From Hericium rajendrae (lineage: Eukaryota > Basidiomycota > Agaricomycetes > Russulales > Hericiaceae): 64,000 nucleotides of DNA. The stretch is from the NCBI GenBank assembly GCA_033439255.1, contig CM065884.1:372001-436000 (forward strand), given 5' to 3'. Within the stretch, counting starts at the first letter, position 1. The number at the start of each line of letters is the position of its first letter. Position numbers and translations under genes: made by a program. The notes beneath the pieces are model-generated. The model saw nothing but the letters and a program-made list of their open reading frames with translations. It made no database searches and was not told the DNA's origin. Positions 1-64,000 of this stretch are shown here, in pieces.

Positions 1-2184
1 CTCGTCTGACGATTTTTTGTCCGGATTGCGCGGCAAACTACGCAAGGGAATGGAACTCTCGGAACCTGAAACAGGTTATGGGACGAGCGCGAGGGGAGCT
101 TCGTCGAGTAAAGCCGCATATGTTCGATTCCATCCTGAAGACGACCGGGATTTATATCCGAAAGCCTTTTTCTCTCGTATGTCTTTCACGATCTCGGAAT
201 TGTCTTGCATCTGAATTGTAGCAGATCCGGACATGTTCGAGCCACACAAGAACTGGTTGGGCAGTACAATTTGGTGGGGGGTTGAACCAGTGCGTGTCTG
301 CTCTCTGGGTCTATGATCCTGGACGAGGTAGACGAAGACTTACTCGAGCAGGTTTGGCCAAAAGACTCGCCGTACGCAGGAGACGTGGACCATGGAGACA
401 CTGAAAAGCTTATGAAGCGCAAGGTTCGTCCTGACAAGCAAGTCCACGATCTCAACATACTGACGGCCACATTATCACTTACGTACGGGTGGTCTTCTTG
501 CGCAGATGGCAGGGAATTTGTATCATCCTTTACTGAACAAAACCTATGCAGACTATGGCGGTACTCCTGAACAACAGTTCGTCAAACGTCTGGTCGACTT
601 ACAGGTGTGTTTCGATTTCGGGGGGTTTTATTTTTGGATATAAGCATATCCGTCCTGCAGATCGAGAAGCTGTCGCAGATGGACGTCGGCGATCTGCAAC
701 AAAGAGACTTTACGCTCAAAATCGGGATGGAGTAAGTGTTCTGATCCGCGAACAACAGATGACCCCAGTAAATCTCATTGACTGCGTGACACTCTAGCAA
801 TATCCCAGACAAAACTTACAATGACAGAGTACCATCATTTCTCCGTATGTCCTTGTTTGACTTCCTGACCTTTTCTCGTAGATTTGGAGACGGTTCCGCG
901 TTTCCGGCGGTCTGTCAATCGCAGCCTTGTCCGACAAAGTGATAACGCCACTCATGGGGTGGTCAGTCCGATTGATATAAATACTCCAACCCCTTGCGTT
1001 TGACGAAGCGTCAACTAGGACTAGAAATTACCATGCGCATGCATTCACAGTTTACAAGGACGGAGCTGTCTATGGAGATTCAGTCTGTCCTCTATTTTTT
1101 TCTTGGTTTCTTCCTGAGGCTCAGATCACTTTTCAGGAGTCTACATCGATAGATGCGATGCACTTACACCGGGTAAGATACAGATTATCTTACGTTTTTC
1201 GGTTGCTCGGCTAAATGTATCGATAGTTCGGTTATGCCTTCGTTCCGGAGAAAAGTAATCGTGGTGTTTGGACGGTGGCTCACTTGCTACAAACCGAAGG
1301 CGAGGAGATGATGTGGCGCTACGACTGTAGGTTTCATCCAGTTTTTCGAAATTTCATGGGCTGTGACATGGCCTGAGCAGTTGGTGACGTCTGGGACCAT
1401 ATAATTACGGTAGCTCACCTTTTTTACTGTTGACTCCTTGAATTCACATACCCTTCAGCTAGAAGAAATTGCCCCGCTTTCCGAGAGCACAGGCAAGATC
1501 GTAGTCCTTGATGGCGCCGGTGCCTGCCCGCCCGAAGACCGCAAAGGGAATTTCCAGTGGTCCATCGACATCCTGAAGCTGCAGTCCAACAAACCGGCCT
1601 ACCGCGGCGAGGTGATCAGCCAGATCAACGGCTCCATGAACTACAAGGACAAGCCCGTCCCCGCCGACTTCGATCCGGATCAGTTCGACATCGCGGAGGC
1701 GCGGGAGCGCGTGCACGCCGCGCTCGCGAGTCCCGACTCGGCGACGACGGGCGCAAAGCAGTTCATGTATCCCCTGCATCCCACCGTGCTCGACAAGCCT
1801 GCGCCGGGGACCCCTTTTGCTCCCAAGAAGGGCCAGAAGCTGGAGCGGACGTGGGACGGGGGGCAGGGCGATGGGATGGTCGACGGCCCGCGGTTCCTGC
1901 AGGAGATGACCACTACGAAGCGAGACAAGAAGATTAGCGGCTGCTGCTGGAGCTGCGGGTGCCCACATAACTTATCTGCGTGAGTGTCTCCTGCCGTTGG
2001 CCAGCTTTCCCTGCATGCCTACAGATTGCGCTGCAGATGCGGGCGATGCCACAAGACGCTGTACTGCGGGAAGATGTGTCAGAAGGTAGGCAGCCCCGTT
2101 ATGGCCGTGTGATGATGCTCATGTTTCACGCAGGATCATTGGAATAACGGGCACCGCCAGCAATGCAAGTCCAGCAAGCATTAG
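1..2184 (+). CDS. pRiA4b ORF-3-like domain + MYND zinc-finger protein, copy 1 (5' end cut by window edge)
   Basis: Multi-exon gene. By comparison with the paralogue at 3810, only the first 8 nt of the coding sequence (ATG plus five bases) lie outside the window. The middle encodes a pRiA4b/MM3350-like fold: an IWRRFRV...MGW segment (about 890-960), a HAFTVYKDGAVYGD strand (about 1040-1080), an EEMMWRYD-FGDVWDH strand (about 1300-1400), then a GAGACPPED loop near 1522-1545. The C-terminus is a MYND-type zinc finger: CWSC (about 1945), then CGRC, YCGKMCQ and H-x3-C ending in KSSKH at 2184. The MYND finger suggests a protein-protein or nucleic-acid adaptor; the pRiA4b domain has no firmly established activity in fungi. 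Introns are about 50 nt. The exon around 310-430 is the least certain. Family assignment is from recognised motifs; function is inferred. Confidence 0.85.
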
Positions 2185-2379
2185 TCGAGGGTGTATACCT
2201 ATGTATATGTCGTGCGTCTTCTAATTTACTGGGATGTCTCTGAACAGAATTCACCATAAACTACTACCCAGTCAAATGAAGATGCATCCAAGATGAAGAG
2301 AGGGGCATAAAATAACCGCAAATCCAAGTTTCATGTATGATATTATAACATGCAGTTTGTCTCCCGTTCTACAGTAAGC

Positions 2380-2988
2380 CTAACTCCCCTCGATCTCCTT
2401 TCTTTTTCTCTCCATGTACACGAAAGTAACGACAATTTCATCAAGGATCGCCAGACCGTGCGATGTGATGTCAAGGACTGAGGGTGGCCTGGTGAACACG
2501 TTCATGTGTGGGTGATACTGTGCAATGTGAGTCTTGGAACCGTCGTCGCGCACGAGCTAAGTCATGTGCATACTGGATGAGCAGTGTGCATGGAACAGCT
2601 AGAATCCGAGTTTACCTTGAGACCCCGCCCCATCTTCCATAGATAGGAGTGGCCATCTGTTGCGATGAACACGCGTTTCCTATCAGGATTGTACATGAGC
2701 GAGGAGGCAAATGGAACGAAACCCCGTTACGTACGTCCGCCCAAAGCCCCTGGGGGGCATGTAATTGCTGACCTCGACGGTATAGTCTCTGAAATGGATT
2801 TTGGTCGACGTGCGATAGTGCCACTCGATCTGTGCGACCTCCTCCGCGCCCCACCCTGAGATCCGTAAGATGGTGGTCCGCCCGCCGCCCAGCCGAACCG
2901 TGGGCGTGCGGATCTCGTACATTGCACGGCCGTCCTCGTCCTTGAGGATGGTGTTGAACACATCGCCGAAAGTGTGCGAGAGGTTCAT
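2380..2988 (-). CDS. DUF6593 family protein
   Basis: Three exons (2735-2988, 2616-2679, 2380-2556) join in frame to a 164-residue protein that starts MNLSHTFGDVF and ends KRKEIEGS. It shows the layout of the Agaricomycete DUF6593 family: an N-terminal YEIRTP strand, an RTTILRI strand, an IEWHYRTSTKI segment, then TDGHSYLWKMG and a C-terminal DEIVVTFVYMERKR strand. Both introns are short (51-59 nt) with GTACGT and GTAAAC donors. The gene lies between the two MYND/pRiA4b paralogues in opposite orientation. The family is common in wood-decay basidiomycetes and has no known function; none is proposed here. Confidence 0.8.
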
Positions 2989-3002
2989 TGCGTGCGGGTG
3001 TC

Positions 3003-3064
3003 GGGGTGTATGGAATGTTAGGGGATGTGGAATGTTAGAGGGATGTGGAATGTCAGGGGATGTG
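3003..3064. repeat. Short tandem repeat (about 17-bp unit)
   Basis: Three to four imperfect copies of a unit reading GGGGATGTGGAATGTTAG lie immediately upstream of the DUF6593 start codon. This would place them in its promoter or 5' UTR. Confidence 0.7.
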
Positions 3065-3809
3065 ATCAGTGAGCGGTGATCGATGACCTTTTATGCTCTA
3101 CCTCCCCGTAATCGCGCTCATGCAATAAATGAATCGCGAGAAGGGAAGCTGTGGACCAACTAGGTCGATATCTGACATGGCTTGGGTCATCGCCCATCAA
3201 CTGCGCAAGACGCAGAGATGCGTCGCGACGCGCCCGACGCGGTCACGTGGAGATATTGACTGCGGTGCTGCTGCAACGGCGTCGAGGTGAGTCGTCTTTG
3301 GGCGTCGTCCTGTGTTCTGGGTACAGCATGAATGTGTGCATCAGTTATTGTCAAATTCGGTGATGGACGTACGAAGAAACATACGTTATAGCGTGTTTCA
3401 CTTACGTCACGCGTAGTCTTTCCTGTCGGGTACTTAGAAACTCAAAACCAAAGGAGCGATGCACCGCCGGTGCCTACAGCTAGGATATGACCGTTGACGA
3501 TCACAAGCATCACGATTATATGCGATTTTAGAGCTACTTACATGAGATAAGAGCCTTGGCCAGGCCTATAGTAGACAAATGAGTCGCGCTCGACTTCGCC
3601 GACCCAGACGCGTCGCCACAAGCGCCACCGTCGCGACGACCTGTCCACAACGTTCAACTCGTTCAACCTTGCTCCCTGAGATCCTGAGACCAGGATTTCA
3701 ACCTACTTATACCTACGAATTTTGAAACTCTTCCGTTCTGTCTCCCCCTGCCTTCCCTTAAACGACAGGGTGCAATCTAGAAAACTTTCCAATTCAAGAA
3801 ACCTACGTC
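3065..3809. other. Intergenic, no gene recognised
   Basis: About 745 bp between the divergent DUF6593 gene and the second MYND/pRiA4b gene. The few open frames are short and show no family resemblance. A pyrimidine-rich stretch near 3720-3770 precedes the ATG at 3810 and probably belongs to that gene's promoter. Confidence 0.6.
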
Positions 3810-5997
3810 ATGTCGGACTCGTCTGACGATTTTTTGTCCGGTTTGCGTGGCAGACTACGCAAAGGGATGGGATTCACGGAACCTGAGACTGGGTATGGGA
3901 CGAGCGCGAGGGAACCTTCATCGAGTAAAGCCGCATACGCTCGATTTCACCCCGAAGACGATTTGGATTTATACCCGAAAGCCTTCTTCTCTCGTATGTC
4001 TTCCGCGATTTCGGAGTCGTTTCGCATCTGAATTTTAGTAGACCCAGATACGTTCAAACCAGAGAAGGACTGGTTGGGTAGAACAATTTGGTGGGGAGTT
4101 GAACCCGTGCGTGTTTGTTCTCTGAATATATGCATCTGGACGAGATAGGCAGCGGCTGATTCGAGTAGGTCTTGCCAACAGATCCATCGCGCGCAGATGG
4201 CGAAGGCCAAGGGGCTGCTGAGAAGCTTATGAAGCGTAAGGTTCGTCTTGACAAGCAAGTTCATGATCTCAACAGTTACTGACGCCCACATCATCACTTA
4301 CGTATGTACGGGTGGTCTTCTTGAGTAGATGGCAGGGAATTTGTATCATCCTTTGTTGAACAAGACGTACGCGGACTACGGTGGTACCCCGGAACAACAG
4401 TTTGTGAATCGCCTGGTCGATCTACAAGTGCGTTCCAATTTTGCGCTTTTTTTTCTTCGGATTTTAGCGTATCCGTTTTGCAGATCGAGAAGCTATCGCA
4501 ATTGGACCTTGGCGATTTACAACAAAGAGACTTTACGCTTAAGATAGGAATGGAGTAAGTGGTCCGACTCCAAGTCTCATTCACCGAGTAACACTCTCTA
4601 GCAACATCCCAGACAAAACCAACAATCCCAGAGTAGTATCATTTGACCGTATGTCCTCCCTTGACTTATTGATATTTCCTCATAGATTTGGAGACGATTC
4701 CGCGTTTCGGGCGGAATGTCAATCGCAGCCTTGTCCGACAAAGTGATAACGCCACTCATGGGATGGTCAGTCCAATTACTGTTCACCTTTCGACCTCTTG
4801 CGTTTGACGACGCGTTAACCAGGACACGAAATTACCACGGGCATGCATTCACCGTATGTAAGGATGCAGCTGTCTATGGAGACACGGTCTGCCCTTTCTT
4901 TCTTCTTGGTTCCTTCCTGAGCTCAGATCACTGTTCAGGAATCCACATCGATAGATGTGATGCATTCGCACCAGGTAATTGCATATCATCTCGGGGCTTA
5001 CTATCGCTCACCTAATTTTACCTTTTGCATAGTTCGGTTATATCGTCGTCCCGGAGAAAAGTCATCGTGGTGTTTGGACGGTGGCTCACTTGCTGCAGGC
5101 TGAGGGCGAAGAAATGATGTGGCGCTATGACTGTAAGTCTAGTCCAATTCATCGATTTTAATGCAAGCGATGACATAGCATGAGCAGTTGGTGATATCTG
5201 GGACCACATGATCACGGTATATAGCTCTTTTTTCAACCATCGACTTCTTAACTTGATGACATTCTCTCCAGTTGGAAGAAATTGCTCCAGCGTCCGAAAG
5301 CACAGGTAAGGTCGCAGTCCTTGATGGCGCCGGCGCCTGCCCGCCTGAGGACGGCGACGGCAACCTGCGCTGGTTCTTCGACATCCTGAAGCTAGAGTCC
5401 GACAAGCCGGGCTACCGCAGCGAGGTGATAAGCAAGATCAACAACTCCATGAACTACAAGGACAAACCCGTCCCCATCGACTTCAATCCGGACCAGTTCG
5501 ACATCATGGAGGCGCGGGAGCGCGTGCACGCCGCGCTTGCGAGCCCCGATTCGGTGACGACTGGCGCCAAGCAGTTCATGGTGCCTTTGCATCCGTCGGC
5601 GCTCGACAAGCCTGCGCCGGGGACAACTTTTGCACCTAAAAAAGGCCAGAAACTCGAGCGAACCTGGGACGGGGGCCAGGGCGATGGGACGGTCGACGGC
5701 CCGCGGTTCCTGCAGGAGATGACCACCACAAAGCGAGACAAGAAGATCAGCGGGTGCTGCTGGAGCTGCGGGTGCCCGCATAATTTATCTGCGTAAGTGT
5801 CCCGTCTATTGGCCAGTGTTCAATCGCATGCCTACGCGTTGCATTGCAGATGTGGGCGATGCCACAAGACGTTGTACTGCGGGAAGGCGTGTCAGAAGGT
5901 AGGGAGTCATGTTGCTGCCGCGTGTTGATACTCATGTTTCACGCAGAATCATTGGAATAACGGGCACCGCCAGCAATGCAAATCCAGCAAGCGGTAG
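3810..5997 (+). CDS. pRiA4b ORF-3-like domain + MYND zinc-finger protein, copy 2
   Basis: Complete paralogue of the gene at 1-2184. Exons read with confidence: 3810-3993, 4039-4106, 4329-4427, 4484-4554, 4602-4648, 4686-4766, 4823 onward, 4939-4974, 5033-5132, 5188-5216, 5272-5792, 5850-5898 and 5947-5997. The segment 4107-4328 is unresolved. The N-terminus is MSDSSDDFLSG. The pRiA4b-type core runs through IWRRFRVSGGMSIAAL, the RNYHGHAFTV strand, EEMMWRYD, FGDIWDHMIT and GAGACPPED. The MYND finger ends the protein (CWSC, CGRC, YCGKACQ, H-x3-C). All splice positions seen in copy 1 are conserved, so the pair arose by tandem duplication after the introns were in place. Function is unknown; a zinc-dependent adaptor role is inferred from the finger. 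Confidence 0.9.
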
Positions 5998-6528
5998 CCG
6001 GATGTGCATACCTAAACTTCCATTCCCACACGATGACTCGATGACACCCGAGCGCCGCTGTGGGCGTCCCAAGATCTTGAAATTTCTTTCTTGCAAGTAC
6101 ACCAAGGCATGCCACCGCGAAGTATCTGTGCTCATACCCAGTATCACGGTGCATCGTATAAATGTACATCTCATCCATTATTGCAACTTGAGTATCTTGA
6201 ACTTCTTTTGAACTGATAGCACTTGTTATGCTGTGAGCGTCACCACAGTCCATAAATGCCAGCGCTAATGACCGGTGCACTTCCCGATGCTTCTTCTGAC
6301 ATGTTTCTCCGTTAGCGCCTGCCAGAACGCCTGTTAAATCTGTATTGGCATCAAAAGGCTCTATCGCCAGAAGACATACATCACACCCGGACGTCTACAC
6401 TTTTCGCTGATATCGGAGCGTCTGCCTTCATCGGCCAAGCAGCAGTAGATCAAACCCACACTTCCTCAGTAGATCGTTCCTCATAATTCTTTCCTCATCA
6501 ACCGTGCACCAGGGAGGGCGGGACATTG
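5998..6528. other. Intergenic, no gene recognised
   Basis: About 530 bp after the tandem pair. Only short open frames without family resemblance are present. It probably contains the 3' UTR of the upstream gene and the promoter of the seven-TM gene. Confidence 0.55.
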
Positions 6529-7912
6529 ATGCATGGCCTGATACGACGAGACTCGGGCCCAAGTCCGGTGGTGGACTTCTATGCGTTCGCGGCCACGTCT
6601 CTTCTGTATGGTGTGTCCATGATCTATCCTTTTCATCATTGCCGGCATCTGATGTCAATTGGCAGGCGCATATACCATGATCTTTGCAAAGTCGACGTAT
6701 ATTTTGCTGTAAGCCTCGCATGGCATGCCACTGGGGCGTTACGTTGAAGTCACGATTGCAGCTGCAAGAGGATGAGCTCGATGACTCTGGTTCTCCTTGG
6801 TGCGACCATCCTTATGTACACAGTGTGTACGATGCATTGGACTTGCTTTTCCATCCTCACATGGGAAGAATTATCCTCGACAAGGGTAACATCCAATGCG
6901 CGGTCGCAGGATTTTGTGCTTGTGGTGGTAAAGGATTTGTTTCTGATCAATGTCCGTGCAGCTCCTCGCTGAGGTTCTGTCTACATGTACTGAAAGCTTA
7001 CGACTGTTGCCAGGTTTTCATGGGCGATGCCATCGTCACATGGAGAGCCTGGCTAATCTTGGATCGCAAAAGGAGAGTCCTGATCCTCCCCGGATTCTTT
7101 CTCTTGACGAGCTTGGGTGCGAGCAAACTAAAATATCGCTGCCTCGCATCGCTCTTAATATTAGTCTATCTCAACAGTTTTCGGGTTGATACACGTAACA
7201 TCCGGAGACCGCATTGTGGGCGGTTTGCAAACAGTGCTGGGCGGCTGTGATCCACTTTTCTGTCTACTCACCACCGCAACCAATGCGAGCTCGACATTGC
7301 TAATTGCTTGGAAAACATGGTGAGCATTGGTATGCTGAATTTAGTTGTCGTGCCATTCAATCGTCTTTTCTGGTACTAGGAAACATCGGAAAGATGTCAA
7401 ACGATATCTCAATAGCGGATCCAGGAAGACTCAGGTAGGGAAGATCCTTGTTTTGCTGATAGAGTCTGGAAGCATTTACTGCATGATCACGGTGAGGCTC
7501 AGCTGGCATCCTACGCGGCGGGCAATATCTTACAATCTTTGACTGTAGGCCATTTGTGGGATCAGTTTCTGGGTCAACGCTGCCATGAACAACATCCTCA
7601 AATCCCTGCTTATCCAGGTCACCGTAAGCGAAGAACGTACCAGTTCTCTAACGGTTATCATTGATACGAGGTGATACATAGGGCCTGTATCCGACTGTGA
7701 TCATCGTCTTCGCTGCTCTGCAAATGACGCATTACGACCAGACTGTTGGTGAAGCAACTTCTATGGCATTTGCATCTCCTTCAGTCTCCGCGACGACTGG
7801 CTCATCGTCTCCAAACGAGATGTTCTTGACTACAAGCTCAGTATCGGATACGTGCAACGGAAGTGACATCATGAAACACGAGAAGATGGAAGAGCGGGAG
7901 AATACCGTATAA
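6529..7912 (+). CDS. Fungal seven-TM membrane protein (receptor-like, function unknown)
   Basis: Multi-exon gene with the hallmarks of a large Agaricomycete polytopic membrane family. An early hydrophobic segment reads SSMTLVLLGATILMYTVC (about 6775-6830). The diagnostic GDAIVTWRAWLIL motif follows about 7024-7062, then a TM into LILPGFFLLTSLG. A conserved loop reads KHRKDVKRYLNSGSRKTQV (about 7380-7440), followed by KILVLLIESGSIYC, a helix starting AICGISFWVNAAMNN (about 7557) and finally GLYPTVIIVFAALQ (from about 7681). The Ser/Thr-rich cytosolic tail ends EERENTV at the TAA near 7910. The first exon, beginning at the ATG at 6529, is the least certain. The family is often compared with GPCRs, but ligand and signalling are unknown. 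Confidence 0.75.
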
Positions 7913-7952
7913 TCATGATTACCTTACTGATTCCATATTCTATTCCATATTC

Positions 7953-8901
7953 CTATAATGTCAGGAAGTCCCCCACGACGCTCAAATACCGCTCCTTCTC
8001 TTCAAAAAATGGCATGTGGCTACTTTCCGCAAACTGCACCCATTTAACCTTCGGAATGTGCTCGAAGAAGGGTCGGACGCATACGTCTTGCGCCTCGTCA
8101 TATACGCCGTTGATCACGAGGGTCGGATACTTGATCGTGTGCAGTTTGTCGATGACGCTCCATGTCTTGAGCGTCCCGGTGATGTTAAATTCGGACGGCC
8201 CTATCCTGCGGGGCATGTCAACAGGCGTGAGCCGAATCCGACAGTGGAACGCACATAGTGGTATAGACCGTCGGGTCCTCGCCCATAAGCGCGAACGCGT
8301 CCTGCAGGTCCTGGGGCCATGGATCAAGCCTGCAGACATGTTTCTCGTAGAACACAGCCACGCCCTTCTGATACTCTTTCGAATCCGTCGTCCCATCCTC
8401 CTCGTGCTTCCGCAGCGTCTCCTGCAGATTCTCTGGAAGCTGCTTGAACAGCTTGTGCACGCTCACCTCCCAGAGCTCCATCGATGCCAGGCTGTCCGTC
8501 ACAATGAGGTGCTTCAATCCCGTCGGGTGCACACGGATGGCATACTCCGCCGCGAGCATGCCGCCCCACGAGTGCCCAAGCAGGTCGAAGTCGCTGGCGA
8601 TGCCGAGGTGCCCGAGCACATTCTCGAGCTCCGCGATGAAGAGCTCGACGGTCCAGAATGACGCAGGTTTGTCGCGGAGGTGCGTCGAGTGAGAGATACC
8701 AATCTGGTCATAGAATATGACAGGGATGCCGCGCGCAGTAGCAAGTTCGGCGTGTGGGAGCATGTAGTTGTGTGGGATGCCAGGTCCGCCGTGCAGTGTG
8801 ACGAGGGGACGTGCGGCCTTGAGGTCGCCGACGACTTTGTACCATGTTTGAAACTTCTCGCCGTTGTAGGTGAAGTCGATGATTCCTGTAGTCTCTGCCA
8901 T
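7953..8901 (-). CDS. Proline iminopeptidase-like alpha/beta hydrolase (peptidase S33 type)
   Basis: Two exons (8255-8901 and 7953-8205) joined across a 49-nt intron give about 300 residues. The N-terminal half has the oxyanion-loop motif LHGGPGIPHNYM, the strand IPVIFYDQIG and the nucleophile elbow GHSWGGM. The second exon carries the acid (NGVYDEA) and the catalytic histidine (AESSHMPFFEE). The order and spacing fit the S33 proline iminopeptidase/amino-acid amidase family, which releases N-terminal residues from small peptides or amides. No signal peptide is seen, so a cytosolic enzyme is expected. Family length is typical. The exact substrate cannot be read from sequence. Confidence 0.9.
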
Positions 8902-9380
8902 GTCGGGGGATGCTTAACTATGGTAATGATGGACGACTTATATACCGGATCGTAGGAGGTGCAAAAGGGTCTTAGTTCAATCCGGAACCTGGATCGATGA
9001 CCACTTGGGAATGATAGATTAGTTTCGATCGAAATTGTAGAGTTAGTTCGATCCATTTATCAGTAACGCATGTTAGTCTTGGTATGAGATCGAGATAAGG
9101 GTCACCTAGTCTCCGTAGCTGACCTCAGACAGAAGACAATCGTTCTGTAAGGGTTACCTCCGGAGAGATTACTGCATACGCGATTGGTTGCTGCTGCGCC
9201 GCCCCAAAGACAAGGTCAGGAAGTTCGCAACAGAAAGATAGTAGGCGTAGAATTCTCCGAATATAATCCGAGCCGACAATCTACACAATATTTACCTCCG
9301 CCATTCACGTCTCGAAGGGCAAGTGTCAAATCGGCGATGCCAAACTCAGGGTCTACACAGTCCGGGACGTTCTTCTACAC
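8902..9380. other. Intergenic, no gene recognised
   Basis: About 480 bp holding the promoter of the S33 gene (minus strand) and the 3' flank of the S53 gene (minus strand). No further coding segment is supported. Confidence 0.55.
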
Positions 9381-11523
9381 TTACGATAGCCCCACAGCAG
9401 TCATGATCTTTTGGTAATTAGGCGTTCCGAACCCCGTAACCTGCCACGGGTCCAGCTCAGAACGCATGAAAACGCCAATAAAACTTACCGGATCCCACCC
9501 CTCCCGCGCCTCGAACCCATTCGTCCCGCACCCTGGGTTGCTCCCTAGATACACCAGAAACCGGCATGATCTACCGTTCCATCAAATAAACTCAAGTCGC
9601 ACTCACCCGTAACAATATCATTGAACCCCGCCGCGCCGCCTCCACTCCAGATCCACGGCCCCAACCACCCCATCGTCGCCTTTCCTTGCGCCCGCAGCTG
9701 CGCGTTCACGAGCCCCAACACCGCCGCGAAGATCGGCGCGCTCGCGCTCGTCCCGCTGTTCTCGATCACTTGCCCGCCCCAGACGGTCGGGACCCAGTCG
9801 CCAATCGCCGCGATGTCGGGGAAGGCGCGCCCAGAGGCGTTGAAGCGGCCCGCGTACGTGCCGTTCAGGGAGGACAGGTATGCGGCGAGCTGGTATTGTG
9901 GGGCTGGGAAGAGGGTGGAGAAGCCGCCTGAGGAGGAGGGCCAGGCGGTTTCGGGTGTGGAGGTGGTCGCGCCGACGGCGGTGACGCTGTGCGGTGTGAG
10001 CTGGTGTAGAGATTGGGAAGGATCTCTAAGTGAGTACGCACTAGGGACATGTGGCAGGGAAGACCGGCCGGAATGCGTCGAATGACGTGCAGCTCGAATC
10101 GGCCTGCGAACCAGAGACCCCGCCATCGCCGGAAGCGAAGATAACGGAGACGCCCCGCGCACCAAGTTGAGCGAAGCCATTGCATACCACACTATGGTAG
10201 GAGCGTCTTAGCAACTATGGGTGTGGGAAAAGGAAAGACAGCTGAACTCACCGTGCTGTGGCGTTGTCGATGCCCAACTCGTCGGTTCCGTAACTCACGC
10301 TCAGTAGTTGCGGTGGGCTCGTCTCGTTCAAAAGCACATCCACTGCGTTCAGAAAGCCCACCGGATCCAACAGCCCCTCACTGCCCACCGAGATGAATGT
10401 TGTTGGAACTCCCGTTGCGATGCCGATCGTTTGCTGGACGTCGAGATCCTAGCAGATGATAATGTCAACGCAGCACAGCAGATATGCGAAATGGCGAATG
10501 TAAAGCAAGCTGAAGTACACACCGATTCAAGACTTGCTTGGTCCTGCCCCTGCGGATTCTGCCCTCCTGCAGTCAACTGGACCTCGAATGTCGTGTTCGC
10601 CGGTATATCCGGGCGAAATATCTTCAAAAATGACTGCGAAAACACGTCTTAGAGCGACTTCTGACCTTCATGTGTTGATATGTACCTGCAAGTCAGCAGC
10701 ATTCGCATACTGCTCTTCGAAACCTGCCACGGCAATGCGGCTGTCGCTCGCCGGGGCCGGCGCCGTCGGAATGTTGTACAGCGTCTGCAGACACGCGGGC
10801 GTCATGTTCTCGGCACAGGACGAGGGCGCTGTCGCGCGCGTAGTTATATTCTTTGCCGTTCGTTTGGATGTAGGTCGCGGGAATCTAGACAGGCGGCCCC
10901 GATCAGCGCTCTACGCATTGCAGACGGAGGAATACCGATGTACGTCGTCTCGGGATGAAGCAACTCCATGACGCCTTCCAATTCGCTGGGAACAACATAT
11001 TCGAGCGTCCGTACGATCCTCGTGCCTGACGCTTCATGCTCAAAGTTGCCGTACTTTGCATTGAATAACTCGTTTGCATGGGCCACTGTCAGGTTAAACG
11101 TGACCCAGTTCGCGCTGCCCTCTACTGCGACAGACATCAGAGGATCGGAGAGATTATGCGCGGCAAAGAAGGTATTGAAGGCCGTGAGTGTGTCGGGATG
11201 GGGAAGCGTAAAATTTTGAACATGTAGAAGTGTGATTGTATGCGCTAGCAGAACGTTGAGCATGGCTGGCGTACCTCGGCCTGAGACAAGTGTTGACCAT
11301 ACCGCTCGCTCCCAGGTGTGCTGACGGCGTACAGCTCGCTCTCTAGGCCTGCAAAGTCGCGTGACGCGAGCGAGAGACGAAGCTGAATATAATGATCGGC
11401 GGGCAGCGATTGCACATGTTTGAAGCCGCTAGGGAGCGAGCTTTCGAATCGACGAAGAGCAGATGTCCCATGAGCAGCGAAGAACAGGAGAAGCAAGCTA
11501 GAGGATAGCATCCTGAGAGACAC
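9381..11523 (-). CDS. Secreted sedolisin / tripeptidyl-peptidase (peptidase family S53)
   Basis: Multi-exon gene. The first exon starts MSLRMLSSSLLLLFFAAHG, a clear signal peptide, followed by the S53 activation prodomain (ADHYIQLRLSLASRD, GSERYGQHLSQ, LEYVVPSELEG). After the junction PSSCAENMTPACLQTLYNIP the catalytic domain begins. The Glu/Asp pair is split by an intron and reads E-S-D-L-D once 10449-10530 is removed. The oxyanion Asp lies in the VIFASGDGGVS-like segment near 10110-10160. The catalytic Ser is in SGTSASAPIFAA (about 9740-9770). The calcium site is in FNDIVTG and GWDPVTGFGTPNYQ at the C-terminus, which ends TAVGLS at 9381. S53 enzymes are acidic extracellular peptidases; a role in nutrient protein digestion is inferred. 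Confidence 0.9.
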
Positions 11524-11960
11524 GCTTCAGCGTGTCGGTCGGACTAGCTCGGCTTTGCCTTCATTATGAGCAACACCAGTGACGAGAGCATATGATCCCG
11601 GGAGTGTTCTGACCCCGATGTGTTGAGCAAATCGCAACGAAGCGCGATGTGTATGCATGCGATAAGCAAATGTTGCACATCATTGCCAACGGTTGTGGGA
11701 AGGATGCGATTCGCAACGGTACTGATATTCCAATTCAGGGAGCACATCTCTGATGGCGACCATGTGTAAAGTGTACTCACATGATGACTTTTGAGAAGGC
11801 TCATAGCGTAAACCATATGAGAGCAGCCTGAATGGGCACAGTCTTAGCGAAGATCTTGCGGGACACCAAGAATGTGATGGAGAGCATGCGAAGAGGTGAC
11901 AACAAGAGACCGATGACATGAAGTGTAGAGATGTCGAGAACGCGATATTAAGAGTGTGTA
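11524..11960 (-). other. Intergenic with a possible transmembrane-protein remnant
   Basis: About 440 bp without a convincing gene. On the minus strand near 11815-11930 one frame reads a hydrophobic/basic stretch (GLLLSPLRMLSITFLVSRKI, then AKTVPIQAALIWFTL) that resembles helix-loop segments of fungal seven-TM proteins. It stops after about 40 codons and no flanking exon fits. It may be a decayed fragment or chance. Confidence 0.25.
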
Positions 11961-12663
11961 CTACTTCTTTTTGACGGCCTTTATTCTAATGGTCTCGTCG
12001 CCAACAAAGATACCCTAAACATCGACACGCTCTCAGTAAGACGTGACATCCAAAAATGAGCGAACGTACCTTGCCCTTATACGGCTCTGGCCGCCTCCAC
12101 CTGCGCACCTTCGCAGCAAACAGGCCCAGCTTGTGCTTATCCGTGCAGCTCAGCACAATCTTCGTCGCAGATGGCACCTCCGCCTTGATGTGCTCCGGCA
12201 CGGGCACAAGCACTGAATGGCTAAAACCGAGCTTCATGTTCAAGCGCATGCCGCTCCCACCGCCTTCCTTCCCGCGCGGATCCTCCTCGAGTGCTGCACG
12301 ATAACCGACGCCGACGAGGTAGAGCGGGACGGTGAAGCCCTCGGTCATGCCGACAATCGCGTTGTTGATGAGCGTACGCGTGAGTCCCCACATCGAGCGC
12401 TGCTTCTTCTCCTCCGCGTTCTGCACGCTGAGAGCGAGAACTCCCGTCGAAGGATAAGCAACGGTCATATAAGGCTCCAGGGGAACCGAAGTGCTGCCGA
12501 GAGGGCCTTGGACACCAATGGACGTGAGCGTGGGGGTTATTGTGACATTGGGCGGGATGGTGATGGGGGCTTTGCCGATGTTGGAGGTGTGACCGCACGC
12601 AACGGCGCTGGAGGTGAATGCGCGCGATACGCTCGCCAGGCGCTGGAGTGGCCGAGAGAACAT
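11961..12663 (-). CDS. MRPL6: Mitochondrial large-subunit ribosomal protein uL6m
   Basis: Exons 12070-12663 and 11961-12014 are joined across a 55-nt intron. The N-terminus MFSRPLQRLASVSRAFTSSA is an Arg/Ser-rich mitochondrial presequence. The mature part begins SNIGKAPITIPPNVTI, the standard start of the uL6 first domain. It continues through RTLINNAIVGMTEGF, YLVGVGYRA and KLGFSHSV to the C-terminal signature of uL6 (KHKLGLFAAKVRRWRRPEPYKGK, split by the intron, then GIFVGDETIRIKAVKKK). The Met was chosen because upstream in-frame sequence lacks a presequence character and runs into the REV1 promoter. Role: 23S-like rRNA binding in the mitoribosome. Confidence 0.93.
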
Positions 12664-12961
12664 GAGTATGAGCGCGGTCGCTGTCGGCGACAGCGACGAA
12701 AGCAAGAATTGGCCACGGCGAGTGCCGAATCGGAGCTTGAAGTGGTCCGGGCTTGTTACGATGCTCACTTCCTGTCGTCGCTCTTGCTTTCCCCCACTCC
12801 CCCCATCCTCTCCCAATTCATAGCGCTGAAGGAACCCTTCAGATGGTGAACTGGAAAGACGATGATTAGGCACTCTACACATACTTGTCGACTGCGAAGC
12901 TCTTCTCTGCGCAGGTAGCAATCACATCAAGACGTTGTATTCATCCACGAGCAAGGGAAAG
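12664..12961. promoter_or_regulatory. Shared divergent promoter region, uL6m / REV1
   Basis: The 298 bp between two divergent start codons must contain both promoters. No TATA box or named operator is evident. A pyrimidine-rich segment lies near 12780-12815. Confidence 0.6.
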
Positions 12962-15900
12962 ATGCCTTCGTCTTTGCATCCCACAACCAGTCATTCATCT
13001 GACTTCTACTACTCCGATGATTCTTCATTTCTGGAAGCGCTCGCCAACGCTCACTTCTCAGGAGGAGCTGCGGGCACTGACCCTCAAATCGAGGATGAGG
13101 ACGAGCCAAAAGTGTGCCTTCAAACTGATACCAGCAGCGACGCGGAGCCACCACCGTGTGCCCAGCCGCCCAGAAAACGTTCACGTTCCTCAGATATCGA
13201 AGACGATGATGTTACACACAGATCCGCCTTACCTGCGCTCACAAACGCTGATGGAACATCGTACATGGATACAGACACCTATGGGGCAGCGCATTTTGGT
13301 GATTTCGGAGAATACATGAGCAGGAAGCGTGCCAAGTTGCAGGTGCAGAATACCGGGATTAATGATTGTGGAGAGCAAAGCACGGGGAAGAGTTTGATCT
13401 TCAAGGATGTGGCCATATATGTGAGCGCTCTATTGCTGTTCTGCCCAAAGAGTCAAGCTGACTGGAGTTGCCCGCTAGATTAACGGCTGGACTGAACCTT
13501 CTGTACAAGATTTGCGTACGCTCATCATTGAGCATGGCGGCATCTTCCATGCCTATCTCGACAAGAAAGCACTCGTGTAGGTATCTGTTGTCTGCATATA
13601 AGGATGATTTAATGACCTTGTTTCGATTCAGGACTCACATTATAACATGTTCACTTACGCCAGCCAAGATTCGCGAATTTCAGCATATGAAAGTTGTCAA
13701 ACCTGATTGGCTGGTCGAAAGCGTCAAGGCAGGATACCTTCTTCCATGGCAAGATTTCATTTTTCGTGCTGGTCCCCGCGTGGATGAGTCACAAGGACGC
13801 AAGGCAGCTCAGACATCCCTGCAAGGCTTTGCCGCCCCTAAGAATGCGAAACCGAAGGCTCCGGAGACAGAAGAAACTGCACACTCATCTGACATGTTAT
13901 GGAACTCAAGTCAAGCTGACATTGACATGCTTCCGACATCCTTCGATCTTTCTCAAGATGAGGGTACACTGCCGACAACCCCCAGAAAGCGTAGTGATCT
14001 CAGTGCATTTATCCCGCATTCCACGGACCCCGGCTCACCCGCGCATGCGGCGAAGATCCCAGACTACGCGTCGCGAAAGTCGAACGAGAATGCGGCACGC
14101 GTGATGGCCAATCCGGCATGGCGTGCTGCGCATACGTCGGTAGCGCCAGACTTCATCGAGGGCTTCTATAAGAACTCGCGACTGCACCATTTGTCAACAT
14201 GGAAGGCGGAACTGAAGACGCTTGTTGCGGAGGCGCAGGAACATGCAGAGCGTGGGGCAGTGCCGGGTCGTGCTGGCGGGCCGGACGGAGGAGTGAGTAT
14301 GCGCGGTGCGGAGCTTGTGTTGAAGAATCCTCTGAAAGGCAAGGGGAAGGAGAAGGCTGAGAAGGACAAGGATCGGGTGATCATGCATTGCGATTTTGAT
14401 GCATTTTTCGTGTCAGCGGGATTGGTAGGAAGGCCAGAACTGAAAGGAAAGCCCATCGTGGTCTGTCATTCGCAAGGAGCACAGGGAGGAGCGACCAGTA
14501 CGAGCGAGATTGCGAGTGCGAGTTATGAAGCAAGGAAGTTTGGGATCAAGAATGGAATGAGGTATGGACTTGCAAGGCATCTCGACTGAGATTCATGCTG
14601 ATATCCCTTTCAGTCTACAACAGGCTCGTAAATTATGCCCACAAGTACAAACTATACCTTATGAATTTGAGAGGTACGTTCTTTGATCGTGACATGATAT
14701 CGGCAGCGACTGACTAGATCCGGCAGATACAAAGAGTTCTCACTCAAATTTTATACTATTCTGATGTTACATGCCGATGACTTGCAAGCCGTGTCTGTCG
14801 ATGAAGTTCTCATTGAAGTTACGTCTACTGTATCGCAAATACGAGTCGTGCGCACAGACGGCCGGGACGACGATGAACGACCAGATGATGCCGCCAAGCA
14901 GTTAGCTGAATCCATTCGCACACAGGTCAGGGAGGCCACAGACTGCGAAGGTACGCCTTGTATCCTATACAAGAGTCTGCGTTGTCTCACGAATCTCACA
15001 GTGAGCATCGGTATCGCCCACAACCCAATGTTGGCCCGTCTCGCCACGAAACGCGCCAAGCCAGCAGGATCTTACCATCTCCGTCTGGAGGAGCTTCCCA
15101 CATTTCTTTCTGGACTGGACATACAGGACCTCCACGGCTTTGGGTGGTCCACGCGTGAGAAGGCGCAGGAGAAGTTCGGCGCGACGAACCTCGGCGAGCT
15201 TGCGAAGCGTAGTAAGGCGATACTGTGCGAGGCGCTGGGTAAGGGTACGGGCGAGACCCTGTACAATGCGATACGCGGCATTGACGAACGCAAGCTGGAG
15301 AGCGATAAACCCAGGCGTTCCGTGTCGTGCGAGATCAATGTGAGTGCGATGAATGTCGGGCTTTATTCAATCCTTACTGACGGTGTTTGGCAGTATGGCA
15401 TTCGGTTTGAGAGCAACGAACAGGCAGAGACATTTATATTCCAGATGGCAGAGGAGGTCACACGACGGTTGAACGCTGTGAACATGAAAGGGAAATCGTT
15501 GACGCTGAAGGTCTTGAAGAGGGATCCATCCGCACCTGTCGAACCGCCAAAGGTATTTGGTCTCAGTATCTTCAAAGCTGGGCTTAGCTCACAACCTGTC
15601 TCAGTTCATGGGACACGGTCTCTGTCTCTGGTACAACAGACAGTCAGCTTTGGCTGGTTCGAACGGTCGTGCGACGGACGATGACAAAGTCATAGGCGCT
15701 CTGGCCTGGAAACTGTTGAAGTCGCTGGACATACCGCCACATGAACTTCGTGGCCTTGGTATTCAGATCCAGAAACTAGAAGCTGAAGGCACACCAGAGC
15801 CGGAGCCGGGTCAAGCTCGACTGCCCTTCAAGCCAGTCGAAAGCTCTCAAAAGGCGGGGCCAAGCAAGCAAGCTTCTGTCCCAGATATTCGCGTCGTCTC

Positions 15901-16906
15901 CCCCTCTCAAGACGGCATACAGAGAGACGGCCTTCCGCAGGTAGCGGACGGCACAAACCTCGACTTGCCGTCCTTCTCCCAGGTCGATATGGCTGTGTTC
16001 GACGCTTTGCCAGATGATGTACGCCAAGAACTTGAGGCAGAGTACAAACGTCGTTCGGCCTCGCCCGCTCTCGCGGTGGAAGCCCCAGGGCGATCAGTGT
16101 CTTCTGCTCCAGCTGGAGTCAAGTCTCCTACAGGACTTCGCGTCAAGGGCGTCCAATCGAACCTAGCTCGCATCACACTCCAGCTTGCACCACGATCGAA
16201 ACCCACGGTTACCATTGCTAAAGATAGGCTCTTCCGTGTCGGCCGTTCCTCGGTGCGCATTCGCGAAGCCGAACTGCTCAAACTCGGTATAGACCCCACC
16301 GTGTTCGCGGTGCTTCCGCCTGACGTCCAGCGCGAGCAGATCGCCCAGGCACGCGTCAGCAAGGCAAAAGGATTTTTCGTCTCAGTCAAGCCCCTGCGGG
16401 CCATGAAACCGCCGAAGCGGGTCAAGGCCGACTCGAAGTATCCGCCCGCCGAGATCATCCCCCCGCCCCCGCCGCCCAAGGCGCAATTCGTCGCGCCGCC
16501 CGTGCTGAGGCAGCCCGGTGCGGAGAAGGGGCAGATGCTCGCGTTCTGGGAGGGCGAAGACATCCAGCGGCTCGTCGAGCAGTGGGTCGAGGGCTTCAGC
16601 GAGCACGCGCCGCACCGCAAGGACGTGGAGTACTTCGCGAAGTTTTTGATCCGCTCGGTGGAGACGGACGCGGGCGTGGAGAAGGCGGTGGCCGTGATGC
16701 GCTGGTGGATGGTGCTGCTGCGCCGGGTGTGGGGTGTGTGGGAGTACGCGGGATGCGATTCGGAGAGCGATGATGAGCTGCGGGATGATCCGCGCCTGAC
16801 GTCCGAGAGGGTCGGGCGGGCGTGGTGGGATGCGTTCCGCGACGTGAAGAAGAGGATGGACGAAGTGACGAGGAAGAGGTTTGGGGGGACGCTTACGATC
16901 AAATGA
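12962..16906 (+). CDS. REV1: DNA repair protein REV1 (Y-family translesion polymerase)
   Basis: Multi-exon gene starting MPSSLHPTTS. A BRCT domain spans the junctions at 13421/13480 and 13577/13632 (INGWTEPSV, IIEHGGIFHAYL, THIITCSLTPAK, VKPDWLVESVKAG). The Y-family palm begins MHCDFDAFFVS (about 14380) with PIVVCHS, then SYEARKFGIKNGM, a second catalytic block SVDEVLIEV (about 14800) and SIGIAHNPMLARLATKRAKP. Helix-hairpin-helix and little-finger segments follow (DLHGFGWSTREKAQ, RRSVSCEIN, GKSLTLKVLKRD). Two ubiquitin-binding motifs are visible: FDALPDDVRQEL (about 16000) and PTVFAVLPPDVQRE (about 16295). A C-terminal REV1-type helical region ends GGTLTIK. REV1 inserts dCMP opposite lesions and scaffolds polymerase zeta. 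All core motifs are intact. Confidence 0.93.
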
Positions 16907-17986
16907 CCAATGGATGGGATTTATGACTTTTCTTTACGCGGTCCTGCGTCGTAAGAGCAAGATTCAAGGTCTGATGGTCGGGGTTCAGTATTCTCCCTCC
17001 ATCTATCACTTCATTCACAGATTAACGCGAAAAATAAAACGTCCAAAAACCCTTGCGAAAGCGGTTCTATCAAGATGACAATGGCAGGTAATGCGTAGAG
17101 CCTGCCATGGGTGATATTCTCCGGCACATGGTACGTCTTCATCCGGCGGATCTATGTGAACATTTGCGAATATTCCACAACTCTCCGCAGCAATTGTACA
17201 TGTTTCCACAAAGTCCCGGAATCGGAAAGTCCGGAGTCCGGTCGTCCGAGCGTCCGAGTCCGGTCGTCCGAACGTCCGAGTCCGACCGTCCGACCGTCCG
17301 GGCCTGGACAGACGGCTAGTCGATCGGGGCGAGATCTCGATCGGGGCTGCAATTACAGCGGCAGCCATGACGTAGTAATCGGGCAGCAGGGGCGCGATCG
17401 TGACCTTCAACAACGGTCATGTGATTGCGTCGCGTCGTCTGCACGTTGGTATCCTTCCCCCTTCTTCCTCCCCACTCCCCTTGCCCCCACCATCATTTCT
17501 CTCCTGCTGCTGCCCGCCGCCATACCCCTCTACATCTGTGTCCCATATCAGCCAGGCCTGATCCCTCTGTTCCACGCACAAACAGCCTAGGGCCACTTTC
17601 TGACCACCGGTACGCCTCCACTTCCTGCATGATGGATGTGGGCCTTCCACACTCTCTCCCATGTTCAACGTGTTTGCGTCCTTGTCCAATCAAGTGTGTC
17701 TACAACAACAGGAACGGAAATATAGGAAAACTTTACGTAAATGTATGATACCCTTTAGTTTTGACGACGTACCGTACCGGCGTGTGTGCTTTTCGTCCAA
17801 CTAATATTGTCACCACAGTGCTATCGGGCTCGCGCATCTGGTGGTCATTGCCAGTTCTTTCGATTCATAAAGTCTCCTTCTACGTCTCCTTCTACGTCAC
17901 CCAGCCTATCTACCAGTTCGGTAGACATCCGTAACAGCACGGACGACGCCACCAGTCTAGACAGCGACCATAGCACTGGAGTGATC
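16907..17986. other. Intergenic, mostly unassigned
   Basis: About 1.1 kb between REV1 and the Cys/His-module gene. It contains the CGTCCGA minisatellite described separately and pyrimidine-rich stretches at 17455-17530. No further coding sequence is supported. Confidence 0.5.
17229..17302. repeat. CGTCCGA-type minisatellite
   Basis: Imperfect tandem copies of an 8-11-bp motif (GTCCGAG, GTCCGGTC, CGTCCGAC). The complementary-strand form of the same motif recurs at 48619-48686. Confidence 0.75.
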
Positions 17987-20327
17987 ATGCCTGGTAAGCG
18001 AGAGTGCGCATACACAGGCTGCGATAACACCCGGATCAACAAGAATTGCATACATCAGTTCTGCGCTCCGCATTGCCGTGCCAATGGCGGATGCGATGTG
18101 CACAAATCTTCAGCTCGAGCATCTACTCAGCCTGGGGTGCCCTCACAGCCTGCACCCCTGGCATCCTCATCTTTGCCTGGTCCTTCTAGATCCACTAGTG
18201 CTGTTCCTGGAGGGCCCCCTCCAGTACCGGCAGCACCTTCTGTCGCACAGGCAGTGCCATTTGCACCACAGCTACGGCAATCGCAGCCTCCTGCATTTCG
18301 TACGCCGCACCTCCAATCTCGTAACGCACCATCCTTTGTCCGCTTGGATGTTACCCCTGCCTCTCCAGCTCGTAACGCCCATGAGTCGCCAGTGCGGTTG
18401 AATGTTACCCCTGCATCTCCAGCTCATAACGCCCGCGAGTCACCATCTACCTCATTGGTCACCAATTCGGCACAATCTCCTTCAATCTATGCAACACCTC
18501 GTGAGCTACCAGGGCCATCTGGGACACGAGGGCAGAACGTCCTTCTTCCAGCCTCTGCAGCTCCTCTGCAGCCAACGCAGCCGAAGCCAACGCAGCCGAA
18601 GCCAATGCAGCCGAAGCCAATGCAGCCGAAGCCAACGCAGCCGCCGACAATGGAAAAACGGTATATGAAGCGGTCGTTCGAGGACCAGCACAATATGGAG
18701 CAGGAACTTCACGAGGAACAACGTCGACGTGACCAGGAGCAGCTCGCGAATGCTCGTCTATCCAAACAGAATGTAGTCATCTATGGCTGGCCTCAGGTAC
18801 GTCTTGCCTTCGCCTTCACCTCCCTAGTCTAGTCGGACTGAGGGAGATCACCAGAACGGTTCTCCGGTCCTCCATGAGACGCAGGACTACATATGGCCTA
18901 ACCTAGCTGTCACACCTGCTGTCCTTGCCAAGGTGGACATCAGAGAGGGTGCCATTCAGCGCTTCAATCCCTTTCTCAAGCGCTGGGTCAACATCGATCG
19001 TGGCTATGTCATCTCCCTGGACAAGCTCAAGGACCCGGCTATCTTTGTTCGCCGAGAAGGTGTGACTGATGCTCATGGTCTAGAGGAAGCTGTACAGCAG
19101 CATACGCCATCTGTGTCCAAGGGGCAGACACCTACGACGTCTGGGAGTGGGTTGGGACTCTTCTTTGAGCAGCTTCCGCAGGAGAGGGCCGCTGTTCGTC
19201 AGGTACTTGCTGCTGCTGGTATGGAGGCAAACAAGACACGGAGGGGCAAGACAGTGAAGGCTCCAGAGTTCCGTTCCGCTATGGCAGAGCTGCCATCTCA
19301 GACCCCACTCATGCCCACCATTCTATCTGCCGCTGCGGCTAATATGCCAACCGTTCCTGTTCCGCCTCACAGTGCTTCTCAGCAGCCCACTCCTCATGCA
19401 GTTACACCGCTGGCTATTCATCCTGCCTTCAGCAGCCCAGGCCCAGATTCTCCACCTCGCCTTAGTGCGGCAGAAAAGGGCAAAGCACGGGCTCACACTG
19501 TGGTCGTTGATGGTAGCGTTCCAGATAGGCTTTCTCAGGCCTACCCTCAAGGCCGCGGTCAGACTGCCCCTGTTCCAGCGTTTCATCGCATTCCTACCCC
19601 CCTTCCAGCATCAGGAGAGCAGCGTCGTGTTCCTACCCCCCTTCCAGCATCAGGAGAGCAGCCGCATGAGTCTCGTCACTTTCCTACCCCCCAGCTGTTG
19701 CCAGAGGTCATTGAGATCTCCTCAGATTCTGATTCTGATGATGGTCCACCTCCTTCAAAGCGTCAGAAGCAGTTCATCGACATTGTGGACCCAACCAGTC
19801 CCAATGTAATTGAGCTCACCTCGGTTTCTGGAGTCTCGTCTCCGTCCCTCTCTGAGGCTGTGGACGTCGATGTCAAGCCCACACATCTGATGCCGTCTGC
19901 GTCTCCTTCCGTCTTCACTCCAAGATCGTCCCCTTCACCGCCAGAGCCTTCAGCACCAGCCTGCTCCAAGGCTGTGAAGGCTTCAACAAGTATCCGACAA
20001 CGACGGACAGCAGGCTTCAATAAATCTAGAGAAAAGGCGAATAAGTGGCCGCAAGCATATTACGCCTGTGATGTCGTAGCAACGTACCGATACTGCCTCA
20101 AAGATCCAGAGGAGACTCAAGAAAGCAAACCTGGAACGGTCAAGGAGAGGTTTGAGGCCGTGGTAGGCAAGCGCTGGGTCCATGGTACATTCTACGACAA
20201 CTGGACTCGATGGAGCAACGCGCCGCAGTCCCTTCGGGAGAAATTTGAAGACGCTGGGAGGACCGAGGAGGGTATGTGGTCGAAGTTCATGGAAGAGTCT
20301 CTTGAGATCCTTAACCGTCAAGCTTGA
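17987..20327 (+). CDS. Cys/His-module protein with SUMO-interacting-like motifs, convergent with the TET/JBP gene
   Basis: Two exons (17987-18796 and 18855-20327) give about 760 residues. The extreme N-terminus carries a compact metal-binding-like cluster: C7, C12, C21, C26, H29, C30, C36 and H39, i.e. C-x4-C-x8-C-x4-C-x2-H-C-x5-C-x2-H. A long Pro/Ser/Thr-rich linker follows, with QPKP repeats (about 18570-18645) and a duplicated PTPLPASGEQ block (about 19595-19660). Two hydrophobic-then-acidic motifs, VIEISSDSDSDD (about 19710) and NVIELTSVS (about 19803), resemble SUMO-interacting motifs. A C-terminal region rich in aromatic and charged residues reads KWPQAYYACDVV and GKRWVHGTFYDNWTRW. I do not recognise a named family. 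The same cluster occurs in the protein downstream of the KDZ transposase at 36566, suggesting a transposon-linked accessory factor (inference). Confidence 0.75.
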
Positions 20328-20515
20328 ACCTTGTTCCTCGGTCTGACATCTTTTGGTACATCCTATTTTTTTTGTCGTTTTGTTTTTCAGATCTTGTATC
20401 CGTAGCACATCATTATGTATAAACCACCTTTTTTTGAGAATAAGTTGCGTCACTGTTACTCACACCATCGCATGACGTGAGCTACGATATGTCGAAAGGA
20501 CTAAGTGAATATACT
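20328..20515. other. Convergent intergenic gap
   Basis: A 188-bp gap between two stop codons of convergent genes. It contains T-rich stretches at 20360-20390 compatible with 3' UTR or termination, with nothing else visible. Confidence 0.5.
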
Positions 20516-23500
20516 CTAGTAGATTACGTGACTCCAGCTGTTTTTACCCTCGGCCCACTTATCCATTTCTCTGTCATTTGCAAGAACAAATGATGCACGA
20601 GTACCTTCATAAGGAAGATTAAAATGAGTTGTTCTGTTCGACTGAAAGCCCGCCAGATCAGCGTTCCTCAGGTCGACAACCAAACCTTGTTCGTACAGCA
20701 CAAGCTGTCCTCCAGTAAACTGACCAATTGGAATAACCAAACAAAAGTCTTTGTCCTTGCCGTCGCGATGTCCGTTGGAAGAGATATTGAGATTGATGAC
20801 CAGGCTGAGAAAAGGAGGAGCAGGTGGCTGAGTATGTACCGGAAGAAGATGAGCTTCATAGGAATGAGACTTGTACTGCTCTGGGAGGTATCGCTTCATC
20901 TGATGTTGTGAACAGTAAGGGCACCGTGTGTTATAGAGGAGAAAAACTCTTACTGTCAGCTCAATCCAAGAAAACAAGTCCTTGAAGACGTCCTCCACCA
21001 GACTCAAGACGTCTGCATATTCTGACATCTCTCTGGAGCCATACGGAAGGAACTGCGACCGATTTGTTCGAGCAACATCAGCACGAACCAAATTGTACGG
21101 CAAGGCATCCACTGGAGTCCCGTCGCCCTAGATCAGACGTTTGAGATTAAGCATCAACTGAGATTGGGGTAATTGTGTGTATGCGTACCTTGGTAGTATG
21201 GCGATTATAGAACGAGAAATGATAGCTCTCATACCGCAGGTCTGGTCCAGCGTCTCTAGAGTTGCGAGCTGCCAGCTCATACTGGAACAGGAGTTGCATG
21301 TTGGGATATAGGACATCTTTGATCGAGGACGGCATTGCATTTGACAGAAACAAGAGGAGCGAGCCATCTGAATTCTCCAATCGTAAGTAATTTCTATAAA
21401 TCAGCACAATCAGCCACGTAGATATTGGATAGCAAACAAGATACGTATGGCACAATGTGAGAGGAGAAAGCAATATAATCCTTATTGCTACGCCTTCTGC
21501 CTTGGTCGTAAGCAACCAAGAGCTATGTTTATATGTATGCGAGTCAGATCGCTGCTGAATCCAATGTGACAACAATAAGAACATACCTTCTGTCTCAAAT
21601 CATCCACAGATATTGCAGGGGATGCCAATGCCTTTGCAGCAGCGCCGCGTTGCTTCTCTGTCCACCGAAAACTACTATCCCAGTTAGAATCAGTCTTTTT
21701 CTTCTTATTGCAAAGGAGATTCCAATTGTAGGACGTCTTGATGACCTCAAGAGTGTCAAGAAAGGACGAGGAGCACAGACCCTGATGAGGAAGCGTCAAC
21801 GACACATTATCCAAGGGGAGAGTGGCAAGGGATGTATAAGATGTAGCTGTTGAAGAACAAGAGGAAGATGATGATGATGCTCCTGAAATATGACGAGCAA
21901 TCACGTCATCAACAGTCATTGTCTGCTGTGCTTGGAGCAAAGGGATCGCATTGTTGACGCTCCAGGATGTCATATTCCGCTGAGGGAATAAAAATGAGCT
22001 GAAGACCAGAACATTGTTTAGCCAGGGAAAAGAATACCGAATCATTCACATCACGTACTTGAAAGGTATAGTTGAGAAGAAGATGTCCGACGTCTCGAAG
22101 CTAGTTGCATCCATGTAGGGCGGCAAAGGCCATGTTGAAGTGTCCTCATGCGAAAAGAGTCCCCGCAGATCCAAAGGAATCAGGCCACGGAGACGGTTGA
22201 TGGCAGGAACAATACGTTGGCAGATAATCTGCCCTACAGGCATATTGGACGGAGGGGATCGCAGCAGAACTCCAATGTTCTGAGCAGTTGCCGAACTGAA
22301 ACTGTGGACCTTTTCTCGATGTTGAAGCCCAGCTACGAGCACAAGAGCATAGATGGTCCCTACCAACAAGTTACTTTCGGCACAGCACATGAGCATACCT
22401 GGCTATGACTCACCTCCAGCTGCAATCAATGCGTACTTCGTACCCTTGAGATGCCAATCGTTGAAGGTATTATGAGTCACCCTGTCCAAGTGAGGCACGT
22501 TTGCGATCAGACGCTCAAACAGGTGTGACTTATTCATGGTAGGATATAATAAAAGGAGACTGGATAAATGATCTCGTAAGGTCACTGCAAGCTAACAAAA
22601 GAAAAGCATGACAAGAACCCACCGTTCGGTCTTGATAACAAACTGCATTAAGCTCAACATAGTCGCAAAGCTAAGTCCAACATTGGTGCTCGTAGCCGCC
22701 CAGCACTGGGCCGCAACATTCTGAAAGTCTTGTTCTGGCGACAGCGATCGACCCGCAACATATTGCGCAGATACTGTCCGAACAGAGTCTGCCCAGACCT
22801 CCAGAATATCAAGGCTTTCAGCCTTTGCATGCTGAACGGACTGAGCTCCCTCTCCGGCTGCCTGCCACGCACCAAGCAGAGCAAGGAAGCTCGATGCATT
22901 GGAGTCGGCAACGAAGGCTTTGTTGGCCGTCCGCTGCCAGTTTGCTGGCCTCCCTGGTGGAACGCCCCCTCGCGGGCATGGTGAAGGAACTCGCGGCGGC
23001 AATTCACCTCCCCAAAAACTGCCTGCTACGGCCCCACTTTGATTTCCTCCACGAGAACGCAAGTTATACGGTTTGGCACGTACATTGCCTGACGACGCTG
23101 CGCGGACAGGCCCCGGCCCAGCAGGCTCATCCCGCTCGGACATCTCATCTTCGCCGTCTTCATCATGAACCCATCGTTGGGGCTCTTGGGGCTCCGGTTC
23201 GTGTTCGCTCTGCTCCAATGACTGGTCTTCGATGTGGTGTTCGTCAAGCTGGAACGGCTCCTGGAGATTCGTCATCGACGGAAGAGCCAGTGGTTCCAAA
23301 CTGAGAGGACTCCATGTCAGGGGGGTCGAGGTGAGAGGACATGACCATGGAACAAGACGCAAAGGTTGGGCGACGGTGCTACAGCCGTGTGCACGAATGT
23401 CGGTCTCAACGTGCAAGGTGGATGCCAGGAGCTGTAAACTATTCAGAAAGCACAAAATTAGCTAGACAACATCCAAGATAAACATAGCCACATACTCAGA

Positions 23501-23884
23501 GCCTGACCCAGAGTCCTGCGAAGCAGCATGCGACGCTAACAAGACCAGTGCAAGGACAACCTCTTCCTCCCCTTCTATAGCTGGCCCAGCATGCCTATTG
23601 CGCAGGTCGTTGATAAGGCACAGTGTACGCGCCAGGAGGGCGGATGAGATAAATGGCATGGGAGAGGGAGTGGGAAGAGCAGGACCTGAGATGCGAGATG
23701 CGAGATGCGAGACGCAGAAGACCAGCCAAGGCCAGCCAGACGCGTCACGATGCGCAGCGTGGGAAAGATACTGGGCACCCCAGAGACATTTCCACGGCCA
23801 GTTAGCTGCAGAGGAGACAGTGAAGTTTAGCTGCTGGAGGAGACATTTGCGTCTGTGGCAAATGTCTGTGGACTTCCTGGTCAA
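20516..23884 (-). CDS. TET/JBP-type 2OG-Fe(II) dioxygenase (5' end unclear)
   Basis: Multi-exon minus-strand gene. The C-terminal exon holds a double-stranded beta-helix dioxygenase core. The metal motif H-x-D is in NGHRDGKDKDF (codons about 20762-20770). The strand CLVIPIGQFTGGQLVLYEQG follows, the distal His is in TTHFN (20624-20626) and the 2OG-binding Arg is in TRASFVL (about 20598). This matches the fungal TET/JBP family, which oxidises 5-methylpyrimidines and is known to be expanded with KDZ transposons in Agaricomycetes. Upstream exons encode Ser-rich and charged regions and a probable N-terminal exon at about 23496-23870 (AIEGEEEVVLALVLL). That exon joins the next with a clean frame across about 23439-23495. 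No ATG was found upstream of about 23870, where a gene X copy begins, so the 5' end may be lost. Intermediate exon edges are approximate. Confidence 0.8.
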
Positions 23885-24851
23885 TGCAAGACACTAACGC
23901 GACCAGTTGCTAAAGAGAATCAATGCGTCGTAATGCGTTGTTCGAAGATCGAAACGACATGCTCTATCTAGTTAACAAAGATAATACTCGTTATGCGCAC
24001 AAGCAGGAGGAAGCTCAGTTAATAGTCGCATGGGCAAGGATGGGAGGACACCATGTGTAGAGATAAAAGAATCTTGGTAAAAAGCTATTAGCTTCAACTC
24101 ACGATCTAGGTACTCTTCTTGCTTCAAACACAGCAGTGACGACTCCAAGGCCCCAGGAAACCTCTTCCATGAGGACATTATGACCCTAAGGTCCTCGAAC
24201 CATAGCATTCTATCCCGCCAATCCCGCTTCTGGCACCCGTATTCGTGGCCTACGATAACGTCACCGTAGTTGGGACCGTCTGGCCAAACCTTCTTCCTTT
24301 GCTCGGCCCGCCTGCTCCGTCGATCCTCGTCCCATTCTGCAGCTGAGATTTGTTGTTCGTCATGATGTTCAAACTCCCAAAAGATATGAGCCATGTTGAG
24401 CTTGTACAGGATAGTCGCACGTATAACTGGATGATTAGATATAGACGGGTTGGCGACACAACCACAAGAAAGCGGGCGATTAATGAATCCCATGCCAAGA
24501 CTGCCTGAAAACAGAGAGCCAAAGAATTGATCGGAGCCGTGGGCCCAAAATTTGTCCGGTTCGTATGGTAGGTGGTCTTTGGGCCACAGGCGCTTCCAGT
24601 GACTGTCGCCTAAAAAGGAACACCACTCCGACGGCGAAAATGTAAGGTTGCGGTCTTGAATGCGCCGGAAGCCCCAGCATCGTGCCAAACAATACCAATG
24701 ATAGAAGAACGTATTTCTGGTCTTCTCTTCTGCTGGGCCCCAGAACAGGTGGATCGGTGGTAAATGATATCGCCATCCGCAAGTCAGTTCCTTTTCCATG
24801 AAAATGGGCACCGTATTTGGAGTGGATGTGGCCCAGGTCTCGATGACGCTG

Positions 24852-25056
24852 CATCAGGAAACTCCTCACTTTCCTGACTTCACTGTTCTGAGCCTGATGT
24901 CACTGTTTTGGACCTGATGTTACTGTTTTTAGACTGATTTCAGACCTATGGGTCTGAAAATGATCTGAAAATAGTCCAAAAACAGTGACATCAGGTTCAA
25001 AACAGTGACATCAGGCTCAAAACAGTGAAGTCAGGAAAGTGAGGAGTTTCCTGATG
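24852..25056. mobile_element. 205-bp near-perfect hairpin (MITE/foldback element)
   Basis: The sequence from CATCAGGAAACTCC to GGAGTTTCCTGATG is almost its own reverse complement. Two arms of about 97 nt meet near 24945-24960 (CAGACCTATGGGTCTG). Each arm contains repeated CCTGATGTCACTGTTTT-like units of about 21-22 bp. Alignment with the intact gene X copy shows a clean insertion at GACGC^TGGGNACCC with a 2-bp TG duplication. No coding capacity, so it is non-autonomous. Confidence 0.9.
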
Positions 25057-25731
25057 TGGGCACCCAATCTGGGCGGGCAACCATGTTTTGAACCCGGCGG
25101 CTGCTCTGAGTGTGCTTCGGTCGTGAGGCATTCACAAGATTACGTTCATGTGCGACTGGCATCATCTCGTGAGGAACACGATTTGGCAAGGGAGAAGGAA
25201 TACAACTCACGGTCTTGTTGTTGGCGCATTTTCATTCCCATAGCTCTCTGTGTGAGTTGTTCAACGTCATCACGTGGAGCGTATCCACGTGCCGCGAGCT
25301 CGAAGAGGGGGCCATTAGCTGAAGGGGGTGGATAGTACCATAGCTCTTTGGTGTGCTCTTCGACTGACCCAGCCGGCACTCCTTCGTCCCGCCACTCGCT
25401 GATCTCAGCACCAACGAAATTACACCAATCTATCAACCGAAGGAAGCCCTTTTGATATGAGGGTGAAGGCAGGTGGTATTCGGAGAGGGAGACACGCAGA
25501 TACGCGGTTATATTCCTAGATTCAAGCATCTGGTACACGCGGGGGTCGGTGGTGATACTGCCACGAGTGGGAATACATGTTAAGGCTTGTCGGTTTGAAG
25601 TGCTACTAGTGAACCAATCACAGAAAGCTTGCAACTCAAGCAGGTGGCGCTGAATTGTTCGAACAGCCTCGATGATATCGCGCCTGGAGCATGGGGCATC
25701 TTTCAGTCTTATCAGAGCAGATAGTATGCGG

Positions 25732-25896
25732 TGGAGTAGTCCCAGAGGGAGGAACCCTAGCTCGGTATATGAGGTGGTGGGAGGATGATCTGCTATACAT
25801 GCCGACAGCAAATATCTATCTATGCTGACTAATCACCCTCTGAAGCGGTGTAATCACCTCTATCTCCCCCTCTCTGACCCCTCTATCCCTACTCCA
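25732..25896 (-). repeat. 3' LTR (165 bp) of the short LTR element
   Basis: Direct repeat of 28337-28501 with the same termini. It is adjacent to the polypurine tract at about 25899-25910 when read on the minus strand. Confidence 0.9.
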
Positions 25897-25946
25897 TCAT
25901 CCCCCCCTCAAACATAGGTGACGCCCTCGTCACCTGCTAAAAGACC

Positions 25947-28052
25947 TCAACCTGCAGACCCACAAACCCAGCCTAGACTCTCCAAAACCCTACTCAGCTC
26001 AATCAAATGTGGATCTTCATCCCAATGCAGAGGCAAGGGTGACACAGCAGAACTGGAAGCCGGACTCGAAACCTGCATGATGGATGGCTGACCTGCATGA
26101 AGGCCAGCTGGGTGACGATGAGTAATTGCCAGGCCAGAAGAGACTGCTAGTCGAGAGACATGAGATCGGGGAAAATATGATTGACGTCGATGTGAGCGAC
26201 GAGCTCGACGTTGCAAGGAACTGAATGGCCGAGTTGCAAAGTCAGAACGCAAGACTGAAAAATCCCGGGGTGCAGGCAAGCATGGTGACGAGGCAACCAC
26301 TATGGGGAGTGAGTCACAATCATCGGCCCACGAGAAGGATGTGCGCGAGGTTGCGAGCATGGGTTCAGGCAACTTGGGGTCGACATCCTTTAAGAACGAC
26401 GCGGCGGCTGCGTGGGGCTTTCCCGGTTCGAATCCGGGTGCCGGCGTTTGCGCGCCGTTGTGCGCTGATGTGGGGACGTTGCACGGGGTGGATGGGGAGG
26501 TGCGGTGCGCCGATCGTGGGGCTCGGGGCACGGTACGTGCGTGCGGGTCGTCCTCGCAGGCTGCATTGCGGTTGCGTGGCTGGTCTGACATCACGGATGG
26601 CGGTGCGATGTTGCTGGGTGGTTCGGGTACATCGCATGGGGCCGCGATGTGTGTGCGCGACGCGGGAGACACGGTGGTGGGTGCGGGGTGTGTGTCCGGC
26701 TCGCGGTCACTCGGAAACAGCGACGGGGGGTCGGCAAGGGATGTGGGCAGGTTGTATGCGGTTGCAGCATGCGTGCGCAACGCAGAAGGGACGGGGGTGT
26801 GTACCAGTCGTGAGTCTCCGTCGTGCGCGTGCCGCGCGGCGTCTACCTTATCCACTCGGGGCCCTAGGCCCTTCTTTGTCTCGTTCTCCGCAGCGCTGGG
26901 GCGTACGATACGGTCGGGCGGCGTGCGCGAGTCGTGGGGGTTCGCGGTAGGCATTTGGGGCGCGGTGGAGGCGGTGGGGGCTGCGTGGGTGTTCATGGTG
27001 GGGACTCCACGCGATTTGCGATTGGTGGCTGCTGGTGGTCTGGCTGGCTCGCGCGCGATCGCGAATGACAGCGGTGGACCACTACGTGATGTAAGTCCGT
27101 CGTGCGAGGTTGTTGTGTGCGTGTGGGACGCGGGAAGGGTGTCGGGAGGCGCGGGGGGCGCCGTCGTGCTGCGGACCTCGCGTGGTTCGCGTTCAGTTGC
27201 CGCGGGTGGTCAGTCTGACTCGGGCGCGATCACGAATGGCGGTGCGGAGTTGCTGGGTGATGTGGGCCCGAAATTCGAGCTCGTTAATGCGGTACGCGGA
27301 GCGAGAGAGGAGGTGCGAACTGCGGGACGCGCGTTCTGCGCGTGCATGTCATGTGGCTGTGGCGTAGGCGCTGGCGTTGGCTCGTTTGCGGTGCTTGTGT
27401 CTAGCGTGTCGACAGGGGCGATGGTGGCGATGAGCAGACGACCGGCGCTCATGGCTGTGGGCAGCGAGGATGCTAGGATGTTGCAAGTGGTCGTAGGAGA
27501 CACGAGAGCAGCAGAGGGAGGTGCCACCTGCAACGCAATTCGCGCGATCGCTGTGTCTGCGAGGACATCGCCTGCGTCAACTGCAAAAATTGACATCGGC
27601 GCTGCGTTGCATGCTGGCCCAGCGATCGCGATAGGGCGCGATAGAGCAAGCACGGCCTGGCTCACCTCGAGTCGGCCTTCCCGATACCCGTTCCTCAAAC
27701 CCTCGAGACGTCCCTCTCTATACCCTTCCCTATGACCCTGCTCCAGGCCCTTCACCATGCCTGCCGCTAAACCATCCTGAAATCCAACTCGTTGGCCCTC
27801 TTCAACGCCAACTTCGTGTCCTCTGCGCCGCGCAGTTGCTTTGATCTCCCAGAGCAGCGCCGGTTCAATCTCCTGTAAAGATTGTGCTTGCGCGGGGGCA
27901 GACGTGGTGTTGCTCGGGTTTGCAGGTGGTAATGGCACGGGGTGCGGTGTGTAGTCGCGTGCTGAGAAGGCAACATGTAGCATCTGTGTCGTATCGCTAT
28001 TAGCAGCTAACGCAGCGCGGGCTGCCTTTGCGCGTCGGTTCTTGCTGCCCAT
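25947..28052 (-). pseudogene. Internal ORF of the short LTR element with a 13-fold Gly-x3 helix; one in-frame stop
   Basis: One reading frame stays open for about 700 codons from ATG at 28052 (MGSKNRRAKAARAALA) to the stop at 25947, broken only by a TGA at about 27210. Residues about 75-125 have Gly at every fourth position thirteen times in a row (GHEVGVEEGQRVGFQDG, then LAAG, MVKG and so on to GYREG). This resembles the deca-GX3 motif of Yae1/Lto1 proteins. The rest is a Pro/Ala/Thr-rich region with diverged repeats (PPAATERE and PPAATNRKS blocks). The stop sits where a repeat homologue suggests an Arg codon, so CGA-to-TGA decay is plausible. Function is unknown; it could be a gag-like or captured host protein. 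Confidence 0.65.
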
Positions 28053-28336
28053 AACGAGTAATTGGCGTGCGCCCGTCGAATAAGAGATGGCGAGTCGGTA
28101 CACGAACTATGCAGAAAGGGCCAATGACACGGGAGATGCAGATACGCAGACGCGGAACGCAGGATACGAGACGCAGGACACGAGACACAGGACGCAACGC
28201 AACGCAATGCAAGAGAGACGAAACACGAGACCGCCGGAGACGCGAAAAGACTGTGAAGAGTGCAGAAAAATGACAGAAAACTGCAGGGAAACACAACGCT
28301 ACGCTGATGGGCCGAAAACCACTCTCATCACCAAGA

Positions 28337-28501
28337 TGGAGTAGTCCCAGAGGGAGGAACCCTAGCTCGGTATATGAGGTGGTGGGAGGATGATCTGCTA
28401 TACATGCCGACAGCGAATATCTATCTATGCTGACTAATCACCCTCTGAAGCGGTGTAATCACCTCTATCTCCCCCTCTCTGACCCCTCTATCCCTACTCC
28501 A
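28337..28501 (-). repeat. 5' LTR (165 bp) of the short LTR element
   Basis: Direct repeat partner of 25732-25896. The right-hand flank resumes gene X at GCGGCGAGG. Confidence 0.9.
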
Positions 28502-28949
28502 GCGGCGAGGTGCGGTGGAGGGAAAGGATACATGACGATAACAGGGAAAGTCATTGATACGAGAGAAACACAGTTGCGCGCGTGCTTGAAGAAGTTCTCG
28601 CTCGTTGCGCAATTCGTCGATCCACTTCTGCGCTAACACAACGCGCGTGGGGAAAGCGGGGTGGGGACATAGATCAGATCGTGTGGGCAGGCGATACAGA
28701 ACGGAGCATGAGGTGTTCTTGGTAGGTAAGCGTATCCAAGCCAAGTACGGGGAACGAGGATCAAAAGGTTGCGGGAAGCGGGTCCAGTCGTGCGGACCCC
28801 ACAAACCGTCGCTGCGAACCAACGCCGTCTCATCATGTGGCAATTCAGGGATATAGGTCGCATGCGCTGCGACGACCATCTCTCCGGGCGCCCATCCAAG
28901 GGCCCAACATGCGAATGGAAGGTCTAAGCGACGTAGAGAAGCAGACATC

Positions 28950-29500
28950 TTAAGGGAAAAAATCAAAATGTAATGAGTCAGTTTAATGACAACCACAAGG
29001 AAACTATGCACAGTCATACCTTATCTTCACTGGCCTATATACTAGCTACGGTAGCTACGGTGCCGCGGAGATCCGATCAAAGTATGGGCCGGCAATTTCA
29101 GCACCTCGGCGAGATACTGGGGTGATTGAAGTATACGAGATCTGAGCGCACAAAGCGTGGAGCTCTTTTCTCGTACACCGTGCCCAATAGGAGGCAAAGA
29201 GTGAGATGGGAGATGGGGAAGAAGTATGCACGATCGGAGCGCACAAGGCGTGGAGCTCGTTTCGTGCAGACAATGCCAGAGATGGCCAGCACTGAGTATA
29301 TCTAGTGAGAGCTACAAAACAAAGCAACGAGAAGGCAACGAGAAGGGTCAGCAAATGGGGAATCAAGATAAATTTACTCACATTTGGCAGATCTAGACAG
29401 AGTCGAGACGAATTAGCAGAGGAACAAAGTGGGAAGGAGAGTGGACAGCAGAGATGTGGAAAAGCGGCGAGGTGAAGCTGAGGCGTCCAAGGCTCGCCCG
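28950..29500 (-). repeat. Gene X leader/upstream segment, copy 2
   Basis: Homologous to 42800-43376 (plus) and 63360-63910 (minus). It contains a conserved GTGAGT...TTTTGTAG intron-like segment (about 29300-29385) and two 40-nt imperfect repeats around ACGAGCTCCACG...GCGCTCAG (about 29129-29174 and 29219-29265). Likely promoter and spliced 5' leader of gene X. Confidence 0.75.
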
Positions 29501-29688
29501 AGGATGACATAAGCAGGATCTATTGCGCGCCTATGAGACGACACCTCCGACAGTGTGACAGGCGTCCGTACCAAGTCCTCCCTAGTCCTCCTCGCATACA
29601 ATTCCTGTAGCACTCGTCTTTTCTGTTTTTGCACGAACAAGCCCTGCTATATAATTCCATAGGCGATTAATATAGGTGAGCCAGCGTA

Positions 29689-30033
29689 ATCACCCTCTCT
29701 TCTCTCGATGATTCCTCGAGGGTGCGGCTACCTCGGCCGCCCCATTTCTCTTTTTTTTTGCAGGTATACATGACTAGGCCGCAGCGCCGCACCAATCGAC
29801 TCCACGCTCTGTGCGTCGGGAGGTGCGTCGCCCAGGTCGCTTTGGTCATCTTTGTGCCGTAACCACCCTCTCTTCTCTCGATGATTCCTTGAGGGTGCGG
29901 CTACCTCGGCTGCCCCATTTCTCTTTTTTTTGCAGGTATACATGACTAGGCGGCAGCGCTGCACCAATCGACTCCACGCTCTGTGCGTCGGGAGGTGCGT
30001 CGCCCAGGTCGCTTTGGTCATCTTTGTGCCTGT
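29689..30033. repeat. Tandem duplication of a 173-bp unit, plus a partial third copy
   Basis: 29689-29861 and 29862-30033 are about 95% alike, starting GTAATCACCCTCTCTTCTC and ending GGTCATCTTTGTGCC. A diverged partial copy lies at about 30122-30205. No coding function is evident. Confidence 0.85.
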
Positions 30034-30249
30034 GCCGACACTGCGCTTCAGACCGCCCATACATGATTGACCGATTGTCCTGCCATCCCGGCGTTTCTTT
30101 CTCCATACGCCACGTTGTCTCATAGTGTTGCACCAATCGACTTCATGCGTAGTGCGTCGAGAGGTGCATCATCTGGGCTTCCCGGGTTGCTTTCATTATC
30201 GCCATCCTCTTTCATCCATATATCTAATGTCGACCTGCTTGCCCTAGTC

Positions 30250-30690
30250 TGCGCAAGACTATTGCGACGACACAGAATCTGTACCACCGGTTCCACCTCT
30301 TCTTCCCGTGCAAGGACTTCAATTGGTATGTGAGTCCTGCTGCGCATGGCATGGACGACCGCTGATGGACAGATGGGCGGTAGAAGGTGACGCTCGCGGC
30401 ACTATACGTCTCCTCGAAGATGCACGACACGCTCAAGAAGCCGCACGAGATCCTCATGGTCTGATACTCGATCCGCTTCTCCGAGCAGGCCGCAAAGTCC
30501 AAGTCAATAGCCGGCGAGATCGACATGGACCCCGCCGTGCGTGCTTAACAGACTGAATGCAGCACGTATGTTTACGATGGTTCGTTGGGCGCAGGTGGTC
30601 GAGCAGGGCCGGGGGCGCCTGCTGGCTGTCGAGCGGCTCATTCTCGAGACGATTTGCTTCAACTTCACGTCGGAGAAGTACATCTGAGAA
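30250..30690 (+). pseudogene. Fragment of a transcription cyclin gene (CTD-kinase beta/cyclin K-like)
   Basis: Frame reads KTIATTQNLYHRFHLFFPCK, then after an intron-like gap LAALYVSSKMHDTLKKPHEI and, after another intron, VVEQGRGRLLAVERLILETI ending FTSEKYI. This is the cyclin-box pattern of CTK2/cyclin K-type proteins. The frame contains an internal TGA (MV-stop-YSIRF, about 30460) and both ends of the domain are missing. Retained intron-like gaps argue for a copied genomic fragment rather than a processed retrocopy. Confidence 0.65.
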
Positions 30691-33602
30691 AAAGACCAGT
30701 GGTATATGACACTATGTAGCCTACATAGCTCTGATAGGGCCATAGGAGTCCTCTTTTCTACATAGCTACTCCATAGTAGTGAAGTAATCTATATAGAGCT
30801 ATGATAGCTATGATAGCTATCATAGCATAGACTATAAGCTATCATAGCTCTCATAGCTGCTATAGCATATAATGGCTATCATAGCTATGTCAGCTATGTG
30901 GTATATCTCTGTTATCATATCATGTCTAGCTAGTAGGGCTGCTATCTACTCTATATCACCTATGTCTTGTATGCTGCTTAAGAGTACTAAAATATATTTA
31001 AATACTCATATATATTATATATTTCAATCTTATTGCATCTATAACATTTAAATAAAAGCATTATATTTCAAAAAACATTTAATTGTAACACATTTAATTT
31101 AATACAAAGTTACAGATACTACACATCTATACTACACTACAAAAACCAACACTTCAAGATAAGATCAAAACATACAAGATAAGATGAGATAAGATTTAAA
31201 GATAAGATAAGATAGAACTGAAAGATAAAAGAATAGATCAATAAGATAAGATAAGACTTACTACATAGATAAGAAAAAGCGAAAATAATCTAAAGGCAAA
31301 GCCAACAAATTAATATACAAGACACAGATATAAAAAAACATAAGACTTACTTAAGATAATAAAAGCGAAAATGTAGAAGTCTATAAAGAACAGTAGGATT
31401 AGTGAACAATGAAGCAATATAGCAACAGTATAACAACTTACCGAACATCAGAGAGTTGAGGCAAGAGAAGAAAAAGCGACGAAAGACGGGAGATGATAGT
31501 GGTAAGAGAAGAGAGAGGAAGCGCGTCGCGCACGTCTTATATAGACGTGGCGATCGGAGCATCAAATGTGGCTGTCGAGACCGGGCCGGGCGGTGCCGAG
31601 CACTCGCGTCAGAGGCTAAGTGCCAGATTTTCCTAAGTTCACTTCGTTTCCCCGTAGCTTGTCGTAGCTTAGTTAGATATTCGTCTCATACGATCCGATT
31701 AAATAAATGAAAGCTGGTTTCCATCTTTTTCTCAGAGTTTAAAGGAATTTATTTGATTTACAAAGCCTCGAAATGTTTGAACTCGCGCGCGTTCGGTAGC
31801 TGAAGCACCGAAGGCGCGTCGAACTTCGACTCTCATATCATCCTTACCACCCTCCTCCCTCCTCGTTCTTCAGCCGTTCCTCTGCTCACTCACTCCTCGG
31901 ATCGAACGCGGGAGGGTCTCGATAGGGCGAAGAGGGCTGCTATAGGTAAGTAAAATACTTTCTATTGGTAATGTTTGTACTCATAAAGAGAGTATCACTC
32001 GTTTTCGAGCGATACTCTCGTTCTTCGACACCCGCAACGTCTCACTCCCCTCCCCCGTCACCTTCTCTCCGCCACGTCGTCTGCGTCCCGCCCGCTTGTC
32101 GAACACGGCGCCGGCAGCCCTGGCCCTCTGCGCCTCACCAACAGCTGCGCACGAAACCGGCCGCGTGCCAGCAAGCTCGACAACCCGCAATTGGACCCGC
32201 ACGCCCTCGCTCACGCCCCCAGCCTCCCTTTGTCCCATTCGCCGATGACGGCATCCACGTCCGCGTCGTTGTGTCTCGTTGCCGTGGCAACGGGGCACGA
32301 AGTCGTTCGCCCGGCCTCCCGCCACCTCGTGTCTCATCAACGGCCCGCGCACGCCTTCAACAGGGTGTGCGGGTCCACCATCTGACCACCTTCGCTCACC
32401 AACACGTCCCCGCCATCGACAACACGTCCCCACCGTCGACAACGAGCTCGCGGCCATGACACGTGGCTAGGCACGGCCACTCACCCCAATGGACGGCCCT
32501 AGCCAGCGCGTGCACGCACTCCCGCGTGCGATCGTGCATGGCGACGCACGGCGTGCAAACTCGCACGAGGCCCCGACTGTGCGCGCACTCGCCACGGCCA
32601 TCTCCCCGACAACGACACCAACACCTCCGCTACCGCTGCACCTCGTTGCCGTAGCAATGAGGTGCGGCTCTAGGTCATTTGCCCGGCCTGCCGCACCCTT
32701 TGTGCCCCTCGCACGCCCATCCGCGCACCCTCAACAGACCCGGGCCCGCGTGCGACCCCGTCTCATGAGCTTTACGCTCCAGCACGCCCGCGCCCTCAAC
32801 ACCGTGCTCGTGGACACGACACGTGGCCGTGCGCGCGCGAACGGCGTCGTCAGCGCACGCATGCCCGCACGCGAGCGCGCGCAGGCCACGCACGATTGCA
32901 AGCCACGCGAGGTCCTAGCTGCACGCGCACGCCGCGAACAGCCTCCAGCGCGCGCATGCGCTCTCGTATATGAGTATGTGACCGCGCCTGGCCCCGCGAA
33001 CGCGCGCTTGCCCCCGCAACGGCGCGCGGGAGGACCAAGGGCCCGGGCATGTCCGCGCCAGCCCCCCGCACGCAAGCTCGCGATACGCAGGCCCACAAGA
33101 GTCCGCGCACGGCCCACGACCCGCGCCTGCACGCCGATATTCCGCCCATACACGGCCACGCACGACCGCGCCAACTCGCGCTCGGCCGTGCGCGATCGCA
33201 CGCACGCAATAACCGGCGACGCGCAAGGTGCGCGAGGGTGCGAGGTCTTGGGACCTTTCCTTACAAGTTTCCTAGATTTCGTAGTTATTTTGTCATAGTC
33301 TAGCCATGAATATAGTACAATTTTGACTCAATATCTTGTGTGCCTACTTGACTTATGATAGTGGTTATAGTAGCTATAGTACATGTAGCTTCCCTAACTA
33401 AGTATGATAGCCCTATGTATGTGACACTCCTGGCTATGAAGGCTATGTTACCCTATGTCTTTGACACTTCATGCTATGGGGACTATCATAGCCCTCATAG
33501 CCCTCCATAGCTAGATAGGTTAGCCACATAGCCTCTATAGCTTACCCATAGGACCCATAATAGGCCTTGCTGCTATATAAAAAACAGATTTCTCAGATGT
33601 AC
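30678..33602. other. Composition mosaic bounded by a 14-bp inverted repeat; possible DNA transposon
   Basis: GTACATCTGAGAAA at 30678-30691 is exactly inverted at 33589-33602. Just inside both ends are stretches dense in ATAGC/GCTAT words (30710-30910 and 33300-33560) in opposing orientation, like subterminal repeats of DNA transposons. The inside is AT-rich with GATAA repeats (30970-31450), then promoter-like sequence, then very GC-rich low-complexity sequence (about 32000-33250). No transposase is recognised. No convincing target-site duplication was found. Confidence 0.45.
31159..31260. repeat. GATAA microsatellite-like tract
   Basis: Interrupted runs of AAGATAAGATAAGAT within an AT-rich block. 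Confidence 0.7.
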
Positions 33603-34037
33603 GTATCCCCATGTTGCCTTCGTTTCCCACTGACCCCGCAAAAACGCAGCCTCCAAGAAGCTCAGCAAGCTCGCGTGGTGGCTTACAATAGACAGGTGCG
33701 CCGCTTCACACTTGACTCGCCTTCTCGTGTTCACTCGTACTAGCAGGTCTTGGAGTCTCAGACAGCGCTGTCTGTCTGGTGCCATCCGAACTATACACAG
33801 CGGTGCTCTGCATACCCATAGCTGCTGTCAGTATCAGCTATATGGAGTTTTTATGTGCGACCATGTGATCAAATGTGAAACTCAAGTATTTGTGTTATCA
33901 ATTCGAATCTATCCCCTGCTCCTGCGATCCGATCGTGCATTTCTTCCCTCGTCTTGCCATCTGTCTTGCAACCCTTCCATTGCCCTGTCTCTCTTGTCTA
34001 CTGTTGATCACCGCTGTCTATCTACTCTACATTAAGG
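33603..34037. other. Upstream region of the KDZ transposase gene
   Basis: About 435 bp with no supported gene. Pyrimidine-rich sequence at 33930-34020 precedes the ATG at 34038 and is probably promoter or 5' UTR. Confidence 0.45.
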
Positions 34038-36266
34038 ATGGCGACTATCCAATACCTCGCATTGCAACATCAGGCTCATCCACGCCTTGCACTTCTAACC
34101 TTGGAACAGTTGAATCAATTTCAGCAGCTGCGATGCGCTATCCGTCCCGAGATACGCCTCAGCCTTCCTTCAACATGGGATGATTCATGGGTGCCACCAG
34201 CACTGGGGCCGAGACTGGAGGAATACCTCGCTAATGCCTGTAATATCACCCGTTCTGACGCGAAGATGTGCTGGACTCTCCTTTCCCAGTTCATCTGGAC
34301 TGCCCCAGAAACACCCCAATCAGTTTCGGACAGTTTATTGACGAGGTTTGGACATCCGTCCGGAGGTGGGTATCTCAAATCAAGGACTTTTATTCTCCCT
34401 ACTCATGAGTGCTCGACAGCGGAGCGCGTGCTATATCCACCAAATCCTTATTGCCAGACTGCTGGCTGTCGTCGACGCATGATTCCACTGGCAAAGGTTG
34501 AACCACGAAAGGTGGTCCTTTTTACGCTGGGCAGAGGCACAAGGCCTGCCTATCACATTCACTTGTACTGCGAGCGTGAGTCTGATTGATTTATGTTTGT
34601 AGTCGTTCTATACTAAGTACGCTACTACAGATTGTAAAACCAATTATCATCATGACTTTCAGGTTGTAGATGGGCGTCGGCAATACTATGGAGGCCCTCC
34701 GGGCGATTGCCTGCAGATCGGTGATCACCAGTTCGCAGAGACCAAGCTCGTCAACCATTGGATCCACCTCATGCTTTACTCGTGGTTTGTATGCTTTTGG
34801 GCCCTATTTTTGTCGGTGGCTGAATTATTGATAGGACGTCGGCCACGAGTGCGGCTCGCACATATAATGCAGAACTTGGATTGAGTCCTGATGAAGTTAC
34901 CGCCTTCAAAGTGAGTTGGTCTTTCTCTCCCACTTTGCGACCAGAAGAAGTGTGGGATGCATTCATCATCACATCTTTACTGGAGGACCACGCGCGTCGT
35001 AGTTCCATCCTTGTTGTCCCTCAGCAATGCGATCAAAAGGACCGCTTCACCGAGGCCATGAGGATCCGCAACAATCGTATCCGTGTCTACGGACAAGATG
35101 AACACCGACACTATTGCAACAAGTGTATGCGTCTTTATCAAGCTGAAGGGGCATCTCGAGCAGGTATTTTTTTTTTCTCTCTTCTTATATATCTAACGTT
35201 TCTCAACAATTTGTAGAAAAAGTCTCTGTTGTTGTCATTGATGGGGTCACTATCGGCCATCCATGTTGTGCAGCACCCAATGGACCGACTGGTCCATGTC
35301 TAGAACCTCTTCAGAGCAACCGCCATCGTTTCTGCGCTCATCATTCATACCTGCAGACGGTCTGTGCCATCAAGGGCTGCACATCATCCATTCGTCCTGG
35401 TGCCAAATTTACATGCTCCGATCCAGAACATGCAGCCATGGAAGCTCGACATATACAACGAGGTCAAGCCTGGTTCCAACTGAAACGCCGTCTCGAACGG
35501 GACAGACTCTCACAATATCAGCACTTTATTGGATTTGAGGACGACACAGATCAGCCCATTGTTCCTGAGCCTGCTGAAGAGGAGGAATTCCACTTTGATG
35601 TGTCAGGAAATCTTCTTGGTGACGATGAACCTCAAGCTCAAACCAGCTCTCACACTCGGAGATTCTGTGCACAATTCACACGAAAGCGGACTCACAACGA
35701 GCAACTATTCGTTGCGCCATGCAGCATGATCATTGCTCGAGAAACCTTCTATGGGGCAGAGGCCCTGACGGCGGTTAAGGTCTGTACACTCTCAGTGTAT
35801 ATCTAAAAATATGTGCTTATCCCGCGGAGGCTAGGAAATGATCAAGAGTGTTTATGTGTTGCCATGGCTCAAGCCTAGTCATATTTTCTACGACAATGCC
35901 TGTGGACTTTCAAAAATGGTCATTAATCAGGGAGATCCTTTCTTCGCCGATATTCAGCTGGTCGTCGACGTTTTCCATTTTCAGTGCAAACACTCCCAAA
36001 CAGATGCATGGTGCCAGTCTCATTGCAATCCAGCTGCATTCCCACAGCTTCATATAGAGGGTAACAAGTGGTATTTCAATTCGTCAGTTGCTGAGCAGAC
36101 TAACGCATGGTTTGGTGGCTATCTGTCAATATGTCGGGAGATGCGAGTGGACAAATATGAGTTTTTTCTCGACGAGATGATCCTTCGCCATAACATGGAT
36201 ACAAAGACGAAGTTAGAGCGGGATAGATGCAGTCCTAGATATTACAAGCAGTCTGACTTTGCATAG
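34038..36266 (+). CDS. KDZ-type transposase with CxC5/CxC6-like cysteine clusters
   Basis: Five exons (34038-34575, 34631-34784, 34835-35163, 35217-35779, 35835-36266) join in frame to 671 residues. The N-terminal region carries the first cysteine cluster (YCQTAGCRRR, then across the junction YCEHCKTNYHHDF). The central region reads VWDAFIITSLLEDHARR, VVPQQCDQKDRFTEAMRIRN and HYCNKCMRLYQ. The second cysteine cluster lies in GHPCCAAP, RFCAHH, CAIKGC and TCSDPEH. These are the layouts Pfam calls CxC5 and CxC6, clusters associated with KDZ transposases. The catalytic core candidates are D in VVVIDGVT, D in IFYDNACGLSK and E in SVAEQTNAWFGG. All parts are intact, so activity is possible. No terminal inverted repeats were identified around it. 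Confidence 0.85.
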
Positions 36267-36565
36267 ACACTGATATATGTAGTTCAAATATGAAACGCGT
36301 GTGTGCGTGAGTGAGGAAGAGTGATGTTTGTATTCCAAACGACTAATTGCCCATGTTGTGCGATGTTGTCGCCGCCGGTGGTAGGTATAATTAGCATGTA
36401 TTGCTCCACCTGGTGTACGTTCGTCTTTTCCCCTTCTTGCATCTCCTGTGTACTCTGTCCTTCCCTTGTGTTTTTGCCATTACCATTTCTTCCCACTCAG
36501 CGGTACGTATGTGCTGTGGCAGTACTAGTCCATAGGCTGAATTGATGTCTACCGTGGCCCATTAG

Positions 36566-37383
36566 ATGCCCGATTTCACCCCACCCACCAGTTCCTCGTA
36601 CAAACCGGTGTTGACGATTGCAGACATTTGGCCTGAGTATGCAGAACCGAAACCGTCCTCAGTATGAATTTCATCTTATGATAATATTCATTCTGATCAA
36701 TTCTTTAGGACCCGGTTGATACCGAGGACGCCGTGAGCGACTGCATGGATAACGACGATGACGACGATCTTTCTAATGGCTGGTTCTACGGCAAATTTTG
36801 CTGCACGGACTCATCGGAATGTCGCTTTTTCGCATTCCCTCAGTGTCCTCGCAAGTATTGTCATCATCATTGCACACTGTACTACCAGGGCGATTGCCCG
36901 TACTACTGTCATCAAGACATCTCACACATGCTACCTCCTGAACTACAATGTTCCGTCAGCAAAGATTGCACCCACCACGTCGCCATATCTTGCCCCCGCT
37001 CCCTCTGCCAGAACCACTGCGAACTCCATTCCGATGGTGTCTGTGACTTCCATGCAGCGTTCGTCATTCCCCCGATGCCTTCACCTATCTCGCTTTGCCC
37101 CATGGACGTGGACGTCTATCACACTGGGTACTGCTCACCATCGCCGTCCTCCTGGTACTTCGAGTTCCTCTCCTCAGATGCTATCCCAGATCTGGATTTG
37201 GCTACAGCTGTGGTATCGTCTGGCAACTCAGTGTTCTCTTCTAGCGATGATTTGGTGTTTTCGTCTAGCAACTCGGCAGGCAGTACCAGTAGCTCTAACT
37301 GCACTAGTGACTCTGTGTTCTCCTGCGGTAGTTCAGCATCTACAGCTAGCAGCAACAAGGGCGATGACAACAACAAAATATGA
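36566..37383 (+). CDS. Small Cys/His-module protein next to the KDZ transposase
   Basis: Two exons (36566-36661 and 36709-37383) encode 256 residues starting MPDFTPPTSSSYKP. An acidic stretch (DNDDDDD) precedes two copies of a Cys/His cluster: CPRKYCHHHC...CPYYCH (about 36850-36915) and CPRSLCQNHC...CDFH (about 36990-37055). The C-terminal third is Ser/Asp-rich. The cluster signature C-x4-C-x2-H-C-x(5-7)-C-x(2-4)-H is the same as in the N-terminus of the protein at 17987. It lies 300 bp downstream of the transposase in the same orientation. It probably acts with the transposon (inference); no named domain is recognised. Confidence 0.75.
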
Positions 37384-37648
37384 CCGCCTCCACACCCGTT
37401 GGAATACAGTATCGCAACTTCAGCACTCTCTCCTCAGTCTATGACTATGACGTTACTCAGACTAGCATTTTATTGTTCTGCATACCATGTATCCTTGTGT
37501 ACTTAATAAATTCCACACCACTCCCGCGATCCTACTCGTTGCCGCATCGCACATGTGTGTCGTCGTCGTCGTCCTTCACTGTGGGGAAAATCTCGTTTAC
37601 CCACCGGTCACATGACGAGATCACAGCAGTACAGTGAACAACTGCTCC
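37384..37648. other. Gap before the 5.1-kb LTR element
   Basis: 265 bp with a short GTC trinucleotide run (about 37559-37573). No gene is seen. It ends at the GCTCC target site of the LTR element. Confidence 0.5.
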
Positions 37649-38135
37649 TGTAACGGATGGTTTATAAGTTACTACTATAGTCTTCTACTTTCTTACTCTT
37701 TTCTACCTGGCTTACTTTTCGAGTTTTGCAGAGTTTCCTTATTAGGATAGCTGAGTTTGAATCATGTACTTAGAGCGGATTTCCTTATTGGGAATAAGCA
37801 TCTATCTTGCCAACTCACCACCATCTGTCTGCTTTTGTCTCAGTCTCTGCTTGTTCTCCTCATATCTGAAAGGTTCTCTTGGGATCCAACCCTCAAAGGA
37901 AGGTGTGTGGCCCCCAAAACCCTCATTAGGAGGTCTATATCTGCTGCTGGCCCTCAGAGGAGGTGCCAGCTCATCACTCATCTGCTTGGCTGCAGGACTG
38001 AGGCATCCTTGGTTCTGTTAGTTCTAGCTCGTGGACTCTCTCTAGGAGGTCTACGACACCTTTATACCCTCCTCACTCGCTCGCCTACCTTGGACTTCCT
38101 GGGCAGTAGCGGCTCGACCTCTATCGTCCGTTACA
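37649..38135 (+). repeat. 5' LTR (487 bp)
   Basis: Direct repeat of 42307-42793 with 9-bp inverted termini. Confidence 0.92.
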
Positions 38136-38190
38136 AAGGTGGATACATCCGGAAGTCCACTTGTCTCTGGCTGGCTGGTGAGGACTTCAC

Positions 38191-38976
38191 ATGTCTCATT
38201 CGGTTCCCCTCTCCCTGGACGTGGCATCCATGTCCAGGTTCCTTATCTCAAGTGACGATGTCAAGTCGTCTTATCGCCATTCGCTGGAGAGCCGCATCCT
38301 CGCTCTCCGGTCTCATTCCTTTGTCGACAGTGATCTTGTCGACAATGGGCTTGGTATCCAAGCCCATCGGTTTCAGATCAGGGAGCCCTTGCTCTATTTT
38401 GCCTTAGAGGTCATCGAGCGACTTCAATCATCGCTCGATCAAGTCTGGTTTTGCCTGCCATACCCCCCAAGGTCTGTCTTCACGGTCGACAGGGATCTTG
38501 TTCTCCGTTCCTGTCTCCATGGGTCACCATCTCCCTGGGACATTCGCTGGGCCTGGCGCACATTGCAGGCACGAGTTGCCGAAGGTGTCGATATCCTATT
38601 CCGGTATGCAGGTGCTCTTCCTCCTGCCATCAGGACTCCTCCTCCTCCTCGAGTTGAGGACCTCAGGGACGTGGAATCCATGTCCCTGGCAGTCCCAGGA
38701 GCTCTCTACCTTTGCACAGAACATGTCCCATGTGTTCTCCGGCCACTGTCTGTCGACGCAAGACTCGCTCGGCCATTCCAGGCCTCCTCCTCCTCTGGGC
38801 AGCTCCCTACCTCCAGCTCCTCCTTCGGCCCAATTCTGGCTGCTTGGAGGGCCCTATCTGCATCTCTAGTCCTCATAGAGATGCTTCGCTTCATCGCCCT
38901 ATCAACAGGGCCTCGCCTCGAGGACTCCCATGCCGAGGAGAGGGTCAGGGAGCCTGGTAGTTCACCCCCTCTCTAA
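38191..38976 (+). CDS. Uncharacterised ORF inside the 5.1-kb LTR element
   Basis: 261-codon frame beginning MSHSVPLSLDVASMSRFLIS just after the 5' LTR. It contains charged segments with Pro and Ser runs, and no zinc knuckle or enzyme motif. Position suggests a possible gag-like product, but codon quality is unremarkable and it may be non-coding. Confidence 0.3.
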   Translation: MSHSVPLSLDVASMSRFLISSDDVKSSYRHSLESRILALRSHSFVDSDLVDNGLGIQAHRFQIREPLLYFALEVIERLQSSLDQVWFCLPYPPRSVFTVDRDLVLRSCLHGSPSPWDIRWAWRTLQARVAEGVDILFRYAGALPPAIRTPPPPRVEDLRDVESMSLAVPGALYLCTEHVPCVLRPLSVDARLARPFQASSSSGQLPTSSSSFGPILAAWRALSASLVLIEMLRFIALSTGPRLEDSHAEERVREPGSSPPL

Positions 38977-41900
38977 CTCTCTCATTTCTGGATGGATTCC
39001 CTCGGTTTCTTTTGTATCCTATTCGCTTTTCAAACACTTTCCACCTCGCTTCAAGTCCAGGAGGCTGGGGGGGCTGTAGATCACCGAGATCAGGCTCTGT
39101 CAGGCAATGTAGAGAGGTTTTGGACGCAAATCATGCTTTGTACGTTGCCCCTGCTCCTTAAACCACTCCACCGTCCTCTTCGCCTTCTCAAACGCTTTCG
39201 AACGAGCCCAAGAACGTCTCAAGCGCTCCAGCGGTTGTTAAGATATCTTCATGCTCTCCTCATCCTCCCTCTGAAGCGAAATTTCACTGTATTTCCTTCA
39301 AATTTTCTTCTATTCCTTCGAAACTTGCTCCGTGGAATCCATGGAGCATTTGATACACCTTCGCATAACCGCTTTTACCCTGGGAGAAGACCCAACCTGT
39401 CAAATCTTCGCCATAGTCCATCTCCTATGGCCGGACTATCCTGGGGCTCATGAAGTCAGTTCTGCACGGATCCTTATACGGACAGGACGCCTCGATTCGG
39501 ACCATCCACATGAATCCAACGAGCCCTTGCATGAGCTGATTGGAGCCCTAGTTCCCATTTCATCGGCGATCCTGCTCTGCCTGGAGGAGAGATCATATTG
39601 CACTGCTGTATCTCTCCTTTCCCTCTATCGATTTGGAACCAGGTTTTTGCATGTCAATGTGTGCCTTTAGGACCGTTCCGCTCACCAGGACGCTTCTCAG
39701 AGTGTCCAGCCATCCCCTTGGAATCCGAGGGTATCAAGGACACTTCCTGGTGCACTAAGATGGCCATAGCGTGGCGCCTATGCTAGCTATGACCAAACGG
39801 ACTTTTGACCCGAGTTTGCGTTGCGAATACGCTTCGAACAAGCCCTCATACGTCCAGATCCGACCACCGGTTCTCATTATGCTCGAGGGGCTACTCACCC
39901 TGCTGCCCCTCCTGAGTGCCAGCTGGTATCTCCCTTAATACTGGACCGATTTCGAAGCGGTCTTTTGCACTCGACTCGCATTATTGACCCGGTACTGGAA
40001 CACCAAAACGATTTGAGGGACGTCCAGCCGTTCCTCCGGAATTGTGTCCATAGTCCAGGGGATTCCTCAGGCAGCCCCAGCTCCATATCTCCATGACCAG
40101 GGGTGCTATCAACAAGCGGTTTCTTGTCATCTATTCCTTTATTTCACCATATTCATTTGTCTTAAGACCAGGAGGCTGGGGGGGCTGCCAATGGCCGGAC
40201 TTGGGCGACCCTGGGCGATGTAGTGGCACTTGGATGAAGCTCTGTGGTATCCACTGGAGCTTCATTCCTCCTGTTCTTCCTACATTCAGCCTACCCTTTG
40301 CAAACGCTTTTCAACAAGCCCAAGATCGTGCTGATTGGTCCAGCCGTTCTCAAGATCGAATCATCTCCTCTTCCTCCTCCCTCTGGGGCGAATTTTCCTT
40401 GTATCTTCTTCAATTCTCCTCCAATTCTTTCGAAACCTTTCTCGGTGGAATCCACTGAGAATTCGCTTTCGTATTCCTGCATTTGTTCTGCCCTGAGAGG
40501 CTCCCTTCTTCACCATCTCTCTGGCCCTGCCTGTTCTTCAGGCCAGACTTATCTCTACACCCAAGGCCGAATATCTGGCGGATTGTCAAACGGTTTGAAC
40601 GCCCAAGTTTGCGTTTTTAACGCGATTCCAACAAGCCCTCATACGACCTGATACGACCAGCCCTTCCCATTTCACCTATGGGGCCACAGCCTCCGGGAAG
40701 GGCCCAGACTGCATATCCATATCTCTGCCATCCGTGGACCAATTCCTAAGCGGATTTTTGCACCTGGACCACAATAATCGTCGTATTCTGGGGCACCCAA
40801 AACGTTTCTACGAATGCCATCCCATTCCGTTGGATTCCAATGGAACTGATGGCGCTCTTGGGTGCCTTAGAAGGCTTGTAGCGCTCGATCCACATGTGCT
40901 ATCGCTGCAAACTCTTCTGGCCCTTAACACGTTCAAAAAAGGGATTCAAACAAGCCCTCACCCATTGTCATCCACCCAGCCGTTCCCATTCGACCTTCGC
41001 CTGGCTTTTGTAGCTAGCCATCCTCCCTATCCTGCCACATCTCCTTCGTTTCTGGACCGATTTGGATGCGGATTTTTGCGCTCTGCTCGCATACTCGAAC
41101 GCTTTTGAATCCCTATACAAGCTCTGGGGTATTCTATGGCTCGGGTAGTCATCCAGCAAGTCACTTGGCGATTTAGGCCTCTTTTGGCTCAGCCATATCT
41201 CGGCATCCAGACCACAAATCAACAAGCGGATTTTTGCATCTCCTCCGCATTGTTCACACCTCCAAAACGCGCCCTCACACGTCCTAATCCGACACGACCT
41301 TGCTCCGCAAATCCCTTCTCTCCATCCTTATCTCCTTCAACATCCTAGGGATGGCATCCATCCCTTTCTGCTTATCTGCAACCCTCGCTGCTCTTATGCT
41401 CTGTGATCCTCATTCAATCCTGTCTACTCTCAACTCAAATCTCCTGCACCAGTCTGGGGGGCTCGCACGCCTCACTCATCGTCCGTCCTCGACCCCACCA
41501 TCCACCCATATTTTGGACTTCCATCTAGTTTCTGATGCGGAGTCTGGGGGGCTTGTGTGACTAGGGCCTGAGGCACAGTTTTCAGGATTTTGGGACCTTA
41601 GAGGTATGGAGGTTTCGCTCCCCCTGTCCATCTACTGGGAGTACCTGCACAGAGCTAGCGATGGGGGCTATAGGGATGTATAGGAGGGAGGCTGGAGCCT
41701 TGCAGAGCACTGGATCCAGCATTCCTTTGGAGTCAGATCCTTAGGGCTGAGAGCAGCTGGGAGCTGCATAGGAGCTTGTGAGATCCTGCCTTCTTGCTGT
41801 GAGCAGACTGGAGGAGTGGCTGGATGCCTCAGGCCTCAGCCATCCTGAGACCAGCTTGGAGACCTAGGAGCTGAAGAGATCCTGTCTCTTTGCTGAGAGC

Positions 41901-42306
41901 AGTCTGGAGTCTGGGTGGCTGAGATAGCCTGTGGCCTTGGCTTAGCATCTTTTATCCTTCTCTTTTGGATGTGAAGTGCTGCAGCTGGAGGACTTGTAGC
42001 TTGGCTAGGGTTGGAGGCTGCTCTGTTAAGAGAGCTTGGTGCAGTTAAGTCTGGAGCTGCAGAGCTTCACATGCAGATTTTCTCTTCAATTTTCTTCTCT
42101 AATTTTTCACTCTAATTTTTCACTCTAATTTTTCACTCTTATCTTGTTTCTACTTTCTTCTCTAGATTTTTCTCTGATTTTTCTACTTTAACCCTTTTTC
42201 TTCTTTTCTAATTTTGTCTTGTTCCCTTTCTGCTTTGTTCATTCTCAGCTTTGCACTACTCACTTTGTGTTCAGGGGTCTCAAAGACCAAGAAAGTGGGG
42301 GGGCTC

Positions 42307-42793
42307 TGTAACGGATGGTTTATAAGTTACTACTATAGTCTTCTACTTTCTTACTCTTTTCTACCTGGCTTACTTTTCGAGTTTTGCAGAGTTTCCTTAT
42401 TAGGATAGCTGAGTTTGAATCATGTACTTAGAGCGGATTTCCTTATTGGGAATAAGCATCTATCTTGCCAACTCACCACCATCTGTCTGCTTTTGTCTCA
42501 GTCTCTGCTTGTTCTCCTCATATCTGAAAGGTTCTCTTGGGATCCAACCCTCAAAGGAAGGTGTGTGGCCCCCAAAACCCTCATTAGGAGGTCTATATCT
42601 GCTGCTGGCCCTCAGAGGAGGTGCCAGCTCATCACTCATCTGCTTGGCTGCAGGACTGAGGCATCCTTGGTTCTGTTAGTTCTAGCTCGTGGACTCTCTC
42701 TAGGAGGTCTACGACACCTTTATACCCTCCTCACTCGCTCGCCTACCTTGGACTTCCTGGGCAGTAGCGGCTCGACCTCTATCGTCCGTTACA
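42307..42793 (+). repeat. 3' LTR (487 bp)
   Basis: Identical partner of 37649-38135 as far as I can read. It is preceded by the polypurine tract. Confidence 0.92.
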
Positions 42794-42799
42794 GCTCCG

Positions 42800-43376
42800 G
42801 CAATATGCGAGTCGCCGCTTTCTGTATTCCCCCGGTCTCTCAGGCTGTTGCTGTCCATTCGACTCTCCCCTTCCTTTGCCTACTAATATATCTCGACTGA
42901 TTCCTCGTTCGGAGGTGTCTTAGGTGAGTGAATTTTTCTCGACTCCTGGCTCGCTGACCCTTCTCCTTGCTTTGCTCTGTAGTTCTCATTTGATATACTG
43001 GTCTTCTCTCAGGCATTGTGTGCACGAAACGAGCTCCACGCCTTGTGCGCTCAGATCGTGCATTCTTCACCTTCATCTTTCATCTCCCTCCTTGCCTCCT
43101 ATCGGGCATCATCTCCCTCCTTGCCTCCTATCGGGCATGGTCTACGAGGAAAGAGCTCCACGCTTTGTGCGCTCAGACCTCGTATACTTCGGTCATCTCA
43201 GTATCTGGGTATTGTTCAAGGTGCTCTAATTTCTGGCCTAGACTTTTGCTGGATCTCCATCTCTGCCGTGTATCTGCTGTAGCTAGCATATGACCTGTTA
43301 GATATAAGGTATGAGTCTACGTAGTTGGCTCATGTCATCATTAAACTGATCGAGCATATTTTATTTTTTATTCAAG
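42800..43376 (+). repeat. Gene X leader/upstream segment, copy 1
   Basis: Homologous to the segments upstream of the other two gene X copies, beginning at CTGTATTCCCC. It keeps the intron-like GTGAGTG...CTCTGTAG (about 42924-42981) and the two 40-nt repeats (43030-43068 and 43152-43190). Confidence 0.8.
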
Positions 43377-43754
43377 ATGTCTGGCTCTCCACGTCGCTTG
43401 GATCTTCCCTACGCATGTTGGTGCTCGGACGGAATAGGCTGGAAAGCACCCGCTGAGGGTCTGCATTTGATGCATGTCCGTGGAACATGTCACTCTGCAG
43501 GTCCATCCGTGCTGAATCGGCGATGTCGCGATGGAAAGGGGGTGCAGTACTCTGCTCGGGGTGCGCCAAAATGCCTCGGATCGCTGCATAGAGCATCGGG
43601 ATTGATGCACTCGACCATAAGGAGCTCGGTATGTCGCATTCAGGGTGGCTGGCCGGGCGGATACGGTTGTGATGGAGATCCCCTGCCCACGATCCCCCGC
43701 CCACGTTCTGACAGGCAGAGCTCGCGAGGATCGCGCTGTCCGCAAGTCCAGTGA
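43377..43754 (+). pseudogene. Gene X copy 1: first 15 codons fused to unrelated sequence
   Basis: MSGSPRRLDLPYACW matches gene X exactly, then homology stops at about 43421. The frame stays open for another 110 codons of unrelated sequence, making a 125-residue chimeric ORF behind a well-preserved gene X leader. The rest of gene X is missing. Confidence 0.7.
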
Positions 43755-46700
43755 AACCGCATCTTCGTCGGAAACTGGGCGGGCGAAGGTGTCGGGGACC
43801 GGGCACAAGTTCGACCCTAACTCGAAGGGGGCGGGAAAGCCTGTATCGCTGGAGTAAGTAATACGACACACGGACCATGCAGAGCACGGCTCACCAGCGA
43901 TACCCCTTCCAGGATATGGCCGCCCCGGAGGCCGGGAGCCTGCGCAACTGCGATATACACGGAAGTGATGCCAGCGCGATGGCCACCACGAGTAGAGAGC
44001 GCAGCGCCGACCGCAAGGCTGCCATCTTCAGCGCGACTGGGAGGAGGTATCGACGAAGGCATCCGCCCGATCACGCAAGTGACGTCCTTGTCGGCCACAA
44101 CGAACGGGTGCGGCGACGCCGTCTACATGACAGCCCGCTTTGGAAGAATGATGTTGATCGCCACGCCCCATGATTGCGGGCGTCATTGTCAAATTAGGTC
44201 GCGTCGCACAAGGTGTACCTCACACTGCATAAAATGCCCTTCGCACCGCGGCCTCCAGCGGGGCGACTCGCATGACGGACGCGGGAAAGCCGGCGGGAAA
44301 CAGGATTGCGGGCCAAGTCATCTACTTGACGATGATGCCCTTGGCTTACAATTAAAGCGTCGGTGCGATGAGGACACCGCACGAGTCTGGGCTAGTAGAA
44401 GTGACAGGAATTCGCAGGCAGTGAACCCGAGGCAGCATTGGGAGCGGTAGCTGTCCCAAGCGCACGCGATAGGCGTAGGGACGGGGTGCGCCAAGGCAAC
44501 AGCAACGCAAACGGCAGTGAGGGAAGAGCACAGCAGGAATAAAGAACGTAAGTGACACTGTCTGTACAGTGGGAGCTGCCTTGCTCACCTCTCTAGCCCC
44601 GTTTAACAGCATGTTCGGCAGGACATCATGAGCGAGTCTGCATCCCACTTGCGCAGAGGACGATGCAAGGGTGGGGCGGACATGGAGCGCTCACGACAGG
44701 ACATAGGCACAGCAGCTCACTCGCTCGAGATCGCAAACGCTGCACGCATCGGCGTCCCATCGACATCAGTGAATACGGACAACATAGATTGGCCCCTCAA
44801 CCATGGGCTACTGCTAGCCGCGGAGGTCTGGGCCCCTCAAAAATCGAACGGGTGACACGTGAGCAATGTATCCACCTCCGATGATGCTGAATAGACTCGC
44901 ATGTACATGTAGAAGATGCGATCCGAGCGTCAATGAATGCGAGACGACGCGCATGCTGGGCTGCGCCCAACACATTTTGGCAACGAAAAACATGCGTTTC
45001 TGTGCATCCAAGTCAGCATGAAAATTCTCCGGCTAAATGTAACTAAAGCGACTCACAGACACGCCAAAACACATTGTACGGACCCAGAGCCAAGCGCAAA
45101 ACGCATTAGGTGGGCTGCGCCCACCTCCCGTCAAGTGAAACGTGAGCGTCGCATTGACGTTCACTCCGTGGACTCTGCTCGATCGACCAGTAGGCCACTC
45201 GGCGCGGGCCATTGGATCTTGGGATTCTGCGGCGAAAAACCGATGTTTCTGGGCATCCCGGTGAGCATCAAAATACCTCGGCTAATGGCATCTGCAAACG
45301 ACTCACAGGAACGCAAAATCATGTCCTGCAGTCCCGAAAAACCATGCCGCGAATGGGTATGACCTGCTGCGAGGGAAAGCACGCGCTGGGGCTACGCACA
45401 GCGCTCTCGACGTCCACATCGACACTTGGGGAGCGGCGGCGTGCGTCGGGCTTCGCCCGACTCCCGTCCATGCAGTCAGCAACGACGGGGCGCCGTCGCT
45501 GGTGAATTCGAATGCATATCCTATGGGCACGGTCGCCGCTCGGTGCGGGCCTTGGAACCTCAGAAAATCGGCCACAAAATCTGCATTTTTCGGTATCTAG
45601 GTGAGTACCATTCGAACTCGTTGACTTCGCGATAAAAACTCACTTCTTTGCATCCACGGCCCTCTCCCGAAGGTATAGGTAACACGAGAGACGGGGATCG
45701 CGGGGCTGCGTCCCGCTCTGACCTAGCGCCCGTCTGCGACGTGGACAATAGCGGAGATCCGACGCTGTCGACCACGAGGCCTTCGCATTTGGGAGGCACG
45801 TTGCCGCTCGCCGCGGAGGCCTGGGGTCCAGATTTTCCAACGTACAGTATACGGTTTCTGGCGATGTAGGTCAGTATTTATTCGCCTCAGTGAATACGCG
45901 TACGACGGACTTACAGGAGACGCAGACAATGTCGGATCTCGCGCTGGGCTGCGCGCAGCGCTCATCGACGTCAGCGGGCGCCCGCTGACGTCGACTTCGA
46001 AGACTTGACTTCCCAGCGCACGTTGCCGCTCGCCGCGGGGGCCTGGACCTCGCGGTTTCGGAGCGATGAAATGTACGTTTCTGGAGCTTCAGGTCAGCCT
46101 CATTTCGTCCCGGCTACCTAGTAGGAGGCACTCACCTTCGAGAAAGATACAACCATGTAGCGCGCTCTGGGCTGCGCCCAGAGCTCGCCAGTGGAATGCT
46201 GATGCTGACTTCGTCTGCTTCACTCTAGGTACCCGCCCGCCGCTCGCCGCGGGGCTCGAAGCCTCGGAGAATTGGCGCCAAAACTCGGCTATCCTGCAAG
46301 ACTCTGTGGGTCTCGAAAAACATTGAATGACGACTGTACAGAACACTTACGAGCGCGCAGATGGCAGCAATGCCAACGTGCAAATCTGACAGCAGTATCC
46401 TGCTCTTTCGGTGTGCAGGTGAGTTCTTATGCAGCCTCGATAAACAGCAGCGGTACTCACTCATCAAAGGCCCTCATGCGTGCCGACGGATCACGTCCAC
46501 GCCCGCGCGAAGAGCGTCGCGATAGCACGATCCCCTCCCGGACTGATGCGGCATGACGCAGTGCAGGGAGCCAACGCGCTTCGCGCAGTGTCGCCGTTGC
46601 GGCGGCCATACGGTCGGGTCGTGGCATCACGGAGGACGAGGCGGCAGGAGGAACGTGCGTGTCCGTGGTGAGGAGCGAGGTGGAGCCGGTGGGCGGGTTG

Positions 46701-47230
46701 AAAGGCGCGGGCGAGGGCGTGGGGCTGAAAAGCGTCACGGCGGCTGAATGCGGGCTGTGAAGTTGGAAGGCGTCGTCGAGTTGGGCGGCGAACGCTGGGA
46801 GTCCGGTGTCGCCGAGATCATGTCCGATGGTAACGAGCGTCGGTGTTCCGGCTTGGAGGTGTGATGGCTGGTTGAAGGAAGACTAGACGGCAGGTCATTC
46901 GACATGGGTGTCGCTGAGAAGCATAACGCAGCATACTCACCTTGAAGTTGGCTGAAAAGAAGGCTGATCGTGCTACGCTGCTCAGAAACATCTTGAGGGT
47001 TGTCGAGGTCTTGCGACACACCGGTCGGGATGAAAAATCGTCTCTGGGAGAGCAGTAGAAAAGCCTTGCCTTCAACATGCCTGGGCGCATGCACACGGCC
47101 CGATGACGAGCGCGGACACGCGCAGGTAGGCTCAGGCGAACAGGGAAGGGGGGTCTGCGCGGGCAGCGCGCATCGCCGGCACATGCTGGCAGGCGCGAGC
47201 AAGCGCACACATCTGACGTCTCGTGCGCAC
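43422..47230 (-). other. Segment replacing gene X body; contains a minus-strand gene or decayed gene
   Basis: About 3.8 kb between the truncated gene X start and the minisatellite upstream of gene Y. On the minus strand an open exon (46461-46886, reading QAGTPTLVTIGHDLGD and AARWLP-like segments) is bounded by good splice sites: GTGAGT/CTAG at 46887-46949 and GTGAGT at 46460. Downstream come the periodic intron units described separately. Frames connect between some exons (46136-46293 into 45915-46080 into 45644-45857), but TGA stops break them. No family is recognised. Confidence 0.5.
45000..46460 (-). repeat. Array of diverged exon-intron modules
   Basis: Seven intron-like segments of 55-63 nt lie on the minus strand: 46400-46460, 46294-46350, 46081-46135, 45858-45914, 45581-45643, 45249-45306 and 45000-45056. 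Each has a GTGAGT or GTAAGT donor and ends NNCAG or NCCAG; most have a CTGAC/CTCAC branch-like box 12-20 nt before the acceptor, and most are followed by AAAC. The intervening units share a CCGCGGCGAGCGGCAACGT core and a self-complementary TGGGCGCAGCCCA-type box. A degenerate eighth unit with a GC donor may lie near 44855-44900. Confidence 0.7.
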
Positions 47231-47450
47231 ACATCTGACGTCTCGTGAGTACTCGCAAATCGTGTCTCGCATATCGCGTCTCGCATATCGCGTCTCACGT
47301 CTCGCGTCTCGCGTCTCGCGTCTCGCGTCTCGCATATCGCATCTCGCGTCTCGCAGCATCTCGCGTCTCGCATTTCGTATCTCTTCAAAGTCCCGCATCT
47401 GACGTCTCGTGAGTACTCGCGTATCGCGTCTCATGTAGTCTCACGTCTCG
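47225..47450. repeat. GAGACGC/GAGATGC minisatellite (copy near gene Y, plus strand)
   Basis: Dense 7-9-bp units such as CGCGTCTCG and CGCATATCG directly upstream of gene Y. The matching array lies at 60975-61295 beside the other gene Y copy. Confidence 0.85.
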
Positions 47451-47554
47451 TGCAGTTGCTCGTCGCGTCTCGTCAATCTTTCAATCTTTCCTCGCGGATT
47501 GTCACGGCTTCCTCCTCTGGTGCTACACCGCCGCAGCTTTTCATCTGCAACTTC

Positions 47555-48118
47555 ATGCCGCGCGCCCGCAAATTCTTCGACACAGTGGTGGCATTCTTCG
47601 CAACGCTGGCCGGCTGTGGTGTCAGCACCGAGGAGGATAACTACGTTCAGCAAGTCTTGCAGGAGGGCGAAGATGGAATTGATCGGATGACAATCCCCAT
47701 GATAGTGTAAGTGTTCCAGCTTCTCCGCTCTGCTCGCGTTGAACACGATATGCCTAGGATCACACCACCGGATGCTGATCCTGTTCTATGGGTTGAATGC
47801 GCCATAGCTCGAGCAAACGCCCCGGCGTCACACATTCCGATCCCAAACGGTGGATTCACGTCGGCAAGGAGGGCGCGACAAGTCTTACAGGAGGTATTCG
47901 ATGGTATGGAACGTGTAGTCGCTGAAGCGGCTGTGCTTGCGCAGGAGGGGATGGAACAGACGATGGCCGAAGTCCGCCAAACATTGGTAGTCGTGCAAGA
48001 ACAACAGGTAATTCAGCAGGAAATGATCGCGAGCACCATTGCTGGGATAATAGAGTCCATGCGCGACAATTCGGATGGTTCGGAGGAGGGCGAGGAAGGG
48101 AATACTTCGAGTGAATGA
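47555..48118 (+). CDS. Gene Y, copy 1: small protein with coiled-coil and acidic tail
   Basis: Exons 47555-47706 and 47758-48118 are separated by a 51-nt intron and encode 170 residues starting MPRARKFFDTVVAFFATLAG. The middle has a conserved IPIPNGGFTSARRARQVLQE block. Residues about 110-150 form a long Ala/Gln/Glu-rich heptad-like helix (VVAEAAVLAQEGMEQTM, then VVVQEQQVIQQEM). The tail is acidic (SEEGEEGNTSSE). The intron position and coding length are identical in the inverted copy at 60336-60899, which supports a real gene. Family not recognised. Confidence 0.75.
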
Positions 48119-48618
48119 AGACGATGAAGGGCGCGGTCGATGGTTATGCTATTTTCTTGTTGTTTTCTTGTTGTAATGTGATCTATTGTGATCTAACTGT
48201 CATCCTTTGAAGTCACACAATGTAGCTGAGTAATGTATCGAATGTAATTGTCATTATATAGTTCGTATGTAGAACGTAGTCGTCATTATATAGTTCGTAA
48301 GTAGTCGTTCTTACAATATGTTCCAAATTATCAAGTAAATATACTAACTATCTGTTCCACACGCAACGCGGCCTACGTTTGTCGCCGTCAGTCATCATCC
48401 AATGCGCTGTACTCGAGTACGTATATCTCTGTGCATTTCTTTCCAGAATCAATTACATGCAGCCCTCGTACCAATTTCTCCGCATCATCTTGTGTGACTA
48501 TACTAATACATGATACTCTAAAATCCTACCCCACAGTGCTTGCAGCGTGGGCGCCGATTGATCTGATCAACCAAATATGACCAAAGCCTTGGGCGCCGTC
48601 CCGATCCCTACTACACGC
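48119..48618. other. 3' flank of gene Y, no gene recognised
   Basis: AT-rich sequence shared with the other module copy up to about 48345 (ends near AAGTAAATATACT), then unique sequence. Confidence 0.55.
48237..48300 (+). repeat. Two copies of a 32-34-bp tandem repeat
   Basis: Unit GTAGTCGTCATTATATAGTT with variable joins. The homologous array downstream of the other gene Y copy has four units (60107-60242). Confidence 0.75.
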
Positions 48619-48686
48619 CCGGACGGCCGGACGACTGGACGATCGGACGATTGGACTGGACGATCGGACGATCGGACGGCCGGACT
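48619..48686. repeat. CGGACGATC minisatellite
   Basis: Imperfect tandem CGGACGATCGGACGATT units; reverse-complement form of the array at 17229-17302. Confidence 0.75.
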
Positions 48687-48977
48687 TTCCAATTCCCGTT
48701 TGCTCTCCATGTTTCGTCCTAACCTATTCTTTCGCTTTGGCCGTCTTTGGTTGTATAACCTTCGCCGCGCAATCTGTAGACTCAGCTTGCGTCCGCCTCT
48801 CCACAGCATCCGACACGTTACATATTGTTTCGCACCGCACGTCATCCCGCTCTGCGAATGTACGGATGTCTTTCCTGCATCCGCCACTCCCGACGATCCC
48901 CTCTGCAGCACATTCTGCGTTGTGGGTGACCGTATAACCACGGTCAGTTCTCTGTGCAGTTCTTCGTCCCCATCTAC

Positions 48978-49682
48978 TGCCATGTCTTCTGCTCTGGTCA
49001 GCAGCAATTCCGGTCTCTACGCTGCCCATCACACGGTGGTGAAAACTTCCGGCTCGAACGGACCGGGAACACCTTTCTATGTGTATAGCTTGCAGTCTCA
49101 GCCATCTGCCAACAACGGTACGCCGATGGACGGGACCGTGCGTGTGTATGCACTACCCTTTAGCCAGCCTTTTGTCAGATGGCACGGTCGTATAAATCGT
49201 GGGGAAGGTGCATATCGCTACAGAAATCGGCGGCGCCATGCTGGAGCCGATTTATCTCATTCCTTACCCTGGCAATTCTGAAGATGATGGGTACGAGGCT
49301 GCCATTCCCGGCATGGATGGCACTTAATGCTCTCCAGATTAGGGACTGTGATCCAGAACGGCCCATGCAACTTCGCGCTCTGCGTGTCGGAAGTATTTGC
49401 GCGGTGGTATGTACACATACATCATTGGGTGCGTGCTTCTTTTCTTATCGGTTTCGGGAACTAATGCGGCCATGGGCAGATGTTTCGACGATGCTGTGCT
49501 CTGGCAGCGCACGAAGCCGCCTAGTGCTGGCCATCGGGGTGCTGTTATTGGCGGAGAGGTGGAATTGCAGACTGTACAGATAGAACGGCGTACCCTGTCC
49601 GTTTGAACACGGAGTTTTCATCACCGTGTGACGAGCAGCGTAGAGACCAAATTTGCCGCTGACTAGAGCAGAAGTCATGGTA
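48978..49682. repeat. Diverged inverted duplication of a protein-coding fragment
   Basis: Plus-strand 48978-49240 (SSALVSSNSGLYAAHHTVV, FSQPFVRWHGRINRG) is homologous to minus-strand 49445-49682 (TSALVSGKFGLYAARHTVM, HGRISSRNR). The arms are separated by about 200 bp. Both frames are fragmentary. I do not recognise the family; it recurs beside Helitron-like sequence here. Confidence 0.6.
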
Positions 49683-49763
49683 ATGGATGGGAATTGAGGA
49701 CAGCATAGTCCACCCACCAGGGTTTTATGGTCAAAAAAGGTGAATATGACCTGAAAATGATCG

Positions 49764-50147
49764 TTGGATATAGCGGATGCGCAGGGTCGTATATCAGCAA
49801 AGAAAACTTGTACGTTCCAAGTGTGGAATGACGCCTGGCATATGGTCAAATTGATATTCATCTTTGCGTCCCTCGAAATGACTCACACGTTCCCTGACTT
49901 CAGAAGGGGCCTACCTGAGTTCTTTGCTATTCAGGGCAAGGTATATTACCATGTGCGCTGCAACACCGCAACTCTGCAACTCGGAGTCGCTGGATTCTCC
50001 ATCACGGTTACATGTCTCGATGTTTCTATCAGCTCCTCTAGCCTGTGTGAGCTATATGCAATCCGCCGCTCGACTACTCCAATTTGGAATGCCGAGGATC
50101 CCGTATTCGCTGCTTTCGTCGATCAAATTGGCGACGGCGCTGGGTAG
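49764..50147 (+). pseudogene. Degenerate ORF, possibly Helitron-associated
   Basis: A frame with FPDFRRGLPEFFAIQGKVYY suggests a segment of a larger transposon protein (a Helitron-associated domain just ahead of the helicase remnant). It is broken by stops on both sides. Assignment is tentative. Confidence 0.3.
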
Positions 50148-50252
50148 AATGTCGACCTTCGCTTTCTGCCAACATGCTCTACTACAAACGATCCCCTTGA
50201 CTTTGTCTTCCCTGGCACTACTGTTATTGACCCCATGTCTGCTGTCCGCCAA

Positions 50253-50500
50253 TAAATCCTGGCCGTGACCAGTGAACAGGCCGAGTATTGCAACAGCATC
50301 ATCCTAGATCGTGTGCCAGCTGCCGCAAGGACTTATCTCGCTGCCGACTCACTGAAGGAAGCAGATGGCGCCGGCATGATTTGCTTCGAACCTGTTCTGG
50401 ATTATATCGCCCGTCGATCGACCCAACCGGGTTTGCTACACCACACCCTCACGCACGAAACGGCTGTGTCTTGTTATTGGACACATACCACGTGTTGACC
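50253..50500 (+). pseudogene. Helitron PIF1-like helicase remnant
   Basis: Reads ILAVTSEQAEYCNSIILDRV, then RTYLAADSLKEADGAG and LDYIARRSTQPGLLHHTL. This is the segment of Helitron/PIF1-type helicases between the NxxVxxIN-like strand and the HxLxLK motif. A TAA directly precedes it and the frame ends soon after, so only a fragment survives. Confidence 0.7.
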
Positions 50501-50718
50501 TCAATTTCCTTTGAGGGGTGTTCGCCGGAAACCAGAGGTGTAGCGCTTGCTTAGGTTCTGAGTCATTGCCAATGCCAGAGTCGTATACGACTATATGAAT
50601 CAAATGATGTACGGCTCAGACTTGCAATCGCGGCCTCGTGAGGCAAGAACGAGGGTTGATGAGTTGAGCTGCTATCAATATTTGTCTGCATGCACTCACG
50701 ACTGGAGGAAATATAACC

Positions 50719-52152
50719 CTACGATAAGCCAACGCGCTTCCTGACTTCCTGAATCGTGGTATCTGAGATCTCCCTGGCCTTCGCCGCACCCTCCTCCTCC
50801 ACGCGCTGTAGATACGCCTTCTCCTCCTTCAGCCTCAAGTACTTGTCCCTCGGGCCGCTCAGCGCCACCTCAACGGCCTCCACCACATCCGCCTTGAGCT
50901 CCCCGTGGTTGCGCCCCTCATACCGCGCCGCGACCGCATGCACGTCCTCGTCCGCGCACGCCGCGAGGATCGCGAGCAGGTTCGACGTGCCGGGGCGCGC
51001 GGCGGGGTCGTACGCGACGCCGCGGATCGAGTCGGTCGTCGCGCCGCGGATCTTCGCGCGGATCGAGTCGGGCGTGTCGGTCAGCACGATGCGCGAGTTG
51101 GCGTCGAGCGCCGATTTAGACATTTTGGCGGAGGGGTCTTTGAGGGAGAGGATGCGCTTGGATGGAGCTGGGTGTGCGTTAGTAGGCGCGCCCGGCTTGG
51201 AAGGTAGGTGCTTACTGGTCATGTACTCCGGGAGCGGGAAAAGTCGAGAGGACCCTTTGTATGCGCGATTAAACAGGTCTGCGATGTCTCGCGTTAGTTC
51301 AAGGTGCTGTTGTTGGTCGTCTCCAACAGGCACATGCGTCGCTCTGGGGATATTGTCAGCATCACGACGCGGTTCCAATAGAATAGACGCACTTGTACGC
51401 AAGGATGTCTGCAGCTTGGAGGACCGGATATGTAAATAGACCGGTATTGAGCATAGAGTCATCTACTTCCGACTCGTCATTGGCGTTGCGCGAGACTGCT
51501 AGTCTGCTCTGTGACTCTTATAAGCAATTCTTTTTTGCAGAGATAACACGAATATACCTTCCAGGTCGTCATGCGCTTTAACCTCCCGGTCGGGGTAAGA
51601 CAGCTCAAGATCCACGCCAACTCTGCGTGATTTTGGACCTGCAGCACGCGTTATTATAATCCTCATCCAGATACAGCATACATCACTTACATGGTCCTGG
51701 TGAAACAATATTGATCTCTCTGGATCAATTCCCACCGCCAGAATCACAGCCAGCATATCCATGCGTGCTGCTAACAAGGCTTTCGGGTCCTGCGGCAGGG
51801 TGAGCGCGTGCCAGCCGACGACGGAGAAGATGAGCTGGTCCTCTGGCGCTGCATCGCGCTGAAGTTTCACCCAGTTCGCGAGGGCGCCGAAGTAGTTCCC
51901 TAGCTGAAATATACCGTGGTTAGGTCGTTCCGAATCAATATCATGAACACGTTACCGTACATGAGGTATGCCAGTGGGCTGGATGCCCGAGAATACGACG
52001 CGGGGCTTGCGCGCAACTTGTCTGCTCGTTTCGTCTAAACGAGGGTGTCCTGTGTGTAGCCTTCTTAATCTATTCGTGCCGTGCGCCGTGCGCTGCTGCA
52101 AGTTCCAGGCAGAATGGAGGGCCTGCAGTCGCGGTTTGGGACAAGAAAACAT
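50719..52152 (-). CDS. MSW1: Tryptophanyl-tRNA synthetase, mitochondrial type
   Basis: Multi-exon class I synthetase. The start is MFSCPKPRLQALHSAW, a presequence-like N-terminus. The nucleotide-binding signature SGIQPTGIPHVGNYFGALAN spans the junction near 51905-51955 (PTGIPHVGN replaces HIGH). DMLAVILAVGIDPERSILF, PVGDDQQQHLELTRDIA and the KMSKS loop (PSAKMSKSALD, about 51110) follow. The C-terminus reads IRGVAYDPAARPGTSNLL and ends EVRKRVGLS. It charges tRNA-Trp with tryptophan in the mitochondrion. Length fits the family. Confidence 0.93.
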
Positions 52153-52304
52153 CAAGGACGCGATTCAAACTCAGCCGTAGACGCGTCTCTGCTCTAAATC
52201 ACTCCTACTGACTACTCTGGATTTCAGGACTGCTTTGCTTTCTGGTACAATCGCACCTTTTGGTATCGAGGACAGCAAGAGGATCGGGAGAGACGGGAAT
52301 CGCC

Positions 52305-55300
52305 ATGTCTGGTTTGCCAGGAGGGGATGACTTCGTCGACGTCACGGAGCTCTTCGAGGTTGCCTCACAAGGTACGCATTCAAGTTTTCAGTTGTATGTT
52401 TCCTTATGGAGCTGTCGAACAGATATGGAGCCTGGGAGCTTCATCCTAACGGATAGTTTCACGCTGCTCGACTCGATGAGCGCGCTTGAGGTACGTGGCC
52501 GAGTGCAATAGAGCAGTCCTTGTACCGACATACTCGGGCAAGATCGGCGAGCCTCGGATGGATACTGGCATGGTCCTCGACTCAGCACGGCGTCCGCCAT
52601 TCGAACCGCTCGCGCCGCTTCTCCCCTCAGAGCTCTGCTACATCCTAGACCGGTCCTTTTCCGCTGAGGTGAATGAGCTGAGCGGTCCGTTTTCCTTTCT
52701 CTCGAGCGCGTGTCCGACGATGTATCCTTTCTTCTTAGATGGAATGGCACGCGGGATACCAGCTTTCACAGACTGTCTTCACGCTGCTATATGTCCATGA
52801 ACTCACGGCGATCAACCCGGAGGCAGCTGCGCTGCAGCGTATCCGTGTGCACGACCCCGCGCGGCCGATGGCCCTCGTCACGGTAGTGCTGAGGGCAGCT
52901 GTACTTGGCTTGCTTAAATGTTGCGATCTGGCGTGGCGGGAACTCTCACGCGGCAGAGTTTTTGACGTTAGTTCATCTAATTTCATTTGCAAACCTCGAT
53001 AGTCATTGATATCATGCTCCATCTAGACGGAGGATTGGCAGTCCGAGAAAAGCGGCGTGTCTCTTATCGAGGGTATACCCGTCGGAAGCGTTGTTCTGCG
53101 ATTAGAAGAGGCTTGTATTTGGCTCTTGAGAGCTGAAAATCGTAGGTTATGTCGCTTCCTGCAGGGATTGTGCTTATGACTTGCAGACAACCTCCCACAC
53201 AAGGTCTCCCTATACAACAGGATCATGCTACGAAAGGTGAGTTTGGTCGACTTATCATCCATATTCTGGCTAATATCAGTCCAAAGACATTATTAGAACT
53301 CTTTAATCTCAACGTTTTTAGGGATAGATCACGATTCCAACGCCTTATCTCTGATGCCCGTTTATACCTGCGATATATCCGCGAAGATCCTGCTCCAGCG
53401 GACTTTCCTACAAACTCCCCTGCATTTCTCGCGTTTGATCCCTATGTTACACGGAGACTGAACAGTTCCATGCCCCTGCGCATCGTTCCATTACCTCCGC
53501 AAGAACAAACGTGGCAATCATTAGAGGGCCTGCTTGACGGCCTAGATGACCTTTGCCGCTTATCGTCGGCCTCATCATTTCATACTTGGAAGGTGAGAGT
53601 GTATGCTTCCTCGGTATCCAAGCTCGATCTCAGCTCTCGTTCAGATAGTAGGCAGTCTCCACTCTACAACGAAACCAATCGAAAAAAGACTGCCATATCT
53701 GCGCTCCTTAGCTCAAGTATGTCGGCGATACTTCTCTCCTCGAAGCCATGACCCATCCACTGTAGTCAGCGTTTTTCGACGGCTCGCGCATCGTGGGTGA
53801 CTTGCCAATCAAATGGCTCGTGGAGCGCTTCTTTGCAGAGACTCTGGCTCTGTCCTACAGCAGGATCACCTCAGTAATCGTGGAGAAATGGAAAGGCGAC
53901 GAGCCACCACACTTTAGAGATATGGAGCAGCGACTGAAGCTGGTATGCATCCTCATTCATATCGCCATTCTTTCGCTCAAGCTCTCGCAGGTAATTATTA
54001 ATCTCGTGCGGTCCACCTGGTCCAATGGTCCAAGAAGACGGAGACATCTCTCGAAATCCCTATATGAATGGCATCTGCTTTATGACGAGCTGGTGCGGCT
54101 CACTGGCGATCTGGACAGCGATGTAACCCCCCTTTGTCAGTGCCTTTGATCAATGAGCTGAGCCATATATCCAGGACCAAGAGGAACTTGCCATGATGAA
54201 TGTTGTCCCAAAAGCGGCCCTAACCTCGAGGCTCAACATCATCCGCGAAGTCATATTTACTGGGTTCCAGATGGAGTTGTACGTCCCCGACGAGCGGCCG
54301 TTTGCATACTGGTATGCGGCGCAAGTCATTCAAATCCATCTGTCGGTGCTTGACGAGGTCGAGACCATCGTTTCGAAAGGTAAGGCCCTGTCCCTTCAAG
54401 CACGCGGGCCTTGTGCTGTTGAGCTGATTTGATGCAGATGACATCGTCCGGAGTGAGCATCATGTCCAGCGGTCTTTCCTCTCGGCCTTAAGAGCGATGT
54501 GCATGGGAATGTTTGCAGTGCGTGATATTTTTCGAGTAAATCCCCGTAACTAATACTTATTTCAGATCACGCTTCCGAACATTGGATCCTCTGGCGAGCG
54601 ACTGGTGCTGAACCTGAAACGGAGATACAAATGGGCATTCCGACCTGAGTACGGTCATATAGGTACACCCGCGATCGGTCATCCGAATCCATCAAAGTTC
54701 CTTAAAGATTGCGACGCCTTGCTGCGCGTGAGTGTGCCTTCTCATATCTGATACCATGGTGCTTATGCACATACAGGACGAGACGTCCTCTCCCTCCGCC
54801 GCATTTTTGCAAGCAAAAGAATATTTCGCAGAGATCCTTGCAGATCCGACTCGATCTGGGTGGGCGGGCGATTGGCATGCTGAACGGCTGGTGGTACGTC
54901 CACCGCGCTAGTGCATGCCATTATCACATCTAACCCATCTTGACAGTTCATTCGCGAGCTCTCTGAGATGGCGGATCGGCTGTCGACCGTCGCCCCATCG
55001 AGAACTGCCGATATACCCTCATTCGACCAGTCGATGCTCGACTGGGAAGCGAAGCGCCATCGCTGGTTTCCGGGTGTGCGGGAGTCTGGTGGCAGCTGAC
55101 CGTGGTGGTCTCATGAATACTGAAGCTTGTCAATATGTGCATAACTTAGTCGGGATGGAATGCGTAGACTGCATGCCGGTGAAAACTGGTGTCAAGCACA
55201 GATACGCGGTACTCTCCCAGGCGCCAGGTTGCGCAGGCTAAGTATGAAGGGCGGTCGTTCCTGCTTATGAGGTGAGCTGGATGGCTGACTAGTGGAGGAT

Positions 55301-55851
55301 GCGGTTGTCTCAGCAGGATTATCTGAAATGTTGCTAAGCTTGTGGTCAGCATGGTGAGGTTATGACCAATGTCGCTTCGGATTCTTGCAGATATAGAACA
55401 CGAGCTGATGAATGCTCGGCCCTCGGGCTCCCTCGAGCTTTACATATTAGAAGTACCTCTCCGTGTCCCACATATCGAAATGCGACGACTGGAAAGGTCC
55501 ATAAGAACTCGACGAGGTGAGCAATATCGAGCAGTATTGCGTGCCCATTCGACTAATCAGTTGATAGATTTGCCGACGTCCACGGCGGCCTTACCAGAGC
55601 GGCAGGCTATGCCAGACGTTGTTCTCCAACGTCTGCCACGTACTGCAAGACTTCTTAGCGACCCCTCGACGACTTGTCGTAAAATGACAAATATATTCAA
55701 AGTCTATCTGTTATGCAATTCTATTTTTTGTCTTGCAGATGCAGACTGCGGTATGTCAAATGAATTGGTCATCTCGCCTTGGCTGCGTTTGACTTCGATA
55801 GAAAATTTCCTCCTGATCATCTACGACGGCAGCAGGCAGGTGGACAGATGA
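52305..55851 (+). CDS. NAA35: NatC N-terminal acetyltransferase auxiliary subunit (NAA35/MAK10)
   Basis: Multi-exon gene starting MSGLPGGDDFVDVTELFEVA. The N-terminal Mak10 signature is clear: SFTLLDSMSALE, then IGEPRMDTGM, the membrane-proximal WHAGYQLSQTVFTLLYVHEL and a segment reading LKCCDLAWRELSRGRVF. Middle exons cover 53.1-54.7 kb (RMILRK-like, PMALVTVVLRA, LPIKWLVERFFAE). A late block LEVPLRVPHIEMRRLERSI near 55445-55505 is also typical. NAA35 anchors NatC (NAA30/NAA38) to ribosomes for co-translational Met acetylation. The 3' exon structure is uncertain and the stop could lie between 55.75 and 55.85 kb. Confidence 0.88.
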
Positions 55852-55859
55852 TCAGATGG

Positions 55860-55985
55860 CAGATGCGCAAATGCGCAGGTGGGTGCGGTGGGTAAGCAGG
55901 TGGGTGCGGTGGGCGAGCAGGTGAATGGACAAGCAAGTGGGTGTGTGAGCAGGTGGGTGGGCAGGTGGACAGTAAGCAGGCAGCC
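55860..55985. repeat. G-rich minisatellite (GCAGGTGGGTGCGGTGG)
   Basis: Imperfect tandem GCAGGTGGGTG units directly after the NAA35 3' end. It has a G-quadruplex-capable composition on the plus strand. Confidence 0.7.
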
Positions 55986-56187
55986 AGGAAGATGAGCATG
56001 CAGGCCCGATGTGATGTAAAAAAAAATCTGCAGGCTTGGTCATGATTCTAGTAGAAGAGGATGGAAATGCTGACTTCACGGTACGTGTGCGACGAGACGG
56101 CCTATAAAGGCTTTCAAGTACTGATGATGTCACGTTCTCCTAGGACACCTCGTTCAATTCCCTCGCGTCAATTCGAAACATTGCACT

Positions 56188-57531
56188 ATGACGAAGACAC
56201 AGTCTAACGCTGCATTCCGCATCAAGGAGCTCACAGGCCCGAAGGGCATCGTGAAGGTCGAGGAGCCCATCCCGCAGCCCCGCGCACACGAGGTGCTCGT
56301 CCGCATCCACGCCGTGTCGCTCAACTTCCGCGACTTCGCCATCGCGAGCGGTCTGTATCCGTTCCCGATGAAGGACAATGTGGTTCCGGGAAGCGATATG
56401 GCAGGCGAGGTCATAAGCGTTGGCGAGGGTGTAGAGGAGTTCAAGGTTGGCGATCGGGTCACCGCGAACTTTGATCAGACGAACTGGTACGGGCCGCAAA
56501 GGAGCTGGCATGGTACGCACGCGTCGAGTATTCTTCAGTATCTGTGCGATTGACGCGATTGACGCGCCTGCATTGTAGGTGCACTGGGCGCCCTGACCGA
56601 CGGCGTGCTGCAGCAGTACCGCGTCTTCCATGAGATCGGACTGCTGCATGTCCCCAAGCACCTCACTTACGAAGAGGCGGCGTGCTGGCCGTGCACCGGC
56701 GTCACTGCTTGGAACGCGCTATTCGGTTCAGTCCCTATCATCCCGGGACAGACCGTTCTATTCCAGGGCACAGGCGGCGTGTGCATGACTGGATTGCAGC
56801 TCGCGCACACGATGGGAGCCAAGGTATGGGAAGCTCTGCCATCTCAGCATCAAGTCGATAGCTAACATGGCGACTTTTCTGTGCACAGACGATCATCACT
56901 TCGTCTTCTGACCAGAAGCTTGAGGTATGTCTCTCGTTGCTTTCAGTAGCTTATCTCGATCGATACGAGCTTCTTTGGACAGCTGGCCAAAAAGATGGGC
57001 GCAACCCATGTCATCAACTATAAAAAGCACCCCGACTGGGACAGGGTCGTCAAAAAGGTACATTTTGACCGCACCTCTCGCTCAAGTGAACTGGCTTTAA
57101 CTCTCGCGCAGCTTACGGACGGCGAGGGCGCGGACCACGTCTTCGACGTCGTTGGCGTCAATGAGATCGAGAAGTGCTTCAACAGTGTTAAGCGAGGTGG
57201 CGTCATCTCCACGATCGGCTTCCTCGGCAGGGAACAAAAGGCGCACCCCAACGTGCCGCTGCTTGCTCTCACCACTGGAGCCATCTTGCGGTAAGCGCTA
57301 CCGCACCTTCCCCCCCCCACCCCCCCCAAATTTCGTTTTTGATACTGTGTTTGCAGTGGAATCAACGTCGGCTCGAAGCAACTGCATGAGGACCTGCTGC
57401 GCTTCGTGGACACCAATCAGCTGCGACCACATATTGACAAGGTGTTCCCGTTCGAGCAGACGAGGGAAGCGCTCGAGTATCTGTCCAAGGGCCAGCATTC
57501 GGGCAAGATCGTCGTCCGCGTTGTCCAGTAA
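56188..57531 (+). CDS. MDR-superfamily alcohol dehydrogenase / NADPH:quinone oxidoreductase
   Basis: Exons run from MTKTQSNAAFRIKELTG to GQHSGKIVVRVVQ. The catalytic fold segment has LNFRDFAIASGLYPFP and GSDMAGEVISVGEGV. The nucleotide-binding domain shows LFQGTGGVCMTGLQLAHTMGA, i.e. the GxGGV fingerprint with a Cys in place of the usual small residue, and HVFDVVGVNEIEK. Structural and catalytic zinc cysteines are not evident, pointing to the zinc-free quinone-reductase side of the family. Introns interrupt at about 56512, 56824, 56923, 57057 and 57292. Cytosolic NAD(P)H-dependent reduction is expected; the substrate is unknown. Confidence 0.9.
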
Positions 57532-59094
57532 GCTAATTGATAGATGAAGACATGGTTCCAGGACCCCGGCGTTCTTGAAAGTACTTATATAAACGCAATG
57601 AGATGCTGTGCTTTCCATAGATTTTCCCAAACCTGCTGAAGATCTACAGCTCTGTCGGATATGGCTGAGCCAACTTATACATAATTTGACTAAGAAGGTA
57701 ATTAAGGACAGTCACTGTGGGAAAAGGGTCATTAAATACACGATTACATTGTGATTACACCTTGAATATTTGAACAAATAATACAAAATTGCATTCCCAG
57801 AACATTATTGTATTTCTTTGGAACTTCACTCTTCAATTCAATCTACAATACCCACAATGATTACAGGTATAAGCACATCTTTCTTTATATCTCTCATTTT
57901 CCTACTAACGTATTCCAATAGCACTTTACCTTTGTGATGCCAATGCTTCAAGTGATTACAAGAGTACATAAACTCAATAAAGATGCTCAAATTCACATGC
58001 ATATTGATTTGACTCAATATCCTACCAATACCCCACAAATCTCATTTCTATTCACTTGTCAGAAGCATCCTGCAAATATTCTGAACAGGTCCCCATGAAT
58101 AATAGCTGAAATATTTTATCAATGGTCTCTGCAATGTGCATCACCAAGTGAATACAGCATAAAGTTGAGCAATATTTTTTAATACAACCCAGGCTTATTT
58201 TTACATGGTCTCCAGACTGACAAACTAAAGGAGAGGAGCAAACTCAATAGAGATTTCTTGGAGAATGATTTTAACAGATGATCCTCAATAATGCAGTGAA
58301 TAAGGGGAAGAACACAATTGTGTTGACGTATGACATCAAGACATCAAGACACAAAAGCTCTTGATGTCATGATGTCAATGATGCTAAGAGTCAAGACCTC
58401 AAAATGCTGGCATACAAGTTGTGTCACCAATGCACATTTGTCGACTCATCTTCATCCGAGTCAGTCTCATTTCAGTGAGGTAAAACCCAGAACATTGTGA
58501 CAAGCTTCAAGGACTTCCCTCCATACAAACTACGCTAATTATACTAGGAACATACCACACCATGCCTATCAAAAATGTGCATCAGGGCACATCATTGTCG
58601 GTGCTGCCAGCGAGAGCTTCACTCAGTGTCCATTGCCTTCACGATCTCCTAATTGCGAATCGTCTTCGGCTCTGCCTCGCGCGGAGCAATAGCTACTCGC
58701 GGCGGTGCTCATGGTCGCGTGTGACAACGAGGCTGAGGATGTATCGCTCAGTCAAGAGGCCTGCGTCCGGTGCACCTAACTTGATGATGATGCCGGCCTC
58801 GTGCAGCCCTCGTTGTCATCGGTCCAGAGTGCGATGGTCTCGGAACACGCTGATTGGATTCATCAGCAGATAGCCCACATGCTTAAGTAAATAAGTCTGG
58901 TTAGGCCGCGCAAGCACGGCAGGACTTCTACCAAATGGGGGTCTCATATGTTCTGTTCATTCAGAGTTACCCACTACCAGGCAGCGGGAATATATAACGC
59001 ACCCGATTTTGTGGCCAAGACGGCAGAGCGATCAGTACGTGGTCCATCTGCATCCAGGGCCTCGATTGCGACTCCTGTATGGGTGTCAATCCAA
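57532..59094. other. AT-rich intergenic region, no gene recognised
   Basis: About 1.55 kb, AT-rich from 57660 to 58510. It has an imperfect inverted repeat at about 58330-58375 (GACATCAAGA ... TCTTGATGTC). From 58560 to 58870 there are short frames without support. Possibly decayed transposon sequence. Confidence 0.5.
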
Positions 59095-59547
59095 TCAAGC
59101 TGGTTCACTCATCAGCAACAGCATCCTGAAGGAGAAGCTACTACGTACCAGAACGTCATATACTGTTCCAGATACATCCCATAATGCGATTGCATCGAAC
59201 GACGTGAGTTGCACTTCTGTATGCTCTCGAAAGCGTGGCGCAGCAGCGGTGTCCAAGTTGGATGGACGGGCGAACTTAAGTAGACCGATCATGATTAGAT
59301 AAAAGTGAATAGCTCCGAAAAGAAAAGCTAGCTTACTTCGGGCACCATCCTTTACTTGCTCGGGGTAATCAGCAATAAATGGGCCTATTTCAAAGATGAT
59401 GCATCTCCAATGTCCATCGGGACGTCGTAGAACTACAGGGGTCGACATTCCTTTTCGAAGCGGCTCGAGGATATGAGCAAGTGAAGCGTGATAGATTTGC
59501 TTTTTTAAAAAGCTTGCGTGATGCTGATAGCTGGCATGAGATAACAT
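59095..59547 (-). pseudogene. Plavaka-type transposase remnant
   Basis: The minus frame reads HILEPLRKGMSTPVVLRRPD, then GHWRCIIFEIGPFIADYPEQ and EHTEVQLTSFDAIALWDVSG. The combination of DGH-x-R...GPxIADYPEQV and the later LWD segment is characteristic of the fungal CACTA-like Plavaka transposases. The CxxC region between them and the downstream HELLxPDLLH part are missing or broken. Confidence 0.7.
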
Positions 59548-60060
59548 TCATATACGAATAGATGTTCCACGGCACAGGCTAACTTGATTATGATGCCTCT
59601 GGCTGCCGTGAACACCGCTCGATCGCCCGTTCCTCAGTTCGTCTCATGAGAAGGCGGAGCGCATTCAAGAGCTGAGATGGAGGCGGTCTGCGGCGTGCGA
59701 TGGAGATTCGAGGCACAAGACAAGAGTTCTGCGGGGCCAGCGGTAAGTCTTACTGGCATTTTCGAAAGCGTACCGACTCACGTTGATTTTCAGTCTAGCC
59801 TCGCGGAATGCATTACATCTAGATATCGTGACATACAGATGTAAGACATCACAGTGTCATGACTCGTCGAGGTTGCGACAGTCAACACGTCTAGACCGGC
59901 ATCCTTCGACTCCATGCATAGCGCCCGCACAGGAACATAACGTCCCGATACGCCTGCGATTTCTCTCCATGCTAATAGACCCATCGTCGAGGAGCGGCAC
60001 GGGCGTGGCAGGTGGTGAGCCAGGATACGCGAAGCCCTACGACTAAAACGAAATAGTCAG
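59548..60060. other. Intergenic, no gene recognised
   Basis: About 510 bp between the Plavaka remnant and the 3' end of the X-Y module. Only short, unsupported frames. Confidence 0.5.
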
Positions 60061-60106
60061 TATCTTTACTTGATAATTTGGAACATATTGTAAGAACAAC
60101 GACTTA

Positions 60107-60242
60107 CGAACTATATAATGACGACTGCGTGCTATACATATGAACTATATATTGACGACTACGTTCTATACATACGAACTATATAATGACGACTACGATT
60201 TATACATACGAACTATATAATGACGACTACGTTCTAGATATT
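60107..60242 (-). repeat. 34-bp tandem repeat, four copies, downstream of gene Y
   Basis: Unit begins CGAACTATATAATGACGACT and has a period of 34 bp with one to four differences per copy. The inverted module copy at 48.2 kb has two units. Confidence 0.88.
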
Positions 60243-60335
60243 ACTCAGCTACATTGTATGGCTTCAAAGGACGACAGCTACGACAAGAAAACAACAAGAA
60301 AACAGCATAACCATCGACCGCGCCCTTCATCTTCT

Positions 60336-60899
60336 TCATTCACTCGAAGTATTCCCTTCCTCGCCCTCCTCCTCGCCCTCCGGATTGTCGCGCATGGACT
60401 CTATTATCCCAGCAATGGTACTCGCGATCATTTCCTGCTGAATTGCCTGTTGTTCTTGCACGACTACCAATGTTTGACGGACTTCGGCCATCGTCTGTTC
60501 CATCGCCTCCTGCGCAAGCACGGCCGCTTCAGCAACTACGCGTTCCATACTATCATATACCTCCTGTAAGACTTGTCGCGCCCTCCTTGCCGACGTGAAT
60601 CCACCGTTTGGGATCGGAATGCGTGACGCCGGGGCATTTGCTCGCGCTATGGCGCGTTCAACGCGGAGAACGGGATCGTCATCCGGTGGTGTGATTCTAA
60701 GCAGATCGTGTTCAACGCGAGCGGAACGGAGAAACTGGAACACTCACACTATCATGGGGATTGTCATCCGATCGATCCCATCTTCGCCCTCCTGCAAGAC
60801 TTGCTGAACGTAGTTATCCTCCTCGACGCCGACACCACAGCGGACCAACGTTGCGAAGAATGCCACCATCGTGTCGAAGAAAATGCGGGCGCGCGGCAT
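60336..60899 (-). CDS. Gene Y, copy 2
   Basis: Exons 60748-60899 and 60336-60696 with a 51-nt intron, 170 residues starting MPRARIFFDTMVAFFATLVR. It shares nearly all residues with copy 1 at 47555-48118, including PIPNGGFTSARRARQVLQE, the long coiled-coil-like helix and the acidic tail. Most differences are substitutions that keep the frame open. It lies downstream of gene X in the same orientation. Function unknown. Confidence 0.75.
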
Positions 60900-60974
60900 G
60901 AAGTTGCAGATGGAAAGCCGCAGCGGTGTAGCAGCAGAAGAGGAAGCCGTGACAATCCGCGAGCAAAGATTGAA

Positions 60975-61295
60975 AGGTTGACGAGATGCGACGAGCAACT
61001 GCATGAGATGCGACGAGCAACTGCACGAGATGCGACGAGCAACTGCACGAGACGTGAGACTATACGAGACGCGAGACGCAAGTACTCACGAGACGTCAGA
61101 TGCGGGACTTGAGGAGATACGAGATGCGAGACGCGAGATGCTGCGAGACGTGAGATGCGAGACGCGAGACGCGAGATGCGAGAGATATGCGAGACGCGAT
61201 ATGAGAGTACTCACGAGACGTCAGATGCAGGATTTGAGGAGATACGAGATGCGAGACGCGAGACGTGAGATGCGAGATGCGAGACGCGAGACTGG
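60975..61295. repeat. GAGACGC/GAGATGC minisatellite between genes X and Y
   Basis: Dense 7-9-bp units (GCGAGACGCGAGATGC) interspersed with ACTCACGAGACGTCAGATGC blocks at about 61084 and 61209. Continuous frames through it are translation artefacts. Confidence 0.88.
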
Positions 61296-61416
61296 GATTG
61301 CACTGGATGTTGATAACAGGAAGATATGCGTTGACTACAGCACGCTGTTTGTAGCCAGAATCTAGCTAACAAAAATACAAATTATTATGCACACAAGCTG
61401 GAGGACGTTCAGTCAA

Positions 61417-63359
61417 TCACTGCATGGGCAAGGACGGGAGGATACCATGTGTGGAGATAAAAGATTCCTGGTAAAAAGCAATCAGCTTTAACTCGCGATC
61501 TAAGTACTCTTCTTGCTTCAAACACAGAAGCGGGAACTGCAAAGCAAGAGGAAAACCCTTCCATGACGACATGATGACCCTAAGTTCCTCAAACCATAGC
61601 ATTCTATCCCGCCAACCACGCTTCTGGCACCCGTATTCGAAGCCTATGCCAATGTCACCGTAGTTGGGTCCATATGGCCAAATCCTCTTACGTTGCTCTG
61701 CCCGCCTGCTACGCCGATCCTCGTCCCATTCCGCAGTGGAGATTTGTAGTTCGTCATGGTATTCAAATTCCCAAGAGATATGAGCCATATTGAGCTTGTA
61801 GAGAATGATCGCACGGATGGCTGGCTGATAACATATAGATGGGCTGGCGCTACAACCACAAGAAAGCGGGCTATTGATGAAACCCATAGCAAGAATACCC
61901 GAAGATAGAGAGCCAAAAAAACCATCGGAGCCGTGGGCCCAAAATTTATTCGGTTCGTATGCCTGGTCTTTGGGCCACTGGCGCTTCCAGTAACTATCCC
62001 CTAAAAAGGAACGCCACTCTGATGGAGAAAATGCAAGGTTACGGGAAAGAATGTGCCGGAAGTCCCAGCACCGCGCCAAACAATACCAATGATAGAAGAA
62101 CGTTTGTCTGGTTTTCTCCTCTGCTGGGCCCCAGAACAGGTGGATTGGGGGTAAATGAAACGGCCACCCGCGAGTTAGTTCCTTTTCCGTGAAAATGGGC
62201 ACGGTATTCGGTGTGGACGTGGCCCAGGTCCCGATGACGCTGGGTACCCAATCTGGGCGAGCAATCATGTTTTGAACCCGGCGGCTGCTTTGAGTATGCT
62301 TCGGCCGCAAGGCATTCACAAGGTTACGTTCATGTGCAACTGGTATCATCTCGTAAGGAAAGATCACTAGAGAAGGAAGAAATAATACAACTCACGGTCT
62401 TGTTGTTGGTGCATTTTCATCCCCATGGCTCTCTGCGTGAGTTGTTCAACATCATCACGCGGAGCATACCCACGCGCTGCGTGCTCGAAGACGGAGTTGT
62501 TGGCCGATGGGGGTGGATAGTACCATAGCTCCTTTGTGTGTTCTTCGACCGAACCAGCCCGCACTCCTTCATCCCGCCACTCGCTGAAATCGGCACCGAT
62601 GAAATTGCACCAGTCTATCAATCGAAGAAGGCCTTTTTGATAATGGGGTGCAAGTGGATGGAAGTCGGAGAGAGGCACACGCAAATACGCTGTTATATTC
62701 CTATTTTCAAGCATCTCATACACGTGGGGATCGGTAGTGATACTGCCACGAGTGGGAAAATGTGTTGTGGCCTGTTGGTTTGAAGTATTACTGGTGAACC
62801 AATCACAGAAAGCTTGCAACTCAAGGAGGTGGCGCTGAATTGCTCGAACAGCCTCAACGACATCACGTCTGGAGCATGGGGCATCTTTGAGTCTTATCAG
62901 AGCAGATATTATGCGGCGAGGTGCAGTGGAGGGAAAGGGTACATGGCGATAAGCGGGCAAGTCATTGATACGAGAGAAACACAGTTGCGCGCGTGCTTGA
63001 AGAAGATCTCGCTCGTTGCGCAATTCGTCGATCCACTTCTGCGCTAACACAATGCGCGTGGGGAAAGCGGGGTGGGGACATAGATCGGACCGTGTGGGCA
63101 GGCGATACAGAACGGAGCATGAGGTGTTCTTGGTAGGTAAGCGTATCCAAGCCAAGTACGGGGAACGAGGATCAAAAGGTTGCGGGAAGCGGGTCCAGTC
63201 GTGCGGGCCCCACAAACCATCGGTGCGGACCATGGCCGTCTCATCATGTGGCAATTCAGGGATATAGGTCGCATGCGCTGCGACGACCATCTCTCCGGGC
63301 GCCCATCCAAGGGCCCAACATGCGTAGGGAAGATCCAAGCGACGTGGAGAGCCAGACAT
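61417..63359 (-). CDS. Gene X, intact copy (unknown function)
   Basis: Exons 62396-63359 and 61417-62339 with a 56-nt intron give 628 residues starting MSGSPRRLDLPYACWALGW. The protein is rich in Trp, Tyr and Arg with no signal peptide or clear membrane segment. Notable blocks are GLWGPHDWTRFPQPFD, RLIDWCNFIGADFSEWRDEG, LPPIHLFWGPAEEKTRQTF, SPLSCGC and EWDEDRRSRRAEQRKR. I recognise no catalytic motif and no named family; it resembles multi-copy hypothetical proteins of polypores. Two more copies in the window (43377, truncated; 23972-28949, interrupted) share the coding start and upstream leader, implying spread as a unit. Confidence 0.75.
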
Positions 63360-63910
63360 CTTGAATAAGAAAACAAAATATGCTCGATCAGTTTAATGAT
63401 GACATGAGCCGACTACGCAGACTCATACCTTATGTCCACAGGTCATATGCTAGCTACAGCAGATACACGGCGGCGGAGATCCAGTAAAAGTCTGGGCCAG
63501 AAATTTGAGCACCTTGAACAATACCCAGATACCGAGACGACTGAAGTATACGAGGTCTGAGCGCACAAAGCGTGGAGCTCGTTCCTCGTAGACCGTGCCC
63601 GATAGGAGGCAAAGATGGAGATGAAAGATGGAGATGAAAGATGAAAGATGAAGGCGAAGAATGCACGATCTGAGCGCACAAGGCGTGGAGCTCGTTTCGT
63701 GCACACAATGCCTGAGAGAAGGCCAGTATATCAAATGAGAACTACAGAGCAAAGCAACGAGAAGGGTCAGCGAGCTGGGAGTCGAGAGAAATTCACTCAC
63801 CTGAGACACCTCTGAACGAGGAATCAGTCGAGATATATTAGTAGGCAAAGGAAAGGGAGAGTCGAATGGACAGCAACAACCTGAGAGACCGGGGAATACA
63901 GTGCTGCCAC
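63360..63910 (-). repeat. Gene X leader/upstream segment, copy 3
   Basis: Read on the minus strand, it starts at CTGTATTCCCC (about 63900). It contains the intron-like GTGAGTGAATTTCTC...CTCTGTAG (about 63744-63801) and the two 40-nt repeats (about 63657-63701 and 63543-63588). It is closely similar to 42800-43376. Confidence 0.8.
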
Positions 63911-64000
63911 AATACCATGCAGTGAACGTTGTTGCTAATTATTGGTCTAGTCTTACATCGCCTTTCTTCAAGGAAAGTCAGTCTTCTCGGCGTCAATTGC

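Follow-up and report, generated by a model that had tools for sequence, protein, structure and literature searches.

We identified Cys/His modules in genes carried by large transposons of Hericium rajendrae that encode a CxC5/CxC6-type, KDZ-like transposase. We consider it fairly probable that these modules mark accessory zinc proteins of such elements, DNA-binding cofactors that would recruit the transposase, a dioxygenase, or both. The window, a 64-kb stretch of contig C7, holds one such transposon with two module-bearing genes, here called A and B. One genome was searched (46.8 Mb, 19 contigs); several CxC5/CxC6 loci were read only in part, and introns were placed by eye or with simple splice rules.

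The window transposon and its genes

The features of the element are as follows.

17199..17206: left target-site duplication CATGTTTC, 8 bp
17207..48707: whole transposon, 31.5 kb, defined by a collinear copy on contig C2 and common sharp ends
17207..17360, + strand: left terminal inverted repeat, CpG-rich GTCCG/CGTCCGA repeats, CpG o/e 1.51
17987..20327, + strand: gene A, 760 aa, exons 17987-18796 and 18855-20327, module at residues 7-39
18005..18103, + strand: Cys/His module of A, from the pattern and a profile of outside modules (E 5.9e-7)
20516..22560, - strand: TET/JBP-like dioxygenase, C-terminal exon 20516-21127, start uncertain
22592..25811, - strand: open reading frames upstream of the dioxygenase, possibly N-terminal exons
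34038..36266, + strand: CxC5-CxC6-KDZ-like transposase, 5 exons, 671 aa
36566..37383, + strand: gene B, 256 aa, two modules
36799..36912, + strand: first module of B, from the pattern
36949..37053, + strand: second module of B, from the pattern
48528..48707, - strand: right terminal inverted repeat, also with GTCCG/CGTCCGA repeats, CpG o/e 1.28
48708..48715: right target-site duplication CATGTTTC, 8 bp

Genes A and B and those of the TET-like and KDZ-like enzymes all lie within 17207-48707, and thus the two loci of the original prediction, 18 kb apart, belong to one element. A second copy at C2:2230143-2312006 matches it in 14 collinear blocks at 92-100% identity, mostly 96-99%. The two copies begin and end at identical bases, and each contains insertions absent from the other; once the four blocks missing from the C2 copy are removed, the window transposon measures 19,023 bp. 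Imperfect inverted repeats form its ends, matching at 73% across 89 bp. The C2 copy is flanked on both sides by a different 8-bp duplication, CTTTTCCT, with one extra G before the right one. The proposal that A and B are components of one transposon is borne out by these duplications at two genomic copies.

The splice acceptor of gene A was picked by frame from several, and homologues of A were recognised through its C-terminal domain at C7:1.667 Mb and C10:1.614 Mb (E 1e-9 and 1e-8). Read by eye, gene B encodes 256 aa provided that exon 1 spans 36566-36661 and exon 2 opens at 36709; its only match in the genome is its own copy at C2:2291051-2291698 (96%). Between the window and C2, which are young copies with few changes, dN/dS is 1.28 for exon 1 of A and 0.26 for B.

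The transposase model ranked first on a simple score among 56 open splice combinations. It matches CxC5 (6.7e-37) and CxC6 (1.7e-24), both over cut-off, but Pfam KDZ yields no match at E <= 1. A profile comparison of its C-terminal core with the KDZ cores of the genome gave an alignment of low significance (E 0.0096, probability 4.3%) that matches D-x2-C, FH, C and E. KDZ transposases are expected to have a first catalytic aspartate, which has no evident counterpart here. We therefore use the label "KDZ-like". In addition, a search for relatives of the core in IMG/VR yielded 37 pattern matches, none of which was confirmed.

The last exon of the dioxygenase matches Pfam Tet_JBP at E 8.4e-4 and 19.0 bits, below the cut-off of 34.9, and an H-x-D and a later H picked out by eye suggest that the gene may function like TET/JBP. 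Seven genomic relatives share 37-53% identity with it, six of which also match Tet_JBP, below cut-off. Three pieces of the frames at 22592..25811 had no Pfam match at E <= 1. The two neighbourhoods described in the original prediction are present: A is convergent with the dioxygenase gene, whose TET/JBP identity is weak given the sub-threshold match, and B begins 300 bp after the transposase gene (end at 36266), which is KDZ only as a KDZ-like CxC5/CxC6 type.

The Cys/His module

The pattern C-x4-C-x2-H-C-x(5-7)-C-x(2-4)-H occurs three times in the six frames of the window, exactly where it had been reported and always on the + strand (18005-18103 in A; 36802-36912 and 36949-37053 in B), and did not occur in 100 first-order Markov simulations, so that its presence is not due to chance. 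The 760-residue A contains one copy and the 256-residue B two, with none elsewhere in the window. In all three, C-x(4-5)-C-x(7-8) precedes the pattern, giving eight candidate ligands. A looser form of the pattern found the three window modules and three in 150 kb of C2, all within the duplicate, and no further module in those 214 kb.

Thirteen modules aligned by eye have the consensus C-x(2-5)-C-x(7-10)-C-x4-C-x2-[HC]-C-x(5-11)-C-x(2-4)-H. All eight candidate zinc ligands are present by eye in 13/13, a conservation that is partly due to the choice of rows, since the A-type rows were picked with the pattern; the B-type rows other than those of the window came also by sequence similarity. The 13 do not include the C2 copy's three modules, nor another B2a gene, the third, which also fits, nor a stop-broken A-type module from the element C9a described below.

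A profile of the ten non-window modules recovered the ORF of A at E 5.9e-7 in a search of 5,266 ORFs from 341 kb, a set that includes the ten profile modules and in which no unrelated ORF fell below E 0.1. Neither this profile nor one with A added recovered B at E <= 1. Gene A therefore joins the family both by profile and by its place in a CxC5/CxC6-KDZ element; B has the place and not the profile match, and because the module profile misses it, B is assigned to the family solely from its spacing and its location behind the transposase. Of the single pattern claimed for A and B, the common ligand order and spacing hold, whereas a single homologous module is unproven.

The modules are short and their E-values weak. 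Against CxC6, the A module gave E 0.064-0.38, a weak similarity below cut-off, and CxC6 matched one of the 13 modules, the best score being 13.9 bits where the cut-off is 27.5. The zf-C3HC4 family matched 3/13 at E <= 1 (best E 9.4e-4), and the whole B2b ORF of the element on contig C1 reached 16.5 of 21 bits against RING/C3HC4. No NCBIfam match was found for the six stretches tested, and a sequence search of the module against solved structures returned nothing better than E 5. The module probably represents a RING-like zinc finger with eight ligands, and it would bind zinc. The plant-specific SHI/STY (DUF702) proteins have a RING-like finger, CX2CX7CX4CX2C2X6C (PMC9846857, PMC9386158), alike in cysteine order and near in spacing to the B-type protein at C7:1.66 Mb, C-x2-C-x8-C-x4-C-x2-CC-x6-C. 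However, DUF702 is not among the four families matched by the 13 modules at E <= 1, and a SHI/STY assignment was rejected. In the A homologue at C7:1.66 Mb, the N-terminus looked by eye to hold a GRF-like zinc cluster, which had no Pfam match at E <= 10 and is therefore not claimed.

Module genes at other CxC5/CxC6 loci

Eight loci in the genome exceed the CxC6 cut-off, the same eight that are found with the transposase protein; the Pfam KDZ model has at least 172 matching stretches. Module genes stand beside transposases that are 31-54% identical by exon to that of the window. Module genes lie in or near seven of the eight CxC6 loci, and in or near 5/6 without the window and its copy. At the eighth, C10:1.963 Mb, the transposase looks decayed and the 13.4 kb around it hold no module; the nearest, an A-like module, lies 21.6 kb off and may or may not belong to the same element, so that the count becomes 8/8 only if it is included.

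The element at C7:1.66 Mb has inverted-repeat-like ends about 6.5 kb apart, with no exact 8-bp duplication found at them, and carries a B-type ORF 0.4 kb after the transposase (C7:1.663 Mb) together with an A homologue. The locus at C1:0.706 Mb has two B-type genes (709.4 and 715.3 kb), a dioxygenase-like ORF at 714.2 kb and an A-type gene at 718.5 kb, within an element (C1:704369-719250) bounded by the 8-bp duplication CGAACTAT. The element C9a (1302877-1321460, the C9:1.305 Mb locus) is bounded by CGATATCC, also 8 bp. Both of these contain, inside their bounds, KDZ, B-type, dioxygenase-like, B-type and A-type genes, the last with a stop inside the module in C9a. At C9:2.624 Mb, where the far end is unread, two B-type genes and a dioxygenase-like ORF lie 16-25 kb off in a block inverted relative to C1, and at C10:1.605 Mb an A homologue has its module 9 kb from the transposase.

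Of the five copies read at both ends, four (window, C2, C1 and C9a) are thus bounded by exact 8-bp duplications, and four diverged element families, window/C2, C7:1.66, C1/C9 and C10:1.605, have at least one module gene. The position of these genes varies: at the C9, C1 and C10 loci, the 3.2 kb immediately 3' of each transposase contained no module gene in 5/5, and at 4/5 of these loci module genes are on the other side of the transposase (C10:1.963 Mb has none there either). Comparison of C1 with C9a demonstrated purifying selection on one B-type gene, B2a (dN/dS 0.23 at 72% identity); for its neighbour B2b the value is 0.61. The dioxygenase-like ORF gave 0.10-0.18 in three pairs (C1, C9a and the third C9-family locus, C9:2.624).

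A dioxygenase is present at five of the eight CxC5/CxC6 loci (window, C2, C1, C9a and C9:2.624). None was recognised in the 10 kb read at C7:1.66 Mb, nor with support at C10:1.605 Mb, and module genes are therefore not strictly tied to the dioxygenase. The C1 dioxygenase-like ORF lacks any Pfam match at E <= 1; one comparison with the window dioxygenase gave E 4e-6. Genome-wide the ORF has 63 matching stretches at E <= 1, counting itself and split pieces. Some of them (C3:3257277, C4:955315 and C6:2993125) lie less than 2 kb from ordinary KDZ matches, so that the enzyme seems to accompany KDZ genes in general. On casual inspection, no module was noticed beside an ordinary KDZ match.

Apart from the window and its copy there are six loci, and the stretches lying within 27 kb of these amount to 0.72% of the genome. 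With the B-type protein of C7:1.66 Mb as query, five of the six non-self matches at E<0.01 fell within them; with the N-terminus of A, 4/5 matches at E<0.01, self and copy excluded, fell within 22 kb, the C10 neighbour included. The binomial values, 1e-10 and 6e-9 respectively, overstate the case because the three C1/C9 loci are paralogous copies of one family and the counts are not independent. Two matches are exceptions: C14:1199773 (E 2.9e-4) has two stops and no module, and C9:888650 (E 0.007) spans the module tail only. As originally predicted, module genes in this genome cluster far beyond chance, here near CxC5/CxC6-KDZ loci, at distances of up to 25 kb rather than the 5 kb proposed; these elements are large and contain nested insertions. 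The outcome named as contrary to the prediction, a host zinc-finger family of wide occurrence, did not emerge in this genome with five module queries (A, B, two B-type proteins and a third A-type module), whose match lists are lower bounds. The leftover weak matches that were inspected, C14:1199773 among them, had no module; C9:888650, C5:322501 and C4:1998499 lay outside that inspection.

Possible roles and related systems

The recurrence of module genes suggests helpers that guide or protect the element. In the mechanism we propose, an element would encode a transposase, often a TET/JBP-type dioxygenase, an A-type protein and one or two B-type proteins. The module proteins would bind the CpG-rich terminal repeats or chromatin of their own element and then bring the dioxygenase and/or the transposase there, which would leave the ends unmethylated and usable. 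DNA binding, recruitment and anti-silencing by these proteins are inferred. The CpG o/e values, 1.02-1.07 in host flanks, 0.69-0.88 in the element genes and 1.28-1.51 in the terminal arrays (short, 180 and 154 bp), are compatible with genes that were once methylated and ends that were kept clear, and are no proof of it. Nested blocks have values of 1.04, 1.25, 1.23 and 0.56, so that mobile DNA in this genome is not CpG-depleted across the board. CGTCCG is not restricted to the ends, with 11 of its 41 window sites in the 334 bp of terminal arrays.

The CpG-bearing terminal repeat is family-specific: GTCCG/CGTCCGA in the window, CTGCGA in C1/C9 and TCCGCCGG at C7:1.66 Mb. In Arabidopsis, VANC of the VANDAL transposons binds noncoding, fast-diverging tandem repeats and induces loss of silent marks (PMC10398659). 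The likeness, a transposon-encoded protein and noncoding tandem repeats that differ between families, is an analogy only; a difference is that an enzyme is here often encoded in the same element. By this analogy, the module proteins could play a VANC-like part, with the dioxygenase of the element where present. A complete self-targeting demethylation kit, a fungal counterpart of VANC with its own enzyme in which repeat and reader are family-specific, would have module proteins read the CpG-rich terminal repeats of their own family and bring the on-board TET/JBP-type dioxygenase; we put this forward tentatively and regard it as rather unlikely.

The main rival is a plain transposition cofactor, with the module proteins forming part of the transposition complex in end recognition or synapsis and having nothing to do with methylation. 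The C7:1.66 Mb element shows only KDZ-like, B-type and A-type genes, indicating that module genes are kept without a visible dioxygenase, and the A module weakly resembles the CxC6 of the transposase itself (E 0.064-0.38). However, the dioxygenase at C7:1.66 Mb may have been missed or lost, and no exact 8-bp duplication was found there; we regard this alternative as unlikely. Captured host genes, passengers aiding neither movement nor escape from silencing, would be in keeping with the habit of large elements to capture genes and with the slack that nested insertions reveal. This is very unlikely, given that module genes are retained beside transposases of 31-54% identity in different gene orders, that B2a is under selection and that no host copy appeared in the searches made.

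It is somewhat unlikely that A and B are unrelated Cys/His-rich proteins with convergent spacing, of which only A belongs to the module family. The outside-module profile finds A and misses B even with A added, and the sole genome match of B is its own copy, both as convergence would predict. On the other hand, B has eight ligands in the same order and at nearly the same spacing, twice, and lies 300 bp after the transposase, much like the B-type ORF behind the transposase at C7:1.66 Mb.

A literature search returned no description of an accessory module of this kind in its titles and abstracts; the paper of Iyer 2014, reportedly the founding KDZ/TET paper, lay outside it. The TET+ KDZ elements of Agaricomycetes, Kyakuja and Zisupton, also combine a KDZ-type transposase with a TET/JBP dioxygenase in one element, and the 8-bp duplication seen here is the figure given for Zisupton (PMC12730594). 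They differ in that the CxC5/CxC6 transposase described here is not reported by Pfam KDZ, and in their ends: two Kyakuja families have repeat-free CA..TG ends and 7-bp duplications, where we found imperfect inverted repeats (PMC12730594). The module genes are additional; the words "zinc" and "cysteine" are absent from the available text of that source (PMC12730594). CxC cysteine clusters are tied to KDZ transposases, CxC5 and CxC6 in Pfam and CxC7 in fish (PMC12062965), whereas the module, although A weakly matches CxC6, is in separate genes and not in the transposase.

In sporeless Pleurotus ostreatus, a 6,792-bp insert with a 739-aa CxC5/CxC6 ORF disrupts MSH4; genomes have 44 to nearly 60 CxC5/CxC6 regions, and the authors, with no KDZ transposon near such ORFs, suspected a Copia element (PMC7641404). 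PMC12568894 deals with the same mushroom strains. The Pleurotus insert and the elements described here are both mobile DNA with a CxC5/CxC6 ORF, and by analogy the Pleurotus ORFs may be the transposases of their own elements. In conclusion, our analysis provides ends and 8-bp duplications for CxC5/CxC6-type elements, whose movement had been ascribed to Copia in the sporeless oyster mushroom. KDZ transposons with TET/JBP enzymes are known in many mushroom genomes, and the recurrent putative zinc proteins are candidates for how the enzyme finds its own element.

Insertions in the window element and its C2 copy

The KDZ-like transposon of the window and its second copy on C2 carry the following insertions:

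C2:2248104-2287344, insertion of 39 kb within the C2 copy
window 37648-42790, nested insertion of 5.1 kb within the window element
window 24851-25057, insertion of ~206 bp, without counterpart in the C2 copy

The edges of the 39-kb insertion overlap by only 4 bp, and it contains two Pfam KDZ matches (2258695 and 2274865) among the matches listed. The edges of the 5.1-kb insertion overlap by 7 bp, and its CpG observed/expected ratio of 0.56 was the minimum among the 12 segments measured. The ~206-bp insertion has long inverted ends, CATCAGGAA..TTCCTGATG, which fit the CATCA..TGATG termini reported for PlavakaB in PMC12730594, and it is MITE-like.

A second relative and flanking genes

A second relative of the window element, this one partial (window 60169-63901), reaches close to the window edge; it matches, at 83-95%, internal segments of that element as well as inverted segments of its ends. 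At C7:1661001-1671000, two similar host genes flank the small element at C7:1.66 Mb; by eye, they resemble esterase/lipase genes.

Candidate dioxygenase-like ORFs

Two long ORFs at C10:1609344-1612063 separate the homologue of the Cys/His-module protein A from the transposase. A THFD stretch in one of them recalls, by eye, a JmjC/2OG oxygenase, a likeness that a Pfam search of these ORFs did not support. The dioxygenase-like ORF of the C1 element, itself lacking a Pfam match at E<=1, represents a 2OG dioxygenase-like family: it recovered 63 matching stretches genome-wide (E<=1, itself and split pieces included), some of which adjoin KDZ matches.
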